Positions 1 to 64,000 of a DNA stretch of 64,000 nucleotides are shown piece by piece. Source of the DNA: Sedimentitalea nanhaiensis DSM 24252 (GTDB lineage Bacteria > Pseudomonadota > Alphaproteobacteria > Rhodobacterales > Rhodobacteraceae); assembly GCF_000473225.1 (NCBI RefSeq), contig NZ_KI421509.1, positions 2,994,868 through 3,058,867 on the forward strand, in the 5' to 3' direction. The position numbers and the translations under genes are program-made. The stretch's first letter is position 1. Each line of letters starts with the position of its first letter. The notes under the pieces were generated by a model. That model ran no database searches, had not been told where the DNA came from, and saw nothing but the letters and a program-made list of their open reading frames with translations.

Positions 1-1409
1 CGGTACGCGCGGTGCAGGCCGCGACGGAGCTGCCGTTCAGGCAGGGCATTGCACGCGAGCGCGAGCTGTTCATGGAGTTGATGAACACCGACCAGCGTCT
101 GGGGCTGATCCATGCGTTCTTTTCCGAACGTGCGGTGAGCAAACTGCCCGAACTCAAGGGGGTCGCACCACGGGATCTGAATGCCATCGGCGTCATCGGC
201 GGCGGCACCATGGGCGCGGGAATCGCAACAGCCGCCCTGCTGGCAGGGCTTTCCGTCACCATGTTGGAAATGTCCCCCCAGGCCGCCGAGGCCGCCAAGA
301 GCCGTATTGCCGGCAACCTTCAGGGGGCGCTGAAACGCGGAAAGATCAGCCAGGAGCAGTTCGAAACCCTGACTGAACAGGCGCTGACGCTGGCCACCGA
401 CTATGAGGCGCTGAAAGACGCCGATCTGGTGATCGAAGCGGTGTTCGAGGAAATGGACGTCAAGAAAAAGGTCTTTACCCAGCTTGATGCGGTCTGCAAG
501 CCGGGTGCGGTCCTGGCCACCAACACCTCGTATCTGGATGTCAACGACATCGCCGCGATAACCAAACGCCCGCAGGACGTGATCGGGCTGCACTTCTTCT
601 CGCCCGCTCATGTGATGAAACTGCTCGAAGTTGTGGTCGCCGATCAGACCGCGGCCGATGTGGTTGCCACCGGCTTTGCCTTGGGGAAACGGCTGGGCAA
701 GATCAGCGTGCGCGCCGGAGTCTGTGATGGCTTTATCGGTAACCGCATCCTGAGCACTTATCGCACCTGTGCCGATCACATGATTCTGGACGGGGCATCG
801 CCTTACCAGATCGACAAGGCGCTGGAGGCGTTCGGCTTTGCCATGGGCCCCTTTGCGGTGGCGGATCTGGCCGGGCTGGACATCGGCTGGGCCGTGCGCA
901 AACGCAAGCGCGCCGAGGGCATCGACCCGCGCGCGCGCGACAGTTCCTATGCCGACAAGCTGTGCGAAGACGGGCATTTCGGACAGAAAACCGGCAAGGG
1001 CTATTATGACTATGCCGCCGGGCCGAAATCGCGGGTTCCCAACCCCGATGTCATGCCGCTGATCGAGGCCGAGCGGGCGGCGCAGGGCATCGCCCCGCGT
1101 GAGTTCACCGACGAAGAAATCGTGCGCCGGTACATGGCTGCAATGGTCAACGAAGCCGCCAAGGTTGTCGGCGAAGGCATCGCGCGGCGGCCGCTGGACG
1201 TGGATATGACGCTGCTGTTTGGCTACGGCTTCCCGCGTTACAACGGCGGGCCGCTGAAATGGGCCGATATCCAGGGCCTTGAGGGCCTGCTGGAGGATAT
1301 CAAATCCTACGCCAAGGAAGATGCATATTTCTGGCAACCCGCCCCCCTGCTGGAAAAACTCGTCGCCGAAGGGCGCAACTTTGACGATCTGAACAAGGAA
1401 GCCTCGTGA
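1..1409 (+). CDS. 3-hydroxyacyl-CoA dehydrogenase, C-terminal part of a FadB/PimF-type multifunctional enzyme (5' end outside window)
   Basis: The frame is open to the left window edge, so the gene begins upstream; the in-frame GTG at 12 is probably not its start. The visible part carries the NAD-binding Rossmann motif [13 protein letters not shown] about 60 residues in, the ATNTSYLDV segment, the catalytic-His stretch [17 protein letters not shown], and two C-terminal 3-hydroxyacyl-CoA dehydrogenase domains. The residues before the Rossmann fold look like the linker that follows an enoyl-CoA hydratase domain in FadB, FadJ and PimF fusions, so the missing part is probably a crotonase domain (inference). 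It would oxidise 3-hydroxyacyl-CoA to 3-ketoacyl-CoA with NAD+ in the cytoplasm. The stop overlaps the next start (TGATG), so the thiolase is co-translated. Confidence 0.93.
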
Positions 1410-2584
1410 TGAAACAAGCCGTTATCGTATCCGCCGCCCGCACCGGTCTGGCCAAGTCCTTTCGGGGATCGTTCAACATCACCCACGGCGCCACCATGGG
1501 GGGGCACGCCGTCGCCTCTGCAGTGCAGCGCGCGGGTCTGGACGGGGGCGAGATCGAGGATTGCATCATGGGCTGCGGCGCGCCCGAGGCGGAAACCGGC
1601 TCAAACATTGCCCGCCAGATCGCCATCCGCGCCGGATTGCCGGTAACCGCATCGGGGATGACGGTGAACCGGTTCTGTTCCTCGGGGCTGCAAACCATCG
1701 CCCTGGCCGCCAATGCCATCACCGCCGAAGGCGCGGGTCCGATGGTTGCCGGGGGCGTGGAAAGCATCTCGATGGTGCAGCCCAAGGCCCGTCATGCGCC
1801 AGAAAGCTGGATCATGGAGCACAAGCCCGCGATCTATATGACGATGATCGAAACCGCCGATATCGTCGCGGATCGCTATGGCATCAGCCGTGCGGATCAG
1901 GACGCCTATGGGCTGCGCAGCCAGCAGCGCATCGCCGCCGCCCAGCAATCCGGCAAGTTCGACGATGAAATCGTGCCAATGCAGGCGATCATGGCCGTCA
2001 AAGACAAGGAAACCGGCGAAATCAGCCAGCGCGAAGTCACGGTGGACCGCGACGAATGCAACCGTCCGGGCACTACCCTGGAGGGGTTGGCGAGCCTGCA
2101 ACCGGTGCGTGGCGAGGGCAGGTTCATCACCGCGGGCAATGCCAGCCAATTGTCGGACGGTGCCGCCGCCGTTGTGGTGATGGACAGCAAGCAGGCCGAG
2201 CAGAAGGGTCTGGAACCGATGGGCGCCTTCAGGGGCTTTGCCGTCGCGGGCTGCGAGCCGGATGAAATGGGTATCGGCCCGGTATTCGCGGTGCCGCGCC
2301 TGCTGGAACGCCACGGGCTGAAGATCGACGACATCGACATCTGGGAGCTGAACGAAGCCTTTGCTAGCCAGGCGCTGTATTGCCGCAACCGGCTGGGCAT
2401 CGATGACGAGATCTGCAACGTCAACGGCGGCTCGATCGCCATCGGCCACCCCTTTGGCATGACCGGTGCGCGGATGGTCGGGCACATCATGCGCGAAGGC
2501 AAGCGCCGGGGCGCCAAGCTGGGCGTGGTGACCATGTGCATTGGCGGCGGCATGGGTGCCGCCGGCCTGTTCGAGATTTACTGA
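1409..2584 (+). CDS. acetyl-CoA C-acyltransferase (thiolase), PimB/FadA-like
   Basis: A 391-residue thiolase. It shows the nucleophilic cysteine in [10 protein letters not shown] (about residue 90), the catalytic His in [17 protein letters not shown], and the second active-site Cys in [14 protein letters not shown] near the C terminus. The ATG at 1409 shares one base with the upstream stop; an in-frame GTG at 1406 is possible but less likely. It cleaves 3-ketoacyl-CoA with CoA, the last step of the beta-oxidation cycle begun by the neighbouring genes. The position right after a hydroxyacyl-CoA dehydrogenase and before two acyl-CoA dehydrogenases resembles the pimF/B/C/D set of Rhodopseudomonas palustris. 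Confidence 0.93.
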
Positions 2585-2590
2585 GGCAAG

Positions 2591-2626
2591 GGCGCGGACC
2601 GGCCCATCGAGGGCCGGGCCCGCGCC
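2591..2626 (+). other. intercistronic GC-rich hairpin between thiolase and acyl-CoA dehydrogenase genes
   Basis: GGCGCGGACCGGCCC (2591-2605), loop ATCGA, then GGGCCGGGCCCGCGCC (2611-2626). The arms pair almost perfectly with one bulge. No T tract follows and the operon continues, so it is more likely an mRNA-processing or stability element, or a partial attenuator, than a full terminator. Confidence 0.55.
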
Positions 2627-2686
2627 GTCCGTCGCGTTGCGCCGGACGTTCCCGCCGCTGACCCCGTGCAAAAGAGGAGAGCACGC

Positions 2687-3877
2687 ATGGATCTGAGCTA
2701 TTCCCCCGAAGATATCGCCTTTCGCGACGAGGTTCGCGCCTTTCTGGCGGAAAAACTGCCCAAGGACACCGCTGAAAAGATCCGCAATGGCGAGGAACTG
2801 GGCAAGGAAGGCCAGGAACGCTGGCATGCGCTTCTGAATGAAAAGGGCTGGCTGGCGCCGAATTGGCCCAAAGAGTTTGGCGGGGCCGAATGGAATGCGG
2901 TGCAACGGCATATCTTTGAGGAGGAATGCGCCTTTGCCAACGCGCCGCGCATCGTTCCGTTCGGTCTGTCGATGCTGGCCCCGGTGCTGCAGAAATTCGG
3001 CAGTAAAGCGCAATGCGATCATTATCTGCCGCGTATTCTGGATGGCACCGACTGGTGGTGTCAGGGCTATTCCGAACCGGGCGCGGGCTCGGATCTGGCC
3101 AGTCTGAAAACCCGGGCGGTGCGCGAGGGCGATCACTACATCGTCAACGGGCAGAAAACCTGGACCACGCTGGGGCAATATGCGGACTGGATTTTTTGTC
3201 TGGTGCGCACCGATCCCGATGCCAAACAGCAAGAGGGCATCTCTTTTCTGCTGATCGACATGGCCACGCCGGGTGTCGAAGTGCGCCCGATCATCCTGTT
3301 GGACGGCACACACGAGGTGAACGAGGTCTGGTTCACCGACGTCAAGGTGCCGGTGGAAAATCTGGTGGGCGAAGAAAACAAGGGCTGGACCTATGCCAAG
3401 TACCTGCTGACGCATGAGCGCACCAATATCGCCGGTGTGGGTGCCTCGGCGGCGGGGCTGGATGCGGTCAAGCGCATGGCGCGGGCCGAGATGTCAGGCG
3501 GCAAGCCGCTGATGCAGAACCCGCAATTCGCCGCCCGTATCGCGCAGGTTGAAATCGACCTGATGGCGATGAGCACCACCAACCTGCGCATTATTTCCAA
3601 GGCGGCGGTGGGGCAGGCCCCCGGCGTCGAGGCCAGCATGCTCAAGGTCAAGGGCACCATCATCCGCCAGGAGATCAACGATCTGGCGCGCCGTGCAGCG
3701 GGCCCCTACGCGATGCCCTTTGCCAGCGAAATGGTCGAAGGCGACAACGACCCCATTGGCCCGGACTATGCCGGTCCGGTGGCGGCGCAGTATTTCAACT
3801 ATCGCAAGCTGTCGATCTTTGGCGGATCCAACGAAATCCAGCGCGGTATCATTGCCAAAGTGAAAATGGGGGGCTGA
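2687..3877 (+). CDS. pimC: acyl-CoA dehydrogenase, pimeloyl-CoA dehydrogenase large subunit type
   Basis: A 396-residue acyl-CoA dehydrogenase. The ATG at 2687 is preceded by the strong ribosome site AAGAGGAGA (2672-2680), which decides against the upstream in-frame start at 2666. Family marks include the FAD/substrate loop YSEPGAGSDLASLKTRA, the mid-domain stretch NGQKTWTT and the C-terminal FGGSNEIQRGIIAK. It would insert an alpha,beta double bond in an acyl-CoA, passing electrons to ETF. The sequence and the pairing with the next dehydrogenase four bases downstream match the PimC/PimD heteromer used for dicarboxylyl-CoA or straight-chain acyl-CoA. Substrate choice is inference; the fold is certain. 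Confidence 0.88.
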   Translation: MDLSYSPEDIAFRDEVRAFLAEKLPKDTAEKIRNGEELGKEGQERWHALLNEKGWLAPNWPKEFGGAEWNAVQRHIFEEECAFANAPRIVPFGLSMLAPVLQKFGSKAQCDHYLPRILDGTDWWCQGYSEPGAGSDLASLKTRAVREGDHYIVNGQKTWTTLGQYADWIFCLVRTDPDAKQQEGISFLLIDMATPGVEVRPIILLDGTHEVNEVWFTDVKVPVENLVGEENKGWTYAKYLLTHERTNIAGVGASAAGLDAVKRMARAEMSGGKPLMQNPQFAARIAQVEIDLMAMSTTNLRIISKAAVGQAPGVEASMLKVKGTIIRQEINDLARRAAGPYAMPFASEMVEGDNDPIGPDYAGPVAAQYFNYRKLSIFGGSNEIQRGIIAKVKMGG

Positions 3878-3881
3878 GACC

Positions 3882-5009
3882 ATGAATTTCGATCTGACCG
3901 AAGAACGCCAGATGCTGCAGGACACGCTGCGCCGGTTTCTCAAGGACCGCTATACCACCGAAAACCGCAACAAGATCATCGAGTCCGAGGCAGGTTTCAG
4001 CGCCGACATCTGGACCGGACTGGCGGAACTGGGGGTGATCGGCGCGCTGTTTGGCGAGGATCACGGTGGTTTCGGGGGGGCCGGGTTCGACATCGCGGTG
4101 GTGTTCGAAGAACTGGGCCGCGCCGGTGTGGTCGAACCGTTTCTGGACACCGCCATCCTGGGCGGCGGGCTGATCGCGGCCCTTGGCACCGACGATCAGC
4201 AAGCCATGGTCGAACAGGTCATCGGCGGCGGGCTGCACCTGGCCTTTGCCCATGGCGAGCCGACCAGCCGCTATGACCTGTCGCGGGTGCAGACCACGGC
4301 CAAGGCAGAGGATGACGGTATCGTGCTGAACGGGCGCAAGGCGGTTGTCGCCAATGCCGAGGCCGCCGGGCATCTGATCGTCTCGGCCCGCGAAAGCGGC
4401 GCGGCGGATGACGAAGCGGGGATTTCCCTGTTTCTGGTTCCTGCGGAGGCCAAGGGTCTGACCCTGCGCGGCTATCCGATGCTGTCGGGCGGGCGCGCCG
4501 CCGAGGTCACGCTGGATGATGTGCGCTTGCCCACATCCGCGCGTTTGGGCGCGGCGGGCGATGCCTTTGGCGCGATCGCAACACAGGTTGCCGCAGCTAA
4601 TGTGGCGTTGGCCGCCGAGACCCTGGGCGCGATGGAAACCGCAACCGAGCTGACCCGCGACTATCTGATGACGCGCAAGCAGTTTGGCCGTCCGATCGGC
4701 ACCTTTCAGGCTTTGGCGCACCGGTTCTCGGACCTGCTGATCGAGCTGGAACAGGCCCGGTCTGCCGTCATCAACGCCGCCGGACATCTGGACACGGCGG
4801 ATCGCGACCGTCAGATCGCCAGTGCGCGCAACCTGATCGGTCGCGCCGGACGGCTGGTGGCCGAGGAATCGATCCAGATGCATGGCGGCATAGCGATGAC
4901 CCAGGAGTACGAATTGGCCCATATCGCCAAGCGCATCGTGATGAATGACCACCGGTTCGGCGATACCGACTATCATCTGGAACGGTTTATTGCCCTCAGT
5001 GCCGCGTGA
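3882..5009 (+). CDS. pimD: acyl-CoA dehydrogenase, pimeloyl-CoA dehydrogenase small subunit type
   Basis: A 375-residue acyl-CoA dehydrogenase starting MNFDLTEERQMLQDTLRRFL. It has the N-terminal helical domain, a divergent beta domain (LFLVPAEAKGL...) and the C-terminal helix bundle with TRKQFGRPIGTFQALAHR and ESIQMHGGIAMTQEYE. It lies four bases after the large-subunit gene and overlaps the thioesterase start by 11 bases. The lineage is the PimD-like small subunit that partners PimC. These chains often lack a canonical catalytic base, so the pair probably works as a heteromer (inference from family). Confidence 0.87.
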   Translation: MNFDLTEERQMLQDTLRRFLKDRYTTENRNKIIESEAGFSADIWTGLAELGVIGALFGEDHGGFGGAGFDIAVVFEELGRAGVVEPFLDTAILGGGLIAALGTDDQQAMVEQVIGGGLHLAFAHGEPTSRYDLSRVQTTAKAEDDGIVLNGRKAVVANAEAAGHLIVSARESGAADDEAGISLFLVPAEAKGLTLRGYPMLSGGRAAEVTLDDVRLPTSARLGAAGDAFGAIATQVAAANVALAAETLGAMETATELTRDYLMTRKQFGRPIGTFQALAHRFSDLLIELEQARSAVINAAGHLDTADRDRQIASARNLIGRAGRLVAEESIQMHGGIAMTQEYELAHIAKRIVMNDHRFGDTDYHLERFIALSAA

Positions 5010-5412
5010 AACTCCGGTTCCGCCCGCCAGCGGCGCGCATGAACTGATCGGCTATGACATTGATCTGTCGGGGGACGATGGGCGCGCGCGGGTGGTGCTG
5101 GACATCGCACCCCAGCACCTGAACCGCAATGGCAGCCTGCATGGGGGCATCATTGCGATGATGCTGGACGCCAGCGCGGGGTTTGCCGCCTCCATGGCGC
5201 GCGGGGCCGACCTGACCCCGGTGGTGACCGTGGCGCTGAACACGCAATATCTGGCGGCGGCCATGGACGGTCGGGTAACGGCGACCGGTTATGTGAAACG
5301 CGCTGGCGGAGCGATCTGTTATGCCGATGCCGAATTACATGACGCCACAGGTACCCTGCTGGCGACTGGCAACGGGGTTTTCAAATACTGGCGGGGAAAG
5401 GACGGGACATGA
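4999..5412 (+). CDS. PaaI-type hotdog-fold acyl-CoA thioesterase
   Basis: About 137 residues if translation starts at the GTG at 4999 (VPRETPVPPASGAHELIGYD). This lies inside the end of the preceding gene and is the only plausible start close to the domain; a farther ATG at 4945 would add non-homologous residues. The hotdog signature LNRNGSLHGGIIAMMLDASAG contains the catalytic HGG loop, and VTVALNTQYLAAA follows. PaaI-type enzymes hydrolyse stalled CoA esters and free CoA during aromatic or dicarboxylate degradation. The stop overlaps the next start (ATGA). Confidence 0.85.
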   Translation: MPRETPVPPASGAHELIGYDIDLSGDDGRARVVLDIAPQHLNRNGSLHGGIIAMMLDASAGFAASMARGADLTPVVTVALNTQYLAAAMDGRVTATGYVKRAGGAICYADAELHDATGTLLATGNGVFKYWRGKDGT

Positions 5413-6185
5413 CACTGGCACGTATGGACGATCGCGGCGACCGGCTGGTTGTCGTCAACATGAACGCGACACGGCGCGGGGCGCTGTCGCCAGATCTATA
5501 CAACGCCATCGCGCAGGCAATGCAGGCCGCCGATACCCCCCGCATCCGGGCGGTGATCCTGACATCCGAGGGCGGGTTCTTTTGTGCCGGGGGCGATCTG
5601 AACGTGCTGATCGCACGCCGCGACCTGCCCGAGGACAGCCGTCGCGCCAAGATTGAGGACCTGCACGATCTGGTCCGCATGATCCGCGCCTGCCCGGTGC
5701 CGGTGATCGCCGCGGTCGAGGGCGGAGCTGCCGGGGCAGGGGCGTCGCTGGCGCTGGCCTGCGATCTGATCGTCGCTGCCGAGGGGGCCAAATTCACCGC
5801 TGCCTATGTCAAGGCCGGGCTGGTGCCCGATGGCGGCCTGACCTCGGCGCTGGCACGTATGTTGCCGCGCCCGCTGGCAATGGAGATGTGCCTGCTGGCC
5901 CGCCCGGTCAGCGCCGAACGCATGGCGATGCTGGGCGCGGTGAACGAGGTGGTCGCCCCCGGCCAATGCGATGCCGCCGCCAATGCGCTGGCCGATGCCC
6001 TGGCCGCCGGCCCCCGCACCGCACAGGGCGTTATTCGCGGACTGGTTTGCGCCGCCTATGAGTGCCGCGAGACCGACCAGCTGGATGCCGAACGCGATGC
6101 CATGGCCCGTGCCTCCGGCGGTCCCGAGGCCGCCGAGGGCATCGCGGCCTTCCTGGGCAAACGCGCCCCCGAGTTCGGGAAATGA
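5409..6185 (+). CDS. enoyl-CoA hydratase/isomerase family protein (crotonase, PaaG-like)
   Basis: A 258-residue crotonase. The oxyanion-hole stretch is GGFFCAGGDLNVL and the second turn is EGGAAGAGASLALACD. In the active-site region it reads YVKAGLVPDGGLTSALARML: an Asp stands where hydratases of this type usually have a Glu, as in the PaaG/isomerase branch, so it may isomerise rather than hydrate (inference). It overlaps both neighbours by four bases. It would be a second crotonase in addition to the one expected in the truncated multifunctional gene at 1. Confidence 0.88.
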   Translation: MTLARMDDRGDRLVVVNMNATRRGALSPDLYNAIAQAMQAADTPRIRAVILTSEGGFFCAGGDLNVLIARRDLPEDSRRAKIEDLHDLVRMIRACPVPVIAAVEGGAAGAGASLALACDLIVAAEGAKFTAAYVKAGLVPDGGLTSALARMLPRPLAMEMCLLARPVSAERMAMLGAVNEVVAPGQCDAAANALADALAAGPRTAQGVIRGLVCAAYECRETDQLDAERDAMARASGGPEAAEGIAAFLGKRAPEFGK

Positions 6186-7690
6186 CCGCGCGCTGGCACG
6201 ACTATCTCGATACGCAGGTTGCACAGCGGTCCGGTGCCCCCGCGCTCAGCGACTCGCTTGGTACACACTGGAGCTATGGCGACCTTAACGCCGCTTGCGA
6301 CGCGGTTAAGAACGCGCTGACGGTGGCGGGCGTACAGCCGGGCGACCGGGTGATGGTGCTGTCTGAAAACTGTGCCGCCGCCGTGTCCGCCTTGTTTGCC
6401 ATCTCGCGCCTCGGTGCCTGCGCCGTGCCGGTCAACGCACGCCAGACCGACCGCGAAATCCAGCGCATCCTGGACCACGCCCGCCCCGCCGCAGTTCTGT
6501 TCACCAGCGCGGTCTCGCCGGATGCTGCGGCCCACGCGGCCCGGATGCGCGCCCGCGCGATCAACGGCCCCTTTGGCACGCTGCACCTGGCCACGCCCCA
6601 TCCCAGCAGTCCGGACACCGACCGCGATCTGGCGGTCCTCCTCTATACCACCGGAACCACGGGCGACCCCAAGGGCGTGATGCTGACCCATGCCAACATG
6701 TTGTTTGGCGGTCAGGCTTCGGCGACGGTTCGCGGCCTGACCTCTGATGACGTCATCTATGGCGTGCTGCCGATCACCCATGTCTTCGGTCTTGCCTCGA
6801 TCGTCACCGCCGTCATCTTCGCGGGCGGGTTCATTCGCTTTGAGCCCCGGTTCTCGGCGGCCCGTCTGTATCACGCCCTGAGCCAGGGCATCACCCTGCT
6901 CTCTGCGGTGCCGCAGATGCACGCGCATCTGATGCAATACGCCAAGGAACAGGGCCACACCCGCCTTGCCAGTAACAGCTTGCGGGTCGTGACGTCGGGC
7001 GCAGCGCCATTGGATCCCGCCTGGAAGCGCAAAGCCGAGGCTTTCTATGGCGTCGCCCTCCAGAATGGGTATGGCATGACCGAAACCACCGCCGGGGTTT
7101 GCGTCACCCGCAACGCCATCGGCGATCCAGACGTTTCGACCGGCCCGGCGATGCCCGGCTGCGAGATCGCCATTGACGAAACCGTGCCCGGCGGCGGCGA
7201 TGGCGCGGGCGAAGTTCTGGTGCGCGGCCCCAACGTGATGCGGGGCTACTATCGCAATCCACAGGCCACTGCCGCCGTGCTGGACGGTGACGGCTGGATG
7301 CACACCGGCGACCTGGGCCGCATCGACGCACGTGGCCATCTGCACATTCTGGGGCGCTCCAAAGAGCTGATCATCCACGGCGGTTTCAACGTCTATCCTC
7401 CCGAGGTCGAGGCGGCGCTGAACGAGCATCCGCAGGTGATCCAATGCGCCGTGGTCGGACGCACCCACGACGGCGACGAACAGGTCCTCGCCTTCGTGCA
7501 GGCCGCGCCGGATGACATGCCCGACATCGACGATCTGCGCGCCTTTGCGGCACGGCGGCTGGCCGGGTACAAACGCCCGTCGCGTATCGTCTTGGCCACC
7601 GATCTGCCCGCCGCGCCCACCGGCAAGATCCTGAAACACAAACTGGTTCAGACCTTTGCCGCCGAACTGGCCGACCCGCCAGCACACTAG
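6182..7690 (+). CDS. class I adenylate-forming acyl-CoA ligase
   Basis: 502 residues from the ATG at 6182, which overlaps the preceding stop (ATGA). The AMP-binding P-loop LLYTTGTTGDPKGVMLTH, the motif NGYGMTETTAG, the hinge region GDLGRIDARGHLHILGRSKE and the C-terminal lysine stretch LPAAPTGKILKHKL are all present. It activates a carboxylic acid with ATP and CoA. As the last gene of a beta-oxidation operon it most likely supplies the starting CoA ester (fatty, dicarboxylic or alicyclic acid). In the R. palustris pim operon the ligase PimA has this role. The true substrate cannot be read from sequence. Confidence 0.9.
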   Translation: MTARWHDYLDTQVAQRSGAPALSDSLGTHWSYGDLNAACDAVKNALTVAGVQPGDRVMVLSENCAAAVSALFAISRLGACAVPVNARQTDREIQRILDHARPAAVLFTSAVSPDAAAHAARMRARAINGPFGTLHLATPHPSSPDTDRDLAVLLYTTGTTGDPKGVMLTHANMLFGGQASATVRGLTSDDVIYGVLPITHVFGLASIVTAVIFAGGFIRFEPRFSAARLYHALSQGITLLSAVPQMHAHLMQYAKEQGHTRLASNSLRVVTSGAAPLDPAWKRKAEAFYGVALQNGYGMTETTAGVCVTRNAIGDPDVSTGPAMPGCEIAIDETVPGGGDGAGEVLVRGPNVMRGYYRNPQATAAVLDGDGWMHTGDLGRIDARGHLHILGRSKELIIHGGFNVYPPEVEAALNEHPQVIQCAVVGRTHDGDEQVLAFVQAAPDDMPDIDDLRAFAARRLAGYKRPSRIVLATDLPAAPTGKILKHKLVQTFAAELADPPAH

Positions 7691-7733
7691 GACAGGCGCT
7701 GCGCCGGGTTTTGCCCATGTGCCGCGCCGGATC

Positions 7734-7753
7734 GCGCAGCGCTTGCGCTGCGC
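7734..7753 (+). terminator. hairpin after the beta-oxidation operon
   Basis: GCGCAGCGC, two-base loop TT, GCGCTGCGC: a perfect 9-bp stem 43 bases after the ligase stop. No T tract follows, so efficiency is uncertain; it may act as a 3' end stabiliser. Confidence 0.5.
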
Positions 7754-7810
7754 CTCCACATCCCCCATGTTGTGCTGAAACCCAATACCTGACAGTCGAA
7801 AGGACTCCCC

Positions 7811-8185
7811 TTGGCTCGCCTCATGACCCTATCCATTCTCCCGCTGGTTTCCCTGATCGCGGCCTGCGAGAACAGTGGCGCCAAATATACGCCCGTGATC
7901 GACGGGCCGGTCAGCGCCAATTACAACAACGATCTGGCGCAGTGCCAATCCCTGGCTGCCTCGCAGGGCACCATTGACAGCAGCACCGCCGGTGCTGCCG
8001 CAGCTGGCGCAGGTTTGGGCGCGGCGTCTTCGGTGATCTGGAACGACAACAGCGACAACCTGGGCCGTGCTGCTGCCGTGGGGGCCGTCGCTGGCCTGAC
8101 GTCGAATGCGATCCAAAAGAGCCAAAACAAGGAAAGCATCGTCAAGAACTGCATGCGCAACCGCGGCTACAACGTCGTCGGCTGA
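7811..8185 (+). CDS. small lipoprotein with glycine-zipper-like segment, unknown function
   Basis: 124 residues. The TTG at 7811 is preferred over the ATG at 7823 because GAAAGGA at 7798-7804 sits 6 bases before it and the extra Arg gives a normal signal-peptide n-region. The N terminus MARLMTLSILPLVSLIAAC ends in a lipobox (L-I-A-A-C), so the mature protein should be lipidated on Cys19. Residues about 60-100 are rich in Gly/Ala (STAGAAAAGAGLGAAS..., GRAAAVGAVAGLTSNAIQ), like glycine-zipper outer-membrane lipoproteins. Two further Cys (CQSL, NCMRNRGY) may form a disulfide. The C terminus NCMRNRGYNVVG is typical of this small alphaproteobacterial family. It stands alone between two hairpins. 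Confidence 0.8.
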   Translation: MARLMTLSILPLVSLIAACENSGAKYTPVIDGPVSANYNNDLAQCQSLAASQGTIDSSTAGAAAAGAGLGAASSVIWNDNSDNLGRAAAVGAVAGLTSNAIQKSQNKESIVKNCMRNRGYNVVG

Positions 8186-8194
8186 CTCAAAGAT

Positions 8195-8219
8195 CCGGCC
8201 TTCACGACGTGAGGGCCGG
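8195..8219 (+). terminator. hairpin downstream of the lipoprotein gene
   Basis: CCGGCCTTCAC, loop GAC, GTGAGGGCCGG: an 11-bp stem with one G-U pair, 9 bases after the stop, followed by CTTCTC. It lies between convergent genes and could end transcription of the lipoprotein and, on the other strand, of rpe. Confidence 0.6.
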
Positions 8220-8318
8220 CTTCTCAGGGCTGATCCAGTGCGCCATGCGCCCCCCGGAACCACCGCCGGGGTCAGTTGGGATGTCCGGAACATACCTGTA
8301 GAAGATGGGTGAAACGGC

Positions 8319-9008
8319 TCAGGTCCAGACCCCTTCGGCGGCCTCGCGGATGGCACGTATGTTGCTGCCATAGGCGTCGGGGTGACTGACAGATCCCCCC
8401 TTGAACACCGCCGAACCGGCCACCAGGACATCCGCTCCGGCCTGTACCACCAGCGGCGCGGTGCTCGGGTCGACCCCGCCGTCGATCTCGATATGGATCG
8501 GGCGGTCACCGATCATGCCGCGCAGGGCGCGGATCTTGGCGGTCATGTCGATGAATTTTTGCCCGCCGAATCCGGGATTTACGGTCATCACGCAGATCAG
8601 GTCGACCATGTCCATCAACTCGGCCACCGCGCCGGCGGGCGTGCCCGGATTCAGCGCCACTCCCGCCTTGGCCCCAGCCCCACGGATCGCCTGCAAGGTG
8701 CGGTGGATATGCGGTCCGGCTTCTACATGCGCGGTAATCACATCCGCGCCCGCGTTGGCAAAGGCCTCGACATAGGGATCGACCGGCGCGATCATAAGGT
8801 GAACATCCATAACGCCCTGAACGTGTGGACGGATCGCGGCGCAGGTGGCTGGACCAAAGGTGATGTTGGGGACAAAATGCCCGTCCATCACATCTACATG
8901 CACCCAATCCGCCCCCTGGGCTTCGATGGCCTGGCATTCGGCCCCGAAATTGGCGAAATCGGCGGCCAGAATGGACGGGGCGATCTTGATCTTGCGGTCA
9001 AAGGACAT
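8319..9008 (-). CDS. rpe: ribulose-phosphate 3-epimerase
   Basis: 229 residues, the normal length. The TIM barrel is clear: KIAPSILAADFANFGAE, WVHVDVMDGHFVPNITFG (metal ligands), MTVNPGFGGQKFI and IHIEIDGGVDPSTAPLV. It interconverts ribulose 5-phosphate and xylulose 5-phosphate in the pentose phosphate and Calvin pathways. It is 72 bases downstream of the methyltransferase gene on the same strand, so it may be the last member of the long glycosyltransferase operon or have its own promoter in that gap. The start has TGAGG a few bases ahead. Confidence 0.97.
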   Translation of the reverse strand: MSFDRKIKIAPSILAADFANFGAECQAIEAQGADWVHVDVMDGHFVPNITFGPATCAAIRPHVQGVMDVHLMIAPVDPYVEAFANAGADVITAHVEAGPHIHRTLQAIRGAGAKAGVALNPGTPAGAVAELMDMVDLICVMTVNPGFGGQKFIDMTAKIRALRGMIGDRPIHIEIDGGVDPSTAPLVVQAGADVLVAGSAVFKGGSVSHPDAYGSNIRAIREAAEGVWT

Positions 9009-9080
9009 GGGGTACCTCAGGCTGAGTTTGTCGACATATACTGCGCCGGTGTGCGCGGCGGTAGGGGGCAGGCCGTCGCG

Positions 9081-9557
9081 TCACGCGCGGTAGAACAGAT
9101 AGCGCTCCGGTGCAATGGTGTCAGGACCGCAGATCTGTTGAAATCCGACCAGCGGCTGCCCCGAAACGATCAAACCGCCGGGCTGCATGACCCGGGCAAT
9201 CACCGGACTCAGCCGCGCCGCTTCGGCCACGTCTTCGGCCTTGATTCCACTGCCGAAATCGTAATGGGCCAAGGCGATCCGCGCGCGTAGACAATGCAGT
9301 TTTTCCAGCATCGGCCGCGCTTCGCCGGCCAGGAAATCCTGCTTTGGGGGAACACAGGACGGGTGACATTGCAGCACCCGGTCGATCACCCAGATGCGCC
9401 GGTCGGGCAGGATTTCGCGCAGATGATCATAGGTGCGCCCGTTGCCGAGCCCCAGGTCCAGCACATCGCCGGGCAGCCCGGCGATGTGCTGGGCGGCCCA
9501 GTTCAGCCCGTCGCGCTGCGCGGTAAAGCGGCGCAGCATGGAATCAAGTCGGCTCAT
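9081..9557 (-). CDS. small SAM-dependent methyltransferase (Methyltransf_17 family)
   Basis: 158 residues with a class I SAM-binding motif in LDLGLGNGRTYDHLREILP, an acidic strand end (RIWVIDR) and a later HYDFGSG loop. It has the short architecture of the Methyltransf_17 family, known mainly from Rhodobacterales and of unknown substrate. A clear paralogue lies at 25983-26480. The start overlaps the end of the deacetylase gene by 14 bases, so it is translated with the glycan operon; a role in modifying that glycan or its precursor is inference from position only. Confidence 0.75.
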   Translation of the reverse strand: MSRLDSMLRRFTAQRDGLNWAAQHIAGLPGDVLDLGLGNGRTYDHLREILPDRRIWVIDRVLQCHPSCVPPKQDFLAGEARPMLEKLHCLRARIALAHYDFGSGIKAEDVAEAARLSPVIARVMQPGGLIVSGQPLVGFQQICGPDTIAPERYLFYRA

Positions 9558-10311
9558 TCGTCTCTCCTGTGTCGACGGCGGTCCAGGGTTGACCCGGCCC
9601 GGCCAGCAGACGGGTCAGCAACGCCTCGGTAAAGGTCCAGATCGCTTGGTCATGAACCAGATGATGGGTCAGGATGCCATAGGGTTCGGTGGCATCCGCG
9701 CGCCCTTCGCGCCGGTCCGCCAGTTGCCGGGCGACCTGTGCGATCAGGACCCGCGGGTTGGCCAGACCCCGTCCCCCACGCCAGGCGATCGGGTCCAGAT
9801 GGGTATTGATCTGCGCCAACCCCGGTGCCGCCAGCGGGGCCGCGCGCGGGGTAAAGGTGGAAACCGCCCGAAACCCCAGCTCCGGGAGCTGGGGCAACAG
9901 ATTGTCGCTCACCCGGTTCCATGGCGGCACAAACATGGGCACCAGGCGAGGGCCGAACAAGGCGCGCAAACGCCGTAGCCCCTGTTGTGCGTCCATCCCA
10001 AGCGCCTGCATGGTGCGATCCGCGCCGAACTCGGCGTTCTTTTCGCCCTCGGGCGTGTGGCTGATATGGGCCCAGCCATGTACCACCGGGATCATCCCGA
10101 TTGGCAAAGCATCGGCCAGCGCATCCTGCGCATGGGCCGGAATGACCGCCAGATGGACCGCAATACCCAACCGGGCGGCCAGATCCGCCAGCCGGATCAG
10201 CGCCGGTGTCGGTGCAATTGCGTCATCGTCACGCCACCACAGCGGCAAGCTCAGCCCGGCCTGCGCCCATCGGTCCAGTTCACGATCCAGTTCGCTCCAG
10301 TCCGGTGTCAT
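9544..10311 (-). CDS. polysaccharide deacetylase-like protein
   Basis: 255 residues. The NodB-type fold is suggested by LPLWWRDDDAIAPTPAL (adjacent Asp residues at the metal/catalytic site), HLAVIPAH, the VHGWAHISHTPEGEKNAEF stretch giving a paired-His metal motif, and FVPPWNRVS, equivalent to the R-P-P-W motif 3. Such enzymes remove N- or O-acetyl groups from sugars. No signal peptide is visible, so it would act in the cytoplasm, unlike most peptidoglycan deacetylases. It overlaps the glycosyltransferase upstream by 4 bases and the methyltransferase downstream by 14. Confidence 0.8.
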   Translation of the reverse strand: MTPDWSELDRELDRWAQAGLSLPLWWRDDDAIAPTPALIRLADLAARLGIAVHLAVIPAHAQDALADALPIGMIPVVHGWAHISHTPEGEKNAEFGADRTMQALGMDAQQGLRRLRALFGPRLVPMFVPPWNRVSDNLLPQLPELGFRAVSTFTPRAAPLAAPGLAQINTHLDPIAWRGGRGLANPRVLIAQVARQLADRREGRADATEPYGILTHHLVHDQAIWTFTEALLTRLLAGPGQPWTAVDTGETNEPT

Positions 10312-11441
10312 ATACGTGCGCCCGCCATTTGGGTTGCGATCGTCACGGTCTGTGCCGCGCCATCCAGTTGCAGGGCCGCCCTGCCGCGGCGCGGGGCGCT
10401 CAGGACCTGCCGGACCGCATCACACAAGCGCTGCGGCGTCAATTCGCAAGTGCGCAGAGTCGCCATGCCCGGCAACCGGGCCAGCGACTGTGCCCGCAGG
10501 GTCTGTTCGACCTCGTTGCCGTCGTCAAACGGCACAAACACGGCTGGCGTGCCGGTCTGCAACAGATCCAGCGCGGTGTTATAGCCGCACATACTGACCG
10601 AGGCGGCGGCATGGTGCAGCATCTGCCGAAAGTCCGCGCGCGCGGGTTCGATCACCGCCGGGCTGCCGCTGGCCAGATCCGTGAGGCGCGCGCCGGGATT
10701 CTGGCCGCCGACCAACAACCGCCACCGCCGTTCGGGCATCAGGCGGGCCGCGTCGCCGGCACAGCGGAACAACTGGTCGCCAACCGGCCCGCCGCCCGCG
10801 CTGACCAGAACCTCGTCCGTCCCGGCGCGGTCCGGATGCGGCCCGGCGGCAGCGGGCGCGACATAGCCGGTATATATCAGCCGTGGCGCCAGCGTCGGGC
10901 TGACCGGCCAGCTGACCTCCAGTTTCGTGCCTTGCGGGTCGGCATGGACCAGCACCGCATCGTACCATTTGCGGACGAGATCGTCGGTTCGGGCGGCCTT
11001 GGCGGGGGTGGACGGCGGCGCAAGGATGTCGCGGACCGATGACAGGATCACCGGCGGCTGCGGCAGGCGTTTTGCCGTCTCCAGCAGGGCCAGGAATTCG
11101 TCGCGCAGCACACGGCGGCCAAAGGGGAAAAGCTCGGTGATCACCACGTCTGGTTTGAAATCGACAACGGCGCGACACAGCCCGTCGCGACGTGCGGTCA
11201 GCACCGCCGTGCCCGCGGGCTGCCCGGTTTGATCCATCAGCCGGGTAAAATCCACGCCGTCCGAGCTTAGCGACGGCAATTGCAAGAGCCTGACAGAGCC
11301 GAAATCCAGACCCGCAACAGGCATCCCGCCGCTGGTCAGAAGAACATCGTGACCGGCCAGGGCGAACGCGCGCGCCAGCATCAGGGCGCGGCGCAGATGG
11401 CCCGTGCCCAGCAGATGGGTGACAGCGATCATCACCCGCAT
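10308..11441 (-). CDS. glycosyltransferase, GT28/MurG-like (first of two)
   Basis: 377 residues from the ATG at 11441; the frame stays open farther upstream but only through the phosphatase gene. The N terminus MRVMIAVTHLLGTGHLRRAL carries the GTGHLRR loop of GT-B enzymes of the MurG/GT28 type, with VLVSAGGGPVGDQL opening the C-terminal domain and VSMCGYNTALDLLQTGTPAV as the nucleotide-sugar site. It resembles its neighbour at 14345-15556 (GLGHLRRSRA, VTPGGGGDGQAM, VSMGGYNTFCEVL), which suggests an old duplication within the operon. Donor and acceptor are unknown. It overlaps the phosphatase gene by 10 bases. Confidence 0.82.
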   Translation of the reverse strand: MRVMIAVTHLLGTGHLRRALMLARAFALAGHDVLLTSGGMPVAGLDFGSVRLLQLPSLSSDGVDFTRLMDQTGQPAGTAVLTARRDGLCRAVVDFKPDVVITELFPFGRRVLRDEFLALLETAKRLPQPPVILSSVRDILAPPSTPAKAARTDDLVRKWYDAVLVHADPQGTKLEVSWPVSPTLAPRLIYTGYVAPAAAGPHPDRAGTDEVLVSAGGGPVGDQLFRCAGDAARLMPERRWRLLVGGQNPGARLTDLASGSPAVIEPARADFRQMLHHAAASVSMCGYNTALDLLQTGTPAVFVPFDDGNEVEQTLRAQSLARLPGMATLRTCELTPQRLCDAVRQVLSAPRRGRAALQLDGAAQTVTIATQMAGARI

Positions 11442-12019
11442 GCGCGGCGCTCCAACCGGATTTGATCGGGTGCGGCCGTGACCTGTTCGCCCTCCAGATA
11501 CAGAACAAACAGCCGATTGCGTTTGATCCGAAACGGCGCCGGGCCGCGGAAATCCCAGCCATGCGCCCGCGCCAAAAGCACGCGCATCACGCCGATATGG
11601 CACACCGCTACCGCATCCTGCCGCAATCCGGCCAGCCAGGGTCGCAGCCGCGCATCCAGCTGCGCGGGACTTTCCCCGCCCGGCGCGCGATAGCCCCAGC
11701 CCCAATCCTCGATATGACGAAAGCCGGAGTCCGGTTGCGCCAACAGGTCAACGCCGCGCAAACCCTCCCAATCGCCCCAGCTCATCTCGGTCAGCTCGGG
11801 GGCCAGGCGAGGCGCGCGCCCGGCTACCAGATGCGCGGTTTCAGCCGCCCGCTTCAATGGGCTGGACCATAAATCGGCAGCCTCCCAATCGGGCGGCAGG
11901 CGCAATTCGCACAGCTCCGCGCGCGCAGCCCCATCCAGGGGGATGTCGCTGCTGCCCTGAATGCGGCCCGCGCGGTTCCATTCGGTATGACCGTGACGCA
12001 AGAGGGCGAGGCGGATCAT
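11432..12019 (-). CDS. histidine phosphatase family protein (phosphoglycerate-mutase-like)
   Basis: 195 residues from the ATG at 12019. The catalytic RHG motif is in LALLRHGHTEWNRAGRIQGS; the second Arg and acid are in SSPLKRAAETAHLVAG and LTEMSWGDWEGL; the second His is in VAVCHIGVMRVLLA. It is a small-molecule phosphatase of the cobC/GpmB type. Inside a glycosyltransferase operon it might dephosphorylate a sugar-phosphate intermediate, such as a glucosyl-3-phosphoglycerate-like compound (inference; other glycan pathways use this pairing). It overlaps both neighbours. Confidence 0.85.
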   Translation of the reverse strand: MIRLALLRHGHTEWNRAGRIQGSSDIPLDGAARAELCELRLPPDWEAADLWSSPLKRAAETAHLVAGRAPRLAPELTEMSWGDWEGLRGVDLLAQPDSGFRHIEDWGWGYRAPGGESPAQLDARLRPWLAGLRQDAVAVCHIGVMRVLLARAHGWDFRGPAPFRIKRNRLFVLYLEGEQVTAAPDQIRLERRACG

Positions 12020-13104
12020 GCGCGCCTCTCCAGCAGCGGGGCGACCCCTGCCCAAAAGGTGGTGCGCGCGGTGCCGATCAGGTGCTTTCTGGCCATCGTG
12101 CCGCGGGCCGTCGCGCCTTGGGCCTGGCGCAGATCCGGATCGGCGAGCAATTGATCGATCCGCTGCGCCAGGGCGGCTGGCCCGGCCTCGGGCGAAGGGT
12201 ACAGGCCCGGTGCCAGTATGTCGCGCACGCCGGGACGGTCCTGGGCCACCACCGGCAACCCGGCCGCCTGCGCTTCCAGATACACCATGCCGAATCCCTC
12301 GTTGACGCCGGGCCAGAAAAACAGCGCCGCGTTGCGATAGGCGCGGGCCATGTCCGATGCATCCAGTTGCCCCAGAAACCTCACCTGCGGGCCGAAGGGG
12401 GCCATCAGCGTCTCGATTTCCGCCCACATGGGGCCGTCCCCGGCGATGTTCAATTGCCAGCTGGATGCACCCAGTTGCGCCAGCGTGTCCGCGATCACAC
12501 GATAGCTGGCCATTTTGTCGCCGGCACGCATCATGCCCGCCGCCAGCATCCCGCGGCCCTCCGCGCCGCATTCGGCCGGTTCCGGCAGGTCGGCCCGGGG
12601 TAGAAACGGTGGCAGGTGGATCAGCCGCTGGCCCGGTGGGCGATGGCGGTCCAGCGTGATCAGGTCATGTGCGGTGAGATAGAAGACCAGATCGGCGGCA
12701 TCGGTTGCCGCCTCGGCGGCGGCGGCGAACCCGGCCCAGGGGCCGGTCAGACGCTTTTTGGCGCGGCTGGCCTCGATCTGCACATAGGGCAAGCCAAGGG
12801 CGGCGCAGATCGCCGGACCCAGCAAGTCGGGTGCTTTGTAATAGTTGTGATAGGTCACCCAGAGGGCAGGGCGGTCACGGGTCAATAGCGGGATCAGCCG
12901 GGCGATTTCGGCCTCGGCCGCCGCATGCAGAACGGCCTGCCGGGCGGGATCGCCCCGGTTATCGTGAACCTGAAGCTGCGAAACCGCATCGATGCGCACG
13001 TCGTCGGTGGCCATGGCCGTCAACAGCGCGCGGGCAAAGGCGCGGTCACCAGAGGGTACCGGGTGATCGGGCGGTTTCATCGGGGCATAAAAAGCCACCC
13101 GCAT
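12016..13104 (-). CDS. glycosyltransferase family 4-like protein
   Basis: 362 residues. A GT-B fold with an N-terminal acceptor domain (MRVAFYAPMKPPDHPVPSGD), a central SRAKKRLTGPWAGF stretch and the donor domain LNIAGDGPMWAEIETLM followed by FFWPGVNEGFGMVYLEAQA, the E-x7-E motif of retaining GT4 enzymes. It overlaps the phosphatase by 4 bases and shares one base with the upstream glycosyltransferase. The acceptor is unknown. The opening MKPPDHPVPSGDR is typical of an alphaproteobacterial subgroup found in this cluster. Confidence 0.85.
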   Translation of the reverse strand: MRVAFYAPMKPPDHPVPSGDRAFARALLTAMATDDVRIDAVSQLQVHDNRGDPARQAVLHAAAEAEIARLIPLLTRDRPALWVTYHNYYKAPDLLGPAICAALGLPYVQIEASRAKKRLTGPWAGFAAAAEAATDAADLVFYLTAHDLITLDRHRPPGQRLIHLPPFLPRADLPEPAECGAEGRGMLAAGMMRAGDKMASYRVIADTLAQLGASSWQLNIAGDGPMWAEIETLMAPFGPQVRFLGQLDASDMARAYRNAALFFWPGVNEGFGMVYLEAQAAGLPVVAQDRPGVRDILAPGLYPSPEAGPAALAQRIDQLLADPDLRQAQGATARGTMARKHLIGTARTTFWAGVAPLLERRA

Positions 13105-14348
13105 CAGCCGCTCCGCGCGCCATTCAGCATGGCGCTCAGGCGTGCGGACAGATGGTCGATGCCCGGCTGCATCACGAATTCGGCCCGCAGCCGGTGCAAT
13201 GCGGCCTCGGCCATGGCGGCAGTTCCGGCCGGATCCCGAGCCATCTCGGTCATCGCGCTTGCCAATGCGGCGGGGGTGTCGTCGGACAGCCGACCGTGCA
13301 CGCCGGTTTCGATAAATTCAGGGATCGCGGAAACGGCTGTGGACAGGATCGGCAGGCGCTGGCTGGCGGCCTCCATCAGCACATTGGGCAATCCGTCGCG
13401 ATCGCCATCCGACGCAACCCGGCTGGGCAGCACAAACAGATCGGTGGCACGCATGGCGGCGATCACCTCGGGCTGATCGCAGGCCCCGCGCCAAACGATG
13501 CGGTCGGCGATTGCGGCCTGTTGCGCCTGCTTCGCCAGGGCTTCTCCCAAAGGGCCGCCGCCAATATGGGTCCAGTTCCAGTCCAGCCCGTCCGGCAACA
13601 GGGCGAGCGCCGCAATCAGCCGGTCAAAGCCCTTTTTCTCGACCAGCCGCCCGACGGATAGCAGCCGCAGCGGATCGCTCGCATGACGCAGGGCGCGCTC
13701 CGGCGGATCGGGAAACCGCGACAGATCCAGCCCGTGATAAACCAGATCGATGCGTGCCGGGTCCGCCGCCAATCTGCGCAGCTGGCGCGCACCATAGGCG
13801 GTGCAGGTGGCCCCAAAGGCCGCACCGGTGCCATCGTCCGCCAGCTTTTCCGCGATTTCCCAATCCGGCGAGGTCCAGATGTCCTTGGCGTGGGCGGAAA
13901 ACCCCCAGGGCAGGCCGCGCATGATCGCTGCATAGCGCGCGACCGAGGCGGGCGTGTGCAGAAAATGCGCATACAACCCCTGTGTTCCGGGGGGCAGTTC
14001 GGTGGCCAGAACACACGCCTGACCAAAACGGCGAATGCGGTTCTTATCCTGATCGCGGGTCAGATCCTGCCGCCAGATCTCATAGGCGGCGGCATAGCCC
14101 GGAAGGCTGCGGGCTGCGGCGCGGGCACGCCAGACGCGGACGGGGTCCTGGTACAGGTATTCGGGCAGATAGCGCACCCGCGCCCGCAGGCAGTCATGCA
14201 AGGGATGGGTCTTGGTGTCGGTCGGATGGCGCAGCGACCAGATGTCAAACCGGTGCCCGGCGTCTTCCAGCGCCACCAGTTCCTGCGCGATAAAGGTCTC
14301 GGACAGCCGCGGCCAGCCCTTGACGACAACGGCCAGTGGTACGCTCAT
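13104..14348 (-). CDS. glycosyltransferase family 4 (colanic-acid type)
   Basis: 414 residues. VVVKGWPRLSETFIAQELVAL is the N-terminal signature of the WcaL/ExoL-like GT4 group, LLSVGRLVEKKGFDRLIAAL opens the donor domain, and FVLPSRVASDGDRDGLPNV leads into VLMEAASQRLPILST. Such enzymes usually add hexoses to lipid-linked or free oligosaccharides at the inner membrane. It is second in the operon and overlaps the first gene by four bases. Confidence 0.88.
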   Translation of the reverse strand: MSVPLAVVVKGWPRLSETFIAQELVALEDAGHRFDIWSLRHPTDTKTHPLHDCLRARVRYLPEYLYQDPVRVWRARAAARSLPGYAAAYEIWRQDLTRDQDKNRIRRFGQACVLATELPPGTQGLYAHFLHTPASVARYAAIMRGLPWGFSAHAKDIWTSPDWEIAEKLADDGTGAAFGATCTAYGARQLRRLAADPARIDLVYHGLDLSRFPDPPERALRHASDPLRLLSVGRLVEKKGFDRLIAALALLPDGLDWNWTHIGGGPLGEALAKQAQQAAIADRIVWRGACDQPEVIAAMRATDLFVLPSRVASDGDRDGLPNVLMEAASQRLPILSTAVSAIPEFIETGVHGRLSDDTPAALASAMTEMARDPAGTAAMAEAALHRLRAEFVMQPGIDHLSARLSAMLNGARSG

Positions 14349-15556
14349 TCGGCTGCCTGCTCGGCTTGTTTCGCCAACAAGGCCGCGACCCTTCGGGTGA
14401 CATAGTCCAGCCCGTCCAGCAGCCCTTCACCAAAGGCCTGGCTGGGCAGCGGTTGACCCGGCAGCGCGCGGATGGCGCGGATCATCGCCTGCACCGTCAT
14501 GCCGTCGCGGGTTTCGTCCAGCATCCGCACCAGGCCCAGACCCTCGGCACGGCTGGCGCGGATATATTGTTCCAGCCGGGGCACGGTGCGCGGTACGATC
14601 ACCGCGCGCTTGTCAAAGGACAGCACCTCGCAAAACGTGTTGTAGCCGCCCATGCTGACCACCCCATGGGCTCCGGCGAACAGGGTCTCGATCTGCGATT
14701 CAAACCCCACCGCCGTCACCCGCCCGTTCAGCTTGGCCACCCTGGTTTCGAAATCCACACGGGTGTCGCCCGACAGGAACGGGCCATAGACCAGGATCGC
14801 GCGCGGGTTCAGATCCGGGTCCTGTTCGTAGGCCGACAGCACCAGATCGACCATCGCCTGCCCATCGCCGCCACCGCCGGGGGTGACCAGGATATAGGGC
14901 TGTTTTGGCGGGGCGGCCGTGCTGCCGACACTGCGGCGCAGATAGCCGGTCCAGTGCATGCGCGCCCTGACTGCGGCGCTCAGATTCAGCCCGGCGGTCG
15001 GATCGTAGATCGAATGGAGGCCATAGATCCATAATTCGTCATAAAATGTCTCGGTGGCGGCAATGCCCCCCTTGCGGTCCCATTCGACGGCCAGCACCTC
15101 GGGCTCGTCCAGCACATCACGCAGCCCCAGCACCATCTTGGCGCGCCCCTGATCGGCCAACAGATCCAGCGTCGGCAAGAGTTCGCCGCGAAAGCCGGTC
15201 GGCTCTTTGTCCACGATCAGAATATCGGGATCGTATTGTTCGGCCGTGGCCTTGATCAGCCCGGCCCGCAGGTCGGTGGTCTGGTCGATGTCCAGACCCA
15301 TGGTCTGGGATTCATAGCTGCCGTCGCGCAGCTTGGTCACGCCGGGCAGCCGCACATGGTCTACCCGTGGCGGAAAGGTAAACCGACCGGCCACCGGCGA
15401 TCCGGTGAGGATCAGCGCCGAGGCTTCGGGATTGGCGCGTGTGATGGCCTCTGCCAGCGCCCGCGATCGGCGCAGGTGCCCCAGGCCAAAGGTGTCGTGG
15501 CTGTACAGCATGATCCGTGGCGCACGTCCGGGCGGTGTCGGGGGCCTTGGCATCAT
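14345..15556 (-). CDS. glycosyltransferase, GT28/MurG-like (second of two; first gene of operon)
   Basis: About 403 residues from the ATG at 15556 (MMPRPPTPPGRAPRIMLYSH). A longer reading to 15661 is open but its extra residues look non-coding, and GGAG sits about 10 bases before the chosen start. Motifs: HDTFGLGHLRRSRALAEAI, ILVTPGGGGDGQAMVDL, GVVSMGGYNTFCEVLSF and VIVPRTVPRLEQYIRA. It probably transfers a sugar from a nucleotide-sugar donor. It is the promoter-proximal gene of the seven-gene overlapping block; the 347-base gap upstream should hold the promoter. Confidence 0.82.
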   Translation of the reverse strand: MMPRPPTPPGRAPRIMLYSHDTFGLGHLRRSRALAEAITRANPEASALILTGSPVAGRFTFPPRVDHVRLPGVTKLRDGSYESQTMGLDIDQTTDLRAGLIKATAEQYDPDILIVDKEPTGFRGELLPTLDLLADQGRAKMVLGLRDVLDEPEVLAVEWDRKGGIAATETFYDELWIYGLHSIYDPTAGLNLSAAVRARMHWTGYLRRSVGSTAAPPKQPYILVTPGGGGDGQAMVDLVLSAYEQDPDLNPRAILVYGPFLSGDTRVDFETRVAKLNGRVTAVGFESQIETLFAGAHGVVSMGGYNTFCEVLSFDKRAVIVPRTVPRLEQYIRASRAEGLGLVRMLDETRDGMTVQAMIRAIRALPGQPLPSQAFGEGLLDGLDYVTRRVAALLAKQAEQAAE

Positions 15557-15903
15557 CCTGGCGCTCCACTTTGGAGACGCGCGCGCGACCGGGGCCGTAC
15601 CGCCCTCACGGGGCAGGATTGCGGGGCGCGCACCGGTACATCCGCCCGATCCGGTGTCCACCCCAGTGTCATCTGCTGACCCATCCTCGTTCCCGCGATC
15701 GTGCTGCTGGACCCGGACCCGCCGCGGTCAGAGGGCCGTGGCGACATCCCGGGTCGGGTTGTCCGGTCCCTACTATTAAAACCGCGCTCGAATGCAAACC
15801 ATAATGTGCGTTTGGTCGGGGGCCGTAATCCAAAGCCATTTGCACAGGTTACCCTGCTGCTGTAGCGTTTCCGTCAGCAGGAAATCTGGGACTTCTTTAC
15901 CGC
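15557..15903. other. divergent intergenic region between the glycan operon and mscS
   Basis: 347 bases with no convincing gene. The mscS-proximal part is locally AT-richer than its surroundings and contains a candidate promoter (15776-15805) and a short stem CCTGCTG (15853-15859) / CAGCAGG (15875-15881) about 22 bases before the mscS start. The first ~150 bases look like non-coding high-GC sequence; a promoter for the minus-strand operon must be here but I cannot place it. Confidence 0.5.
15776..15805 (+). promoter_or_regulatory. candidate sigma70 promoter for the mscS-family gene
   Basis: TTAAAA (15776-15781), 18-base spacer, CATAAT (15800-15805), about 100 bases before the start codon. It is one of the few AT-rich spots in the gap. 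Motif reading only. Confidence 0.3.
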
Positions 15904-18249
15904 ATGTGGCAATTTCTGGTTCGCGCCGCGCTGACGGCTCTGCTGACGGCTCTGTTTGCACTTTCGGCCAACGCACAGCTGCTGCCGGGGATCGGAGGCA
16001 CTGCCAAGTCCGAGACCCCGGCCGGGGACAGTGCGCTGGCCGATGCCATCCGGCAAGCAGCGGACAGCGGTGTCAACGTGATCGTGCTGGACGGCACCGG
16101 CAAGCTGGTCGCTGCGGCCACCCCGGCAGCGAAGGAGGCTGTGGATGCACCCAAAGGCGCGATGGAGCACGCTTCGCCCCTGATGCGCGCCCAGACCCAG
16201 GTCAAGAAATTCCGAGAGACTCTGTCCGAGCGTCTGGATGCCTTGCCCAATTCACTGTCCGAGGTTGCGTTTATTCTGCGCGCCACCAGTCCGGACGGGC
16301 GGATCGCGACCTATGCCGAGGTTCTGTTCTGGACGCTTGCGTTGTTCTTTGTGGCCAGAATCGTGGTCCGGATGACGTATGGCATGCATTTCGCCAAGGG
16401 ACAGATGATCGCGCGATCACTGGAAAACCCGCAAGGCTATCGCCAGAAGATGCCGCTCCTGGTATTCCGGTTCTTTCTGGGGGTCGGGGGCTCGGTATTG
16501 ACAATGTCCCTGGCCTATGTGGCCGGATACCTGATCTTTGATCCGGTCGATGATTCATCGATCGAATTGACCATCGCGGCGATCTATCTGGCGATTTTCC
16601 TGTCCTGGACGGTGTCGGACCTGTGGCGGATGATTCTGTCTCCCTTTCTGACCCAATACCGCATTCCGGTCCTGTCGGATCGCGATGCCAAGCGGTTGTA
16701 TCACTGGGCGTGGATTCTGGGCACGTTCAGTATCACTTCGACCATTCTCGCCACGTGGATCGCCGATTTTGGCCTGAACTATAACGTTTATGCCATTCTT
16801 TACGGGCTGTTGTCGCTGGTCGAGGCGGTGGGGAACATCTTGATGGTCCTGTTCAACACGGGCGTGATTTCCAATGCGATCCGGGGCGGCAAATCCGCCC
16901 AGGACGTTGTCTGGCTGACACGGTTCGTGTCATTTTCCTGGGCACCGCTGATGATCGGGTACATCATCTTTGGCTGGCTGGAACTGGCCTTTGATCTGGT
17001 GCTGGAACTCGAAACATCGGTGCCGATGATTGCCGGTGCCTACGTGGTGTTTCTGTCGATCGTGATTGTCTATGGCGCGATCAACTACGTGATCGAACGC
17101 TTCTTTGACCGAAGCCGTTCGGTTGAGCGGTTGAACCAGGAACTGGCCGCCGCAGAAGCTGCGGAAAGCGACGACGACATGCCGCCGGCTCCACGCCATG
17201 CGCTTATGACCTACGAGGCCCTGGCCCGCCGCGTTGCCGGCATACTGGCCTTTGTCGCGGGGGCCTATGCCATGTTGCGGGTGTGGGACCCGGAAAACCA
17301 GGTGCTGCCGAATTCCGTGTTCGGCCGGACCCTCGATGTCATCACCATTCTGTTCATCGGCTATGTCGTCTATCACTTCTTCCGCATCTGGATCGACAGC
17401 AAGATCGCCGAAGAAACCGTCGAGCAAGAAGAAGGTGAACTTGGCGACGAGGGGGGCGCCAACAGTGCCAGCCGCCTGGCTACGCTGCTGCCGCTGTTTC
17501 GCGGTGCCATTCTGGCCGTGGTCGTGGTGTCGATCGGGCTGATCGCTCTGCTGGAACTGGGTATCAACGTCAGTCCGCTGTTCGCCGGTGCCGGTGTGGT
17601 CGGTCTGGCCGTGGGGTTCGGGGCTCAGACCCTGGTGCGCGATATTTTCTCGGGTGCGTTTTTTCTGGTCGACGATGCCTTTCGCAAGGGCGAATATATC
17701 GACATTGGCGACGTAAAGGGCACCGTCGAGAAAATCTCGGTGCGCTCGTTCCAGCTGCGGCACCACCTGGGCGCGCTGAACACGATCCCGTTTGGCGAAA
17801 TCAAGGTTCTGACCAACTATTCCCGCGACTGGGTGATCATGAAACTTCCCCTGCGGGTGACCTATGACACCGATGTGGAAAAGGTGCGCAAGCTGATCAA
17901 GAAGCTTGGCCAGGAGCTGTTGACCGACCCGGTGATCGGCGACAATTTCATCCAGCCGCTGAAGAGCCAGGGCGTGATCGAAATGCAGGACAGCGCCATG
18001 ATCATTCGGGTCAAGTTCATGACAAAGCCGGGCGATCAGTGGTTGGTACGCAAAAAGGTCTATGAAGATATCCGCGCGCTGTTCGCCCGCGAGGGGATCC
18101 ATTTCGCCCATCGCGAGGTCACGGTGCGGCTGGCGGATGCGGCTGCGGACGACCTGACCGAGGAACAGAAAAAGGCCGTGACCGGTGCGGTCCAGGGCGT
18201 GATCGACGATGAGTTCGACGGGCCGGACAACAACGGGCCGGATCGCTAG
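15904..18249 (+). CDS. large mechanosensitive channel of the MscS family
   Basis: 781 residues. A signal peptide (MWQFLVRAALTALLTALFALSANA) precedes a periplasmic region, then about ten hydrophobic segments from residue 140. The MscS pore and beta domain lie at about 545-680: GAGVVGLAVGFGAQTLVRDI (Gly/Ala-packed TM3), FSGAFFLVDDAFRKGEYIDI and the NTIPFGEIKVLTNYSRDW stretch. The cytoplasmic alpha/beta domain follows to about 760. It resembles the MscK/YbdG-type enlarged paralogues and opens on membrane tension to release solutes in hypo-osmotic shock. Single-gene unit, transcribed away from the glycan operon. Confidence 0.93.
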   Translation: MWQFLVRAALTALLTALFALSANAQLLPGIGGTAKSETPAGDSALADAIRQAADSGVNVIVLDGTGKLVAAATPAAKEAVDAPKGAMEHASPLMRAQTQVKKFRETLSERLDALPNSLSEVAFILRATSPDGRIATYAEVLFWTLALFFVARIVVRMTYGMHFAKGQMIARSLENPQGYRQKMPLLVFRFFLGVGGSVLTMSLAYVAGYLIFDPVDDSSIELTIAAIYLAIFLSWTVSDLWRMILSPFLTQYRIPVLSDRDAKRLYHWAWILGTFSITSTILATWIADFGLNYNVYAILYGLLSLVEAVGNILMVLFNTGVISNAIRGGKSAQDVVWLTRFVSFSWAPLMIGYIIFGWLELAFDLVLELETSVPMIAGAYVVFLSIVIVYGAINYVIERFFDRSRSVERLNQELAAAEAAESDDDMPPAPRHALMTYEALARRVAGILAFVAGAYAMLRVWDPENQVLPNSVFGRTLDVITILFIGYVVYHFFRIWIDSKIAEETVEQEEGELGDEGGANSASRLATLLPLFRGAILAVVVVSIGLIALLELGINVSPLFAGAGVVGLAVGFGAQTLVRDIFSGAFFLVDDAFRKGEYIDIGDVKGTVEKISVRSFQLRHHLGALNTIPFGEIKVLTNYSRDWVIMKLPLRVTYDTDVEKVRKLIKKLGQELLTDPVIGDNFIQPLKSQGVIEMQDSAMIIRVKFMTKPGDQWLVRKKVYEDIRALFAREGIHFAHREVTVRLADAAADDLTEEQKKAVTGAVQGVIDDEFDGPDNNGPDR

Positions 18250-18274
18250 AAATCCGCAGAAAATCGGCACGGCA

Positions 18275-18948
18275 ATGAGACCACATCGCACAGCGCTGGC
18301 CGGTCTGGCCTCGCGCCTTGCTTCAACAGCGGCGGCACATAAAGACGGGCTGAAGGTCATCGCCGGTGTGGACGCGGTGTCCGGCCATGTCGCGGACGGC
18401 GCGTCGCAGACAGATGGCAAGCCCGCGATCCAACCTTATATCGAGCCCACCCTGCGTGGGTTTTAGGCCGGACTCCGGGCATCGAACGTCGATTTTGGCG
18501 ATGGCGGCGACGGGGAAATTGGCGTCTATCTGGGATGCCGCCACCTGTTTGCCAGTGAACTCTATATGGATATCGGCTATGCCCGCCATTATTATGACGA
18601 CAGCGGCGATTGCTGTGGCGAGGCAAAACTGACACTGGCCTATCCGCTGGGAGATCGTTTCGGGGTCGCCGGCTATGTCGCCTACAATCCGGTTTCGGAG
18701 AACTTCAATCGCCGGGCGACACCGGCCTACGAAGCCCGGACCTATGGGTACTCCGATGGGTATGGCACGATTGCTGGAACCCCGGCGGCTCTTACAGCAT
18801 CAATGATGCCTGGTCCGTCGGGGTGACCTATCGGGGATAGGGGTCAGGCAACGAAGGGTTGGCCCTGCGGTTATCGCTGGGCAATCTGGAAACGCCGCTG
18901 TTTCGGTTGCTGGCAGCCTCCTTTCAACGCGAAAGCGTTTCGAGTTAG
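18275..18948 (+). pseudogene. decayed TorF/Gcw_chp-type outer-membrane porin
   Basis: Three reading pieces together give a recognisable TorF-family beta-barrel: ASQTDGKPAIQPYIEPTLRGF, then an in-frame TAG at 18464-18466 where family members have Tyr, then ASNVDFGDGGDGEIGVYLG, MDIGYARHYYDDSGDCCGEA and YSDGYGTI. The frame then shifts at about 18771-18775 into WNPGGSYSINDAWSVGVTYRG, meets a second in-frame TAG (18838-18840) and continues as GNEGLALRLSLGN to a stop at 18946-18948. Three independent lesions in otherwise well-kept sequence mean recent inactivation. The intact family has a signal peptide; the N terminus here (MRPHRTALAGLASRLAST) is also degraded. Confidence 0.82.
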
Positions 18949-19054
18949 ACCTGAAACACCTGTCGCCGCCTGAAATCGGGGATCTCAATGCGACAGATGA
19001 GAGTTGCCGTCTCAAGTCGACATCGACGTCGAAACGCAACCGAAGCCGCGTAGA

Positions 19055-19411
19055 TCAGCCGTTTTCGGGTTTCGCAACCAGACGACCTGTGCCTGCCTGC
19101 ACGCAGGGTTTGCCCAGCCGATCTGACAGGGTGGCCAGGCTGTGACCCAGAAACGCACAGGTACACAAACCGATTTCGGTCATTTCATTGACCAGTACCA
19201 ACCGGCTGTCCTGGAACTCCAGCCGAAAACCGTTGTCGGCCAGGGTGGCGATCAAACGTGCCCAATCCGGGGCCGCAGCAAAGGCGGGTCCCAGAAGACA
19301 GGCCAGCGTCACCGCGGTTTCGCAATCCAGTGCGGTTTCTTCGGGGCCGCGTGGGCGGTCACTCCAGACAGTATGAAGGGGCTGATCGGGGCGGAAAAAG
19401 GACATACTCAT
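19055..19411 (-). CDS. small conserved-looking protein of unknown function
   Basis: 118 residues from the ATG at 19411 (MSMSFFRPDQPLHTVWSDRP); an upstream extension to 19486 is open but reads as promoter-like AT-rich sequence. No signal peptide or membrane segment. Two parts are visible: an N-terminal half with DCETAVTLACLLGPAFAAAP and a C-terminal half with RLEFQDSRLVLVNEMTEIGL and CTCAFLGHSLATL, rich in Cys. I do not recognise a named family. The gene follows the peptide ABC operon on the same strand across a 122-base gap that contains dyads, so it probably has its own promoter. Confidence 0.6.
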   Translation of the reverse strand: MSMSFFRPDQPLHTVWSDRPRGPEETALDCETAVTLACLLGPAFAAAPDWARLIATLADNGFRLEFQDSRLVLVNEMTEIGLCTCAFLGHSLATLSDRLGKPCVQAGTGRLVAKPENG

Positions 19412-19430
19412 TACCAAACTCAACTTATTA

Positions 19431-19470
19431 ATGGATACTAACGCGAAAATACTTACTATTCTGTATCCAT
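19431..19470. repeat. 8-bp inverted repeat with 24-base spacer (possible operator)
   Basis: ATGGATAC (19431-19438) and GTATCCAT (19463-19470) are perfect inverted copies flanking an AT-rich core. A smaller dyad CTTGA-CAA-TCAAG lies at 19475-19487. Both are 20-75 bases upstream of the minus-strand gene at 19411, where its promoter should be, so they may be repressor or activator sites. Confidence 0.45.
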
Positions 19471-19533
19471 GGGACTTGACAATCAAGGGGAAATGTTCCG
19501 TGGATTTCCCGCCACGGATGTGCCCGGCTGTTC

Positions 19534-19860
19534 TCAGTCCCGATCCGGGCAGCCGAACGGGACAAAGGTACTGGCCATCCCTTCGTTCATCGACAGGATG
19601 GTCATCAGGTTCGCCAACGTGACATCGCCGTCGGTTCTGGCGCAGATGCGGGTGGCTGCGGGACAGCCGTTATCGACAAAATCCTGATGCCGGGCCATGA
19701 AACCGTCGCTTGTGCCCTCCGGGGGCTGGGTGTCCAATACCTGTTGCCACGCATCGCGGTACAACGCGCATTTACGTACGCTCCAGCTGTCCGCGGCGAC
19801 AGAGGACGCGCCCAGCCCGCAGCTCAGTACCAACACCAACAGGCGCGGATCAGTCCGCAT
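19534..19860 (-). CDS. small secreted cysteine-containing protein, last gene of the peptide ABC operon
   Basis: 108 residues. The signal peptide MRTDPRLLVLVLSCGLGASSVAA-D is followed by a mature region of about 84 residues with four Cys (RKCALYR, DNGCP, RICAR, FGCPDRD), enough for two disulfides. The start overlaps the end of the permease gene by 11 bases, implying co-translation. Function unknown; the coupling suggests an accessory to the transporter or simple hitch-hiking. A segment TLANLMTILSMNEGMA recalls Rap1a/Tai-type small periplasmic proteins, but I do not claim that family. Confidence 0.7.
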   Translation of the reverse strand: MRTDPRLLVLVLSCGLGASSVAADSWSVRKCALYRDAWQQVLDTQPPEGTSDGFMARHQDFVDNGCPAATRICARTDGDVTLANLMTILSMNEGMASTFVPFGCPDRD

Positions 19861-21004
19861 AGGGGTCCAGCGAATCCCGCAGCCCGTCGCCCAGAAAGTT
19901 GAAGGCCAGCACGATCACGATGATCGGCAGCATCGGAATGGCCGTCCAGGGATAGATCTCGATGCTGGCCAGGTTCTGCGCATCGTTCAGCATAACCCCC
20001 CAGCTGACCGCCGGGGCCCGCAGGCCCAGCCCCAGAAACGAAAGCGCGGTTTCCCCCAGAATCATCGCCGGAATCGACAGGGTGGCGCTGGCGATCAGGT
20101 GGCTCATGAAATTCGGCAACAGATGCCGTCGGATCACCCGCCCGGAACTGGCCCCCATCATCTCGGCGGCGCGTACGTATTCCTCTTCGCGCAGGGACAG
20201 GAACTTGGCTCGCACCGCCCGCGCCAGCCCCGGCCAGTCCAATACACCCAGTATGATCGAGATGATGAAGAACACCGCCACCGGCCCCCAGTTGGACGGC
20301 ACCGCTGCGGACAGGGCCAGCCACAGGGGCAATTCCGGCAAAGAGCGCAGAATTTCTATCACACGGTTGATCACCCAATCGATCTTGCCCCCGAAATAGC
20401 CTGCGATGCTGCCAAATCCGATGCCCAGCACAAAGGACACGGAAATGCCGATCAGCCCAACGGTCAGCGACAGTTGGGCGCCATACAGGATACGCGAGAA
20501 CACATCGCGACCCAGCCGATCCGACCCCCACAGAAAGATCGTCGCCCCTTCGGGGGCGCAGAACAGATGAACATCGGTCTCGATCAGTCCGGCCAGCGGA
20601 TAGCTTTCGCCCTGGCAGAAGAACTTAAGCGGCAGCGGCGTGGTGGTGTCGGTCACGAATTTCCACTGAAAGGTCTCCAGATCCGCCTCGGCCACGGTGG
20701 GATAGACAAAAGGCCCGATAAAGTCGCCCTCGTGATACCACTGCACCGATTGCGGCGGCGCAAAGAGGTAATCGGAGTCGCGTTCATTGGCGGTATAGGG
20801 CGCGATGAACCCGACGAAGGGCAGTATCATATAACACAGCAACAGGAAGATGCCCGACACCAGCCCCAGCCTGTGCCTGCGGAACTTGCGCCAGACCAGC
20901 AGCCAGGCGGGGGCGTCCAGATCCTGCCGCTCCAGTGTCTGGATATTGGCGGTTGCGTCGAACGGGGTATCGTCGACATAGCGGCCATCGGGCAGGTTCG
21001 TCAT
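19850..21004 (-). CDS. peptide-type ABC transporter permease (OppC/YejE-like)
   Basis: 384 residues. The N-terminal cytoplasmic stretch and first TM (FRRHRLGLVSGIFLLLCYMI) are typical of OppC/DppC/YejE. A long periplasmic loop (about 75-180) precedes GSDRLGRDVFSRILYGAQLS, and five more TM segments follow. The EAA loop reads REEEYVRAAEMMGASSGRVI, which docks on the ATPase. It overlaps the OppB-like gene by four bases. Confidence 0.92.
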   Translation of the reverse strand: MTNLPDGRYVDDTPFDATANIQTLERQDLDAPAWLLVWRKFRRHRLGLVSGIFLLLCYMILPFVGFIAPYTANERDSDYLFAPPQSVQWYHEGDFIGPFVYPTVAEADLETFQWKFVTDTTTPLPLKFFCQGESYPLAGLIETDVHLFCAPEGATIFLWGSDRLGRDVFSRILYGAQLSLTVGLIGISVSFVLGIGFGSIAGYFGGKIDWVINRVIEILRSLPELPLWLALSAAVPSNWGPVAVFFIISIILGVLDWPGLARAVRAKFLSLREEEYVRAAEMMGASSGRVIRRHLLPNFMSHLIASATLSIPAMILGETALSFLGLGLRAPAVSWGVMLNDAQNLASIEIYPWTAIPMLPIIVIVLAFNFLGDGLRDSLDPYAD

Positions 21005-22029
21005 GCCTCACGCCCCTCATAGCGGATGCGCGGATCCAGCAGCACCAGCAATACGTCCGAGATCATCGTGCCCATCAGCGTCAGCAGCGCCACAAACATC
21101 AGAACGAACCCGGCCAGAAACTGATCCTGCGTCTTCAGCGCGGTCAGCAGGGTCGGGCCGATGGTCTGTAGCCCCAGCACCACCGACACCAGGACCGAGC
21201 CCGAGATCATCGAGGGCAGCAGGTTGCCGATATCGGCCACAAACGGGTTGAACGCCATGCGCAGCGGATATTTGATCAGCATGCGCGGCGGGCTCATGCC
21301 CTTGGCGATGGCCGTTTCCACATAGGGTTTGCCCAGCTCGTCCAGCAGGTTGGCGCGCAACCGCTGCATCATCGCCGCCGCCCCCGAGGTGCCGATCACG
21401 AAGGTTGGTACGATCAGGTGGATCAGGATCGATTTCACCTTGTCCCAACTCATCGGCAGGCCTTCGTATTGCGGATCCATCAGCCCGCCGATCGGCAGAT
21501 CGAAATATTTGTGCCCGTAATAGAACAGGATCAGCGCCAACAGAAAATTCGGTGTCGCCAGCCCCAGATAGCCGACAAACGCCGATGTGTAATCGACCCA
21601 GGTTTTGGACTTTGCCGCCGCCAGCACCCCCAGGGGCAGGGCGATCAGATAGACGAACAGCACGGCGGCCAGATTGACCAGCACAGTCAGCCAAAGCGAT
21701 TCACCGACGATTTCCGCCACCGGGCGGTCGAACTCAAAGGACCAGCCGAAATCGCCCTGGATCAGCCCGGAAAACCCCTGCGGTCCCGGAATGAAGCCGA
21801 TCCAGATCAGGTATTGCTGATACAGCGGCCGGTCCAGCGCATATTCCGCCCGCAGGAACTCGGCCTTGGCCACCCCGGCGGACTGACCGCTGGCCCGCAA
21901 CTCGCTGATCTGGTTGGACAGGTAATCGCCGGGCGGCAGGTTGATGATCAGAAACACCAGTGCCGACACCACCAGCAGTGTCAGCAACATGGTTCCGAAC
22001 CGGTAAACCGCATAGCGCAGTATCGCCAT
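21001..22029 (-). CDS. peptide-type ABC transporter permease (OppB/YejB-like)
   Basis: 342 residues, six predicted TM segments. The N terminus YAVYRFGTMLLTLLVVSALV and INLPPGDYLSNQI are typical of OppB/YejB. The EAA loop is LGKPYVETAIAKGMSPPRM, and the end SDVLLVLLDPRIRYEGRE is the normal C terminus of this permease class. It shares one base with the binding-protein stop (TGATG-type coupling) and forms the channel with the OppC-like permease. Confidence 0.93.
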   Translation of the reverse strand: MAILRYAVYRFGTMLLTLLVVSALVFLIINLPPGDYLSNQISELRASGQSAGVAKAEFLRAEYALDRPLYQQYLIWIGFIPGPQGFSGLIQGDFGWSFEFDRPVAEIVGESLWLTVLVNLAAVLFVYLIALPLGVLAAAKSKTWVDYTSAFVGYLGLATPNFLLALILFYYGHKYFDLPIGGLMDPQYEGLPMSWDKVKSILIHLIVPTFVIGTSGAAAMMQRLRANLLDELGKPYVETAIAKGMSPPRMLIKYPLRMAFNPFVADIGNLLPSMISGSVLVSVVLGLQTIGPTLLTALKTQDQFLAGFVLMFVALLTLMGTMISDVLLVLLDPRIRYEGREA

Positions 22030-23987
22030 CAGTCGCTACCGTTGGGATCGAAATAGAATTCGTCGATCCGGTGAATGCCGAAATGCGCGCCCGGATCCCA
22101 GGCCCACAACGCCTGTTCCGGCACGTTGCGCAGGGCCTTGTTCACCACCACCGGTTGCGGGGCTTCGGCCAGGGTGCCGATGGCAAAGACCTGATCTGCA
22201 TGGATCGCCAGCATCTCGGTCCAGATCGCGCTGCGCTGTTCGGTGGTGGTTGCCATCTCCCAGTCATGCGCAAGTTCCATCAGTCTGATCGCCTCGGGCA
22301 TGTCGGGCGGTTCGCCTGCGGCACCGTTGGTCTGGTAATACTGGCCCCACTTCGGCCAGGCAAAGAATTCCTGTTGGCGCGGGGCGACATAATCGGGCGA
22401 GGTATAGGCCTGCGGGATGCCGTTGTCCCAGCCGTACCAGACCGCCGCCATGCTGGAACCGGCATAGACCCGGTTGCGCAGGATGTCGCGATCCAGCGGG
22501 CGCATCACCAGTTTGACGCCGATATTGCGCCAGTCGTCGGTGATAATCTGCAGGGCGTTCTCGACTTCTTGCCGCTCGCCCGCGGTTTCGATCACGATCT
22601 CCATCGGGCGGCCATCGGGCAACAGGCGGATGCCATCCGGGCCGCGCCGGTCCAGACCGGCCTCGTCCAGCAGGCTGTTGGCGGTGTCCGGGTCCAGCGT
22701 TGCCCAGGCGTTGCGGTTGGCCTCTGTGAAGAACGGGCTTTGGGGTAAAACCGCCATCGCGCCGGGCTTTGCCAGTTTGAAATACAGCGCCTTGTTGATT
22801 GTATCGCGGTCGATGGCCAGGCTGAGTGCACGGCGCACCCTTACATCGCGCAGAACCGCGCGCCAGGCGTCGTCCTCATAGTTCAGGTTGGGATAGATCG
22901 CGATCTGGCTCGCCACCGCGTTGCCCCAAAGATAGGTCTTGTAATTGCCACCGTCCGCCTCGCCCTTGCGCAGGATCGAGATATCGCGGAAATCCAGCCC
23001 ACGCGCCTGCAGATCGGCCTCTCCGGCATTGGACTTGGCGGCAATCAGCCCGGCACTGACGATCTCCATCTCGACAATGTCGATATAAGGCAGCTGCACC
23101 CCGTTGGGGTCGACGCGGTGGAAATACGGGTTGCGCACAAAGTTATAGCGGATTTTCTTGCCCGAGCTGGCATTGATCCAAGGTTGCAGTGTCGGCAGCC
23201 GGTGATTGTCGAACTTGTACATGTTGTCGAGCTTGTTGTGCAGCGCGGCCCAGCTCTTGACGCGGGCGTCCTCGACTTCGGCGGCCAGCTCGGCGGAGTC
23301 GGCGGAATCCGCATGGAATTTCTTCAGGAAATGCGCGGGGCGATAGATAAACGGGGGGCGGGCCAGGGCAAGGCTGGCCAGAAAGTTCGGATTGGGATTG
23401 TCCCAGGCAAAGACCACCGTGGTTTCGTCGGGGAAGGTCACGGTGGGCATCTGCCCTTCGACGCGCAGGAAATCGGGCGGGCCTGCCGGGCTGAGCAGTT
23501 TGTTGTTGGCGATGTTTTTCCACCAGTATTCGAAATCCGCCGAGGTGAACGGCGCGCCGTCTGACCACCGATGTCCGGGGCGCAGGCGCAGGGTGAACAC
23601 CTTGTCCTGATCGGATTCGAAATCCAACAGCAGGTCCGGTACCAACTGGTAATTATGGTCGTATCCGACCAGCCGGGCATAGCCATAAACCACCATCTGG
23701 CGGATGTCCTTGCTGCGGCTGACCATGGTGTGCAGCGTGCCGCCCTGCACACCCGGCGTGCGGCCCCGGCCTTCCAGATCGACGACAAGCGGTGAGGTGG
23801 GGATGCGTTCGGCCACCGGGGGCAGATCGCCCCGCTCGACCTCCTGCAGCCAGAAGGAGCTTTCCTGCAAGGGCGGCAGCGGCGGCGCGGCCAGGGCCGG
23901 TGACAAGGCCGGTGACAAGGCTGGTGAAAGGGCGGCCAGGGCGGCCAGCGGCGTGGCCAGCAGAAAACGGCGGAAACGATCAAACAT
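22029..23987 (-). CDS. periplasmic substrate-binding protein of a peptide-type ABC transporter (SBP_bac_5)
   Basis: 652 residues, longer than OppA (about 540) but normal for the YejA-like branch. The signal peptide [20 protein letters not shown] is extended by an ALSP repeat before cleavage near ALAAPP. The family body includes RPGHRWSDGAPFTSADFEYW, LRDVRVRRALSLAIDRDTIN and a C-terminal WDPGAHFGIHRIDEF. It binds peptides or similar ligands in the periplasm; members of this clade also bind oligosaccharides or antibiotics such as microcin C, so the ligand is open. It overlaps the ATPase gene by 8 bases. Confidence 0.92.
   Translation of the reverse strand: MFDRFRRFLLATPLAALAALSPALSPALSPALAAPPLPPLQESSFWLQEVERGDLPPVAERIPTSPLVVDLEGRGRTPGVQGGTLHTMVSRSKDIRQMVVYGYARLVGYDHNYQLVPDLLLDFESDQDKVFTLRLRPGHRWSDGAPFTSADFEYWWKNIANNKLLSPAGPPDFLRVEGQMPTVTFPDETTVVFAWDNPNPNFLASLALARPPFIYRPAHFLKKFHADSADSAELAAEVEDARVKSWAALHNKLDNMYKFDNHRLPTLQPWINASSGKKIRYNFVRNPYFHRVDPNGVQLPYIDIVEMEIVSAGLIAAKSNAGEADLQARGLDFRDISILRKGEADGGNYKTYLWGNAVASQIAIYPNLNYEDDAWRAVLRDVRVRRALSLAIDRDTINKALYFKLAKPGAMAVLPQSPFFTEANRNAWATLDPDTANSLLDEAGLDRRGPDGIRLLPDGRPMEIVIETAGERQEVENALQIITDDWRNIGVKLVMRPLDRDILRNRVYAGSSMAAVWYGWDNGIPQAYTSPDYVAPRQQEFFAWPKWGQYYQTNGAAGEPPDMPEAIRLMELAHDWEMATTTEQRSAIWTEMLAIHADQVFAIGTLAEAPQPVVVNKALRNVPEQALWAWDPGAHFGIHRIDEFYFDPNGSD
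23895..23930 (-). repeat. 12-base tandem repeat in the signal-peptide coding region
   Basis: Three consecutive copies of GGCCGGTGACAA (23895-23906, 23907-23918, and a third with three changes at 23919-23930). On the coding strand each unit encodes A-L-S-P, giving ALSPALSPALSPALA in the signal peptide of the binding protein. Slippage would change the hydrophobic length in steps of four residues without breaking the frame. Confidence 0.85.
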
Positions 23988-25752
23988 GGCAGCGCACCTT
24001 GTGCCCGGGTTCCAGTTGCATAAGCGAAGGTATCACGGTGTTGGAAAAACGAAAGGCCTCGGGCCAGCTGTCCGGTGATCCCGCCCCCTGCGCCACCAGT
24101 TTCAGATCGATCGGGCGGTTGATGTCCGGGGTCGGCTGCGCCGCGATCAGCGCCTTGGTATAGGGATGTTTGGGATTATAGAACAACGTGTCCGGCGGGG
24201 CCTGTTCCACGACCAGCCCCTGGCGCATCACCGCAACCTCGTCGGCAATGCGCGCCACCACCGCCAGATCGTGACTGATGAAAAGATAGGACAGGTTCAT
24301 CCGGTCGCGGATCTCTTCGAGCAGGGTCAGGATCTGTTCCTGCACGCTGACGTCCAGCGCACTGGTGGGTTCATCACATACCAGCAGCGCGGGTTCAAGC
24401 ATCAGCGCGCGCGCAATCGACAGCCGCTGGCGCTGGCCACCGGAAAACGCATGCGGATAGCGTTGCAGCATGTCGGGATTCATCCCCACCGCCTTGAGCC
24501 GCCGGGCCGCCAGATCGCGGCGCTCGGACCGGGTGCCGATGTTGTGAATGTCCAGCGGTTCGGTCAGCGCGCCCAGAATGCGCATGCGTGGGCTGAGCGA
24601 GGAATAGGGATCCTGAAACACCATCTGCGCCTGTTTCTGAAACGCGGTGCGTGCGGCGCGGTCCATTTTATGCACCGCGATCGGGTCGCTGTCAGGCGTG
24701 GCGCGAAACAGCACTTCGCCACCTGCATCCGGCGGTTCCGCCCCCAGCGCGATTCGCGCCGCCGTGGTCTTGCCGGACCCGCTCTCGCCCACGATGGCCA
24801 GCGTCTTGCCGCGCGGCAGGTTCAGATCGACGCCGCGACAGGCATGGATCAGAACATCCGGTTTCCATGCCGACTTGCCCCGCATCCGGTAAGTTTTGGA
24901 GACATTCCGCAGCTGCAGGATGAGATCGTCTTCGGGCAGCGCCGGAGCCAGATGGGGCTGTGCGGGGATCGACGGCGCGGCCTCAAACAGCTGTTGCGTA
25001 TAGGGATGTGCCGGCGCGTTCAGCAGCGGCTCGGCCGGGCCGGCCTCCATCACCCGGCCCTTGTTCATCACCACCACCTGTTCGGCCATGTTCGCAACCA
25101 CGCCCAGATCGTGGGTCACCAGCACCATCGCCATGCCGGTGTCTTTCTGCAGCTCCTTCATCAAACCCAGCACCTGCGCCTGCGTGGTGACATCCAGCGC
25201 CGTGGTCGGCTCGTCCGCAATCAGCAGGTCGGGTTGAGACACCATCGCCATCGCGATCATCGCCCGCTGGCGCATGCCGCCGGACAGCTCGAACGGATAG
25301 GACCCATAGGCGCGTTCCGGATCGGGAAAGCCGACGCGCTCGAATTTCTCAAGCACGAGACGCTTGGCTTCGCGCTCGCTGGCCCCCTTGTGCAGCCACA
25401 GCACTTCGCTGACCTGGTTGCCGATCTTGTGCAGCGGCGACAGCGAGCGCATCGGCTCTTGAAAGATCATCGACACCGCGTCCCCGCGCACATCGCGCAT
25501 CCGCCGCTCGCTGATCGCGGTCAGATCGACCTCGCCGCTGCGCCCGTACAGCATGATCCGGCCCGACCGGATCTGTGCCACCTTGGGCAGGATACGCAGG
25601 ATTCCGCGGCAGGTCACCGTCTTGCCAGAGCCGGATTCGCCGACCAGTGCCAGTGTCTGGCCCGGCATCACGTCAAAGCTGACGTTCCTGACCACGTCCG
25701 GCCCCTTGCCGAACCCGATGGTCAGATCCCGGACAGAAAGTAGCGGAGTCAT
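23980..25752 (-). CDS. peptide-type ABC transporter ATPase with two fused nucleotide-binding domains (YejF-like)
   Basis: 590 residues from the ATG at 25752; the frame extends to 25827 but that part is unlike the family. Domain 1 has Walker A GESGSGKT, signature LSGGM and Walker [13 protein letters not shown], with a CTR of the oligopeptide type ([13 protein letters not shown]). Domain 2 has a second [19 protein letters not shown] and [18 protein letters not shown], ending in [13 protein letters not shown]. It powers import by the downstream binding protein and permeases. It is the first gene of the operon, with 230 bases to the divergent methyltransferase gene. Confidence 0.94.
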
Positions 25753-25982
25753 CGGCGCAGTTCCGTATGGCCGTAAGTCAGCAGCATGTTGTACGTGAGG
25801 TCCCCCATGTCTTGCCGGCAGTTTCACTTGGCCTTTGCCCCATAGTCAAACCAATTTCCCATTTGTTCGCGATGTTGCGCCAAATTCTCCTGTTGCGGGC
25901 GGGTCTTGGCCCTACACATCCCGGCGGATATTTGGCATGACGGGCGGGCGGGCACGGGGCCCGGTCAAACCGGAGGTTTTTT

Positions 25983-26480
25983 ATGTCCAGCCGTCTCGAT
26001 CTGTTCATTGATCGCATGGTGTCCCAGCGCGCCTGCCTGGACTATGCCATTTCCGAAACCGCCGGCATGGGCGGGCCGATCTACGAGTTGGGGCTGGGCA
26101 ACGGGCGCACCTATCACCACATCCGCAATCGGGTGACCGGGCGCGATATCCTGGTGTTCGAGCGCGCCGTGGCCAGCCACCCCGACAGCACCCCGCCTCC
26201 GGAGCTGACGGTGCTGGGCGAGGTCACTGACACCCTGCCAGCGACATTGGCGCAAAGGGGCGCGGTGGCCAGCCTGATTCATGCAGATCTGGGGGGGCAC
26301 AACCGGGCCAAGAACGATGCTTTTGCGCGCCTGATTTCGCCACTGGTCGAACCGCTGCTTGCGCCCGGCGGGCTGATGGTCTCCAGCGACCGGATGTATT
26401 TCGACGCGCTTGAGGAACTGCCCCTGCCAACGGGGGCGGTGCCGGAACGCTGTTTTGTCTATCGCAGACCGGCCGGTTGA
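25983..26480 (+). CDS. small SAM-dependent methyltransferase (Methyltransf_17 family), paralogue of 9081-9557
   Basis: 165 residues. Motif I reads IYELGLGNGRTYHHIRNRV, nearly the same as in the gene at 9081-9557; the acidic strand is ILVFERAVASHPDS, and HADLGGHNR and PGGLMVSSDR follow at matching positions. Start ATG at 25983 lies 8 bases after GGAGG (25970-25974). The family is small and of unknown substrate. It is 27 bases before the MaoC-phosphotransacylase gene and may share its transcript. It is not in a glycan context, which argues against a purely glycan role for the family. Confidence 0.78.
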   Translation: MSSRLDLFIDRMVSQRACLDYAISETAGMGGPIYELGLGNGRTYHHIRNRVTGRDILVFERAVASHPDSTPPPELTVLGEVTDTLPATLAQRGAVASLIHADLGGHNRAKNDAFARLISPLVEPLLAPGGLMVSSDRMYFDALEELPLPTGAVPERCFVYRRPAG

Positions 26481-26507
26481 CCCGGACGGACCATATCGCA
26501 GCAAGTC

Positions 26508-27890
26508 ATGGACGGGCCAATGCAGAACATTCCATATGATGACCTTCGCATCGGGATGGAGGCCACCCTCAGCCGCCCATGCCGTGCCGACGACCTTTAT
26601 GTCTTTGCCAATTCATCCGGCAACCTGAACCCGATGCATCTGCCCAAAGCCGATGGCGACGGCGACGGCATACCCGAATCGATTGCGCCGTCGATGTGGG
26701 TGGCCTCGCTGATTTCGGGTTTGCTGGGCGGCCAGTTGCCCGGACCCGGCACCTTGTACGAGTCCCAGACCCTGCGCTTTCTGGCGCAGGCCCATGCCGG
26801 CGACATGCTGGTCGTCAGCGTGCGGCTGACCGCCAAAGACGCGGACCGCCGCGTGCGTTTTGACACCTGGGTCGAAACCGCCGCCGGGGTGCGCATTGTC
26901 GAGGGCGAGGCGGTGGTGATTGCGCCCGCCACCTCGGTGCGTTTCGATGCCAGCGACGTACCCGGTCTGACGGTGCGCAGGTATCAGCATTTCGACCGGC
27001 TGCTGGCCCTGGCCGAACCCCTGCCTGCCATATCCACGGCCGTGGTCGCGCCGGAAAAGCCGGATGCGCTGGCGGGGGCGATCCTGGCCGCCGAGCACAC
27101 GCTGATCGACCCGATCCTGATTGGCCATCCCGACCGCATTGCCGAGGCCGCCGAAGCCGAAGGCATCGACCTGTCGCCCTATCGCATCGTCGAGGCCCGC
27201 GATCATCGCCTGGCAGCGCAGATGGCTGTGCGGATGGTGCTGGACAAACAGGCGGCGGCAGTGATGAAAGGGCATCTGCACACCGACATTCTGCTCAGCG
27301 AAGTGCTGAAACGCGATGGCGGGCTGCGCCGGGGCGGGCGGCGGCTGAGTCATGTGTTTGTGATGGATGTGCCGGGGCTGGACCATCTGTTGCTGGTGAC
27401 CGATGCGGCCATCAACATCACGCCAGACCTGAAAACCAAGGCCGACATCACCCAGAACGCCATCGACCTGGCGCTGTCGCTGGGAATAGAGCAGCCCAAG
27501 GCGGGGATTCTGTCCGCCGTGGAAACCGTGAATCCGGCGATTCCCTCGACGCTGGATGCGGCGATCCTGTCCAAGATGGCAGATCGTGGCCAGATCACCG
27601 GCGGATTGGTGGATGGGCCGTTGGCAATGGACAATGCGGTGGATCTGGGCGCGGCGGCGACCAAGGGCATCACCTCGCTGGTGGCGGGGCGGGCCGATAT
27701 CCTGGTCGCGCCGAACATGGAGGCAGGCAATATGGTGGCCAAAGAACTGACTTTTCTGGCCCAGGCCCGCGCCGGGGGCATTGTGATGGGGGCAAAATGT
27801 CCGATCATCCTGACCAGTCGCTCGGATGACGAGCAATCCCGGCTGGCGTCCTGCGCCATTGCCGCGCTGCACGCGATGCGAGATCAATGA
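26508..27890 (+). CDS. bifunctional MaoC-type enoyl-CoA hydratase / phosphate acetyl(butyryl)transferase
   Basis: 460 residues (456 if the ATG at 26520 is used). Residues about 1-135 are a hotdog MaoC hydratase domain (FANSSGNLNPMHL, SMWVASLISGLLGGQLPGPG). Residues about 165-455 are a PTA/PTB domain with AGAILAAEHTLIDPILIGHP, ADITQNAIDLALSLG and GRADILVAPNMEAGNMVAKE. The second half would convert acyl-CoA and phosphate to acyl-phosphate; the first hydrates an enoyl-CoA. Acetate kinase follows 13 bases downstream, so the pair can recover ATP from an acyl-CoA. The chain length is not readable; the hydratase domain hints at a C4 substrate such as crotonyl-CoA (inference). Confidence 0.9.
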   Translation: MDGPMQNIPYDDLRIGMEATLSRPCRADDLYVFANSSGNLNPMHLPKADGDGDGIPESIAPSMWVASLISGLLGGQLPGPGTLYESQTLRFLAQAHAGDMLVVSVRLTAKDADRRVRFDTWVETAAGVRIVEGEAVVIAPATSVRFDASDVPGLTVRRYQHFDRLLALAEPLPAISTAVVAPEKPDALAGAILAAEHTLIDPILIGHPDRIAEAAEAEGIDLSPYRIVEARDHRLAAQMAVRMVLDKQAAAVMKGHLHTDILLSEVLKRDGGLRRGGRRLSHVFVMDVPGLDHLLLVTDAAINITPDLKTKADITQNAIDLALSLGIEQPKAGILSAVETVNPAIPSTLDAAILSKMADRGQITGGLVDGPLAMDNAVDLGAAATKGITSLVAGRADILVAPNMEAGNMVAKELTFLAQARAGGIVMGAKCPIILTSRSDDEQSRLASCAIAALHAMRDQ

Positions 27891-27903
27891 AGGAGGACCC
27901 GAC

Positions 27904-29058
27904 ATGAGCGTGATCCTGACGCTGAACGCGGGCAGTTCGTCGCTGAAATTCGCCGTTTACAGCGCGGTGGCAGAGCCAGACCTGTTGCAGACGGGGCAGG
28001 TCGAAAACCTGGGGCCGGTCGCGCGGCTGGAGATCAAGGGTGGCGAAACGCGCGAGATCGGCCCGGCCGATCACGCCGTCGCCCTGACCGCGATCCTGCA
28101 GGCGGTAGAGCCGGTGTTGGATGGGCGCGTGGTGGCCGGCGTCGGGCATCGCATCGTGCATGGCGGCAAAAGCTTTGGCGACCCCGTGGCGCTGACCAAC
28201 GCCACACTGGCGCAGCTGGACGCGCTGGTGCCGCTTGCCCCGTTGCACCAGCCGAACAATCTGGCGGTTGTCAGAGCGGCGCGCACGATCTTTCCCGACG
28301 CGGTGCAGATCGGGTGCTTTGACACCGCGTTCCATCGTGGCCACCCGTTCGTCAATGACGCCTTTGCCCTGCCGCGTCACCTGTATGATCAGGGGGTGCG
28401 CCGGTATGGGTTTCACGGGCTGTCCTATGACTATGTAAGCGGTGTTCTGGCGCGGGACTGGCCCAAGTTGGCGCAGGGCCGGGTGGCGATCTGCCATCTT
28501 GGCAACGGCGCGTCGATGTGCGCTGTCGCAAATGGCCACAGCATCGGCTCGACCATGGGGTTTTCGGCGCTGGACGGGCTGCCCATGGGCACGCGCTGCG
28601 GTCAGTTGGATCCCGGCGTGCTGCTGTACCTGATGGATCAGGGCATGGCGCGCGCCCAGATCGAACAGATGCTGTATCGCGACAGCGGGTTGCGGGGCCT
28701 GTCCGGCATCAGCCATGACATGCGCACCCTGCTGGCCAGCGACGACCCTCGCGCCGCGCAGGCGATCGACTATTATGTCTTTCGCATCCGCCGCGAGTTG
28801 GGGGCGATGGCCGCCATTCTGGGCGGGCTGGACGGTGTGGTGTTCACCGGCGGCATCGGCGAGAACGCCGCGCCGATCCGAACCCGGGTGATCGAGGGCA
28901 TGGCGTTTCTGGGGCTTGCACTGAATCCCGCCGCCAACGAAACCGGCGCGATTGAAATCGGGAGTGGCCCGGCGCAGGTGCTGGTGATCCGTACCGACGA
29001 GGAACGGGTGATCGCCCGCGCGGTGGCCGCCGCATTGCCCTCGGCCACCGCAACCTGA
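27904..29058 (+). CDS. ackA: acetate/propionate (or butyrate) kinase
   Basis: 384 residues from the ATG at 27904, preceded by the strong site AAGGAGGA (27890-27897); the open frame to 27826 lies inside the previous gene. Signature 1 is ILTLNAGSSSLKFAVY, signature 2 includes YGFHGLSYDYVS, the adenosine site is VFTGGIGENAAPIR, and AICHLGNGASMCAV holds the catalytic region. It makes acetate (or another acid) and ATP from acyl-phosphate and ADP, or the reverse. It works with the phosphotransacylase domain just upstream. Substrate could be acetate, propionate or butyrate. Confidence 0.92.
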   Translation: MSVILTLNAGSSSLKFAVYSAVAEPDLLQTGQVENLGPVARLEIKGGETREIGPADHAVALTAILQAVEPVLDGRVVAGVGHRIVHGGKSFGDPVALTNATLAQLDALVPLAPLHQPNNLAVVRAARTIFPDAVQIGCFDTAFHRGHPFVNDAFALPRHLYDQGVRRYGFHGLSYDYVSGVLARDWPKLAQGRVAICHLGNGASMCAVANGHSIGSTMGFSALDGLPMGTRCGQLDPGVLLYLMDQGMARAQIEQMLYRDSGLRGLSGISHDMRTLLASDDPRAAQAIDYYVFRIRRELGAMAAILGGLDGVVFTGGIGENAAPIRTRVIEGMAFLGLALNPAANETGAIEIGSGPAQVLVIRTDEERVIARAVAAALPSATAT

Positions 29059-29068
29059 AAGGACCGTT

Positions 29069-29698
29069 ATGATTTTTTATGATTGCTCTACCGCTCCCAG
29101 CCCCCGACGCGCGCGGATGTTCATTGCCGAAAAGGGGCTAAAGATCGAGACCCGGCAGGTCAGCATCGCGGATGGCGAACAGTTGCAGCCGGAATTCCTG
29201 GCCGTGAACCCGCGCGCGACCGTGCCTGTGTTGGTTACGGATTCGGGAACGGTGCTGACCGAGAACCTCGGCATTGCCGCCTATCTCGAAGCGATGCAGC
29301 CAGAGCCGCCGCTTTTGGGCCGCACGCCGGATGAAAAGGGGCTGGTGGCGATGTGGACCGCCATTGCCGAACAGCAGGGTGCACAGCCGGTGGCCGAAGT
29401 GCTGCGCAATGCCAATCCCCGGATGAAGGGCCGCGCCATTCCGGGGCCGCACAACTATGAACAGATCCCGGCACTGGCTGAACGCGGGCAGGCACGGGTT
29501 GCCGCGTTTTTCGATCTGATCGATCAGCGGTTGCGCGAGAGCCCGTTTCTGGCCACCGACCATTTTACGCTGGCCGATCTGACGGCATTTGTATTCATCG
29601 ACTTCGCCCGCGTCATCAAAGCGCGCATCCCCGAAAGCCATCGGGCCACCCGCACGTGGTTTGACAATATCGCCGCACGTCCTAGCGCGCGGATGTGA
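29069..29698 (+). CDS. glutathione S-transferase family protein
   Basis: 209 residues. The N-terminal thioredoxin-like half (FYDCSTAPSPRRARMFIAEK, NPRATVPVLVTDSGTVLTEN with the cis-Pro and glutathione-binding E/S-N segment) is followed by an all-helical half with HFTLADLTAFVFIDFARV. It lies 10 bases after ackA and 63 before the thiolase, on the same strand. The role in this acyl-CoA/acyl-phosphate context is unknown; detoxification of electrophilic enoyl intermediates is possible (inference). Confidence 0.9.
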   Translation: MIFYDCSTAPSPRRARMFIAEKGLKIETRQVSIADGEQLQPEFLAVNPRATVPVLVTDSGTVLTENLGIAAYLEAMQPEPPLLGRTPDEKGLVAMWTAIAEQQGAQPVAEVLRNANPRMKGRAIPGPHNYEQIPALAERGQARVAAFFDLIDQRLRESPFLATDHFTLADLTAFVFIDFARVIKARIPESHRATRTWFDNIAARPSARM

Positions 29699-29761
29699 CG
29701 GGGTTGTCCCTGCCGGATACCGGACTCGGGAGAACCAACAATCGACAGACAGGAATCCGCC

Positions 29762-30931
29762 ATGCCCCAGGCCTATATCACCGCCGCCACCCGCACTGCC
29801 GGAGGCAAACGCGAGGGTCGTGTTGCCGGCTGGCACCCGGTCGATCTGGCCGCCGCGGCGCTGGACGAGGTCGTCGCCCGTGCCGGTATCGCGCCGGACG
29901 CGGTGGACGATGTGATCATGGGTTGCGTCAGCCAGGTGGGCGAACAGGGTCTGCATTTCGGGCGGAACGCGGTGCTGGCCTCGGGCCTGCCGCAATCGGT
30001 ACCTGCGGTGACAATCGACCGGCAATGCGGCTCCAGCCAACAGTCGATCCACTTTGCCGCCCAGGCGGTGATGTCGGGCACCCAGGACATCGTCATCGCC
30101 GCCGGTGCCGAAAGCATGAGTCGCGTCGCGATGGGATCGACCGGGCGCTGGGCGCGGCGGGCGGTGCCAGGCAGTCCGACCAGCCCCAAGCTGGCGCGTG
30201 CCTATCCCGAGGTGATGTTCAGCCAGTTCACCGGAGCGGAAATGATTGCCCGCAAATGGAACTTCAGTCGCGCCGATCTGGATGCCTATGCGCTGGGCAG
30301 CCACCAGCGTGCGATTGCCGCCACAGACAGCGGTGCCTTTGCCGAAGAAATACTGCCGCTGAAGATCCAGACCGAGGGTGGCCCGGATGTGCATGACATC
30401 GACGAAGGCATTCGCTGCGACGCCACGCTGGACAGCATCGGTGCGGTGCGCCCCTTGGTCGAGGGCGGCGTGATCACGGCCGCCAACGCGAGCCAGATCT
30501 GCGATGGTGCGGCGGCGGTGATGGTGGTGTCCGAGGCGGCGTTGAAGGCGCACAATCTGACACCGCTGGCTCGGATTCATCATCTGACCGTGACGGCGGG
30601 TGACCCGGTGGTGATGCTGGAAGAGCCGCTGTTCGCCACCGACCGTGCCCTGCAACGCGCAGGCCTGCGGATTGACGATATCGACCTGTTCGAGGTGAAC
30701 GAAGCCTTCGCACCCGTGCCCCTGGCCTGGCTGAAACGCACCGGTGCGGATCCGGAGCGCCTGAACGTCAACGGCGGTGCCATCGCTCTGGGCCATCCGC
30801 TGGGCGGATCGGGGGCCAAGCTGATGACAACGCTGGTGCATGCGTTGCGGGCGCGTGGCAAACGGTTTGGTCTGCAAACCATGTGCGAAGGCGGTGGCAT
30901 TGCCAACGTGACAATCATCGAGGCGCTGTGA
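29762..30931 (+). CDS. acetyl-CoA C-acetyltransferase family thiolase
   Basis: 389 residues. Nucleophilic Cys in TIDRQCGSSQQSIHFAAQ (about residue 88), NVNGGAIALGHPLGGSGAKL with the catalytic His, and the second Cys in LQTMCEGGGIANVTII. It condenses or cleaves acyl-CoA. AGGAATCC precedes the ATG. It is a different thiolase from that at 1409. The gene set MaoC-PTB, kinase, GST, thiolase suggests a four-carbon acyl pathway; the missing 3-hydroxyacyl-CoA dehydrogenase and reductase would be encoded elsewhere. Confidence 0.92.
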   Translation: MPQAYITAATRTAGGKREGRVAGWHPVDLAAAALDEVVARAGIAPDAVDDVIMGCVSQVGEQGLHFGRNAVLASGLPQSVPAVTIDRQCGSSQQSIHFAAQAVMSGTQDIVIAAGAESMSRVAMGSTGRWARRAVPGSPTSPKLARAYPEVMFSQFTGAEMIARKWNFSRADLDAYALGSHQRAIAATDSGAFAEEILPLKIQTEGGPDVHDIDEGIRCDATLDSIGAVRPLVEGGVITAANASQICDGAAAVMVVSEAALKAHNLTPLARIHHLTVTAGDPVVMLEEPLFATDRALQRAGLRIDDIDLFEVNEAFAPVPLAWLKRTGADPERLNVNGGAIALGHPLGGSGAKLMTTLVHALRARGKRFGLQTMCEGGGIANVTIIEAL

Positions 30932-30974
30932 CCCGCGTTCATGTCTTCCTCTTGCTGGAAATATCCCGGGGAGC

Positions 30975-30995
30975 GCGAGGGGCAGAGCCCCTCGC
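30975..30995 (+). terminator. hairpin downstream of the thiolase gene
   Basis: GCGAGGGGC, loop AGA, GCCCCTCGC: a perfect 9-bp stem 44 bases after the stop, preceded by GGAAATATCCCGGGGAG. The combination recalls an intergenic element common in Roseobacter genomes (recalled, not searched). No T tract follows. Confidence 0.5.
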
Positions 30996-31101
30996 CCGTC
31001 GCGACGCCGAAGGCGGCGCAACAGCTCCACCCGCCGTTACCGGATCGCGGAACCGCGGCACTCCGACCCAGGCTGGGCGATTCCAAAGGGTTGCAGCGAA
31101 A

Positions 31102-31119
31102 TGTTTCGCGCGCGAAACA
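31102..31119. repeat. perfect 18-bp palindrome, parS-like flanks
   Basis: TGTTTCGCGCGCGAAACA is its own reverse complement. It has the TGTTTC/GAAACA arms of chromosomal parS but a six-base GC core instead of the four-base ACGT core. It lies in the convergent gap between the thiolase and indolepyruvate oxidoreductase genes. Confidence 0.75.
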
Positions 31120-31136
31120 ATCGGTTTTCAGAATTT

Positions 31137-31184
31137 GTTTACCGTGGGTAAACCATTGTATTCGCGCGGTAAATTTACCGCGCG
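31137..31184. repeat. two further palindromes sharing the TTTACC/GGTAAA core
   Basis: GTTTACC-GTG-GGTAAAC spans 31137-31153 (7-bp arms). A perfect 22-bp palindrome with halves CGCGCGGTAAA and TTTACCGCGCG spans 31163-31184 and includes the stop codon of the minus-strand gene (31175-31177). The core hexamer appears four times in alternating orientation. The 22-bp one is followed by GTTTTT seven bases on, so it could terminate plus-strand transcription. Confidence 0.75.
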
Positions 31185-34100
31185 GTGAGGTTTTTCAACG
31201 CTGTGTGTACTGCGGATTTGGCCTTTGCCGCAGCTTCGGCGCGCACCGGTCCATAGCCGCGTATGCCGCGTGGGGCGTCAACGATCGCAAGACAGTCGTT
31301 GTGGCTTTTGGTGTCATAGGCGGCGGCGACGCGGGGCAGAAGATCCTGATACCACCTCAGCAGGTCGCGGTGCATCCGGGCCTCGGAATGATGCCCGAAA
31401 GGGTTGTACCAGCGCCCGCGCAGCCCCTTCATTCGTGCCAGTTGGCGCAGGAGCGGCGTCAGCCAGGGACCAAAGGCGCGTTTCTGCGGGCGCCCGCGCG
31501 CGTCTTTTCGCCGGCCTAGCAGCGGCGGGGCCAGGTGGTAGTTGACCTTGAACTCGCCTTCGAACTGGGTCTTCAGCTCCTCCGCGAACCCGGCATGGGT
31601 GTGCAGGCGGGCGACTTCGAATTCGTCCTTGTAGGCCATCAGCTTGAACAACCCGCGTGCCGCCGCCCGGCGCAGATCCTCGGGCGCATCGGCGGGCAGG
31701 GCGGCGGAAAATGCCGCCAGCGTGTCGCGATAGCGGGTGGCATAGGCGGCATCCTGATAGTCGGTCAGAAAGGCCGCACGCCGCGCGACGAGCTGATCCA
31801 GCGTTTCCGCCGCAGGCTCGTCGCGGCCCAGATGGGCGGACAGCCGGTCCGGGGCGGCGACCAGCACCCGGCCCAGGGCAAAGGCGGTGTGGTTCGTCTC
31901 GATCTGCACGCCGTTCAGCAGGATCGCCTGCTGCAACGCGGCGTCGCTGACCGGGACCAGACCTTTCTGCCAGGCCGCGCCCAGCATCATCACATTGGCA
32001 TAGACCGCATCGCCCAGCAGGGTTTCTGCCGCCGCGTTGGCGTCAAAGGCCGACAGGTTGTCCGCGCCGATGGTGTGCGCGATCAGCGCCTCGCGCTCGT
32101 CCACGCGCAGGCTGGCATCGCGGTGCAACACCAGATCGCCGGTCGGCATCTCGGCGCGGTTCAGCACCATCGCCGTGCCGGGGCGGTAATGCACCGACGC
32201 CTTGGGCGCCGAGCTGACCACCACGTCACAGCCGATCACCGCATCGGCCCCGCGCGTGTCGATGCGCACCTGGTTCACCGCCTCGGGGCCGTCGGCCAGG
32301 CGGATATAGCTGAGGACGGTGCCGAACTTCTGCGCGAAGCCGGTGAAGTCCAGCACGGATGAGCCGCGCCCTTCCAGATGCGCGGCCATGGTGATCAGCG
32401 CGCCGACGGTGACCACGCCGGTGCCGCCCACCCCCGTGACCAGCAGATTGAACGGCTCCGCCAGCGATGGGATGGACACGGGGGGCAAATCGCGCGTCAG
32501 TGCGGCGATGTCGAGTTTGGCCGCCTGCGGTTTGCGCCGTTTTGCCCCCGAAACGGTGACAAAGCTGGGGCAGAATCCGTTCAGGCAGGAGAAATCCTTG
32601 TTGCAGGAGTTCAGGTTGATCTTGCGTTTGCGCCCCAACGGGGTGTCGCGCGGTTCGACCGACAGGCAGTTGCTTTCGACCGAGCAATCGCCACAGCCTT
32701 CGCAGACCAGATCGTTGATCCAGGCGAATGTCGGCGGATCCTCTAGCGCGCCGCGCTTGCGGCGGCGGCGTTTCTCGGTGGCGCAGGTCTGTTCATAGAT
32801 CAGGACAGTGACGCCGGGGATGTCGCGCAATTCGCGCTGGACGGTGTCCAGTGTGCTGCGGTCGTGGAACGTGGTGTCGCGGGGAAAGTCGCCGGTGTTG
32901 AACTTGTCGATGTTGTCGCTGACCAGCGCGATGCGCTGAACGCCCTCGGCGCGGCAGGTCTGGGCAATGCCCGCGACCGAAACCGGACCATCCACCGGTT
33001 GCCCGCCGGTCATCGCCACGGCGTCGTTATACAGGATCTTGTAGGTGATGTTGGTGTTCGCCGCGACCGCCTGACGGATCGCAAGGCTGCCGGAATGATA
33101 CCAGGTGCCTTCGCCCAGGTTCTGAAAGATATGCGCGCCGCCGTTGAACTTGCTGGCGGCGACCCAGGGCACGCCTTCGCCGCCCATCTGGGCATAGCCG
33201 ACAGTGTTGCGGTCCATCCAGCTGGCCATGACGTGACAGCCGATGCCGCTGGCGGCCTTTGAGCCTTCGGGCACTTTGGTGCTGGTGTTGTGCGGGCAGC
33301 CCGAGCAGAAATATGGGGTGCGGCTGGCCCCGGAAACGCTTAGCGGAACAGGGGGCGTCTCGGTCAACGCCCTGGCCTTGGCGGGCAGGTTTTCGTCGGG
33401 AAAGAACCGATCCAGCCGGTTGGCGACAATGGGGGCCAGCAGCAAGGGCGACAGTTCGCCGGTCCAGGGGATCAGCGGGTTCATCTGGCTGTCGTACTTG
33501 CCCACCATGCGGTCCGGTTTGGCGCCGGGCCAGTCATAGAAATGTTCCTTGAACTGGCTTTCGATGATGCCGCGCTTTTCTTCGACCACCAGCACCTCTT
33601 GCTTGCCGGTGACAAATTTCAGCGCGTCGCGATGGGCCAGTGGCCAGACCATGCCGATCTTGTAGATGTCGATGCCCAGACGGCGGCAGGCGGGTTCGTC
33701 CAGACCCAGCAGGCGCAGCGCCTCCAGCAGGTCCAGATGCCCTTTGCCGGTGCTGACGAAGCCGAGGGTGGCGTTGTCGATGCCATAGATCGCGCGGTCG
33801 ATCGGATTGGCCTCGACAAAGGCGGTGACGGCGTCCAGCTTGTGGCCAATGCGGGTTTCGATTTCGGGGCTGGGCAGATCGGCGCTGCGCACATGCAGCC
33901 CGCCCGCAGGTCCGGTAAAGTCCGGTTGTGTGAATTGGCGGGCCGGGCGCAGGTCGACCGAGCGGGCGGATTCGACGGTTTCGGACACTGCCTTGAACCC
34001 GACCCATGTGCCGGTGAACCGCGACAGGGCAATGCCGTATTCGCCGTATTCCAGATATTCCTCGACCGAGGCGGGGTTCAGCGTGGGCATGAACCAGGCC

Positions 34101-34606
34101 ATGAAGGCGACGTCGGATTGATGCGGCATCGAGGATGAGACACAACCGTGATCGTCGCCTGCAACCACCAGCACGCCGCCTTTGGGCGCGCTGCCGTAGG
34201 CGTTGCCGTGTTTCAGCGCATCGCCCGAGCGGTCCACGCCGGGGCCTTTGCCGTACCACATGGAAAACACGCCTTCGACCTGGCACCGGGGGTCCAGACT
34301 GGCCTGTTGCGCGCCCAGAACCGCCGTGGCGCCAAGGTCTTCGTTGACGGCGGGCATAAAGGTAATCCGCGCCTCGGATAGCCGTTTGCGCGCCCGCCAC
34401 AGTTCGAGATCCAGCGCCCCAAGCGGCGAGCCGCGATACCCCGAGATGAACCCGGCGGTGTTCATCCCCGCATCCCGGTCGCGGCGGGATTGGTCCAGCA
34501 TGATCCGGGCCAGCGCCTGGGTTCCGGTCAGAAAGACGCGACCTTCGGTGCGGGCATAGCGATCTTCAAGTTGATAGGTGGCGAATGTCGGGTTTGGCAC
34601 GGTCAC
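31175..34606 (-). CDS. indolepyruvate ferredoxin oxidoreductase, fused alpha/beta/gamma type
   Basis: 1143 residues. The start is a GTG at 34606 with AGGAGG seven bases ahead. The N-terminal 2-oxoacid oxidoreductase alpha region (EGRVFLTGTQALARIMLDQS, GFISGYRGSPLGALD) is followed by the thiamine diphosphate part (FCSGCPHNTSTKVPEG, GGEGVPWVAASKF), a ferredoxin-like cluster site CEGCGDCSVESNCLSVEP, and a gamma domain (LVTGVGGTGVVTVGALI). It decarboxylates indolepyruvate and other aryl or branched-chain 2-oxo acids to the acyl-CoA, reducing ferredoxin. It is part of aromatic or branched-chain amino-acid breakdown. The divergent Lrp-type gene is its likely regulator. Confidence 0.94.
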   Translation of the reverse strand: MTVPNPTFATYQLEDRYARTEGRVFLTGTQALARIMLDQSRRDRDAGMNTAGFISGYRGSPLGALDLELWRARKRLSEARITFMPAVNEDLGATAVLGAQQASLDPRCQVEGVFSMWYGKGPGVDRSGDALKHGNAYGSAPKGGVLVVAGDDHGCVSSSMPHQSDVAFMAWFMPTLNPASVEEYLEYGEYGIALSRFTGTWVGFKAVSETVESARSVDLRPARQFTQPDFTGPAGGLHVRSADLPSPEIETRIGHKLDAVTAFVEANPIDRAIYGIDNATLGFVSTGKGHLDLLEALRLLGLDEPACRRLGIDIYKIGMVWPLAHRDALKFVTGKQEVLVVEEKRGIIESQFKEHFYDWPGAKPDRMVGKYDSQMNPLIPWTGELSPLLLAPIVANRLDRFFPDENLPAKARALTETPPVPLSVSGASRTPYFCSGCPHNTSTKVPEGSKAASGIGCHVMASWMDRNTVGYAQMGGEGVPWVAASKFNGGAHIFQNLGEGTWYHSGSLAIRQAVAANTNITYKILYNDAVAMTGGQPVDGPVSVAGIAQTCRAEGVQRIALVSDNIDKFNTGDFPRDTTFHDRSTLDTVQRELRDIPGVTVLIYEQTCATEKRRRRKRGALEDPPTFAWINDLVCEGCGDCSVESNCLSVEPRDTPLGRKRKINLNSCNKDFSCLNGFCPSFVTVSGAKRRKPQAAKLDIAALTRDLPPVSIPSLAEPFNLLVTGVGGTGVVTVGALITMAAHLEGRGSSVLDFTGFAQKFGTVLSYIRLADGPEAVNQVRIDTRGADAVIGCDVVVSSAPKASVHYRPGTAMVLNRAEMPTGDLVLHRDASLRVDEREALIAHTIGADNLSAFDANAAAETLLGDAVYANVMMLGAAWQKGLVPVSDAALQQAILLNGVQIETNHTAFALGRVLVAAPDRLSAHLGRDEPAAETLDQLVARRAAFLTDYQDAAYATRYRDTLAAFSAALPADAPEDLRRAAARGLFKLMAYKDEFEVARLHTHAGFAEELKTQFEGEFKVNYHLAPPLLGRRKDARGRPQKRAFGPWLTPLLRQLARMKGLRGRWYNPFGHHSEARMHRDLLRWYQDLLPRVAAAYDTKSHNDCLAIVDAPRGIRGYGPVRAEAAAKAKSAVHTALKNLTAR

Positions 34607-34745
34607 GGCTGGCCTCCTGCTGGCACGGGTGGGGCAGAATAGCGCGAAACCGGCGAAAAATCCTGTCAGAATTGGTTGCGATCGGTTGAAGACATGAAAT
34701 TATGTGTCACAATGGGGGTACTTATCGAAAGGATGGACCACATCG

Positions 34746-35204
34746 ATGCAGCTGGACGATCGCGACATTCAGATCCTGACCCATCTGCAGAAAGATTGCC
34801 GCGTGTCCAATGCCGATCTGGCCCAGGCCGTGGGCATGTCGGCCTCGGCGCTGTGGCGGCGGGTGCGCGGTCTGGAAGAGGCTGGTGTGATCGAACGCTA
34901 TGGCGCGGTGGTCGATCCGGCGCGGCTGGATCTGGGGTTTCATGCCATCGTGCATGTGCAACTGACGCGGCACGAACAGCACCGGTTGGACGAATTCATC
35001 CGCGCGGTGGGCCGGCGACCGGAGGTACAGGAATGTTACGCCACCACCGGGCAGAGCGATTACCACCTTCGGGTGCTGTGCCGGGATCTGGACGCCTATA
35101 ATCGGTTTCTCGAAGATTTCTTGTTTCGTCTGCCGGCGGTGGACAGCGCCCAGACCAATGTCGTTCTGCGCACAATCAAGCGCAACGGGCCGGTGCGGGT
35201 GTAG
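34746..35204 (+). CDS. Lrp/AsnC family transcriptional regulator
   Basis: 152 residues from the ATG at 34746 (MQLDDRDIQILTHLQKDCRV); GAAAGGA lies 12 bases ahead. The N-terminal winged helix-turn-helix (VSNADLAQAVGMSASALWRRVRG) is followed by the RAM ligand-binding domain (DYHLRVLCRDLDAYNRFLED). It is divergent from the indolepyruvate oxidoreductase gene, with 139 bases between, the usual arrangement for a local regulator responding to an amino acid. An ACAT-N6-ATGT dyad at 34692-34705 may be its operator (low confidence). Confidence 0.9.
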   Translation: MQLDDRDIQILTHLQKDCRVSNADLAQAVGMSASALWRRVRGLEEAGVIERYGAVVDPARLDLGFHAIVHVQLTRHEQHRLDEFIRAVGRRPEVQECYATTGQSDYHLRVLCRDLDAYNRFLEDFLFRLPAVDSAQTNVVLRTIKRNGPVRV

Positions 35205-35284
35205 TGCGGGCCTGAATTCCCGCTTCCTGCCCGCGTATACCCGGGCTGACGTGTACGATCGTATTTGCAATGAAGGGAAAGGCG

Positions 35285-35704
35285 ATGACCTATGACCGGG
35301 AACTGATTTCAAACGGCAATCCGATGGAACGGGTGGTCGGTTTTTCGAGAGCTGTGCGCGTAGGGCCGTTCATTTCGATTGGCGGAACCGCGCCCGTGGG
35401 CCCGGATGGCAAGACAGTCGGGATCGGCGATGTTGGCGCGCAGACCCGTCAGTGTATCGAGATCATCAAGGCGGCGCTGGAACAGTCGGGGGCGGGATTG
35501 CAGGATGTGGTCCGCACGCGGGTCATTCTGACAAATATAGATGACTGGAAAGCCGCCATTGATGTGCGCAAAGAGTACTTTCGCGATATCCGCCCAGTGG
35601 ACACGATCATGGCGGTGGATCGTTTCGTCAACCCTGAATGGCTGGTCGAACTGGAAGCCGATGCGATCATTACCGGTTGGAATGGGTCAACCGCAGCCGG
35701 GTAG
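35285..35704 (+). CDS. RidA family protein (enamine/imine deaminase)
   Basis: 139 residues from the ATG at 35285; GGGAAAGG immediately ahead decides against the ATG at 35270. The fold is indicated by FISIGGTAPVGPDGKTVGIG, TRQCIEIIKAALEQSGAGLQ, VVRTRVILTNIDDWKA and NPEWLVELEADAII. RidA proteins hydrolyse reactive enamines from PLP enzymes such as threonine dehydratase. The conserved Arg is in VVRTRV. It follows the Lrp gene by 80 bases on the same strand and ends 24 bases from the convergent DUF3307 gene. Confidence 0.9.
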   Translation: MTYDRELISNGNPMERVVGFSRAVRVGPFISIGGTAPVGPDGKTVGIGDVGAQTRQCIEIIKAALEQSGAGLQDVVRTRVILTNIDDWKAAIDVRKEYFRDIRPVDTIMAVDRFVNPEWLVELEADAIITGWNGSTAAG

Positions 35705-35728
35705 GTGCGGTTCGGAGTCGTTTGCGCC

Positions 35729-36127
35729 CTAGGCGAGATGTGTGCTGAACCGGACCCAGGCCCAGACCAGGGCGATATAGGTGAACTGGTGCAGGGCCTG
35801 ATCGATCCCGGCGGCGCGCCAAAACCCGGCGTCGTTCGGGCAATACCCACAGGTTTCGGAGTGGTGCGCCTTGGCCCAGTCGATGTGGAAATGAACCACC
35901 CATTCCGCGGCGCAGATTGTGAGGATGAACCCGATTGGGGCGCCAATCAGTAACAGGGCGGCGGCCGACCCGATGGCGTGAATCAGCGCATGCTGGGCGC
36001 GGCCCAGATGCCAATAGGTCGCTCGTCCCGCCAGCATGCGCGGGGTCTGAAGAAAATAATCTGCGAACATATGTTTGATCTGCAACAGGCAGAACAGGAT
36101 AAAAACCGTACTTACTAACTCGGACAA
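35729..36127 (-). CDS. DUF3307 family membrane protein
   Basis: 132 residues. The start is TTG at 36127, supported by GGGAGG six bases ahead; no ATG lies near. Hydrophobic segments run at about 5-25, 50-75 and 110-128. The family marks are ADYFLQTPRM, the HALIHAIG repeat, VVHFHIDWAK and GIDQALHQFTYIALV, with several conserved His/Asp residues in or near the membrane. Function is unknown; family members sit in the inner membrane. It is convergent with the RidA gene. Confidence 0.78.
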   Translation of the reverse strand: MSELVSTVFILFCLLQIKHMFADYFLQTPRMLAGRATYWHLGRAQHALIHAIGSAAALLLIGAPIGFILTICAAEWVVHFHIDWAKAHHSETCGYCPNDAGFWRAAGIDQALHQFTYIALVWAWVRFSTHLA

Positions 36128-36290
36128 TTAAGCCTCCCGTCCGTACTATGACTGTCAGCTTAGGGGTTTCCCGCCAAAGCTGCAATCCTTGCGGGATCCG
36201 GTGGCCAGAGATCGCCGGGCGGAATGATGCCGGTCATTAATCGTTTGCCTGACGATAGGAACGGTTGCTAGGTTTGGACTGGATTTGGTG

Positions 36291-39200
36291 ATGGGGGGAT
36301 CGGGCCGCGTTTCGCGGCATCGGACGTGGTTTTGGAATGATCTGATAGAACGTAGCCTATTTGAGTTCATATGGAAGTATTCGAAACGCGATCAGCTGAT
36401 TCTGCTGGTCGTCACCACCTTGCTGTTTCCACTGCTTTACCTGACGCTGGAACTGCCCAAGCGCATCATCAACGACGCCATTGGCGCGCAGGGCGCGACC
36501 GTGCAGGTGGTGGGCATGACCATCAGCCAGGTGAATTTCCTGTGGCTGCTCTGTGGTGCGTTTCTGGTGGCGGTTCTGGCGCATGGGCTGCTCAAGATGC
36601 GGATCAACACGATGAAGGGCGTGTTGTCCGAACGCATGCTGCGGCGGTTCCGGTATCAGTTGATCGCGCGCATCCTGCGGTTTCCGCAACCCTATTTCGA
36701 ACGGGTCAGCCAGGGCGAACTGGTGTCCATGGTCACGGCGGAATCCGAACCGATGGGCGGGTTGATGGGAGATGCGATCAGCCAGCCGGTGTTGCAGGGC
36801 GGGCAGATGCTGACGATTCTGGGATTCCTGTTTCTGCAAAGCGTCTGGTTCGGGCTGGCTGCGGTGGCCCTGATTCCCTTGCAGGCCTGGCTGATCCCGC
36901 GTTTGCAGCGTCAGATCAACCTGTTGAACAAGGAGCGCATCAAAGAGGTCCGCGTGCTGGCCAGTGCCATCGGCGAAAGCGCCGCCGGGGCCGCGACCCT
37001 GCGCAGCAATGGCGGCTGGCGCTATCGGCTGGCCGTGATCACGGATCAGTTGGGCCGGTTGTTCGACATCCGGTTTCGCATCTACCAGAAGAAATTCTTC
37101 ATGAAGTTTCTCAACAACTTCATTTCGCAGCTGACGCCGTTCTTTTTCTTTTCGGTGGGCGGGTATCTGGTGCTTCAGGGGGCGGTGACTTTGGGGGCGC
37201 TGGTGGCGGCGCTGGCGGCCTATAAGGATCTGTCCAGCCCGTGGAAAGAGCTGTTGGCGTATTACAATCAAACCCAGGACATGGCGCTGCGCTGGGATGT
37301 GATCAACGAGCGTTTCGCGCCGGACGGGATGGTGGACGCGGCGCTGTTTGACGATCCGCCGGCAGAGATCGTTCGGTTGCGCGGGGATATCGTGCTGGAT
37401 CATGTTACCGTGCGCGATCGCGACGGCAACGCGGTACTTGAGGATCTGACCGGAACCGTGCCTGCCGGGTCGGTGGTCGGAATCGCCGCACCCGGGTCCG
37501 AGGACCGGCGTGCCATTGCCGAGCTGCTGATGCGCGAGGTCAAACCCTCGGCAGGGAAGATCACCGTGGCCGGGCATGATCTGGCGGGGTTGCACCAGTC
37601 GGTGATCGCAGCCCGCATCGGCCATGCCACGTCCCGTCCGGTGCTGTTTCAGGGCACATTCGGCGACAATGTGATGATGCCGGTCCGAACCCACCCACAG
37701 GGAGGCGATCCGCAGGACGCTGCGGTGCAAGAGGCGATCCGCGCTGGCAACAGCCCGGATTCGCTGGCGGGGGATTGGCTGCAACCGGGACTGGCGGGGC
37801 TTGAGGATGCCAAGGCCCTGCGGGCCTGGTGGCTGCAGCTGATCGAAGGCATGGGCAGCGGCACCGCCCTGTTCCGGCGCGGACTGGATCAGGTGTTCGA
37901 CCCCGGCAAGCATCCCGAACTGGCCCAGAAGCTGGTTGATCTGCGTCCTCTGGTACAGCAGGCGGTGCGCGATGCCGGGTTGCGCCGCCATGTGTTCCTG
38001 TTCAAGCGCGACCTGTACAATCCGGGGTTGCCCGTGGCCGAAAACCTGTTGCATGCCACCCCGCGCAGGCCGATCACCCAGGAACTGCTGTCGCAGCAGA
38101 CCGGGTTCATGGAGCAGCTCAGGGCGCTGAAACTTGATCGTGATCTGATTTCACTGAGTCGGGATGTGATCGATGTGTTGCGCCGCATCTTTGGTCTGGA
38201 CGGCACGGACCATCCGCTGTTTCAACGGCTGGGGCTGGACCCGCAGGTGTTTGAAGCGGCTGTCACGCTGGTGGACCGCACCCGAAAGAGCGGGGTCGAG
38301 GGGCTGCGCGACGACGAGATCTGGATCTTGCTGCGGGTGCCGTTCCAGATCACCGCCGAACAGATCGGGCCGGCCTTTCCCGAAGAGATGAAGGCGCGGG
38401 TGGTCGAATTGCGCCGCACTCACTTGTCGGACATGCAGCGGCTGATGTCCGGGTTGTTCGCGCCGCTGGACATGGGCGCGTTTGCCCCGGGGCTGTCGGT
38501 GATCGAAAACGCGCTGTTTGGCAAGATCTCGGAATCAGCCGGGGGCAGGGCGGACGAATTGCGCAAGCTGATCGCGGACGTTCTGGTTGCAAACGATGCA
38601 CAGAAACTGGTTGTGGACCTGTTCTTCGATCTGCCGATCGCCCTGAACGGGGCAAATCTGCCGAATCTGTTCGCCGAACCGCTGGCGTTCAGCCGGGCCA
38701 CAATCAAGCGGCCCGATATCCTGATCCTGGAGCAGACGCTGGCCAGCTATGATCTGGACACGCAGGTGGCCGTGCACCGCAACCTGCGGGCGCTGTTGCC
38801 GGAAACCACGCTGATCTACGTGAATGACGCGTTCAAGAAAGCCGATGTCTTTGACGTGTATTTCGAGCTTCAGAGAGGTCGGATGGTCCGAGAGGACATG
38901 CAGCTGATCGGCGAGCCGGACAGCGCCGCCGGGGCCGATCTGGCCAAGAAACTGCGGGCGCTCGAGCAGACCGATCTGTTTGCCGATCTGAACCGCAAGC
39001 AGTTGCGGTTGCTGGCGTTCGGCGCTCGGTGGTTTCAGGCGTCAAAGGGCGAGGGGGTGTTTCTGCGCGGCGATGCACCGACCGATGGGGCCTATGTGCT
39101 GCTTCAGGGAGAGGCCGATCTGATTCTGTCCAGAGAGGGAGAAGAGGCCAGGGTGATTGCCACGGTCGGCCCCGGCGCGCTGGTTGGCGAATTGGGGCTG

Positions 39201-39353
39201 ATCCGCAATGAGCCCAGGGCGCTGAGCATGTTCGCGGCCAGCGATCTGACCTGTCTGCGGGTCGGTGCCGAGGAATTCCTGTCGGTGGTCGAGAATGACG
39301 CGGCTACCGCCTTCAAGCTGTTGCAGGTGGTGGCAGGGTACGTACGCAACTGA
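36291..39353 (+). CDS. ABC exporter-like protein with degenerate nucleotide-binding domain, long insert and C-terminal cyclic-nucleotide-binding domain
   Basis: 1020 residues from the ATG at 36291 (GTG at 36288 also possible). Residues about 20-330 form an exporter-type membrane domain (KYSKRDQLILLVVTTLLFPL; VLSERMLRRFRYQLIARIL; EGELVSM-like coupling region). The ATPase region begins about 360, but the Walker A position reads IAAPGSEDRRAIAEL with no GKS/T, the signature LSGGQ is replaced by LAFSR, and Walker B (about 810) is DILILEQTLASYD. About 400 residues separate the A and B sites, roughly three times normal. Residues about 900-1020 are a cNMP-binding fold (GAYVLLQGEADLIL, VGPGALVGELGLIRNEPRAL). 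Family function is unknown to me; ATP hydrolysis looks doubtful. Confidence 0.8.
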   Translation: MGGSGRVSRHRTWFWNDLIERSLFEFIWKYSKRDQLILLVVTTLLFPLLYLTLELPKRIINDAIGAQGATVQVVGMTISQVNFLWLLCGAFLVAVLAHGLLKMRINTMKGVLSERMLRRFRYQLIARILRFPQPYFERVSQGELVSMVTAESEPMGGLMGDAISQPVLQGGQMLTILGFLFLQSVWFGLAAVALIPLQAWLIPRLQRQINLLNKERIKEVRVLASAIGESAAGAATLRSNGGWRYRLAVITDQLGRLFDIRFRIYQKKFFMKFLNNFISQLTPFFFFSVGGYLVLQGAVTLGALVAALAAYKDLSSPWKELLAYYNQTQDMALRWDVINERFAPDGMVDAALFDDPPAEIVRLRGDIVLDHVTVRDRDGNAVLEDLTGTVPAGSVVGIAAPGSEDRRAIAELLMREVKPSAGKITVAGHDLAGLHQSVIAARIGHATSRPVLFQGTFGDNVMMPVRTHPQGGDPQDAAVQEAIRAGNSPDSLAGDWLQPGLAGLEDAKALRAWWLQLIEGMGSGTALFRRGLDQVFDPGKHPELAQKLVDLRPLVQQAVRDAGLRRHVFLFKRDLYNPGLPVAENLLHATPRRPITQELLSQQTGFMEQLRALKLDRDLISLSRDVIDVLRRIFGLDGTDHPLFQRLGLDPQVFEAAVTLVDRTRKSGVEGLRDDEIWILLRVPFQITAEQIGPAFPEEMKARVVELRRTHLSDMQRLMSGLFAPLDMGAFAPGLSVIENALFGKISESAGGRADELRKLIADVLVANDAQKLVVDLFFDLPIALNGANLPNLFAEPLAFSRATIKRPDILILEQTLASYDLDTQVAVHRNLRALLPETTLIYVNDAFKKADVFDVYFELQRGRMVREDMQLIGEPDSAAGADLAKKLRALEQTDLFADLNRKQLRLLAFGARWFQASKGEGVFLRGDAPTDGAYVLLQGEADLILSREGEEARVIATVGPGALVGELGLIRNEPRALSMFAASDLTCLRVGAEEFLSVVENDAATAFKLLQVVAGYVRN

Positions 39354-39388
39354 TCCTGCCGGTCGGTGCGCCAGGCTGGCCCGCCGTG

Positions 39389-39721
39389 TCAGGTGTCGCG
39401 GCAGAAAAGTGTGTGCAGCAGCCCGATCATCTGTTCGGTGTTGCTGTCGGCCAGCGAATAGAAAATCGTCTTGCCATCGCGCCGGGTTTGCACCAGCCCC
39501 TCGTCGCGCAGACGGGCGAGCATCTGGCTGACCGCCGCCTGCCGGATATTGAGCAGGTTTTCCAATTCGCCGACCGACTTTTCCCCTGCGCCCAGGTGGC
39601 ACAGGATCATCAGCCGGCCTTCGTGGGCGAGCGTCTTGAGAAAGGCCGCCGCGTCACAGGCCCGTTCCGCCATGTCCTTTGGCGCCTCGGCCGAGATTTT
39701 CTGCGCTGTTTGGATTGTCAC
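39389..39721 (-). CDS. SqrR/BigR-type ArsR-family sulfur-responsive repressor
   Basis: 110 residues, GTG start. The winged helix is FLKTLAHEGRLMILCHLGAG followed by RQAAVSQMLARLRDEGLVQT. Cys41 (in MILCHL) and Cys107 (in LHTLFCRDT) occupy the positions known in Rhodobacter SqrR to form a polysulfide bridge on exposure to persulfide, releasing DNA. It therefore probably controls sulfide or persulfide detoxification genes. No sqr or persulfide dioxygenase gene is nearby, so its targets are distant. The upstream enolase-family gene is 61 bases away on the same strand, with an AT-rich dyad between. Confidence 0.82.
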   Translation of the reverse strand: MTIQTAQKISAEAPKDMAERACDAAAFLKTLAHEGRLMILCHLGAGEKSVGELENLLNIRQAAVSQMLARLRDEGLVQTRRDGKTIFYSLADSNTEQMIGLLHTLFCRDT

Positions 39722-39741
39722 GTCGCTGATACCCCGAAAAA

Positions 39742-39758
39742 ATATATCCGGAATATAT
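39742..39758. promoter_or_regulatory. AT-rich direct/inverted element upstream of the sqrR-like gene
   Basis: ATATAT-CCGGA-ATATAT (39742-39758), 20-37 bases before the GTG start, in a locally AT-rich patch. ATATAT is its own reverse complement, so the element is a spaced dyad and a likely autoregulatory operator overlapping the promoter. Motif reading only. Confidence 0.45.
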
Positions 39759-39782
39759 CATGCCCTATCCTTTGCCCACCTG

Positions 39783-41015
39783 TCACCCCTCTGTTGCGGG
39801 GGCACCACCCTGAAAAGCGTTGCCTTTGGCGTAATCGCAGGGTGTTTCCTGCATTTCCAGGTGCAGACCGGTGCCGGTCCAGGGGTGGGCGCGGGCCAGA
39901 TCCTCGTCCACCTCGATGCCCAGACCCGGGGCAAGGGGCGGAATGACAAAGCCGTTTTCGACCCGGATCGACGATTTGATCAGGGCCGAATGGAACGGGG
40001 TTTCGATGGTTTCGGCCATCAGGATGTTGGGGATGCTGGCCGCCAACTGGATGTTGGCGGCCCATTCGACGGGACCGGCATAGAGATGCGGTGCCATCTG
40101 GGCATTATGCGCCTCGGCGATGGCCGCGACCTTCTTCATCTCCCAGATGCCGCCTGCGCGTCCCAGCGCCGGTTGCAGGATGCTGGCGGCACCCGCGTCG
40201 AGCACGGCGGCGAATTCGGCCTTGGTGGTCAGCCGCTCGCCGGTGGCGACGGGGATGCGGACGGCCTGCGCAACGCGGGCCATCTCGGCCACATTGTCGG
40301 GTGGGATCGGTTCTTCAAACCACAGCGGCGCATAGGGTTCCAGCGCCTGACCCAGCCGGATCGCCCCGGCAGTGCTGAATTGTCCGTGGGTGCCAAACAG
40401 CAGGTCCGCCTTGTCGCCCACCGCCGCGCGGATGGCACGGCAAAAGGCAACCGATCGGCTGATGTCGCTCATCGCGGGCATATGGCCGCCGCGCAATGTA
40501 TAGGGGCCGGCGGGATCGAACTTGATCGCGGTATAGCCCCGGGCCACCATTTCGGCAGCAGTTTCGGCGGCCATATCGGGGCTGTTCCAGAATGCTGCGA
40601 TGTCGTGATGGGGCAGGGGATAGAGATAGGTATAGGCGCGGATGCGGTCATTCATCCGCCCACCGATCAGCGCATGTACCGGCCGGTCACGGTGTTTGCC
40701 CAGTATATCCCAGCAGGCGATTTCCAGCCCTGAAAACGCGCCCATAACGGTCAGGTCCGGGCGCTGGGTGAACCCCGACGAATAGGCGCGGCGGAACATC
40801 AGTTCGATGTTTTCCGGGTTTTCCCCGGCCATGTGGCGCTCAAACACATCGGAAATGACCGCCCGCATCGCTTCGGGGCCGACAGAGGCGGCATAACACT
40901 CGCCCCAGCCGGTAAGACCGGTGTCGGTTGTCAGTTTCACCAGGATCCAATAGCGCCCGCCCCAACCCGGAGCCGGTGGCGCGGTGACGATGATGTCGAG
41001 GTCCTGCAGCTTCAT
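39783..41015 (-). CDS. enolase-superfamily enzyme (mandelate racemase / sugar-acid dehydratase type)
   Basis: 410 residues. The N-terminal capping domain contains GWGGRYWILVKLTTDTGLTG and WGECYAASVGPEAM; the barrel has YTAIKFDPAG (catalytic Lys), WFEEPIPPDN (metal Glu), VATGERLTTK (metal Glu) and QMAPHLYAGP (catalytic His). The first metal site reads FGTHGQFS: Gly-Thr-His stands where galactonate dehydratases have Asp-x-His, so the metal site differs from the classical one. Probably dehydrates a sugar acid or related hydroxy acid; the substrate is unknown. It overlaps the mini GBBH-like gene by four bases. Confidence 0.88.
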   Translation of the reverse strand: MKLQDLDIIVTAPPAPGWGGRYWILVKLTTDTGLTGWGECYAASVGPEAMRAVISDVFERHMAGENPENIELMFRRAYSSGFTQRPDLTVMGAFSGLEIACWDILGKHRDRPVHALIGGRMNDRIRAYTYLYPLPHHDIAAFWNSPDMAAETAAEMVARGYTAIKFDPAGPYTLRGGHMPAMSDISRSVAFCRAIRAAVGDKADLLFGTHGQFSTAGAIRLGQALEPYAPLWFEEPIPPDNVAEMARVAQAVRIPVATGERLTTKAEFAAVLDAGAASILQPALGRAGGIWEMKKVAAIAEAHNAQMAPHLYAGPVEWAANIQLAASIPNILMAETIETPFHSALIKSSIRVENGFVIPPLAPGLGIEVDEDLARAHPWTGTGLHLEMQETPCDYAKGNAFQGGAPATEG

Positions 41016-41269
41016 GCCGTGTGCCCTTTGTGGGAAACCACGCCCCGCCGCAACAGGGGGGCGTCATGTTCAAACGGCGGGGGTGTCGGCCCGGAGATTT
41101 TGTCCTGACCGTCCCGGATCTGCGCATCCTGGGGCAGGTCGCCGCTGTGTTCACGGTCCAATGCGTTGTCGCGCAGCCGGATGGCATGGACCCGCAGATC
41201 GGGCATGCCGGGCCAGCACAGGCGCAGCACGTCGCCGTCCTGTTCCAGTGTCGCTGTCGGGGTCGTCAT
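41012..41269 (-). CDS. stand-alone GBBH-like N-terminal domain protein (DUF971-type)
   Basis: 85 residues with a clear site GAGGAG seven bases before the ATG. LRLCWPGMPDLRVHAIRLRD-N resembles the N-terminal domain of gamma-butyrobetaine dioxygenase (W-x-D-G...H-x-x-W-L-R-D-N-C), without the catalytic jelly-roll domain and without the usual zinc-binding cysteines. It is followed by the enolase-family gene (ATGA overlap), and an alcohol dehydrogenase ends just upstream of it. It may be a small accessory or binding domain, or a remnant; the good ribosome site and overlap argue for a functional gene. Confidence 0.65.
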   Translation of the reverse strand: MTTPTATLEQDGDVLRLCWPGMPDLRVHAIRLRDNALDREHSGDLPQDAQIRDGQDKISGPTPPPFEHDAPLLRRGVVSHKGHTA

Positions 41270-41291
41270 GCCGGCACTCCTCGGGTTTGGA

Positions 41292-42377
41292 TCAGAACAC
41301 GATCACATTGCGTTTGGCGCTGCCGGTCTTGGTATCGGCAATCGCCTCGTTGATCTGGTCGAACCGCCAGCGTCCCGAGATCAGTTCGTCCAGTTTGAGA
41401 CGACCCTGTTCATACAGATCCACCATCCAGGGAATGTCGCGCTGAATCACAGTGTCGCCCATTTTCGATCCGATCAGCCCCTGGCCCTGATAGGACATGC
41501 CCATCGGATTGTAGGTCGCCATGCCCTCGGCATGGGGCATGCCGATCATCACCACCTTGCCGCCCCAGCCCAGATATTTTGGCGCGTCGTCATAGGCCGG
41601 TATCGCCCCGACGGTGACCAGAACCGCATCCGCGCCCCGGCCGCCAAGCGCCTTTTGCGCCGCCCGCCAGGGTTTTGGGGCGCTCGCCAGAACGCCGTGG
41701 GTGGCGCCAAAGCTTTTGGCGATGTCGAGTTTCTCCTGGGTCATGTCCACGGCCACGATGCGCCGGGCCCCGGCGATGCGAGCACCCTGGATGGCATTCA
41801 GCCCGACGCCCCCAGCGCCGATGACAACGGCATCCTGTCCCGGACGGAGCCCTGCGGCATTGATGGCCGCGCCGACCCCGGTAATGACGCCGCAGGACAG
41901 CAGACAGGCGACCTCGCGCGACAGAGTGTCGGGGATACGCACGATCTGGCTGTGATGGACCACGACTTTTTCGGCAAAGGCTCCACAGGCCATCGCCTGC
42001 ATCAGAGGGGTGCCGTCCTTGGTTCGGATCGGCCCCTGAACGTTGTCGGCCGGGGATTCGCAGATCGTCGGCTTGCCACCCGCGCAGTTGGGGCAGGATC
42101 CACAGGCCCGGATCAGGGTGACAACGACGGTATCGCCAATCTGAAAACCGCCGGCGGCGGTACCGGTCGCGGTGATGACGCCGGCGGCCTCGTGGCCATA
42201 GACCGCGGGCAGGTGCCCGCCCCACGCGCCTTCGGCAAAGGAGATGTCGGAATGGCAGATCGCCACCGCATCCAAGGTCACTTCAACCTGACCGATGCCA
42301 GGTGCGTCCAGCTGGATCTCTTCGATCGTCAGTGGCGCGCCGAATTCACGGCATACGGCGGCTTTGACGGTTTGCAT
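41292..42377 (-). CDS. zinc-dependent alcohol dehydrogenase
   Basis: 361 residues from the ATG at 42377, with GGGGAGAGA ahead; the frame extends to 42434 but without similarity. Catalytic zinc ligands are in CHSDISFAEG and GHEAAGVI; the structural zinc site is CGSCPNCAGGKPTIC; the cofactor fold is VVIGAGGVGLNAIQGARIAG followed by RIVAVDMTQEKL (acidic end, NAD preferred). The class is close to ADH class III/aryl-alcohol dehydrogenases. It is the first gene of a three-gene set with the mini GBBH protein and the enolase-family enzyme, suggesting an oxidation-dehydration route for a hydroxy acid or alcohol. Confidence 0.9.
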   Translation of the reverse strand: MQTVKAAVCREFGAPLTIEEIQLDAPGIGQVEVTLDAVAICHSDISFAEGAWGGHLPAVYGHEAAGVITATGTAAGGFQIGDTVVVTLIRACGSCPNCAGGKPTICESPADNVQGPIRTKDGTPLMQAMACGAFAEKVVVHHSQIVRIPDTLSREVACLLSCGVITGVGAAINAAGLRPGQDAVVIGAGGVGLNAIQGARIAGARRIVAVDMTQEKLDIAKSFGATHGVLASAPKPWRAAQKALGGRGADAVLVTVGAIPAYDDAPKYLGWGGKVVMIGMPHAEGMATYNPMGMSYQGQGLIGSKMGDTVIQRDIPWMVDLYEQGRLKLDELISGRWRFDQINEAIADTKTGSAKRNVIVF

Positions 42378-42461
42378 GGCATTCTCTCCCCTGAGTGTTG
42401 TCGGCAGGGTGGACCGGGTTGGAACGCGCTGCAAGACCGAAACCGGCGCAGGCCCGTCGCC

Positions 42462-43547
42462 TCAGGCTGCGGGGGGTCGGCTGCGCAAAAAGAGCGCCAG
42501 GCTGAGCAACATCAGCAGCAGCGATACGATAAAGGGTGCGCCGGGGAAATAAACCGCTGCGCCGGGCCGGGTGAATGCAGCAAAGACCGAGGTCATCATC
42601 AGCGGCGAAACGATCATCGCCAGGGCCAGGGTGCTGCTGGTGACAATGGCGATCAGGCCAAAGGCAACGGTGTCAAAGAGATGGCCATAGACCACGGTGC
42701 GCCATTCACCCAGCCAGCGCAGCACCAGCCGGATCAGCCCACCCTGAACCAGCGCCATCATGATGCCGAACAGGGCCAGCGACAGGCCGACGGTCTGCGG
42801 GCTCCAGCCGAACCGCTCCATTGTGAAAAAGGACCAGACGGCGGGATAGACGTGAAACGCCACCGAATAGATGAAATAGACCCAGAGCAGATTGCCGATG
42901 GCGGGCAGGCGGGCGACGCTGCGAAAGGCTCCCAGCGGGTTGGCGCGGGACCACAGGAACGGGCGGCGGATCTGGTCGGTGACGGTTTCGCGCAGGATGA
43001 AATACCCAAAGGCGGTGTTCAGCGCCGCCAGGGCGGCGGCGGCATAAAACGGGGCACGGGTGCCGAATTCGCCCAATGTGCCACCGATAAGCGGCCCAAG
43101 AACGAATCCGATGCCGAATCCCGCGCCGATCAGACCGAAATTCGCGGCCTTGTCCCTGGCGGCGGAAATGTCGGCCATATAGGCGCTGGCAGTGCCATGG
43201 GTCGCCGCCGTAATGCCGCCGACAAGCCGTCCGGCCAGCAACAACCAGATCGAGCCGGCAACCGCCATCACCAGATAGTCCAGGGTCATCACCGCCAGAG
43301 AGATCAACAGGACCGGGCGGCGTCCGAAGCGGTCTGACAGATTGCCCAGAAGCGGGCTGAACAGGAACTGCATGACGGCAAAGACGGTGGACAGCACTCC
43401 GCCCCACAGGGCGGCGCCGGCCAATGTTCCGCCCTGAATCTCGCGGATCAGATCCGGCATCACCGGCACGATCAGCCCGATGCCCATGGCGTCCAGCATC
43501 ACGGTGATCAGGATGAACAGGACAGGCAGGCGCACAGCGGGTCCCAT
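42462..43547 (-). CDS. MFS transporter (TetA-like, 12 TM)
   Basis: About 361 residues from the ATG at 43547; an alternative TTG at 43574 lacks support. Twelve hydrophobic segments; the MFS signature between TM2 and TM3 is GNLSDRFGRRPVLLISLAVM; TM5 has GIGFVLGPLIGG (motif C-like, antiporter type). This TetA-like branch exports drugs but is also found with aromatic-acid gene sets. It starts 30 bases after pcaB on the same strand, so it may move a ring-cleavage substrate or product (inference). Confidence 0.87.
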   Translation of the reverse strand: MGPAVRLPVLFILITVMLDAMGIGLIVPVMPDLIREIQGGTLAGAALWGGVLSTVFAVMQFLFSPLLGNLSDRFGRRPVLLISLAVMTLDYLVMAVAGSIWLLLAGRLVGGITAATHGTASAYMADISAARDKAANFGLIGAGFGIGFVLGPLIGGTLGEFGTRAPFYAAAALAALNTAFGYFILRETVTDQIRRPFLWSRANPLGAFRSVARLPAIGNLLWVYFIYSVAFHVYPAVWSFFTMERFGWSPQTVGLSLALFGIMMALVQGGLIRLVLRWLGEWRTVVYGHLFDTVAFGLIAIVTSSTLALAMIVSPLMMTSVFAAFTRPGAAVYFPGAPFIVSLLLMLLSLALFLRSRPPAA

Positions 43548-43577
43548 CGGGTCAGGTGCGCAGGGGCGCGGCAAAGC

Positions 43578-44921
43578 TCACGCAGTGTCTGCCAAGGCTG
43601 CGGCCACATCGGCGGCAAAGCGGCGCGCATCGGCCGGAGCCTGCCCCATCTGCCGCACCGGGTCGAACAGCGCCGCCGTGTCCAGATCTGGATGGGCGCG
43701 TGCGGCGAGTACAGACAGGGGCGTTTGGCTGTTCTGAGCCTCGCGGCACAGGGCCTTGACCGCGGCCTGCGCCTGCGGGCGGGGCATCGCTGCGGCCAGC
43801 GCAAAGCCGAGCGTCTCGGCATGGATCAGCCCCAGCCCCTGCGACAGCCCGTCTGCCATTCGATCGCCATTGGGGGTTATCGCGGTACAGAGTGGCGCGG
43901 CGGTTTGCGCGGCGGCGGCGGCCCCCAGCACGATCTGCGGCAAACACAGCCATTCGGTGAACCACGCGGCGCCGTCGCGTTGGTTGCGCGGCATCGCCGC
44001 CCCCTGCAGAACGGCCAGCTGACCGGAAGTGTGACGCGCCAGCGCCACCATCACCGACGGGGCGACCGGGTTCTGTTTCTGCGGCATGGTCGACGAGGCT
44101 CCGCCGCCGCCGAGGTCGATTTCACCGATGCCCGATTGCACCATCTGGATGGTATCCTCGCCCAGCTTTCCCAGCGCCAGCGCGACGCGCGTCAGCCAGT
44201 CGGCGAGGCGCAGCACCGGCGTGCGGTCGCTGTGCCAGCTGCGTCCCGGATCCTTCAGGTTCAGCGCCAGCGCCAGTTCGCTGCGCAGTTGGGCCGGATC
44301 GGGGCCCAGTTGCGATGCGGAGCCCGCAGCGCCGGACAGCGACACCAGCAGACAGGTATCGCGCAGGGCGGGTAATTCGCCCAACAGGTTCAGCAGAGGG
44401 CTGCCCCAACCGGCGGCAACCGCGCCAAAACTGGTGGGGGTGGCATGCTGGCCATAGGTGCGTGCGGCCATCGGCAGATCGGCCCAGGTTTCGGCCAGCG
44501 TGGCGAGGGCGCGCAGAGCCGTGCGCATGTCGGCTTCGATCAGCGCCAGGGCCTGACGCAACCGCAAGATCAGCGCGGTGTCGACGATGTCCTGTGACGT
44601 AGGCCCCCAATGGACGTATTGGGCGTGCTCGGGGGCCTGCATCTCGTCACGCAGGGTTGCGATCAGCGCCGGGACGCTGACCCCGTTGCCGCCGGTGGCC
44701 TTGGCGAGGGTCGCGGCGTCGATATGCACCTCAAGCGTCGCGCGGGCAATCGCGGCGGCGCTGTCGGCGGGAATATGGCCTGCCGCACCCTGAACGCGGG
44801 CCAGTGCGCCTTCGACCAGCAGCATGGCGCGGATCTCGGCGCTGTCGGTGAACAGCCGGCCCACCTCGCCGGTGGGAAAAAGATGTGCGTAAAGTGCGCT
44901 GTCAAAGACCGAAGCGGCCAT
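43578..44921 (-). CDS. pcaB: 3-carboxy-cis,cis-muconate cycloisomerase
   Basis: 447 residues of the fumarase/aspartase superfamily. Family stretches: YVHWGPTSQDIVDTALILRL, ARTYGQHATPTSFGA, and the flexible signature loop GGGGASSTMPQKQNPVAPS. It converts 3-carboxymuconate to 4-carboxymuconolactone in the protocatechuate branch of the beta-ketoadipate pathway. It follows pcaD by 21 bases. Length and motifs are normal. The usual neighbours pcaC, pcaH, pcaG and pcaQ are not in this window. Confidence 0.93.
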   Translation of the reverse strand: MAASVFDSALYAHLFPTGEVGRLFTDSAEIRAMLLVEGALARVQGAAGHIPADSAAAIARATLEVHIDAATLAKATGGNGVSVPALIATLRDEMQAPEHAQYVHWGPTSQDIVDTALILRLRQALALIEADMRTALRALATLAETWADLPMAARTYGQHATPTSFGAVAAGWGSPLLNLLGELPALRDTCLLVSLSGAAGSASQLGPDPAQLRSELALALNLKDPGRSWHSDRTPVLRLADWLTRVALALGKLGEDTIQMVQSGIGEIDLGGGGASSTMPQKQNPVAPSVMVALARHTSGQLAVLQGAAMPRNQRDGAAWFTEWLCLPQIVLGAAAAAQTAAPLCTAITPNGDRMADGLSQGLGLIHAETLGFALAAAMPRPQAQAAVKALCREAQNSQTPLSVLAARAHPDLDTAALFDPVRQMGQAPADARRFAADVAAALADTA

Positions 44922-44942
44922 CAGAAATACCCCGCCAGGTGG

Positions 44943-45731
44943 TCAGACATGGCCGGTACTGGCCAGAAAATCGCCGAGAACCCGCGCGTATTCAATCGGG
45001 TTCTCGACGCAGGGCAGATGCCCGGCCCCGCGCATCAGGTGGAACTGTGCACCGGGAATCAGGTTGACGGTTTCGCGCACCAGATCGGGCGGCGTTGCGC
45101 CGTCCTGATCGCCGGCAATGCCCAGCGTCGGCAGCCGCAACCCACTGGTCGGGGTAAAGAAATCGGTGCCGGCAATGGCAGCGCAGCAGCCCGCGTAGCC
45201 CTGGACCGGCTGGCGCACCAGCATGTTGCGCCACAGGGCCAGTTCGGGCGTGGCGCGGAACGCCTTGCTGAACCAGCGTTCCATCACCGCGTCGGCCAGG
45301 CTCTCGATGCCGCCTGCGTTCACGGCGTCGATCCGGTCTTGCCACATCGGGGCGGTGCCGATCTTGGCGGCGGTGTTGGACAGCACCATGGCGCGCACCA
45401 GATCCAGCCGTTTCACCGCCAGCCCCTGGGCGATCATGCCGCCGATCGACAGGCCGACAAAGACACAGTTGCGCACTTGCAGGCGATCCAGCAGCCGTTC
45501 CGCATCGCGCACCAGCGCACCCATGCCGTAGGGGGCGGGCGGGGCTGACGACAGTCCATGGCCGCGTTTATCGTAGCGGATGATCTTGAGCCCCTTGGGT
45601 AACAGCGGCAGCACCGGATCCCACAGGCGCAGGTCGGTGCCCAGCGAGTTGGCAAACACAAGCGGCGCGCCGTCCGGGTCGCCATCGACACGGTAATGCA
45701 GCTGGACATCGCCCAGATCGGCTATGTGCAT
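44943..45731 (-). CDS. pcaD: 3-oxoadipate enol-lactonase
   Basis: 262 residues, alpha/beta hydrolase fold. The N terminus IADLGDVQLHYRVDGDPDGAP and the nucleophile elbow VFVGLSIGGMIAQGLAV (Ser in GLSIGG) are typical of PcaD; IIRYDKRGHGLS and RGAGHLPCVENP (catalytic His) complete the triad with an Asp in LGIAGDQDGATPP. It hydrolyses 3-oxoadipate enol-lactone to 3-oxoadipate. It is the likely first gene of a pcaD-pcaB-MFS unit. Confidence 0.93.
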   Translation of the reverse strand: MHIADLGDVQLHYRVDGDPDGAPLVFANSLGTDLRLWDPVLPLLPKGLKIIRYDKRGHGLSSAPPAPYGMGALVRDAERLLDRLQVRNCVFVGLSIGGMIAQGLAVKRLDLVRAMVLSNTAAKIGTAPMWQDRIDAVNAGGIESLADAVMERWFSKAFRATPELALWRNMLVRQPVQGYAGCCAAIAGTDFFTPTSGLRLPTLGIAGDQDGATPPDLVRETVNLIPGAQFHLMRGAGHLPCVENPIEYARVLGDFLASTGHV

Positions 45732-45764
45732 GGGGGCTCCTTTCCGGTTTTGCGCGACCCTAAA

Positions 45765-46742
45765 CTAGGCGGGGAACCTTGCCAACGCGTCGCGGAACAC
45801 CTCGGCATCGATATTGCCGCCGCTGGCCACGGCGATCACGGCGTCGCCCTCAATCTGCTCCGGGTGAAACAGGGCTGCGGCCAGCGCCACGGCGCCGCCC
45901 GGTTCCACCACGATCTTGAGCCGTGCAAAGGCCAGCGCCACGGCGTGCATGGCCTGATCTTCGGTGACCACCAGACCGGGGCCGCAGAGGCGGGCCATGA
46001 TCGGAAAGGTGATCCGACCGGGTTCCGGCGTGATGATGGCATCGCAGAGCGACCCCGAGGTGCGGGTGTTGCGCTCGATCCTTCCCGAGCGCAGCGAACG
46101 GGCGACATCGTCAAAGTTCTCCGGTTCGACCGGGCGGGCGCGCAAACCGGGTGCGTGGCCTTCGAGCGCCAGTGCAATGCCCGAGGTCAACCCGCCGCCG
46201 CCGCAGCAGATCAGCACGTCAGCCGTATCGATGCCCGCCTTGGTCGCCTGTTGCGCGATTTCCAGACCGGCGGTGCCCTGACCGGCGATGACCTGCGGTT
46301 CGTCAAACGGTTTGATCAGGGTCAGTCCGCGTTCTGCGGCCAACCGGTCGCCAATGGCGTCGCGATCTTCGCTGCCGCGGTCATACAGCACCACCTCGGC
46401 CCCCAGCGCGCGGGTGTTGTCGATTTTCACCCGGGGCGCGTCAGAGGGCATGACGATCACCGCCGGAGCGCCGTGGCGCCGTGCCGCCAGCGCCACGCCC
46501 TGCGCGTGGTTGCCGCTGGAAAAGGCGATCACACCGCGCTTGCGTGTCGCTTCGTCTAGCGCCGAGACGGCCGACCAGCCGCCGCGGAACTTGAAGCTGC
46601 CGGTATGTTGCAGGCATTCCGGTTTGACCAGAACCCGCCGCCCGGCGATCTCGTCCAGAAACGGCGACGACAACAGCGGTGTGCGCCGCGCATGCCCGTC
46701 CAGCCGCGCGGCGGCGGCTTGGATCATCTGCAAATTACTCAT
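45765..46742 (-). CDS. threonine/serine dehydratase-type PLP enzyme
   Basis: 325 residues. The PLP lysine is in GSFKFRGGWSAVSALD, the SSGNHAQGVALAARR loop follows, and the phosphate-binding Gly loop is LICCGGGGLTSGIALALEG. No C-terminal ACT regulatory domain, so it is the short catabolic type, which could act on threonine, serine or hydroxy-aspartate. It overlaps the alpha/beta hydrolase gene by four bases. It yields 2-oxo acid and ammonia; RidA proteins such as that at 35285 clear its enamine product. Confidence 0.9.
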   Translation of the reverse strand: MSNLQMIQAAAARLDGHARRTPLLSSPFLDEIAGRRVLVKPECLQHTGSFKFRGGWSAVSALDEATRKRGVIAFSSGNHAQGVALAARRHGAPAVIVMPSDAPRVKIDNTRALGAEVVLYDRGSEDRDAIGDRLAAERGLTLIKPFDEPQVIAGQGTAGLEIAQQATKAGIDTADVLICCGGGGLTSGIALALEGHAPGLRARPVEPENFDDVARSLRSGRIERNTRTSGSLCDAIITPEPGRITFPIMARLCGPGLVVTEDQAMHAVALAFARLKIVVEPGGAVALAAALFHPEQIEGDAVIAVASGGNIDAEVFRDALARFPA

Positions 46743-47569
46743 GCGGTGTCCTTTAGAATGCGATGAATAAGGTCGAGGCTGGCCGGTTCGTCCAGCAACG
46801 GAACGTGACCGCGATCCGGGACCGTGGTGGCGATCAGGCCGGGGTGGCGGGCCTGCATCCGGGCCAGGGTTTCGGATGACAGGATGTCGGAATTCGCGCC
46901 GCGCAGCACGCCGACACGCAGTGGGCGCAGCGCGTCAAACAGTGGCCAAAGATCGGCTGTGGGTCCGGCTTGTATCTGTGCCAGCAAGGCGTCGCGCAGA
47001 TGCGGATCGTAGCGCAGGGTCAGCCCGGTGTCGGACTGTTCATACTGCGCCGCCGCCATCTGGGTCCAGACCGCGTCCGCGACACCGGGGAACTGTGGCC
47101 CCAGGGCGGCGGCCAGGGTTTTTGAGGCTTCGTCCAGCGTGCGCGCCGCCGGTTCGCGACCGACGTGTTCCATGATGCGTGCAATGCCGCCCGGTGCGAT
47201 TTCGGGGCCCACATCGTTCAGGATTACCCCCGCCAGGCGGTCCGCGTGCCCCGCCGCCAACGCCATGGCGATCAGCCCGCCGCGCGATGTCCCCAGGACG
47301 GTGACCTTGTCCAGCCCGAGATGATCGAGCAGGGCAATCGCATCCTGGGCCTCTTGCGGCACGTTGTAGGTGCTGAAATCCGGCGCATGATCGGACTGGC
47401 CGCGCCCGCGGTAATCCATCGCGATCATGCGGTATTGCGTCATGTGCGGTGCGACAAAGTCAAAGTCGCGGGTGTTGCGGGTCAGTCCCGGCAGGCACAG
47501 CAGCGGCTGGCCGCTGCCGGTGTCCTCAAAATGCAGGCTCAGCCCGTCCTGTGCGATGAACCGCGCCAT
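46739..47569 (-). CDS. alpha/beta hydrolase
   Basis: 276 residues from the ATG at 47569, which shares one base with the dehalogenase stop (TGATG). The nucleophile elbow is VLGTSRGGLIAMALA (Ser in GTSRGG), with MIAMDYRGRGQSDHA before it and a C-terminal VPDRGHVPLLDEP carrying the His. A general esterase or C-C hydrolase fold; the substrate is unknown. It sits between haloacid dehalogenase and the PLP dehydratase, all overlapping, so the three are probably co-translated. Confidence 0.88.
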   Translation of the reverse strand: MARFIAQDGLSLHFEDTGSGQPLLCLPGLTRNTRDFDFVAPHMTQYRMIAMDYRGRGQSDHAPDFSTYNVPQEAQDAIALLDHLGLDKVTVLGTSRGGLIAMALAAGHADRLAGVILNDVGPEIAPGGIARIMEHVGREPAARTLDEASKTLAAALGPQFPGVADAVWTQMAAAQYEQSDTGLTLRYDPHLRDALLAQIQAGPTADLWPLFDALRPLRVGVLRGANSDILSSETLARMQARHPGLIATTVPDRGHVPLLDEPASLDLIHRILKDTA

Positions 47570-48255
47570 CAGCTGCGCACCAGGTCGGGGATTGTGGTGA
47601 GATCGGTCAGGATTTTCCCCGGCGTCCAGGGCAGCCGGTCGACAGGATCGCCGGTTCGGTTGACCCAGACGGTCTGAAACCCATAGCCGGCGGCACATCC
47701 TGCGTCCCAGCCGTTGGACGAGACGAACAGGACCGCGTCGCGGTTGCAGTTGAAACGCTGCCCGACGAGGTCATAGACCGCCGCCGCCGGTTTGAAGATG
47801 CCGACGCTTTCCACCGAAAGCACATCGTCCAGCGACGCGCCGATCCGGGCCGATTGCACTGCTGCGTCCAGCATCGCAGGCGAGCCGTTGGACAGGATCG
47901 CGGTCTGCAACCCGGCGTCTTTCAGCGCGGCCAGCATGGCGGGCACTTCGGGATAGGCCGAAAGTTCCCAATACAGATCCAGCAGCCGCTGGCGCAGGGC
48001 CGCATCGCCGTCCAGCCCGGTGGCTTCGAGCGCCCAGTCCAGCCCGTTTTGCGTCACCTCCCAGAAATCGGTATGGGCACCGGCCACGGCCCGCAGCCAG
48101 GTGTATTGCAGCTGTTTCAGACGCCAGTGGTCGGCGACCTGCCGCCAGCGATCCGCCAGTACGGGATGCTGAGCTTCGGTGGCGGCCTGCCGCGCGGCGG
48201 CGGAGACGTCGAACAGGGTGCCATAGGCGTCAAAGACACAGGTCGTAACAGGCAT
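47569..48255 (-). CDS. haloacid dehalogenase, type II
   Basis: 228 residues from the ATG at 48255. The nucleophile Asp is in CVFDAYGTLFDVSAAARQA; motif II is TAILSNGSPAMLDAAV; the conserved Lys is in ESVGIFKPAAAVYDLV; and FVSSNGWDAGCAAGYG gives the acidic/substrate loop typical of L-2-haloacid dehalogenases. It would hydrolyse (S)-2-haloacids to (R)-2-hydroxyacids; marine bacteria meet halogenated acids, but it may be a housekeeping phosphatase-like enzyme. Confidence 0.88.
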   Translation of the reverse strand: MPVTTCVFDAYGTLFDVSAAARQAATEAQHPVLADRWRQVADHWRLKQLQYTWLRAVAGAHTDFWEVTQNGLDWALEATGLDGDAALRQRLLDLYWELSAYPEVPAMLAALKDAGLQTAILSNGSPAMLDAAVQSARIGASLDDVLSVESVGIFKPAAAVYDLVGQRFNCNRDAVLFVSSNGWDAGCAAGYGFQTVWVNRTGDPVDRLPWTPGKILTDLTTIPDLVRS

Positions 48256-48376
48256 CGGGGACTCCGGTTTTGGCGCAGACTGGCACAGGCGCGCGGCTGT
48301 TGAAAGCACCCGAGACGTGTTAGCGTCGGAACCGGTCGCAGTTTGCCTGCACGCAAAGCCACGAGAGAGGCCGGGA

Positions 48377-48721
48377 ATGACAGAAATGCAAAGCTCGGCC
48401 TGGCAAACGGCCAAGATATGGGTGCAAAGCCATGTGGGCCTGGAGCGCGATACCTTTCATGTTCTGATCGGGCTGGTGTTGCTGGGGATGGCGCTGGTGG
48501 CCAGCCATGGGCGGCTGCGGCTGGCCCCGTTTGTCTGGGCGCTGGGTGTTGCGGCGATGCTGGGGTGCGGGATGGAGGTGCTTGATCTGCGCGACGATCT
48601 GGCCACGCTCGGTGCGCCGCGATGGCGGGTCAGCGCGCTGGATCTGGCCCGAACCGTGCTGTTTCCGGCGTTGGGTGCGATCGTGGTGGCGGTGCTTCTG
48701 CGCCGACGCGGCGCTGAATAG
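48377..48721 (+). CDS. small membrane protein, unknown function
   Basis: 114 residues from the ATG at 48377. Three hydrophobic stretches are visible: TFHVLIGLVLLGMALVAS, APFVWALGVAAMLGCGM and TVLFPALGAIVVAVLL, ending in a basic tail (RRRGAE). The loop EVLDLRDDLATLGAPRWR is acidic then basic. I do not recognise the family; it is a short inner-membrane protein. It is divergent from the dehalogenase operon and 97 bases before the FKBP gene. Confidence 0.65.
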   Translation: MTEMQSSAWQTAKIWVQSHVGLERDTFHVLIGLVLLGMALVASHGRLRLAPFVWALGVAAMLGCGMEVLDLRDDLATLGAPRWRVSALDLARTVLFPALGAIVVAVLLRRRGAE

Positions 48722-48818
48722 GGTGGCGGGTTTACATCGAGGTCTTATCGTCTAGGGTGCGCGCCGACGATTCCCTTTGACGACAACGCGGGCCAAGAGA
48801 CCCGCAGATTGGATATAC

Positions 48819-49247
48819 ATGACCCAGGTCAAGACCGGCGACACCGTGAGCATCCACTATACCGGTACCCTGCTGGACGGAAGCACCTTTGACAGTTCGG
48901 AAGGACGTGAGCCGCTGGAGTTCGAGGTCGGCTCGGGCCAGATTATCGCGGGTCTGGACGAGGCGCTGCCGGGCATGGCGGTGGGCGACAAGAAAACCGT
49001 GAACGTGCCCTGCGATCAGGCCTATGGTGCAATTCAGCCTCAGATGCGCCAGTCGGTGCCGCGCAGCAACATCCCCGACGAGATCCCGCTGGAAGTCGGT
49101 CTGCAACTGCAGGCCCAGGCCGCCGACGGGCAGGCGGTGCCGGTCACCGTGGTCGAAATTGCCGAAGACGAGGTGACGCTGGACGGCAATCACCCGCTGG
49201 CCGGTCAGGATCTGGTGTTCGCCATCGAACTGGTGTCGATTACCTGA
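48819..49247 (+). CDS. FKBP-type peptidyl-prolyl isomerase, SlyD-like
   Basis: 142 residues from the ATG at 48819; the open frame to 48777 has no ribosome site. FKBP core: VSIHYTGTLLDGSTFDSSEG, LEFEVGSGQIIAGLDEALPG, and an insert-in-flap region (QAYGAIQPQMRQSVPRSNIP) followed by DGNHPLAGQDLVFAIELVSI, as in SlyD. The His/Cys-rich metal tail of E. coli SlyD is absent. It catalyses cis-trans proline isomerisation and chaperones folding in the cytoplasm. Confidence 0.92.
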   Translation: MTQVKTGDTVSIHYTGTLLDGSTFDSSEGREPLEFEVGSGQIIAGLDEALPGMAVGDKKTVNVPCDQAYGAIQPQMRQSVPRSNIPDEIPLEVGLQLQAQAADGQAVPVTVVEIAEDEVTLDGNHPLAGQDLVFAIELVSIT

Positions 49248-49266
49248 CGGTGCGTGCGGCGGGGGG

Positions 49267-49707
49267 CTATCCCTCCGTTGCCGACACCCGCCTGACGCCC
49301 GGATCGGGAAAAATCAGGTCGTAGGCCCAGTTAAACGCAAAAGCGTAGACCAGATAGAAGACCGCAAACGACAGATCCATTACAAAGGCCTGCGCCAGCG
49401 TGACGCCCAGATTCCAGGCGATGAACGGAATCAATACCAGCAACAATCCGGTTTCAAAAAGGACTGCGTGCAGCACGCGCAGCCGCAGCGATTTGCGGGT
49501 GCTGCCGGTCAGGTGCATCAGGCTGCGGTCAAACAGCAGGTTGTAGGCATAGTTCCAGCCGGTTGCGAGTGTGGCGCTGACCACGGCAACGACGCCGATG
49601 TCGTAAACCGCCATACCAAAGGCCCAGGCCCCCAGCGGTGTGATCAGGGCCAGCCCGATGAGTTCAAAACTGATGGCGTGTCGGATGCGGTCTGCGGTGG
49701 TGCGCAT
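49267..49707 (-). CDS. PACE-family efflux transporter
   Basis: 146 residues, four TM segments arranged as two bacterial-transmembrane-pair repeats: RIRHAISFELIGLALITPLG and, in the second half, RVLHAVLFETGLLLVLIPFI, each with the conserved Glu in the first helix, followed by NYAYNLLFDRSL and NWAYDLIFPDPG. These features match the AceI-like PACE family (export of biocides and short diamines). Convergent with the FKBP gene with 19 bases between. Confidence 0.88.
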   Translation of the reverse strand: MRTTADRIRHAISFELIGLALITPLGAWAFGMAVYDIGVVAVVSATLATGWNYAYNLLFDRSLMHLTGSTRKSLRLRVLHAVLFETGLLLVLIPFIAWNLGVTLAQAFVMDLSFAVFYLVYAFAFNWAYDLIFPDPGVRRVSATEG

Positions 49708-49823
49708 GAGGCCCCCTGTCAGTTCTTCGGGTCGTCCCGAATGAAATGTCCCAATGCGGGGGAGGTCGTCCTCGCTTGGAGCCCCGATATGGGCCGCGCC
49801 TGACGAACGCAGGCGCGCCGGGG

Positions 49824-50615
49824 TTACAGGTGGTCCGGCTGGGGCATGCCCAGAACGTGATAGCCGCCGTCGACCCGGATGATTTCACCCGTGGTACAGG
49901 CCCCCGCATCCGAGGCCAGATAGACGGCGGTGCCGCCCACGGCCGCCAGCGTGGCGTTGCTGCGCAGGGGCGCATTCAGATCGGTGTGCTTGTAAGTCTT
50001 TCGCGCCCCGCCGATGGCCGCCCCGGCTAGGGTTTTCATCGGGCCGGGCGAAATCGCGTTGACCCGGATGCCTTCGGGGCCAAGATCGTTGGCCAGATAG
50101 CGGGTGGCGGATTCCAGTGCCGCCTTGGCCACGCCCATGATGTTATAGTTGGGCACCACGCGATTGCTGCCCTGATAGGTCAGGGTCAACAGGGTGCCGC
50201 CGTTGTCGACCATCATCGGATGCGCCCGGCGGGCGATCTCGATAAAGGAATAGGCGCTGATATCCAGTGAATTCTTGAAATTGGCGCGACTGGTGTTCAG
50301 GAACCGCCCGGTCAGTTCGGATTTATCCGAAAAGGCAATGGCATGCACCACGAAGTCGATGGTCGCCCAGCGGTCTGCCAGTCGGGCAAAGGCCGTGTCC
50401 AGCGAGGCGTCGTCGGTTACGTCCGCATCGACCATGAAATCCGAGTCGACCGAGGCTGCCAACGGTTCCAGGCGTTTGCCAAAGGCGTCGCCCTGATAGG
50501 TAAAGGCCAGCTCGGCACCGGCTTCGTGCATGGCCTTGGCGATCCCCCATGCAATCGAGCGATCATTGGCGACGCCCATGATCAGACCGCGCTTTCCTGC
50601 AAGTGCTTGCGTCAT
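49824..50615 (-). CDS. fabI: enoyl-[acyl-carrier-protein] reductase (NADH)
   Basis: 263 residues. The Rossmann start GKRGLIMGVANDRSIAWGIA is typical of FabI; the catalytic Tyr-x6-Lys is in VPNYNIMGVAKAALESATRY; and ENEG-like residues are followed by AISPGPMKTLAGAAIGG. It makes the final reduction in fatty-acid elongation and is the target of triclosan-type inhibitors. It is nine bases after fabB; together with fabA it forms the unsaturated-fatty-acid block. Confidence 0.95.
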   Translation of the reverse strand: MTQALAGKRGLIMGVANDRSIAWGIAKAMHEAGAELAFTYQGDAFGKRLEPLAASVDSDFMVDADVTDDASLDTAFARLADRWATIDFVVHAIAFSDKSELTGRFLNTSRANFKNSLDISAYSFIEIARRAHPMMVDNGGTLLTLTYQGSNRVVPNYNIMGVAKAALESATRYLANDLGPEGIRVNAISPGPMKTLAGAAIGGARKTYKHTDLNAPLRSNATLAAVGGTAVYLASDAGACTTGEIIRVDGGYHVLGMPQPDHL

Positions 50616-50624
50616 GTCCGGATC

Positions 50625-51854
50625 CTATCCTTTGAATTTCGACAGGATCATCGACCCGTTGGTACCGCCAAATCCAAAGCTGTTGGTCATCACGCTGTCC
50701 AGCCCGGCGTTGTGCACCGTCTCCAGCGCGATTTCCGACGCATCCAGCGCCGGGTCCAGCGTTTGCACGTTGATCGAGCGGGCGATGAAGTCGTTGTCCA
50801 GCATCAGCAGGCTGAAGATTGCCTCGAGCGCCCCGGCCGCCCCCTGTGCGTGGCCGGTCATCGATTTGGTCGAGCTGATTGGCGGGGTGGACCCTTGCCC
50901 GAATACCCGGCGTACGGCTTCTACTTCGCCGACATCGCCGACGGGTGTGCTGGTGCCATGGGCGTTGATATAGCTGACCTTGCGGCCCTCGGGCAGGGAT
51001 TGCAGCGCCAGCCGCATGGCGCGTTCGCCGCCCTCGCCCGACGGGGCGACCATGTCATGGCCATCGCTGGTGGCGGCATAGCCCGTAACCTCGGCATATA
51101 TTTTTGCACCGCGGGCCTGGGCGTGTTCCAGATCTTCCAGAACCAGGATGCCACCGCCGCCAGAGATCACAAAGCCGTCGCGGTCGGCGTCAAAGGCGCG
51201 GCTGGCGGTTTCCGGGGCATCGTTATACTTGCTGCTCATCGCGCCCATGGCGTCGAACAGGCAGGACAGGGTCCAGTCCAACTCCTCGCCGCCGCCGGCG
51301 AACATCACGTCCTGTTTGCCCATCATGATCTGTTCCGCGGCATTGCCGATGCAATGCAGGCTGGTCGAGCAGGCCGAGGTGATGGAATAGTTGATGCCCC
51401 TGATCTTGTAGGCGGTCGCCAGGTTGGCGGAAATCGTCGAGGACATGCATTTGGGAACGGCAAAGGGGCCGATGCGCTTGGTCGCGCCGGTTTTGAGCAC
51501 CGTCTGATGCGCGGTCAGTATGGCGCTGGTCGAAGGTCCGCCGGACCCCGCCACCAGGCCGGTGCGCGGGTTGACGATGTCGCTTTCCTCAAGCCCGGCA
51601 TCGGCGATGGCCTCGGCCATGGCGATATGAGCATAGGCGGCACCGGGACCCATGAAGCGCAGGGTGCGCTTGTCGACATGGTTCGCCACGTTGATCTTGA
51701 GCGTTCCGGCGACCTGGCTGCGGAACCCGTGTTCGGCCATTTCCGGGCAGGCCTCTATTCCGGACGTGCCGGATTTCAGCGCGGCAAGAACCTCGGCTGC
51801 ATTGTTTCCGATGGACGAGACAATGCCCAGCCCAGTGACAACGACGCGACGCAT
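50625..51854 (-). CDS. fabB: 3-oxoacyl-[acyl-carrier-protein] synthase I
   Basis: 409 residues from the ATG at 51854 (MRRVVVTGLGIVSSIGNNAA); the extension to 51914 is not family-like. The nucleophile Cys is in YSITSACSTSLHCIGNAAEQ, the His residues are in YINAHGTSTPVGDV and KSMTGHAQGAAGA, and MTNSFGFGGTNGSMIL closes the domain. FabB elongates the cis-unsaturated intermediate made by FabA. Order fabA-fabB-fabI is the common alphaproteobacterial one. Confidence 0.95.
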   Translation of the reverse strand: MRRVVVTGLGIVSSIGNNAAEVLAALKSGTSGIEACPEMAEHGFRSQVAGTLKINVANHVDKRTLRFMGPGAAYAHIAMAEAIADAGLEESDIVNPRTGLVAGSGGPSTSAILTAHQTVLKTGATKRIGPFAVPKCMSSTISANLATAYKIRGINYSITSACSTSLHCIGNAAEQIMMGKQDVMFAGGGEELDWTLSCLFDAMGAMSSKYNDAPETASRAFDADRDGFVISGGGGILVLEDLEHAQARGAKIYAEVTGYAATSDGHDMVAPSGEGGERAMRLALQSLPEGRKVSYINAHGTSTPVGDVGEVEAVRRVFGQGSTPPISSTKSMTGHAQGAAGALEAIFSLLMLDNDFIARSINVQTLDPALDASEIALETVHNAGLDSVMTNSFGFGGTNGSMILSKFKG

Positions 51855-51888
51855 CGGCGGTCTCCTATTTGGCGGCCCGTGCGGGCAA

Positions 51889-52401
51889 TCAGGTCTCGGC
51901 CGAAGCCAGACCAACCTTCATGTCCTTCACGGCATAAATCTCTTCACCGTCGGCGACAACCCGTCCATCCGCCACACCCAGTTTCAGCTTGCGGTCGATG
52001 ATGCGGGTCATGTCGACATAATAGGTCAACATTTTGCGGTCCGGTTTGACCATGCCCTTGAGCTTGACCTCGCCGACGCCCATCGCCATGCCCTGACCCA
52101 GCATGCCGCGCCAGCCCAGGTTGAAGCCGGTCAGCTGCCACAGCCCGTCAAGCCCCAGACAGCCGGGCATGATCGGGTTGCCGGGGAAATGGCAGGAAAA
52201 GAACCACAGATCCGGGGTGATGTCGAACTCAGCGATCACATGACCCTTGCCATGACTGCCGCCATCGGCGCTGATTTCGGTGACGCGGTCCATCATCAGC
52301 ATCGGCGGTTCGGGCAACTGCGCGTTTCCGGGGCCAAAAAGTTCGCCACGGGCACATTTAAGCAAGCCCTCTTTGTCAAAGCTGTTGGGGTAGTCGGCCA
52401 T
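51889..52401 (-). CDS. fabA: 3-hydroxydecanoyl-[acyl-carrier-protein] dehydratase/isomerase
   Basis: 170 residues from the ATG at 52401. Hotdog fold; the catalytic His is in [20 protein letters not shown] and the Asp in the LGLDGLWQ segment. It dehydrates 3-hydroxydecanoyl-ACP and isomerises the trans-2 bond to cis-3, starting anaerobic-type unsaturated fatty acid synthesis. It is the first gene of fabA-fabB-fabI. The 130-base gap to the DUF2189 gene contains TTGCAG-N17-TTAGAC on the minus strand as a weak promoter candidate. Confidence 0.95.
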
Positions 52402-52531
52402 TCTTGCGCCTCTCCTGCTCGAGATCTGCGGTTGCAATCCCGTCTAACACCCGGGCAAAGGGTCCTGCAAGAGCCGCCTGCCCCCGACCGGAACGTGCGC
52501 CCGGCGCGGGGTGCGATCAGGTCGGGTCGGG

Positions 52532-53395
52532 TCAGCGGTGCGGCTCGACTGCGCGCCGGTAGAGATGCCAGGTGGCGTGACCCAGGATCGGAAGAACAAA
52601 AATCAGCCCCACGAACAGGGTCGCCGCGCCGAGCGCGAGCAGCAGTGCCACAACCAGACCCCAGGTCAGAGCCGCAACCGGAGATCGCCGCAGCACCCGG
52701 ACCGAAGTGACAACCGCGCGAGGCAGGCCCACCTGCCGGTCGATCAACAGGGGAAATGACACCAGCGTAATCGCCAGTGAGGCCAGGGCAAAAACCAGAC
52801 CCACCGCCAGACCGGCGATCAACATGGTCCAGCCAGCTGCGGTGCCGAAAATATCCTGCACGAACTGGGCCAGGGATTGCGGTGCTTCGGGGCCAAGCGT
52901 CAGCCGGTAGATCGTGTCGGCCGCGAACATCCAGCCAACGAAGAGCACCGCCAGATACCCGCCCAGCACAATGATCGGCATGAAAGAAGGCGAGGTCATT
53001 ATGCCAAAGGCGTCGCCCCAGCCGGTTGGTTGTCCGGCCTCGCGGCGGCGGCTCATTTCATATAGCCCGACGGCGGCGACCGGTCCGATGATGGCAAAGC
53101 CCGACATCAGCGGAAACACTAGCGGAAGCATATCGCGATTCAGCGCGAACCAGGTCAGCAGCACGCCGAGAACCGGATAGACGAGAACGATGAACATGAC
53201 GTCCGTGCGTAGGGCGGTGAAGTCCTGAAACCCTTCGGACAGCGCTGTGCGCAGGTCCGCAAGGGTCAGATCCCGCAGTATGATCGGGTCGGTGTCCTTG
53301 CCCGAGAGTTCGCCGGTGCCGGATCCCAGGCTGTGCGAGCCGTGCCCGAACATCTTTGCGGTCCACGAAACCGGGTTGCCAATTGTCTTTGCCAT
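52532..53395 (-). CDS. DUF2189 membrane protein
   Basis: 287 residues from the ATG at 53395, preceded by GCGAGG (the ATG at 53413 is also possible). Six hydrophobic segments: FIVLVYPVLGVLLTWFAL, MSGFAIIGPVAAVGLYEM, IIVLGGYLAVLFVGWMF, two more around TMLIAGLAVGLVFALASL and VAALTWGLVVALLLALG, plus a C-terminal GLIFVLPILGHATWHLYRR. SRRREAGQPTGWGDAF and RQVGLPRAVVTSVRVLRRS are family marks. Function unknown; it may couple to cytochrome or lipid metabolism but nothing in the sequence shows this. Confidence 0.85.
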   Translation of the reverse strand: MAKTIGNPVSWTAKMFGHGSHSLGSGTGELSGKDTDPIILRDLTLADLRTALSEGFQDFTALRTDVMFIVLVYPVLGVLLTWFALNRDMLPLVFPLMSGFAIIGPVAAVGLYEMSRRREAGQPTGWGDAFGIMTSPSFMPIIVLGGYLAVLFVGWMFAADTIYRLTLGPEAPQSLAQFVQDIFGTAAGWTMLIAGLAVGLVFALASLAITLVSFPLLIDRQVGLPRAVVTSVRVLRRSPVAALTWGLVVALLLALGAATLFVGLIFVLPILGHATWHLYRRAVEPHR

Positions 53396-53614
53396 TTTGA
53401 CCTCGCTTTGCATCGATCAGCGTTGCAGGCCGTTATCCGGGCGGGTGGTGGTATTGAACCGCGGGGCAGGCCCAGGAAAATCCATCCGGATCAAAGCCTA
53501 GCACCATTGCGTACGTCTGTCGCGGGGCAGCAGCGTCCCTCACGCAGACGTGCAAGGGCCCCCGCGAGGCCCGTACGCGCGGACGCGAATCGCCGTCCGA
53601 TCGGGTTGCGAATG

Positions 53615-53630
53615 AATTTCAATTGAAATT
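53615..53630. promoter_or_regulatory. perfect 16-bp AT-rich palindrome upstream of irr
   Basis: AATTTCAATTGAAATT reads the same on both strands. It contains TTGAAA (53623-53628), which can serve as a -35 hexamer for the irr promoter. In this GC-rich genome such a site is unlikely by chance and looks like an operator. Confidence 0.6.
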
Positions 53631-53666
53631 AGGCGTCTTGGACCCATATACATGGCGATATGTATA
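53623..53666 (+). promoter_or_regulatory. irr promoter with inverted repeat over the -10 region
   Basis: TTGAAA (53623-53628), 18-base spacer, TATACA (53647-53652). The -10 lies within the inverted repeat TATACAT (53647-53653) / ATGTATA (53660-53666), spaced by GGCGAT. The start codon is 17 bases beyond. A repressor bound at either dyad would block RNA polymerase, consistent with iron- or self-control of irr (inference). Confidence 0.55.
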
Positions 53667-53682
53667 AACGTGAGTGCCGATA

Positions 53683-54099
53683 ATGATGTCGCCTGCAATA
53701 CGGACTGCAACCGAGTGGTTGAGCGGGGCCGGGCTGCGCCCGACGCGGCAGCGTTTGGCCCTGGCCGAATTGCTGGTCGGGGACGGGCAGCATCGCCATG
53801 TCACCGCCGAAAGCCTGTTCGAAGCGTCTCGGGCGGTCGGTGCGGTGGTTTCGCTGGCCACGGTCTATAACACCCTGCGGGCGTTTTGCGATGCGGGGCT
53901 GTTGCAAGAGGTCGCGGTGGACGGCGCCAAAAGCTATTACGATACCAACACCCACGATCACCCGCATTTCTATTGGGAGGACGAGGGGCGTCTGAGCGAT
54001 GCACCTGCCGACCAGTTGGTGATCAATCGCCTGCCCGGTGCGCCAAAGGGCACCGAGATTGCCTCGGTTGATGTGGTGATCCGCCTGCGCCGCACCTGA
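53683..54099 (+). CDS. irr: iron response regulator Irr (Fur family)
   Basis: 138 residues from the ATG at 53683 (a second ATG follows at 53686; GTG at 53674 is possible). The DNA-binding part is GLRPTRQRLALAELLVGDGQ and AVVSLATVYNTLRAFCDAGL, and the HxHxH-type metal/haem site is in NTHDHPHFYWED, as in alphaproteobacterial Irr. Irr represses iron-using genes and activates uptake under iron limitation, and is degraded or inactivated with haem. It lies near fabA in many alphaproteobacteria; here a DUF2189 gene stands between. Confidence 0.92.
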   Translation: MMSPAIRTATEWLSGAGLRPTRQRLALAELLVGDGQHRHVTAESLFEASRAVGAVVSLATVYNTLRAFCDAGLLQEVAVDGAKSYYDTNTHDHPHFYWEDEGRLSDAPADQLVINRLPGAPKGTEIASVDVVIRLRRT

Positions 54100-54190
54100 C
54101 ACCGGCCAAACCGCGTCGTTAGAGCTGCGTTCTTCTTGCGTCCGGTCGTGCCGATGCGGCAGGGTGTCGGCATCCCAAGCGAGGCCCGCC

Positions 54191-54994
54191 ATGACCCATG
54201 CTCTTGTCACCCAGGATCAGATCGACAGCTACCGGCGCGACGGCGTGGTGATGATCGGGGGTCTGTTTGCTGACCATGTGGACGCCCTGCGGGCGGGGGT
54301 CGCGGCGAACATGGAGCATCCTGGACCCTATGCGTCGGAGAATCGCAAAGAGGGGCAGTCCGGGCGGTTTTTCGACGATTATTGCAACTGGACGCGTATC
54401 CCCGAGTTTGCGCAGGTGATCCACGATTCGCCCGCGGCCGAGGTGGCTGCCGATCTGATGGGATCGCAGACGGTGCAGATGTTCCACGATCATGTGCTGG
54501 TCAAGGAGCCTGGCACGTCGATGGCAACGCCCTGGCATCAGGACCGGCCGTATTATTTCGTGGAAGGTGCGCAAACCGTCAGCTTCTGGTCGCCGCTGGA
54601 TCCGGTGACGGACGCCACGTTGCGCTGCGTGGCCGGGTCGCACCTTTGGGAAAAGGACGTGCTGCCGACCCGCTGGGTATCTGAAGAGGGGTTCTTTGCC
54701 GATGATGGACAATACATGCCGGTGCCCGATCCGGAAGCCGAAGGCATGCGCATTCTTGAATTCCCGATGCAGCCCGGAGACGCGGTGGCGTTCAGCTATC
54801 GCACCCTGCACGGCGCGCGGGGCAACGTCAGCGACACGCGGCGCCGGGCGTTCTCGCTGCGGCTGCTCGGGGACGATGCGCGGTATGTTCAGCGCGCGGG
54901 GCCGACATCGCCCCCCTTTCCCGGCCACGGCATGCAGCCGGGGCAACGGCTGCGCGAGGACTGGTTCCCGGTGATCTGGCGGCGCGACGGCTGA
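54191..54994 (+). CDS. phytanoyl-CoA dioxygenase (PhyH) family protein
   Basis: 267 residues from the ATG at 54191 (the frame opens at 54164 without good start). The Fe(II) ligands are the HQD in TPWHQDRPYYFVEG and the distal His in YRTLHGARGN, with an Arg for 2-oxoglutarate in TRRRAFSLRLLGDD. RCVAGSHLWEKDVLPTRW is a conserved mid-section. It hydroxylates an unknown substrate using O2 and 2-oxoglutarate. It is 91 bases after irr, so it may be regulated with it, being an iron enzyme (inference). Confidence 0.9.
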   Translation: MTHALVTQDQIDSYRRDGVVMIGGLFADHVDALRAGVAANMEHPGPYASENRKEGQSGRFFDDYCNWTRIPEFAQVIHDSPAAEVAADLMGSQTVQMFHDHVLVKEPGTSMATPWHQDRPYYFVEGAQTVSFWSPLDPVTDATLRCVAGSHLWEKDVLPTRWVSEEGFFADDGQYMPVPDPEAEGMRILEFPMQPGDAVAFSYRTLHGARGNVSDTRRRAFSLRLLGDDARYVQRAGPTSPPFPGHGMQPGQRLREDWFPVIWRRDG

Positions 54995-55040
54995 TCCGGC
55001 GCGGTTGCATCCATTTGCAATCTGGGATCAGGTCGTCGCG

Positions 55041-55829
55041 ATGATGGCTGGCTTGAAACAGGCTCTGACACGGCTCTATCGCGGCGCGTCGCGTCGTGCG
55101 GAACTGTTTCGCTATGGGCTGATCGCGTTTGATGCCGCAACGATCCTGTATTTTATCGTCACTACCCCGATGCGCCAGACCCCGGAGATGGAAATCGCCG
55201 GAACCGTGATCGGGCTGTTGATTCTGATGGATTTTGCCGCGCGGCTCTGGATCGCGCCGAATCGCAAGGCGATGCTGCGGCAGATCTATACGATCGCAGA
55301 CGTGATTGTCGTGGCGTCCCTGTTGCTGGCACCGTTCCTGCACGAGGACGTGGCTTTTCTGCGCATCCTGCGTGGGTTGCGGTTGATCCATTCCTATCAC
55401 CTGTTGCGCGATCTGCGGCGGGTCAGCCCGTTCTTTCGGCGCTATGAAGATGCCGTGATTGCGGCGGTCAACCTGCTGGTGTTCGTCCTTTTGACCACCA
55501 CCGCTGTCTATACGCTGTTTTTTGACACATACCCGAACGTTCAGCCGGGGCTGGAAGGGTATGTGGACGCGCTGTATTTCACCGTGTCCACACTGACGAC
55601 CACCGGGTATGGTGATATCACGCCGGTGACGATGGGGGGAAAGCTGTTTTCGGTCTTTGTCATGGTGGTGGGGGTCGCGTTGTTCGTACGGCTGGCACAG
55701 GCGGTGATTCAGCCGTCAAAAATACGGCACAAATGCCCGACCTGCGGTCTGCTGAAACACGATCCCGACGCTGTCCATTGCAAACATTGTGGCGAGCCGC
55801 TGAAGATCGAGACCGAAGGCGTGACTTAA
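55041..55829 (+). CDS. voltage-gated-type K+ channel with C-terminal zinc ribbon
   Basis: 262 residues from the ATG at 55041 (an in-frame TTG at 55005 is less likely). About six TM segments; the S4-like helix is FLRILRGLRLIHSYHLLRDL with regularly spaced Arg residues; the selectivity filter is TLTTTGYGDITPVT; the last TM is VFVMVVGVALFVRLAQAV. The cytoplasmic tail has a rubredoxin-type knuckle pair CPTCGLLKHDPDAVHCKHCG (about residues 231-250), unusual for a K+ channel. The next gene is convergent with only 4 bases between. Confidence 0.9.
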   Translation: MMAGLKQALTRLYRGASRRAELFRYGLIAFDAATILYFIVTTPMRQTPEMEIAGTVIGLLILMDFAARLWIAPNRKAMLRQIYTIADVIVVASLLLAPFLHEDVAFLRILRGLRLIHSYHLLRDLRRVSPFFRRYEDAVIAAVNLLVFVLLTTTAVYTLFFDTYPNVQPGLEGYVDALYFTVSTLTTTGYGDITPVTMGGKLFSVFVMVVGVALFVRLAQAVIQPSKIRHKCPTCGLLKHDPDAVHCKHCGEPLKIETEGVT

Positions 55830-55833
55830 CCGC

Positions 55834-56724
55834 TCAGAACCATTGTCCCGGCTCCATCAATCCCAGGTCCAGCAACTGTTGCGATTTCCATTCGAACGGC
55901 ACCGAATTGTGCCACCGAAAGCTGTCGATTGCACAGGTCGATCCAGGATTGCGTTTCAGCGCCTTGGCGGTGCGAAACGAGCAGACCGCTGCTGTGACGT
56001 TATGGTGCCAGGGACAGGCATAGGTGTTGTATTCCTGGTCATCGAACGTGTGGTCGGGCAACAGCCGCAGCCCCGGACGCGCCCGAAACAGCGAAATCCG
56101 GTCGATCCTGCGGCTGGAGTCGGGGATATGTTCCTCGTATCGCCAGCGCATGCCACCAAAGAAATCCAGCTGTCGTTCGCGCGGGTTATTGTTGTCCGGT
56201 GCCAGGCGGGCGAGGGCGTAATAGCCTGATTTGTCCAGAAACGCATGCGCGCGCGAAACTGCATTGGGATGCCGGGTCAAATCCCCGGCGTACAGGTCGA
56301 TGACATAGGTCAGCATTGCATTGCGCCGCTCGCCCGCGTGAAAGGTCAGCAGTTCGCCAACGCTGCGGGTTTCGCGGAACGGGTAGAACAGGTATTCGGC
56401 ATTGAAACAATAATAGAGCCAGATGCCCGGTGCCGCCGCGATGATGCGGTTGACCGCCTCGCAAACCGCGCCCGCGGCAGTGCAATCATAGGTGACCCGA
56501 TGAATGCGCGCGGCCAGATCGGCGGGCAGATCAAACTCTGGTGGCATCAGCGCCACGACCGATTTGAAACCGCAGTCCAGATGGTGGCGCAGGGTACTGT
56601 CCAGCTCGACGGCGTCCTCGACAAAGATCAACGCCACCGGACCCCGCGCCAGAGCGCTGCGGCCCCGATTCAGAAAGCCGTGCAGTGTTGGATGTGTCAT
56701 TTGATCTGCCCGGGCGGTGGTCAT
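55834..56724 (-). CDS. glycosyltransferase family 2-like protein, uncertain
   Basis: 296 residues from the ATG at 56724. The N-terminal half has a strand-helix-strand pattern (PVALIFVEDAVELDSTLRHH, FKSVVALMPPEF) and WLYYCFNAEYLFYPFRETR; the C-terminal half has DFFGGMRWRYEEHIPDSSRR, ISLFRARPGLRLLPDHTFDD and CPWHHNVTAAVCSFRTAKAL. The layout resembles GT2/GT92-like transferases annotated in Rhodobacterales. A DxD motif is not obvious. Stands alone; a role in surface glycan is possible but unproven. Confidence 0.55.
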   Translation of the reverse strand: MTTARADQMTHPTLHGFLNRGRSALARGPVALIFVEDAVELDSTLRHHLDCGFKSVVALMPPEFDLPADLAARIHRVTYDCTAAGAVCEAVNRIIAAAPGIWLYYCFNAEYLFYPFRETRSVGELLTFHAGERRNAMLTYVIDLYAGDLTRHPNAVSRAHAFLDKSGYYALARLAPDNNNPRERQLDFFGGMRWRYEEHIPDSSRRIDRISLFRARPGLRLLPDHTFDDQEYNTYACPWHHNVTAAVCSFRTAKALKRNPGSTCAIDSFRWHNSVPFEWKSQQLLDLGLMEPGQWF

Positions 56725-56825
56725 TCTGGTGTTTTGCCTCAAATTCGGTTAATTCCGGGTGCATTGCAAGCCATCGCCAATCGGTCTAAGTCAGGCCGCT
56801 GATCCACCGGTTAGAGGCCAAGCGC

Positions 56826-58154
56826 ATGACGGCTCCGAAGAAACTGTTCATAAAGACCTACGGCTGCCAGATGAATGTCTATGACAGCGAGCGCATGGCC
56901 GAGGCCCTGGGCGGGCAGGGCTATGTGGAAACGGCAACACCCGAAGATGCCGACATGATCCTGTTGAACACCTGTCACATTCGCGAAAAGGCCGCCGAAA
57001 AGGTCTATTCCGAACTGGGGCGGTTCAAGGGGCTCAAAGCGGAGAATCCGGATCTGAAAATCGGTGTCGCCGGGTGTGTCGCCCAGGCCGAGGGTCAGGA
57101 GATCATGCGCCGCCAGCCGCTGGTCGATCTGGTGGTCGGGCCGCAAAGCTATCATCGCCTGCCCGAGATGGAGGCCAGGACCCGTGCCGGGGAAAAGGCG
57201 CTGGACACGGATTTCCCCGAGGAAGACAAGTTTGAGGCGTTGAAATCGCGCCCCAAGGCGGCGCGCGGGCCGACCGCGTTTCTGACCGTCCAGGAGGGTT
57301 GTGACAAATTCTGCGCGTTCTGCGTTGTGCCTTATACGCGCGGTGCCGAAGTCAGCCGCCCGGCGGACCGCATCCTGACCGAAGCGCGTGATCTGGTGGA
57401 TCGCGGGGTGCGCGAAATCACCCTGCTGGGGCAGAACGTCAACGCCTATCACGGGGCGGGTCCGGATGGGGATATGACACTGGCGCAGTTGATCTGGGCG
57501 CTGGACAAGGTGGATGGGCTGGAACGCATCCGATTCACCACCAGCCACCCCAACGACATGAGTGAGGATCTGATCGCGGCGCATGGCGACTGTGCCAAGC
57601 TGATGCCTTATCTGCATCTGCCGGTGCAATCGGGCAGCGACAAGATCCTCAAGCGCATGAACCGCAGCCATACGGCAGACAGCTATTTTCGGCTGATCGA
57701 GCGTATCCGCGCGGCGCGGCCCGATATCCTGTTGTCTGGCGATTTCATCGTCGGTTTTCCCGAAGAGACCGAAGCCGATTTTCAGGCCACGATGGATCTG
57801 GTCGAAGAGGTCGGTTACGGCTACGCCTATTCCTTCAAGTATTCGACCCGGCCCGGCACCCCTGCCGCGGAACGCGCCCAGGTGGACGAGGATGTGAAAT
57901 CCGAGCGTCTGCACCGCCTGCAAGGGCTGATCACCCGCCAGCAGCGTGCGATACAGGATGGCATGGTCGGGCGTGAGGTGAGCGTGCTGTTCGAAAAACA
58001 AGGTCGATTTGACGGCCAGATGGTTGGCAAGTCCGAATATCTGCACGCGGTGCATGTGAACGATGCCAAAGTGGATATCGGTGCGCTGTGCAGGGTTCGG
58101 ATCACGGGGTCGGGGTCGAATTCGCTGGCGGGCGAGATCGTCGCCGCATCCTGA
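56826..58154 (+). CDS. miaB: tRNA-2-methylthio-N6-dimethylallyladenosine synthase
   Basis: 442 residues. The N-terminal UPF0004 domain has its three cluster cysteines in [23 protein letters not shown] and [10 protein letters not shown]; the radical-SAM cluster is [15 protein letters not shown]; and a TRAM domain ends the chain ([20 protein letters not shown]). It methylthiolates i6A37 in tRNAs reading UNN codons. It heads the miaB-phoH-ybeY-corC-lnt block. Confidence 0.96.
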
Positions 58155-58307
58155 TCTGCCTGCCGGAGCCAAAAATCTCTGCCAAAAGGCCGGGCTGACA
58201 GTATTTTTGTTTCAGTCCTGTGAAATTCGCATCCAGCGGCTTGCGCTGCGCTGCCGAACTTGGCACGCTTGGGTCAAACGGCCGGAACGGCAATACAGGA
58301 GAGTGGA

Positions 58308-59324
58308 TTGGCCACAGGCGCCCTGACCCCACCGCAGACCGAGATGGCACCGCCCGAGGTGTTGATCGAATTTCCAGACAATCGCTTGTTGATCGACCTT
58401 TGCGGGGAATATGACCGCAATCTGGCCGATATCGAACAGAAGCTGGGCGTACAGATCGTGCGCCGTGGCAATCGGCTGTCGATCCTGGGCGACGAGGATA
58501 GCCAGAAACAGGCCGCCGACGTGCTGCAATCGCTGTATGAACGGCTTGAGGCCGGGCGCGAGGTGGAAACCGGCGATATCGATCGCGAATTGCGCATGGG
58601 CGGGTCGGATGCGGGCACCGGGGTGCGCGATGGCGATCAACTCGAGATGTTCAAGGGCGTTGCGGTCGAAATCAAGACCCGCAAGAAGCTGGTCGAACCG
58701 CGCACCGAGGCGCAAAAGGCCTATGTCCAGTCGCTGTTTGCAAATGAATTGGCCTTTGGCATTGGCCCGGCGGGCACCGGCAAGACCTATTTGGCGGTGG
58801 CCGTGGGCGTGTCGATGTTCCTGGGGGGCCATGTCGACCGGATCATCCTGTCGCGCCCTGCGGTCGAGGCGGGCGAGCGGCTGGGTTTTCTGCCTGGAGA
58901 CATGAAAGACAAGGTCGATCCCTATATGCAACCGCTGTACGATGCGTTGAACGATTTCTTGCCCGGCAAGCAACTGGCCAAGCTGATCGAGGAAAAGCGC
59001 ATCGAGATCGCACCGCTGGCGTTTATGCGCGGGCGGACGTTGGCGAATGCGTTTGTAGTGCTGGACGAGGCCCAGAACGCCACCAGCATGCAGATGAAGA
59101 TGTTCCTGACCCGCCTCGGCGAAGGCAGCCGCATGGTGATCACCGGCGACCGCACCCAGATCGACTTGCCGCGGGGTGTGCCGTCGGGGCTGGCCGATGC
59201 CGAGCGGTTGCTCAAGGCCATTCCCAAGATCAGCTTCAACTATTTCACCTCCAAAGACGTGGTGCGCCATCCACTGGTTGCCGCGATCATTGAGGCCTAT
59301 GAGGCCGACGGCCCGGTCGGCTGA
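58308..59324 (+). CDS. phoH: PhoH-family ATPase
   Basis: 338 residues from the TTG at 58308, supported by AGGAGAG (58297-58303); the ATG at 58344 is the other choice, and the longer frame to 58260 has no site. A KH-like N-terminal part (LSILGDEDSQKQAADVLQSL) precedes the P-loop GPAGTGKTYLAVAVG, the RPAVEAGERLGFLPGDM stretch and Walker B VLDEAQNATSMQMKM. It is the PhoH2/YbeZ type that works with YbeY on 16S rRNA and RNA quality control. Confidence 0.93.
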   Translation: MATGALTPPQTEMAPPEVLIEFPDNRLLIDLCGEYDRNLADIEQKLGVQIVRRGNRLSILGDEDSQKQAADVLQSLYERLEAGREVETGDIDRELRMGGSDAGTGVRDGDQLEMFKGVAVEIKTRKKLVEPRTEAQKAYVQSLFANELAFGIGPAGTGKTYLAVAVGVSMFLGGHVDRIILSRPAVEAGERLGFLPGDMKDKVDPYMQPLYDALNDFLPGKQLAKLIEEKRIEIAPLAFMRGRTLANAFVVLDEAQNATSMQMKMFLTRLGEGSRMVITGDRTQIDLPRGVPSGLADAERLLKAIPKISFNYFTSKDVVRHPLVAAIIEAYEADGPVG

Positions 59325-59380
59325 GCCGATGCACGTCTCCGGGCCTTGACCCGGTGCCGGTTTTCAGGTGCAAGCCGTCC

Positions 59381-59893
59381 ATGCCGATTGAGACAGACAT
59401 AGACGATTCCCGCTGGCTGGCGCTGGACCTGCCGACTTTGGCAGAGGTGGCGGCCAATGCGGTGCTGACAGCGCGGCATTTGGACGCTGAGCAATGCGAG
59501 ATCGGTTTGCTGGCCTGTGACGACGCACGGATCGCGCAACTCAACCGCGAGTTTCGCGGCAAGGACGGCGCTACCAACGTTCTGAGCTGGCCGTCCGAAG
59601 ATCTGACGCCAGAGGTCGCCGGCACCGAACCTGCGCTACCGCAACCGGATTTTACCGGCGAGATGGGGCTGGGCGATATTGCCATTGCCTGGGATACCTG
59701 TGTCCGTGAAGCTGCCGAGGCCGACAAGCCGCTTGCCGATCACGTCACCCATCTGGTGGTGCACGGGGTCCTGCATCTGTTGGGTTTTGACCATATCCGT
59801 GACCCGGATGCCACTTTGATGCAGCAACTTGAGATCGAGATACTTGGCAGATTGGGTATGGATGACCCATATAGGGAAACAGAAGGGGCCTGA
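59381..59893 (+). CDS. ybeY: endoribonuclease YbeY (rRNA maturation factor)
   Basis: 170 residues from the ATG at 59381. The zinc-binding motif VVHGVLHLLGFDHIRD (H-x3-H-x5-H) identifies the family, with NREFRGKDGATNVLSWP and GEMGLGDIAIAWDTC before it. It processes the 3' end of 16S rRNA and checks 70S ribosomes. It follows phoH by 56 bases and precedes corC by 23. Confidence 0.95.
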   Translation: MPIETDIDDSRWLALDLPTLAEVAANAVLTARHLDAEQCEIGLLACDDARIAQLNREFRGKDGATNVLSWPSEDLTPEVAGTEPALPQPDFTGEMGLGDIAIAWDTCVREAAEADKPLADHVTHLVVHGVLHLLGFDHIRDPDATLMQQLEIEILGRLGMDDPYRETEGA

Positions 59894-59916
59894 GGCCCTG
59901 CATTCGGAAGGAAGAG

Positions 59917-60816
59917 ATGGGCGATTCAGACGGCAGTTCTGGCGCGGCGCATAGCGCGCAACCCCAGAACCAGACGGTGGGCGAGTCTTCGGACAGTCCG
60001 GCCGAGGTGGAAAGCACGGAGCGATCCGGGTTTTTTGGTCGCATCATCGAAGCGCTGAGCCCTGCGGAAGACCCGCAGCCCAGCGAAGTGAACGGAACGC
60101 TGCGCGGCATGGTGAACCTGCGCCGGATGCGGGTCGAAGACGTTGCCATTCCGACCGCCGAAATTGTCGCCGTGTCCGATACCATCTCGCGCGACGAACT
60201 TGTGCAGGTGTTTCGTGACAGCGGCATGACCCGGATTCCGGTCTATGAAGGTACGCTGGACACGCCCAGGGGGTTTGTTCACCTCAAGGATTTTGCGCTG
60301 ACTCACGGGTTCAACGGCGGAAGCGTCGAATTCGATCTGGATTCGATGCTGCGGCCGTTGTTGTTCGTGCCGCCGTCGATGCCGATTGGGGTCTTGTTGA
60401 CCAAGATGCAGACCGAGCGTCGCCATATGGCGTTGGTGATCGACGAATATGGCGGGGTGGACGGTCTGTTGACCATCGAGGATCTGATCGAGCAGGTGGT
60501 GGGCGAGATCGAGGACGAGCACGACACCGACGAGGACCAATCCTGGGTCAAGGAGAAGGCGGGTTGCTACAACGTGCTGGCCAAGACGCCGCTGGATGAG
60601 TTCGAGGCCGAAATCGGACAATCTCTGACCGAGCACGATGAGGTGGACGAGGAAGAGATCGACACGCTCGGCGGGTTGGTCTTTATGCTGTCCGGACGGG
60701 TGCCCGCGCGGGGTGAGGTGGTGCTGCATCCCGATGGTCCGGAATTCGAAGTCGTCGATGCCGATCCACGTCGCATCAAGCGTTTGCGCGTACGATTGCC
60801 GCAGTCCGGCGAATGA
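59917..60816 (+). CDS. CBS-domain protein of the CorC/HlyC family
   Basis: 299 residues, GGAAGGAAGAG ahead of the ATG. After an acidic, poorly ordered N terminus (about 1-45), two CBS repeats lie at about 60-200 (LRRMRVEDVAIPTAEIVAVS, RRHMALVIDEYGGVDGLLTI) and the CorC_HlyC transporter-associated domain at about 215-295 (EEEIDTLGGLVFMLSGRVPA). No membrane part; it is the cytosolic CorC type linked to Mg2+/Co2+ efflux and always near lnt. It overlaps lnt by four bases. Confidence 0.93.
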   Translation: MGDSDGSSGAAHSAQPQNQTVGESSDSPAEVESTERSGFFGRIIEALSPAEDPQPSEVNGTLRGMVNLRRMRVEDVAIPTAEIVAVSDTISRDELVQVFRDSGMTRIPVYEGTLDTPRGFVHLKDFALTHGFNGGSVEFDLDSMLRPLLFVPPSMPIGVLLTKMQTERRHMALVIDEYGGVDGLLTIEDLIEQVVGEIEDEHDTDEDQSWVKEKAGCYNVLAKTPLDEFEAEIGQSLTEHDEVDEEEIDTLGGLVFMLSGRVPARGEVVLHPDGPEFEVVDADPRRIKRLRVRLPQSGE

Positions 60817-62303
60817 GCCTTTCCTGGGTGTGGCCGCAGCGGCTGCGGCTTGGCCTGCCGCTGGGACTGGGCATGCTGGCGGCCCTGGGGCTGGCTCCGT
60901 TCTTCCTGTGGTACCTGACGCTGGCCGCGCTGGCGCTGCTGGTGCCGCTTTTTCTGGCCGCGCCTACGCGGCGGGCCAGCGCGCTGATCGGCTGGATCTT
61001 CGGTCTGGGCTATTTCGGTTTTGGGCTGGTCTGGATTGTCGAGCCGTTTTTGGTGGATGTCGCGCGCCATGGGTGGATGGCCCCGTTTGCGTTGGCGTTT
61101 CTGGCCGGAGGGCTGGCGTTGTTCTGGGCGGCGGCGTTCTGGATAGCCGCTGTCCCCCGCCAGTCCGCCTTTTGGCGGGTGGGACTGTTGATTTGCACCT
61201 GGACGCTGGCTGAATTCGCCCGCGCCTATGTGTTGACGGGATTCCCATGGGCAGGGTTTGCGCAGGTCTGGGCCAACAGTCCCGCCGCGATGCTGTTGGC
61301 TTGGATCGGCCCGCAGGGGATGGGTGTAGCGACATTGGCGGTGGGGCTGTCTGCCGGGCTGGCCGTCGCGCGGGTGCGCCTGGCCAGGCCGGTGTTCGCC
61401 GCCGTGGCGGGGGTTTTTGTTGCCGCCATCGCTGCAGCCGTCGCCGGGGCGCCGGACGTCAGCAACACTGGCAAGACGGTCCGCGTGGTCCAGCCGAATG
61501 CACCGCAGCAGCAGAAATGGGACCCCGACATGATGCCGGTGTTCTTTGATCGCTTGATCGGGTTTACGGGCCAATCGCCGCGGCCGGACCTGATCGTTTG
61601 GCCGGAAACCGCAGTGCCAACCCTGTTGGAATGGGCGGGTCCGGCGTTTGAAGCCATCGCGGCGGCTGCAAACGGCACCCCGGTCGCCTTGGGCATTCAG
61701 CGCCGCGAAGGGTCGCGCAGCTATAATTCTCTGGTGTATCTGGACGGGGCAGGGCAGGTAGCGGCGATCTATGACAAGCATCATCTGGTGCCGTTTGGCG
61801 AGTATTTTCCCGGCGGCGATCTGGCCGCCGGTCTGGGGTTGCGCGGATTTGCGGCCCGTGACGGCGATGGCTATAGCGCGGGGCCGGGGCCGCAGGTGGT
61901 CGATTTCGGTGCGATGGGGCGGGCGCTGCCACTGATCTGCTACGAGGCGGTGTTTCCACAGGACGTGACCGGCACACCGCAGCGTCCGGAATTTCTGTTG
62001 CAGGTCACTAACGATGCCTGGTTCGGCCGGTATATCGGCCCGTATCAGCATCTTGCACAGGCCCGGATGCGGGCGATCGAACAGGGCCTGCCGCTGGTGC
62101 GCGCCGCCAATACCGGGGTGTCCGCGGTGATCGATCCGCTGGGGCGCACAATCGCCAGCCTGCCGTTGGGCGAGGCGGGATTTGTCGATGCTGCGCTTGC
62201 CGCGCCGCTGCCGCCCACGGTATATTCCCGCACCGGGGACCTGCCGGTGCTGCTGGCGATTGTGGCTCTGGGGTTTGGGGTGGCCACGCAACGTCGCAAA
62301 TAA
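60813..62303 (+). CDS. lnt: apolipoprotein N-acyltransferase
   Basis: 496 residues. About six TM segments in the first 200 residues, then a nitrilase-like domain with the catalytic Glu in WPETAVPTLLEW, Lys in YDKHHLVPFGEYFPGG, and Cys in LICYEAVFPQDV. A last TM segment is at the C terminus (LPVLLAIVALGFGVA). It N-acylates the lipidated Cys of lipoproteins such as that at 7811 in the inner membrane. Confidence 0.95.
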   Translation: MSLSWVWPQRLRLGLPLGLGMLAALGLAPFFLWYLTLAALALLVPLFLAAPTRRASALIGWIFGLGYFGFGLVWIVEPFLVDVARHGWMAPFALAFLAGGLALFWAAAFWIAAVPRQSAFWRVGLLICTWTLAEFARAYVLTGFPWAGFAQVWANSPAAMLLAWIGPQGMGVATLAVGLSAGLAVARVRLARPVFAAVAGVFVAAIAAAVAGAPDVSNTGKTVRVVQPNAPQQQKWDPDMMPVFFDRLIGFTGQSPRPDLIVWPETAVPTLLEWAGPAFEAIAAAANGTPVALGIQRREGSRSYNSLVYLDGAGQVAAIYDKHHLVPFGEYFPGGDLAAGLGLRGFAARDGDGYSAGPGPQVVDFGAMGRALPLICYEAVFPQDVTGTPQRPEFLLQVTNDAWFGRYIGPYQHLAQARMRAIEQGLPLVRAANTGVSAVIDPLGRTIASLPLGEAGFVDAALAAPLPPTVYSRTGDLPVLLAIVALGFGVATQRRK

Positions 62304-62318
62304 AACCCGTTTAGCCGA

Positions 62319-62347
62319 TTGACCCGGATGCAACGCGGGCATACGTC
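62319..62347 (+). promoter_or_regulatory. metK promoter
   Basis: TTGACC (62319-62324), 17-base spacer, TACGTC (62342-62347). Transcription would start about 62354, right at the riboswitch 5' stem (62356), which supports the reading. Confidence 0.6.
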
Positions 62348-62355
62348 GGCTCAGA

Positions 62356-62403
62356 CCTGTCACAACGGCTTCCTGACGTGACAGGATAAACCGAATGGAG
62401 CGC
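62356..62403 (+). ncRNA. SAM/SAH riboswitch upstream of metK
   Basis: CCTGTCAC (62356-62363) pairs with GTGACAGG (62378-62385) as an 8-bp stem. The loop between holds AACGGCTTCCTGAC, which matches the conserved SAM/SAH core, and the downstream GGAGC (62397-62401) can pair with GCTTCC to close the pseudoknot over the ribosome site, 6 bases before the metK ATG. In the family this controls translation: ligand binding hides the Shine-Dalgarno sequence. Identification is from memory of the published consensus, not a covariance search. Confidence 0.9.
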
Positions 62404-62407
62404 TTTC

Positions 62408-63589
62408 ATGTCCCGCAAGAATTTTGTTTTCACCTCGGAATCGGTATCCGAAGGGCATCCCGACAAGGTCTGTGACCGCATTTCGGATGCCGTATTGGAC
62501 GCACTGCTGGCCGAAGAACCCGAAGCGCGGGTGGCGGCAGAAACGTTTGCCACCACAAACCGGGTGGTGATCGGCGGCGAGGTGGGGCTGTCGGATCAGC
62601 ACAAGCTGCACGACTATATGGAGCGGATGGAAGACATCGCGCGCGCCTGTATCAAGGACATCGGTTACGAGCAGGACAAGTTTCACCATGCCACCTGCGA
62701 AGTTACCAACCTGCTGCACGAACAGTCCGCGCATATCGCCCAAGGGGTGAACGCAGCGGATAACAAGGACGAAGGGGCCGGCGATCAGGGCATCATGTTC
62801 GGCTATGCCACCAACGAAACTCCGGCGCTGATGCCCGCACCGATCCAGTATGCGCACGCGATTCTGCGGCGGCTTGCCGAAGTGCGCAAGGATGGCAGCG
62901 AACCCGCTCTGGGTCCGGATGCCAAGAGCCAGTTGTCGGTGAATTACGAGAACGGCGTCCCGATGGGCGTGCATTCCATCGTGCTTTCGACCCAGCATAT
63001 CGATCCGGATCTGACCAGTGACGATATTCGCGCCATCGTGGCCCCCTATATCACCGAAGTGCTGCCCGAGGGCTGGCTGACCGACCAGACCGTTTGGCAT
63101 GTGAACCCGACCGGAAAATTTGTTATCGGCGGCCCCGATGGCGACGCCGGTCTGACCGGGCGCAAGATTATCGTGGACACCTATGGCGGGGCCGCTCCGC
63201 ATGGCGGGGGCGCATTTTCCGGCAAGGATCCGACCAAGGTGGACCGCTCGGCGGCCTATGCTGCGCGCTATCTGGCCAAGAACATCGTCGCTGCGGGTCT
63301 GGCGGACCGCGCGACCCTGCAGCTGAGCTATGCCATCGGCGTGTCGCGCCCGCTGTCGATCTATGTCAACACCCACGGCACCGGCCTGGCACCGGACGAG
63401 GCGATAGAAAGCGCGGTCGGCAAGGTGATGGATCTGACGCCACGGGGCATTCGCCAGCATCTGGGTTTGAACCGGCCGATCTATCAGCGCACGGCAGCCT
63501 ATGGGCATTTCGGACGTGAGCCCGAGGCCGACGGCGGTTTCAGCTGGGAAAAGACCGATCTGACAAACGCGCTGAAAGCGGCGCTCTGA
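62408..63589 (+). CDS. metK: S-adenosylmethionine synthetase
   Basis: 393 residues. [33 protein letters not shown] and [19 protein letters not shown] are the diagnostic motifs (phosphate and methionine/ATP sites). It makes SAM from methionine and ATP. The start is six bases after the GGAGC that belongs to the SAM/SAH riboswitch, so translation should fall when SAM or SAH is high. The product serves the methyltransferases of this window. Confidence 0.97.
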
Positions 63590-63625
63590 TCCGGTCCGGC
63601 TGGCCCGTTGCACCGCCCCGGATCA
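63587..63625 (+). terminator. inverted repeat overlapping the metK stop
   Basis: TGATCCGG (63587-63594) pairs with CCGGATCA (63618-63625); the first arm contains the metK stop codon. No T tract; 19 bases before trmB, so at most a partial terminator. Confidence 0.4.
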
Positions 63626-63643
63626 GCGGCTAAACCCCGCGCC

Positions 63644-64000
63644 ATGACACATCCCGAACGCCCGCACCGCAATTTCTATGGCCGCCTCAAGGGCAAAAGC
63701 CTCAAGAGCAGCCAGAAGACATATCTGGACGAAGATCTGGCCGCGTTGTCGCCCGGAGCCGTCAGTTGGCAAGAGAACCCGGACCGTGTGCCGTTGGATC
63801 TGAACGCGCTGTTCGGTGAGCGGCCGGTCTGGCTTGAGATCGGATTTGGCGGTGGCGAGCATATGGTGCATCAAGCCGCGCGCAATCCGGATGTGGGGAT
63901 CGTCGGTGCAGAACCCTATATCAATGGGGTGGCGATGCTGCTGGGCAAGATTCGCCGCGCCGGGGTCGAAAATCTGGCGGTGCATCCCGGAGATGCGCGC
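63644..64000 (+). CDS. trmB: tRNA (guanine-N7-)-methyltransferase, 3' end outside window
   Basis: At least 119 residues are visible from the ATG at 63644; the frame is open at the right window edge. The N terminus HPERPHRNFYGRLKGKSLKS and the SAM motif WLEIGFGGGEHMVHQAARNP match alphaproteobacterial TrmB, and IVGAEPYINGVAMLL follows. It methylates G46 in the tRNA variable loop. The metK-trmB order is common in alphaproteobacteria. Confidence 0.93.
   Translation, partial: MTHPERPHRNFYGRLKGKSLKSSQKTYLDEDLAALSPGAVSWQENPDRVPLDLNALFGERPVWLEIGFGGGEHMVHQAARNPDVGIVGAEPYINGVAMLLGKIRRAGVENLAVHPGDAR

Follow-up and report, generated by a model that had tools for sequence, protein, structure and literature searches.

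Conserved glycosyltransferase genes of Sedimentitalea nanhaiensis as the probable assembly arm of an alphaproteobacterial glycan system with linked transporters

What is made by seven tightly packed genes of Sedimentitalea nanhaiensis DSM 24252, four of which encode glycosyltransferases (GTs)? The genes lie in a window of 64,000 nucleotides, the whole stretch of DNA analyzed here, and occupy its positions 9081-15556 as seven overlapping minus-strand genes, as read from open reading frames and sequence (Table 1). From their coordinates the overlaps are 4, 1, 4, 10, 4 and 14 bp, and the seven genes and the overlap lengths given in the initial annotation match exactly. That overlap may mean that the products are made in fixed ratio, as the initial annotation proposed. 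The span it assigned to them, 8319-15556, takes in rpe at its 8319 end (8319-9008, PF00834 E 4e-76), which lies 72 bp away and outside the seven. The start codon of GT28a is uncertain, its reading frame opening at 15661.

Table 1. Features of the window, in the order of the genes of each group.
Feature	Position	Strand	Evidence
GT28a: GT-B glycosyltransferase (GT28/GT1-like), first gene of the run	14345..15556	-	PF04101 E 5e-5
GT4a: family 4 glycosyltransferase (EpsE/WcaL-like, below family cut-offs)	13104..14348	-	PF00534 E 8e-25
GT4b: second family 4 glycosyltransferase	12016..13104	-	PF00534 E 2e-22
HP: histidine phosphatase, branch 1	11432..12019	-	PF00300 E 5e-35
GT28b: second GT28/MurG-like glycosyltransferase	10308..11441	-	PF04101 E 5e-8
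DAC: CE4/NodB-type deacetylase (predicted), no evident signal peptide	9544..10311	-	AF2 fold, conserved residues
MT17: Methyltransf_17 SAM methyltransferase	9081..9557	-	PF12692 E 8e-73
MscS-type mechanosensitive channel, divergent from GT28a	15904..18249	+	PF00924 E 4e-14
OppC-type permease	19850..21004	-	NCBIfam Opp4C E 2e-78, 263 bits vs cut-off 350
OppB-type permease	21001..22029	-	NCBIfam Opp4B E 1e-59, 202 bits vs cut-off 450
OppA-type solute-binding protein	22029..23987	-	PF00496
OppDF-type double ATPase	23980..25827	-	PF00005, two stretches
Second Methyltransf_17 protein, divergent from transporter cassette	25983..26480	+	PF12692 E 3e-66
MsbA-like ABC membrane protein, degenerate ATPase domain, C-terminal cyclic-nucleotide-binding domain	36285..39353	+	PF00664 E 2e-18, PF00027 E 7e-15

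The answer that we regard as moderately probable is that the seven genes form the assembly arm of a glycan system conserved among alphaproteobacteria, with steps of making, export and recapture. The parts list, the linkage in gene order and the co-occurrence of this system are established by sequence, fold and conservation. In the proposed mechanism, the product would be a short glycan or glycolipid, made acidic by uronate or amino-uronate and partly de-N-acetylated. The four GTs would assemble it at the cytoplasmic face, HP would take a phosphate off a donor, primer or intermediate, and DAC would free an amino group on an intermediate, by analogy with ArnD on its lipid-linked sugar. The ABC protein would then carry the product across the inner membrane under cyclic-nucleotide control, and the Opp-type transporter would take back or sense fragments of it. 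The initial annotation had proposed a pathway to a glycan or glycolipid, and the four GTs, the deacetylase and the intact phosphatase support it; it knew of no characterized pathway with this set, and no product assignment for the locus was found in open-licence literature.

The enzymes of the run were assigned from families, folds and conserved residues. Pfam recovers the four GTs, the histidine phosphatase and the Methyltransf_17 protein named earlier (PF04101 twice, PF00534 twice, PF00300 and PF12692). The AF2 model of GT28a (pLDDT 84.9) has a GT-B fold, compared with solved structures, and its best structural matches include 2iya (Z 26.5, rmsd 3.6, 342 aligned). Among the GT4 enzymes, GT4a reaches E 4e-33 and 115 bits against NCBIfam EpsE, under the cut-off of 400, and the GT4 equivalog cut-offs of EpsE, WcaL and TuaC in NCBIfam are all missed by wide margins. 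GT28b was rejected as a MurG equivalog (19 bits vs the TIGR01133 cut-off of 250.25), as was HP as the alpha-ribazole phosphatase CobC (90.6 bits vs the TIGR03162 equivalog cut-off of 162.9). Judged by alignment, the catalytic residues of HP (RHG, second Arg, Glu, second His) are intact: R8, H9, R57, E78 and H141 are identical in 125/125 sequences, and G10 is found in 117/125.

DAC matches no Pfam family at E<=1e-3, and its identity comes from the predicted fold (AF2 pLDDT 94.5). The top rows of its structural matches are of the CE4 superfamily (3qbu, Z 17.7, rmsd 3.6, 222 aligned), and its best Foldseek match is ArnD (8t0j, E 8e-7; Z 15.9, rmsd 3.5, 211 aligned). On this model DAC is a CE4/NodB-type barrel and a predicted deacetylase. 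D28-D30, H78, H82, R133 and H216 are invariant in a 43/43 alignment and also in 28/28; the Asp, His-x3-His and later Arg and His residues are presumably those of the CE4 motif roles. No hydrophobic N-terminus is evident by eye (MTPDWSELDRELDRW), in keeping with the earlier description of a deacetylase without signal peptide. For MT17, 3iht is the only solved relative at E<=0.01; the second Methyltransf_17 protein of the window is 36% identical to MT17.

A neighborhood comparison across Rhodobacterales, as the initial annotation had suggested, found the order GT28a-GT4a-GT4b-phosphatase-GT28b-deacetylase well beyond this strain and class-wide: in 95/95 distinct Rhodobacterales-type loci and in 26/34 from other alphaproteobacteria, all but seven of the loci having been found through the deacetylase. 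By sequence comparison, this order is conserved more than by chance. Among genomes of the order Rhodobacterales, GT28a is found at E<=1e-100 in 57/196. The locus occurs in plasmid records of S. meliloti, Rhizobium, Azospirillum, Ruegeria and Sulfitobacter; next to the GTs, the records of R. leguminosarum and R. etli showed no HP, DAC or GT4b, and that of S. meliloti no HP. MT17 directly follows DAC in 80/96 Rhodobacterales-type loci and is present in 19/34 others, mostly divergent and several kb off where seen. The MscS-type channel is upstream and antisense in 94/96 Rhodobacterales-type loci and that way round in 0/34 others; in the S. meliloti record it is present in the other orientation.

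The absence of export and nucleotide-sugar genes, claimed initially, is true of the seven genes and fails for the wider locus, where transporters and, in relatives, a dehydrogenase are found. In 26/34 loci outside Rhodobacterales, DAC or X163 (a small conserved gene) is followed by OppDF as the next mapped gene, the layouts displaying only the query families used, and the ABC protein and the cyclic-nucleotide-binding (cNMP) protein lie within 29/34 and 27/34 of these loci. The mapped gene that precedes GT28a encodes a nucleotide-sugar dehydrogenase in 31/96 Rhodobacterales-type loci; the one of its type that was scanned, from S. indolifex, is nearest to TviB (459 bits, below the cut-off of 592). 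A polysaccharide lyase (PF14099) lies within the S. meliloti locus. Among the genes that the loci share, neither a lipid-carrier enzyme nor a polymerase was recognized. The acidic-sugar reading is drawn from this dehydrogenase and its TviB likeness, from the lyase, and from SPH1118, a relative of OppA.

The Opp-type cassette spans 19850-25827, 4.3 kb upstream of the run. The closest solved relatives of OppA are 5ipw (E 5e-75), its best match and called an oligopeptide-binding protein, and SPH1118 (E 7e-65 over ~590 residues). OppA was rejected as the Opp4A equivalog of the oligopeptide transporter Opp4 (85.7 bits vs a cut-off of 650). SPH1118 binds oligogalacturonate and serves pectin assimilation (PMC9314435). 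Among 37 OppA relatives, the site of SPH1118 W594 is aromatic in all 37, that of R466 is R in 33, but R in 5ipw too, and that of R438 is R in 5. Because R438 is not kept and R466 is shared with 5ipw, acidic-sugar binding by OppA is no more than a hint at the level of the family.

The ABC gene lies inside the window, 20.7 kb upstream of the run. Its product has no PF00005 match at E<=1e-3, and Walker A (GxxxxGK[ST] after residue 330) is intact in 0/32 aligned copies, being found in 0/31 relatives and absent from the window copy too; OppDF, taken as a control, carries both of its Walker A motifs in 36/36. ATP-driven export by the ABC protein alone is therefore doubtful. The phosphate-binding cassette GE...R is found in 25/27 separate cNMP proteins and in the fused domain of the window copy (GELGLIRNEPR); among 11 other long ABC copies the strict pattern occurs in one, and the five C-termini inspected have G[DE]L...R, with GD in four. 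The window copy is 49% identical to the DAC-linked S. indolifex copy, and a second genomic copy (C4:2229074) is closer, at 55%; by sequence, either may serve the pathway.

Across 289 genomes of the class, DAC is found in 84, GT28a in 93, the ABC protein in 97 and OppA in 91 (93 less two genomes whose sole match is a ~30% paralogue). The full set of four markers occurs in 78 genomes, none in 188 and any in 101, of which 23 have incomplete sets (some, not all four). The glycan genes and the two transporters thus occur largely all-or-none, with Fisher p values that ignore shared ancestry.

Several other readings bear on the same parts. The run could make an intracellular glycoside, a compatible solute or thiol-like cofactor, through GT4, phosphatase and deacetylase in sequence, with the transporters incidental. 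In mycothiol or glucosylglycerate synthesis a GT4 enzyme glycosylates a phosphorylated acceptor and a phosphatase dephosphorylates it; a deacetylase frees the amine. GT4, phosphatase and cytoplasmic deacetylase reproduce the mycothiol enzyme order, MshA and BshA are among the weak GT4 matches and their structures among the GT28a fold matches, and the MscS channel adjoins the run. However, scores for MshA and BshA are far under the cut-offs of 462.5 and 273.7 (39.0 and 35.8 bits for GT4b, 48.1 and 39.7 for GT4a), four GTs exceed the need of such a molecule, and the run co-occurs strongly with two transporters; we consider this reading improbable. About equally improbable is scavenging, in which the Opp-type transporter would import foreign acidic oligosaccharides from which the GTs and deacetylase would rebuild a sugar for storage or for the surface. 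GTs, though, draw on activated donors rather than on free oligosaccharides, and the records of Ruegeria, Sulfitobacter, R. leguminosarum, R. etli and S. meliloti have no glycoside hydrolase annotated beside the run. It would fit the position of OppDF outside Rhodobacterales, the lyase of S. meliloti, the GH5/CBM60 protein that Azospirillum sp. B510 has ~5 kb downstream of DAC (a similarly annotated gene is there in A. lipoferum), and the pectin assimilation served by SPH1118 (PMC9314435).

Two further readings are, in our estimate, very improbable. In one, macrolide-type GTs would decorate a small scaffold that the ABC protein secretes and the Opp-type transporter retrieves, like a metallophore. 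The antibiotic GTs 2iya, CalG1 and GtfD are among the best structural relatives of GT28a (Z 26.5, 26.3, 26.0), and nickel and opine families of solute-binding proteins (SBPs) are among the weak OppA matches; yet GT-B folds resemble one another regardless of acceptor, the stretches viewed of six records have no annotated scaffold-building gene (PKS, NRPS), and class-wide conservation would be unusual for natural-product clusters. The other, with just as little chance, is an unrecognized known capsule, LPS-core or exopolysaccharide pathway. The initial annotation had raised a known capsule or LPS pathway, and although no such assignment was found, S. meliloti has an exopolysaccharide-type sugar-phosphate transferase (EPS_sugtrans) and, by eye, an OPX-like export protein ~5-7 kb upstream of the locus, the transferase ~5 kb off. 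SMb20804/20805, which may lie at a distance from this locus, affect the Kdo capsule (PMC5539429). Against such a pathway stand the GT4 cut-offs missed widely and, by annotation only, the lack of a Wzx/Wzy or KpsMT pair inside the run in six records.

The assembly-arm reading can be extended to a class-wide surface-glycan loop, in which a cyclic nucleotide gates export via the ATPase-less ABC protein and the locus-encoded importer retrieves or senses the glycan, so that one sugar polymer or glycolipid is made, exported and taken back; this extension is tentative and, on balance, unlikely. The ABC protein would act as a regulated scramblase or channel, or would pair with another ABC half, and the nucleotide cyclases (adenylate/guanylate cyclase domain, DUF3095) beside the rhizobial copies would complete the regulatory circuit. 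The genes are carried by about one in three of the class genomes sampled (GT28a, 93/289), with no assigned product found. If they serve one pathway, it would be an envelope glycan common to plant symbionts and marine roseobacters. Of interest too is the ABC protein of the locus, with an exporter fold from which the ATPase motifs are gone and to which a cyclic-nucleotide-binding domain or partner has been added.

Among known systems, ArnD, a deformylase that works on a lipid-linked aminosugar at the cytoplasmic side, has the CE4 fold in common with DAC. DAC differs in its 14-16% identity and its linkage to HP and four GTs, and several other CE4 members equal or exceed ArnD in Z against it. Mycothiol and bacillithiol synthesis (MshA-phosphatase-MshB; BshA-BshB) has the same logic of GT4, phosphatase and deacetylase, whereas here the equivalog cut-offs are missed, extra GTs and transporters are present, and DAC has a CE4 fold where MshB and BshB are of PIG-L/LmbE type. 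As with MsbA-type flippases (TIGR02203), GTs and an ABC membrane protein share one locus, and MsbA is the best NCBIfam match of the window copy (E 4e-35); that copy scores 121 against a cut-off of 602, and the family here has lost the Walker A GK[ST] in 32/32, with an altered signature, a large insert and a cNMP-binding part. SPH1118 of Sphingomonas sp. A1, a cluster C SBP, resembles OppA at E 7e-65 and in the aromatic at the W594 site, but in the OppA relatives the R438 site is not conserved, and OppA is linked to biosynthesis genes.

The window (G000:C4:2994868-3058867) belongs to a 4.95-Mb genome and carries a compact run of seven minus-strand genes: GT28a, GT4a, GT4b, a histidine phosphatase (HP), GT28b, a deacetylase (DAC) and a methyltransferase. 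The ORF calls and the sequence agree with the initial annotation on these genes and on their successive overlaps of 4, 1, 4, 10, 4 and 14 bp. The run had been said to start at 8319, and the region so drawn takes in rpe (PF00834), which lies 72 bp apart. Pfam backs the families proposed for two GT28-type and two GT4-type glycosyltransferases, the histidine phosphatase and the Methyltransf_17 protein. The Pfam and NCBIfam scans give families only, and none of the seven genes reaches any pathway equivalog cut-off.

DAC has no Pfam match at E<=1e-3. In sequence searches against solved structures, its profile finds no relative at E<=1, GT28a finds nothing at E<=1, and GT28b nothing at E<=0.1. The predicted DAC model (pLDDT 94.5) matches the fold of CE4/NodB enzymes, with ArnD as the top Foldseek match (E 8e-7) and VIA-align Z values of 17.7 for HP0310, 17.6 for 3rxz and 15.9 for ArnD. 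Residues D28-D30, H78, H82, R133 and H216 of DAC are unchanged across 43/43 aligned sequences, and R8, H9, R57, E78 and H141 of HP are retained in 125/125. The predicted GT28a model (pLDDT 84.9) has a GT-B fold closest to antibiotic and plant-type glycosyltransferases (best Z 26.5), a modelled resemblance from which the acceptor could not be named. For the methyltransferase, 3iht is the sole solved relative at E<=0.01. The alignments comprise 28 sequences (A1, 27 of 54 listed plus the window's), 43 sequences (A2) and 40 sequences (A3, 39 of 73 listed plus the window's).

DAC is detected at E<=1e-3 in 56/196 genomes of the order Rhodobacterales and 84/289 of the class Alphaproteobacteria, and GT28a in 57/196 (E<=1e-100) and 93/289 (E<=1e-30), respectively. 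In the phylum sample, 24/299 genomes have GT28a; 22 of these belong to Alphaproteobacteria, and the two from elsewhere have matches of 34-37%. Locus layouts were drawn by tblastn of the mapped query families against surroundings of up to 20 kb, so that "next" and "before" mean adjacent among mapped families only. Seven plasmid records among the 146 loci counted were reached through GT4a and the remainder through DAC, whose presence is therefore by construction; one match list was limited to the best 80 among 574 confirmed hits. The grouping into Rhodobacterales-type and other loci is our own, based on sampling and record titles. Order counts omit the window's own locus (L061) and loci lacking GT4a (13/109 Rhodobacterales-type and 3/37 others), these last being second copies, stretches at a contig end or cases of DAC outside the run. 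Among the loci listed, the order GT28a-GT4a-GT4b-HP-GT28b-DAC is found in 96/96 Rhodobacterales-type and 26/34 other GT4a-containing loci, and in 95/95 and 26/34 when identical GT4a proteins are removed. The gene order is therefore not confined to this strain; such confinement would have spoken against the initial annotation. R. leguminosarum and R. etli have a reduced set (GT28a, GT4a and GT28b), and no HP was found beside the glycosyltransferases in the Rhizobiaceae layouts L202, L205, L207 and L219.

The conserved run is embedded in a wider locus. In 26/34 non-Rhodobacterales loci it leads into an Opp-type transporter cassette, OppDF-OppA-OppB-OppC, often via X163, a small conserved protein; an ABC membrane protein is present in 29/34 and a cyclic-nucleotide-binding protein in 27/34, mostly divergent from GT28a, and a methyltransferase in 19/34. 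Rhodobacterales-type loci have an MscS gene upstream of the glycosyltransferases (94/96), a methyltransferase after DAC (80/96) and a nucleotide-sugar dehydrogenase before GT28a (31/96). Opp permeases are detected in 72/96 Rhodobacterales-type and 33/34 other loci, the 20-kb span cutting off the cassette in some. No dehydrogenase adjoins GT28a in the window; a relative on contig C1 of the same genome matches the Sulfitobacter type at 40%, and the mapped dehydrogenase queries at 64% in a local match. The locus occurs in annotated plasmid records of Azospirillum, Ruegeria sp. TM1040, Sulfitobacter indolifex, R. leguminosarum, R. etli and S. meliloti, the last with extra genes for MscS, a polysaccharide lyase, DUF3095, a nucleotide cyclase and a dehydrogenase. 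L126 is a locus of Ruegeria pomeroyi, a marine species used in the laboratory.

Coordinates of the run, its neighbours and related features
Feature	Location	Strand	Remark
rpe	window 8319-9008		
Seven-gene run	window 9081-15556	-	
Opp cassette	window 19850-25827		same cassette as in relatives
Second Methyltransf_17 protein	window 25983-26480		
Acyl-CoA- or fermentation-like gene set	window 25983-30931	+	beside Opp cassette
Fusion of ABC protein and cyclic-nucleotide-binding domain	window 36285-39353		
Second ABC copy, same genome	C4:2229074-2232145		
Locus, S. meliloti 1021 pSymB	about 820.4-846 kb		
Cyclase and ABC genes, S. meliloti 1021 pSymB	L219:16468-17813, 29724-32433		
DUF3095 and cyclase-domain gene, S. 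meliloti Ak57	L205:5126-6328, 8084-9433		
X163	L090:11092-11583		
CoA-transferase family III	L203:8557-9912		
Second DAC paralogue and GNAT	L204:1247-2867		

Further neighbours recur around the locus. A CoA-transferase family III gene lies between OppC and MscS in many Rhodobacterales loci (e.g. L125, L127 and L132) and occurs also in L203; the first 32 kb of the window have no match to it. In many non-Rhodobacterales loci X163 and its relatives, for which neither Pfam nor NCBIfam gives a match, separate DAC from OppDF; none is seen in Rhodobacterales layouts. A second DAC paralogue (38-47% identity) adjoins a GNAT acetyltransferase gene in several Rhodobacterales genomes, the loci being L104, L105, L107-L111 and L204, and these copies were set aside from the analysis; the two genes may form an acetylation/deacetylation pair. 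Both lie beside the main locus's own Opp cassette in L105 and L204, and so may be part of that locus there. The set beside the window's own Opp cassette, namely Methyltransf_17, an enoyl-CoA hydratase/phosphate acyltransferase fusion, an acetate/propionate kinase, a GST and a thiolase, looks like acyl-CoA or fermentation metabolism with no relation to the glycan locus.

The ABC protein has an ABC_membrane region, and MsbA is its closest NCBIfam family (E 4e-35; score 121 bits, cut-off 602). In none of 32 aligned copies, the window's among them, does S or T follow the Walker A lysine; the LSGGQ signature is altered (closest LSAGQ, in L084), and most copies have another residue in place of the Walker B aspartate, which L084, L100 and L200 keep. 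As a control, the linked OppDF has two canonical Walker A motifs in 36/36, with at least two SGG signatures in only 11/36 and two Walker B matches in 7/36. In the aligned copies, such as the window's, L084 and L090, a large insert separates the Q-loop region from that of the signature; in L084 this insert appears by eye to contain repeated [DE]N[IL]LFG-like segments. The cyclic-nucleotide-binding domain is fused or adjacent; its GE...R pattern is kept by 25/27 separate proteins and by the fused domain of the window copy, but by only 1/11 other long ABC copies in strict form, the five C-termini inspected reading G[DE]L...R. In the rhizobial copies (L205, L202 and L207) the locus has as neighbours DUF3095 and a gene with an adenylate/guanylate cyclase domain, which agrees with cyclic-nucleotide control of the ABC protein. 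The cyclase gene of S. meliloti 1021 matches as two pieces in different frames, as does the ABC gene, and both may be broken or contain sequence errors; strain Ak57 has one annotated cyclase gene at that place.

Four markers were counted across the 289 class genomes, the ABC protein being found in 97 and OppA in 91 (93 minus G250 and G424, which have only a paralogue of about 30%), beside the 84 with DAC and 93 with GT28a. All four occur in 78 genomes, at least one in 101 and none in 188, with pairwise Fisher p values of 1e-53 to 5e-65 that ignore shared ancestry. Presence is largely all or none. Among the 23 genomes with a partial set, 11 have GT28a but no detected DAC, and several of the assemblies are incomplete (e.g. 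G258 68%, G265 82%, G331 83% and G447 63% complete). This co-occurrence is the main reason why assembly and transport are treated here as one system.

The best reading of the observed enzyme classes, gene linkage and co-occurrence is the assembly of an acidic glycan or glycolipid, its transport by the ABC protein, and Opp-type retrieval or sensing. The glycosyltransferases would assemble the product at the cytoplasmic side, where DAC and HP would process intermediates; the ABC protein would transfer the product, and the Opp-type transporter would recover or sense its fragments. We infer the substrate, the order of steps, the direction of transport and the cyclic-nucleotide control. A soluble cofactor or solute as the product is less likely, because the MshA and BshA cut-offs are missed and two transporters co-occur. 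A GH5/CBM60 protein lies about 5 kb downstream in Azospirillum, and this protein and the S. meliloti lyase could serve either to recover glycan made by the cell itself or to scavenge foreign glycans.

No product assigned to the locus was found in the open-licence PMC literature, the scope of the search. RL2975-RL2977 of R. leguminosarum is reportedly a desiccation operon. The passage in PMC5596212, a secondary mention, yields no link between it and the locus. A literature look-up of candidate SMb locus tags returned only SMb20813 and SMb20804, the former called an msbA homologue in PMC10945364. In the Clr/cAMP regulon, as far as the consulted sections of PMC5498481 go, the polysaccharide cluster nodP2-smb21248 bears other tags than the locus, and no overlap is shown. 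The parts belong to known families; what is new is their combination, the ATPase-degenerate ABC protein with its cyclic-nucleotide-binding part and the built-in importer, which would make up a new form of glycan assembly and export.

The closest solved relatives of OppA are 5ipw (E 5e-75) and the pectin-binding SPH1118 (E 7e-65), with the peptide-binding DppA at 1e-9; PMC9314435 describes 5ipw as T. maritima OppA without a peptide complex. The pectin-site residues are not diagnostic as a ligand test for OppA, because R438 is unconserved and R466 is common to 5ipw; the comparison hints only weakly at an oligosaccharide as the ligand. Compared with SPH1118 across 37 OppA relatives (one of them, L161, matching at 29% and probably a paralogue), OppA is alike at the W594 position, aromatic in 37/37, and mostly alike at R466, with R in 33/37, whereas it mostly differs at R438, where only 5/37 have R.
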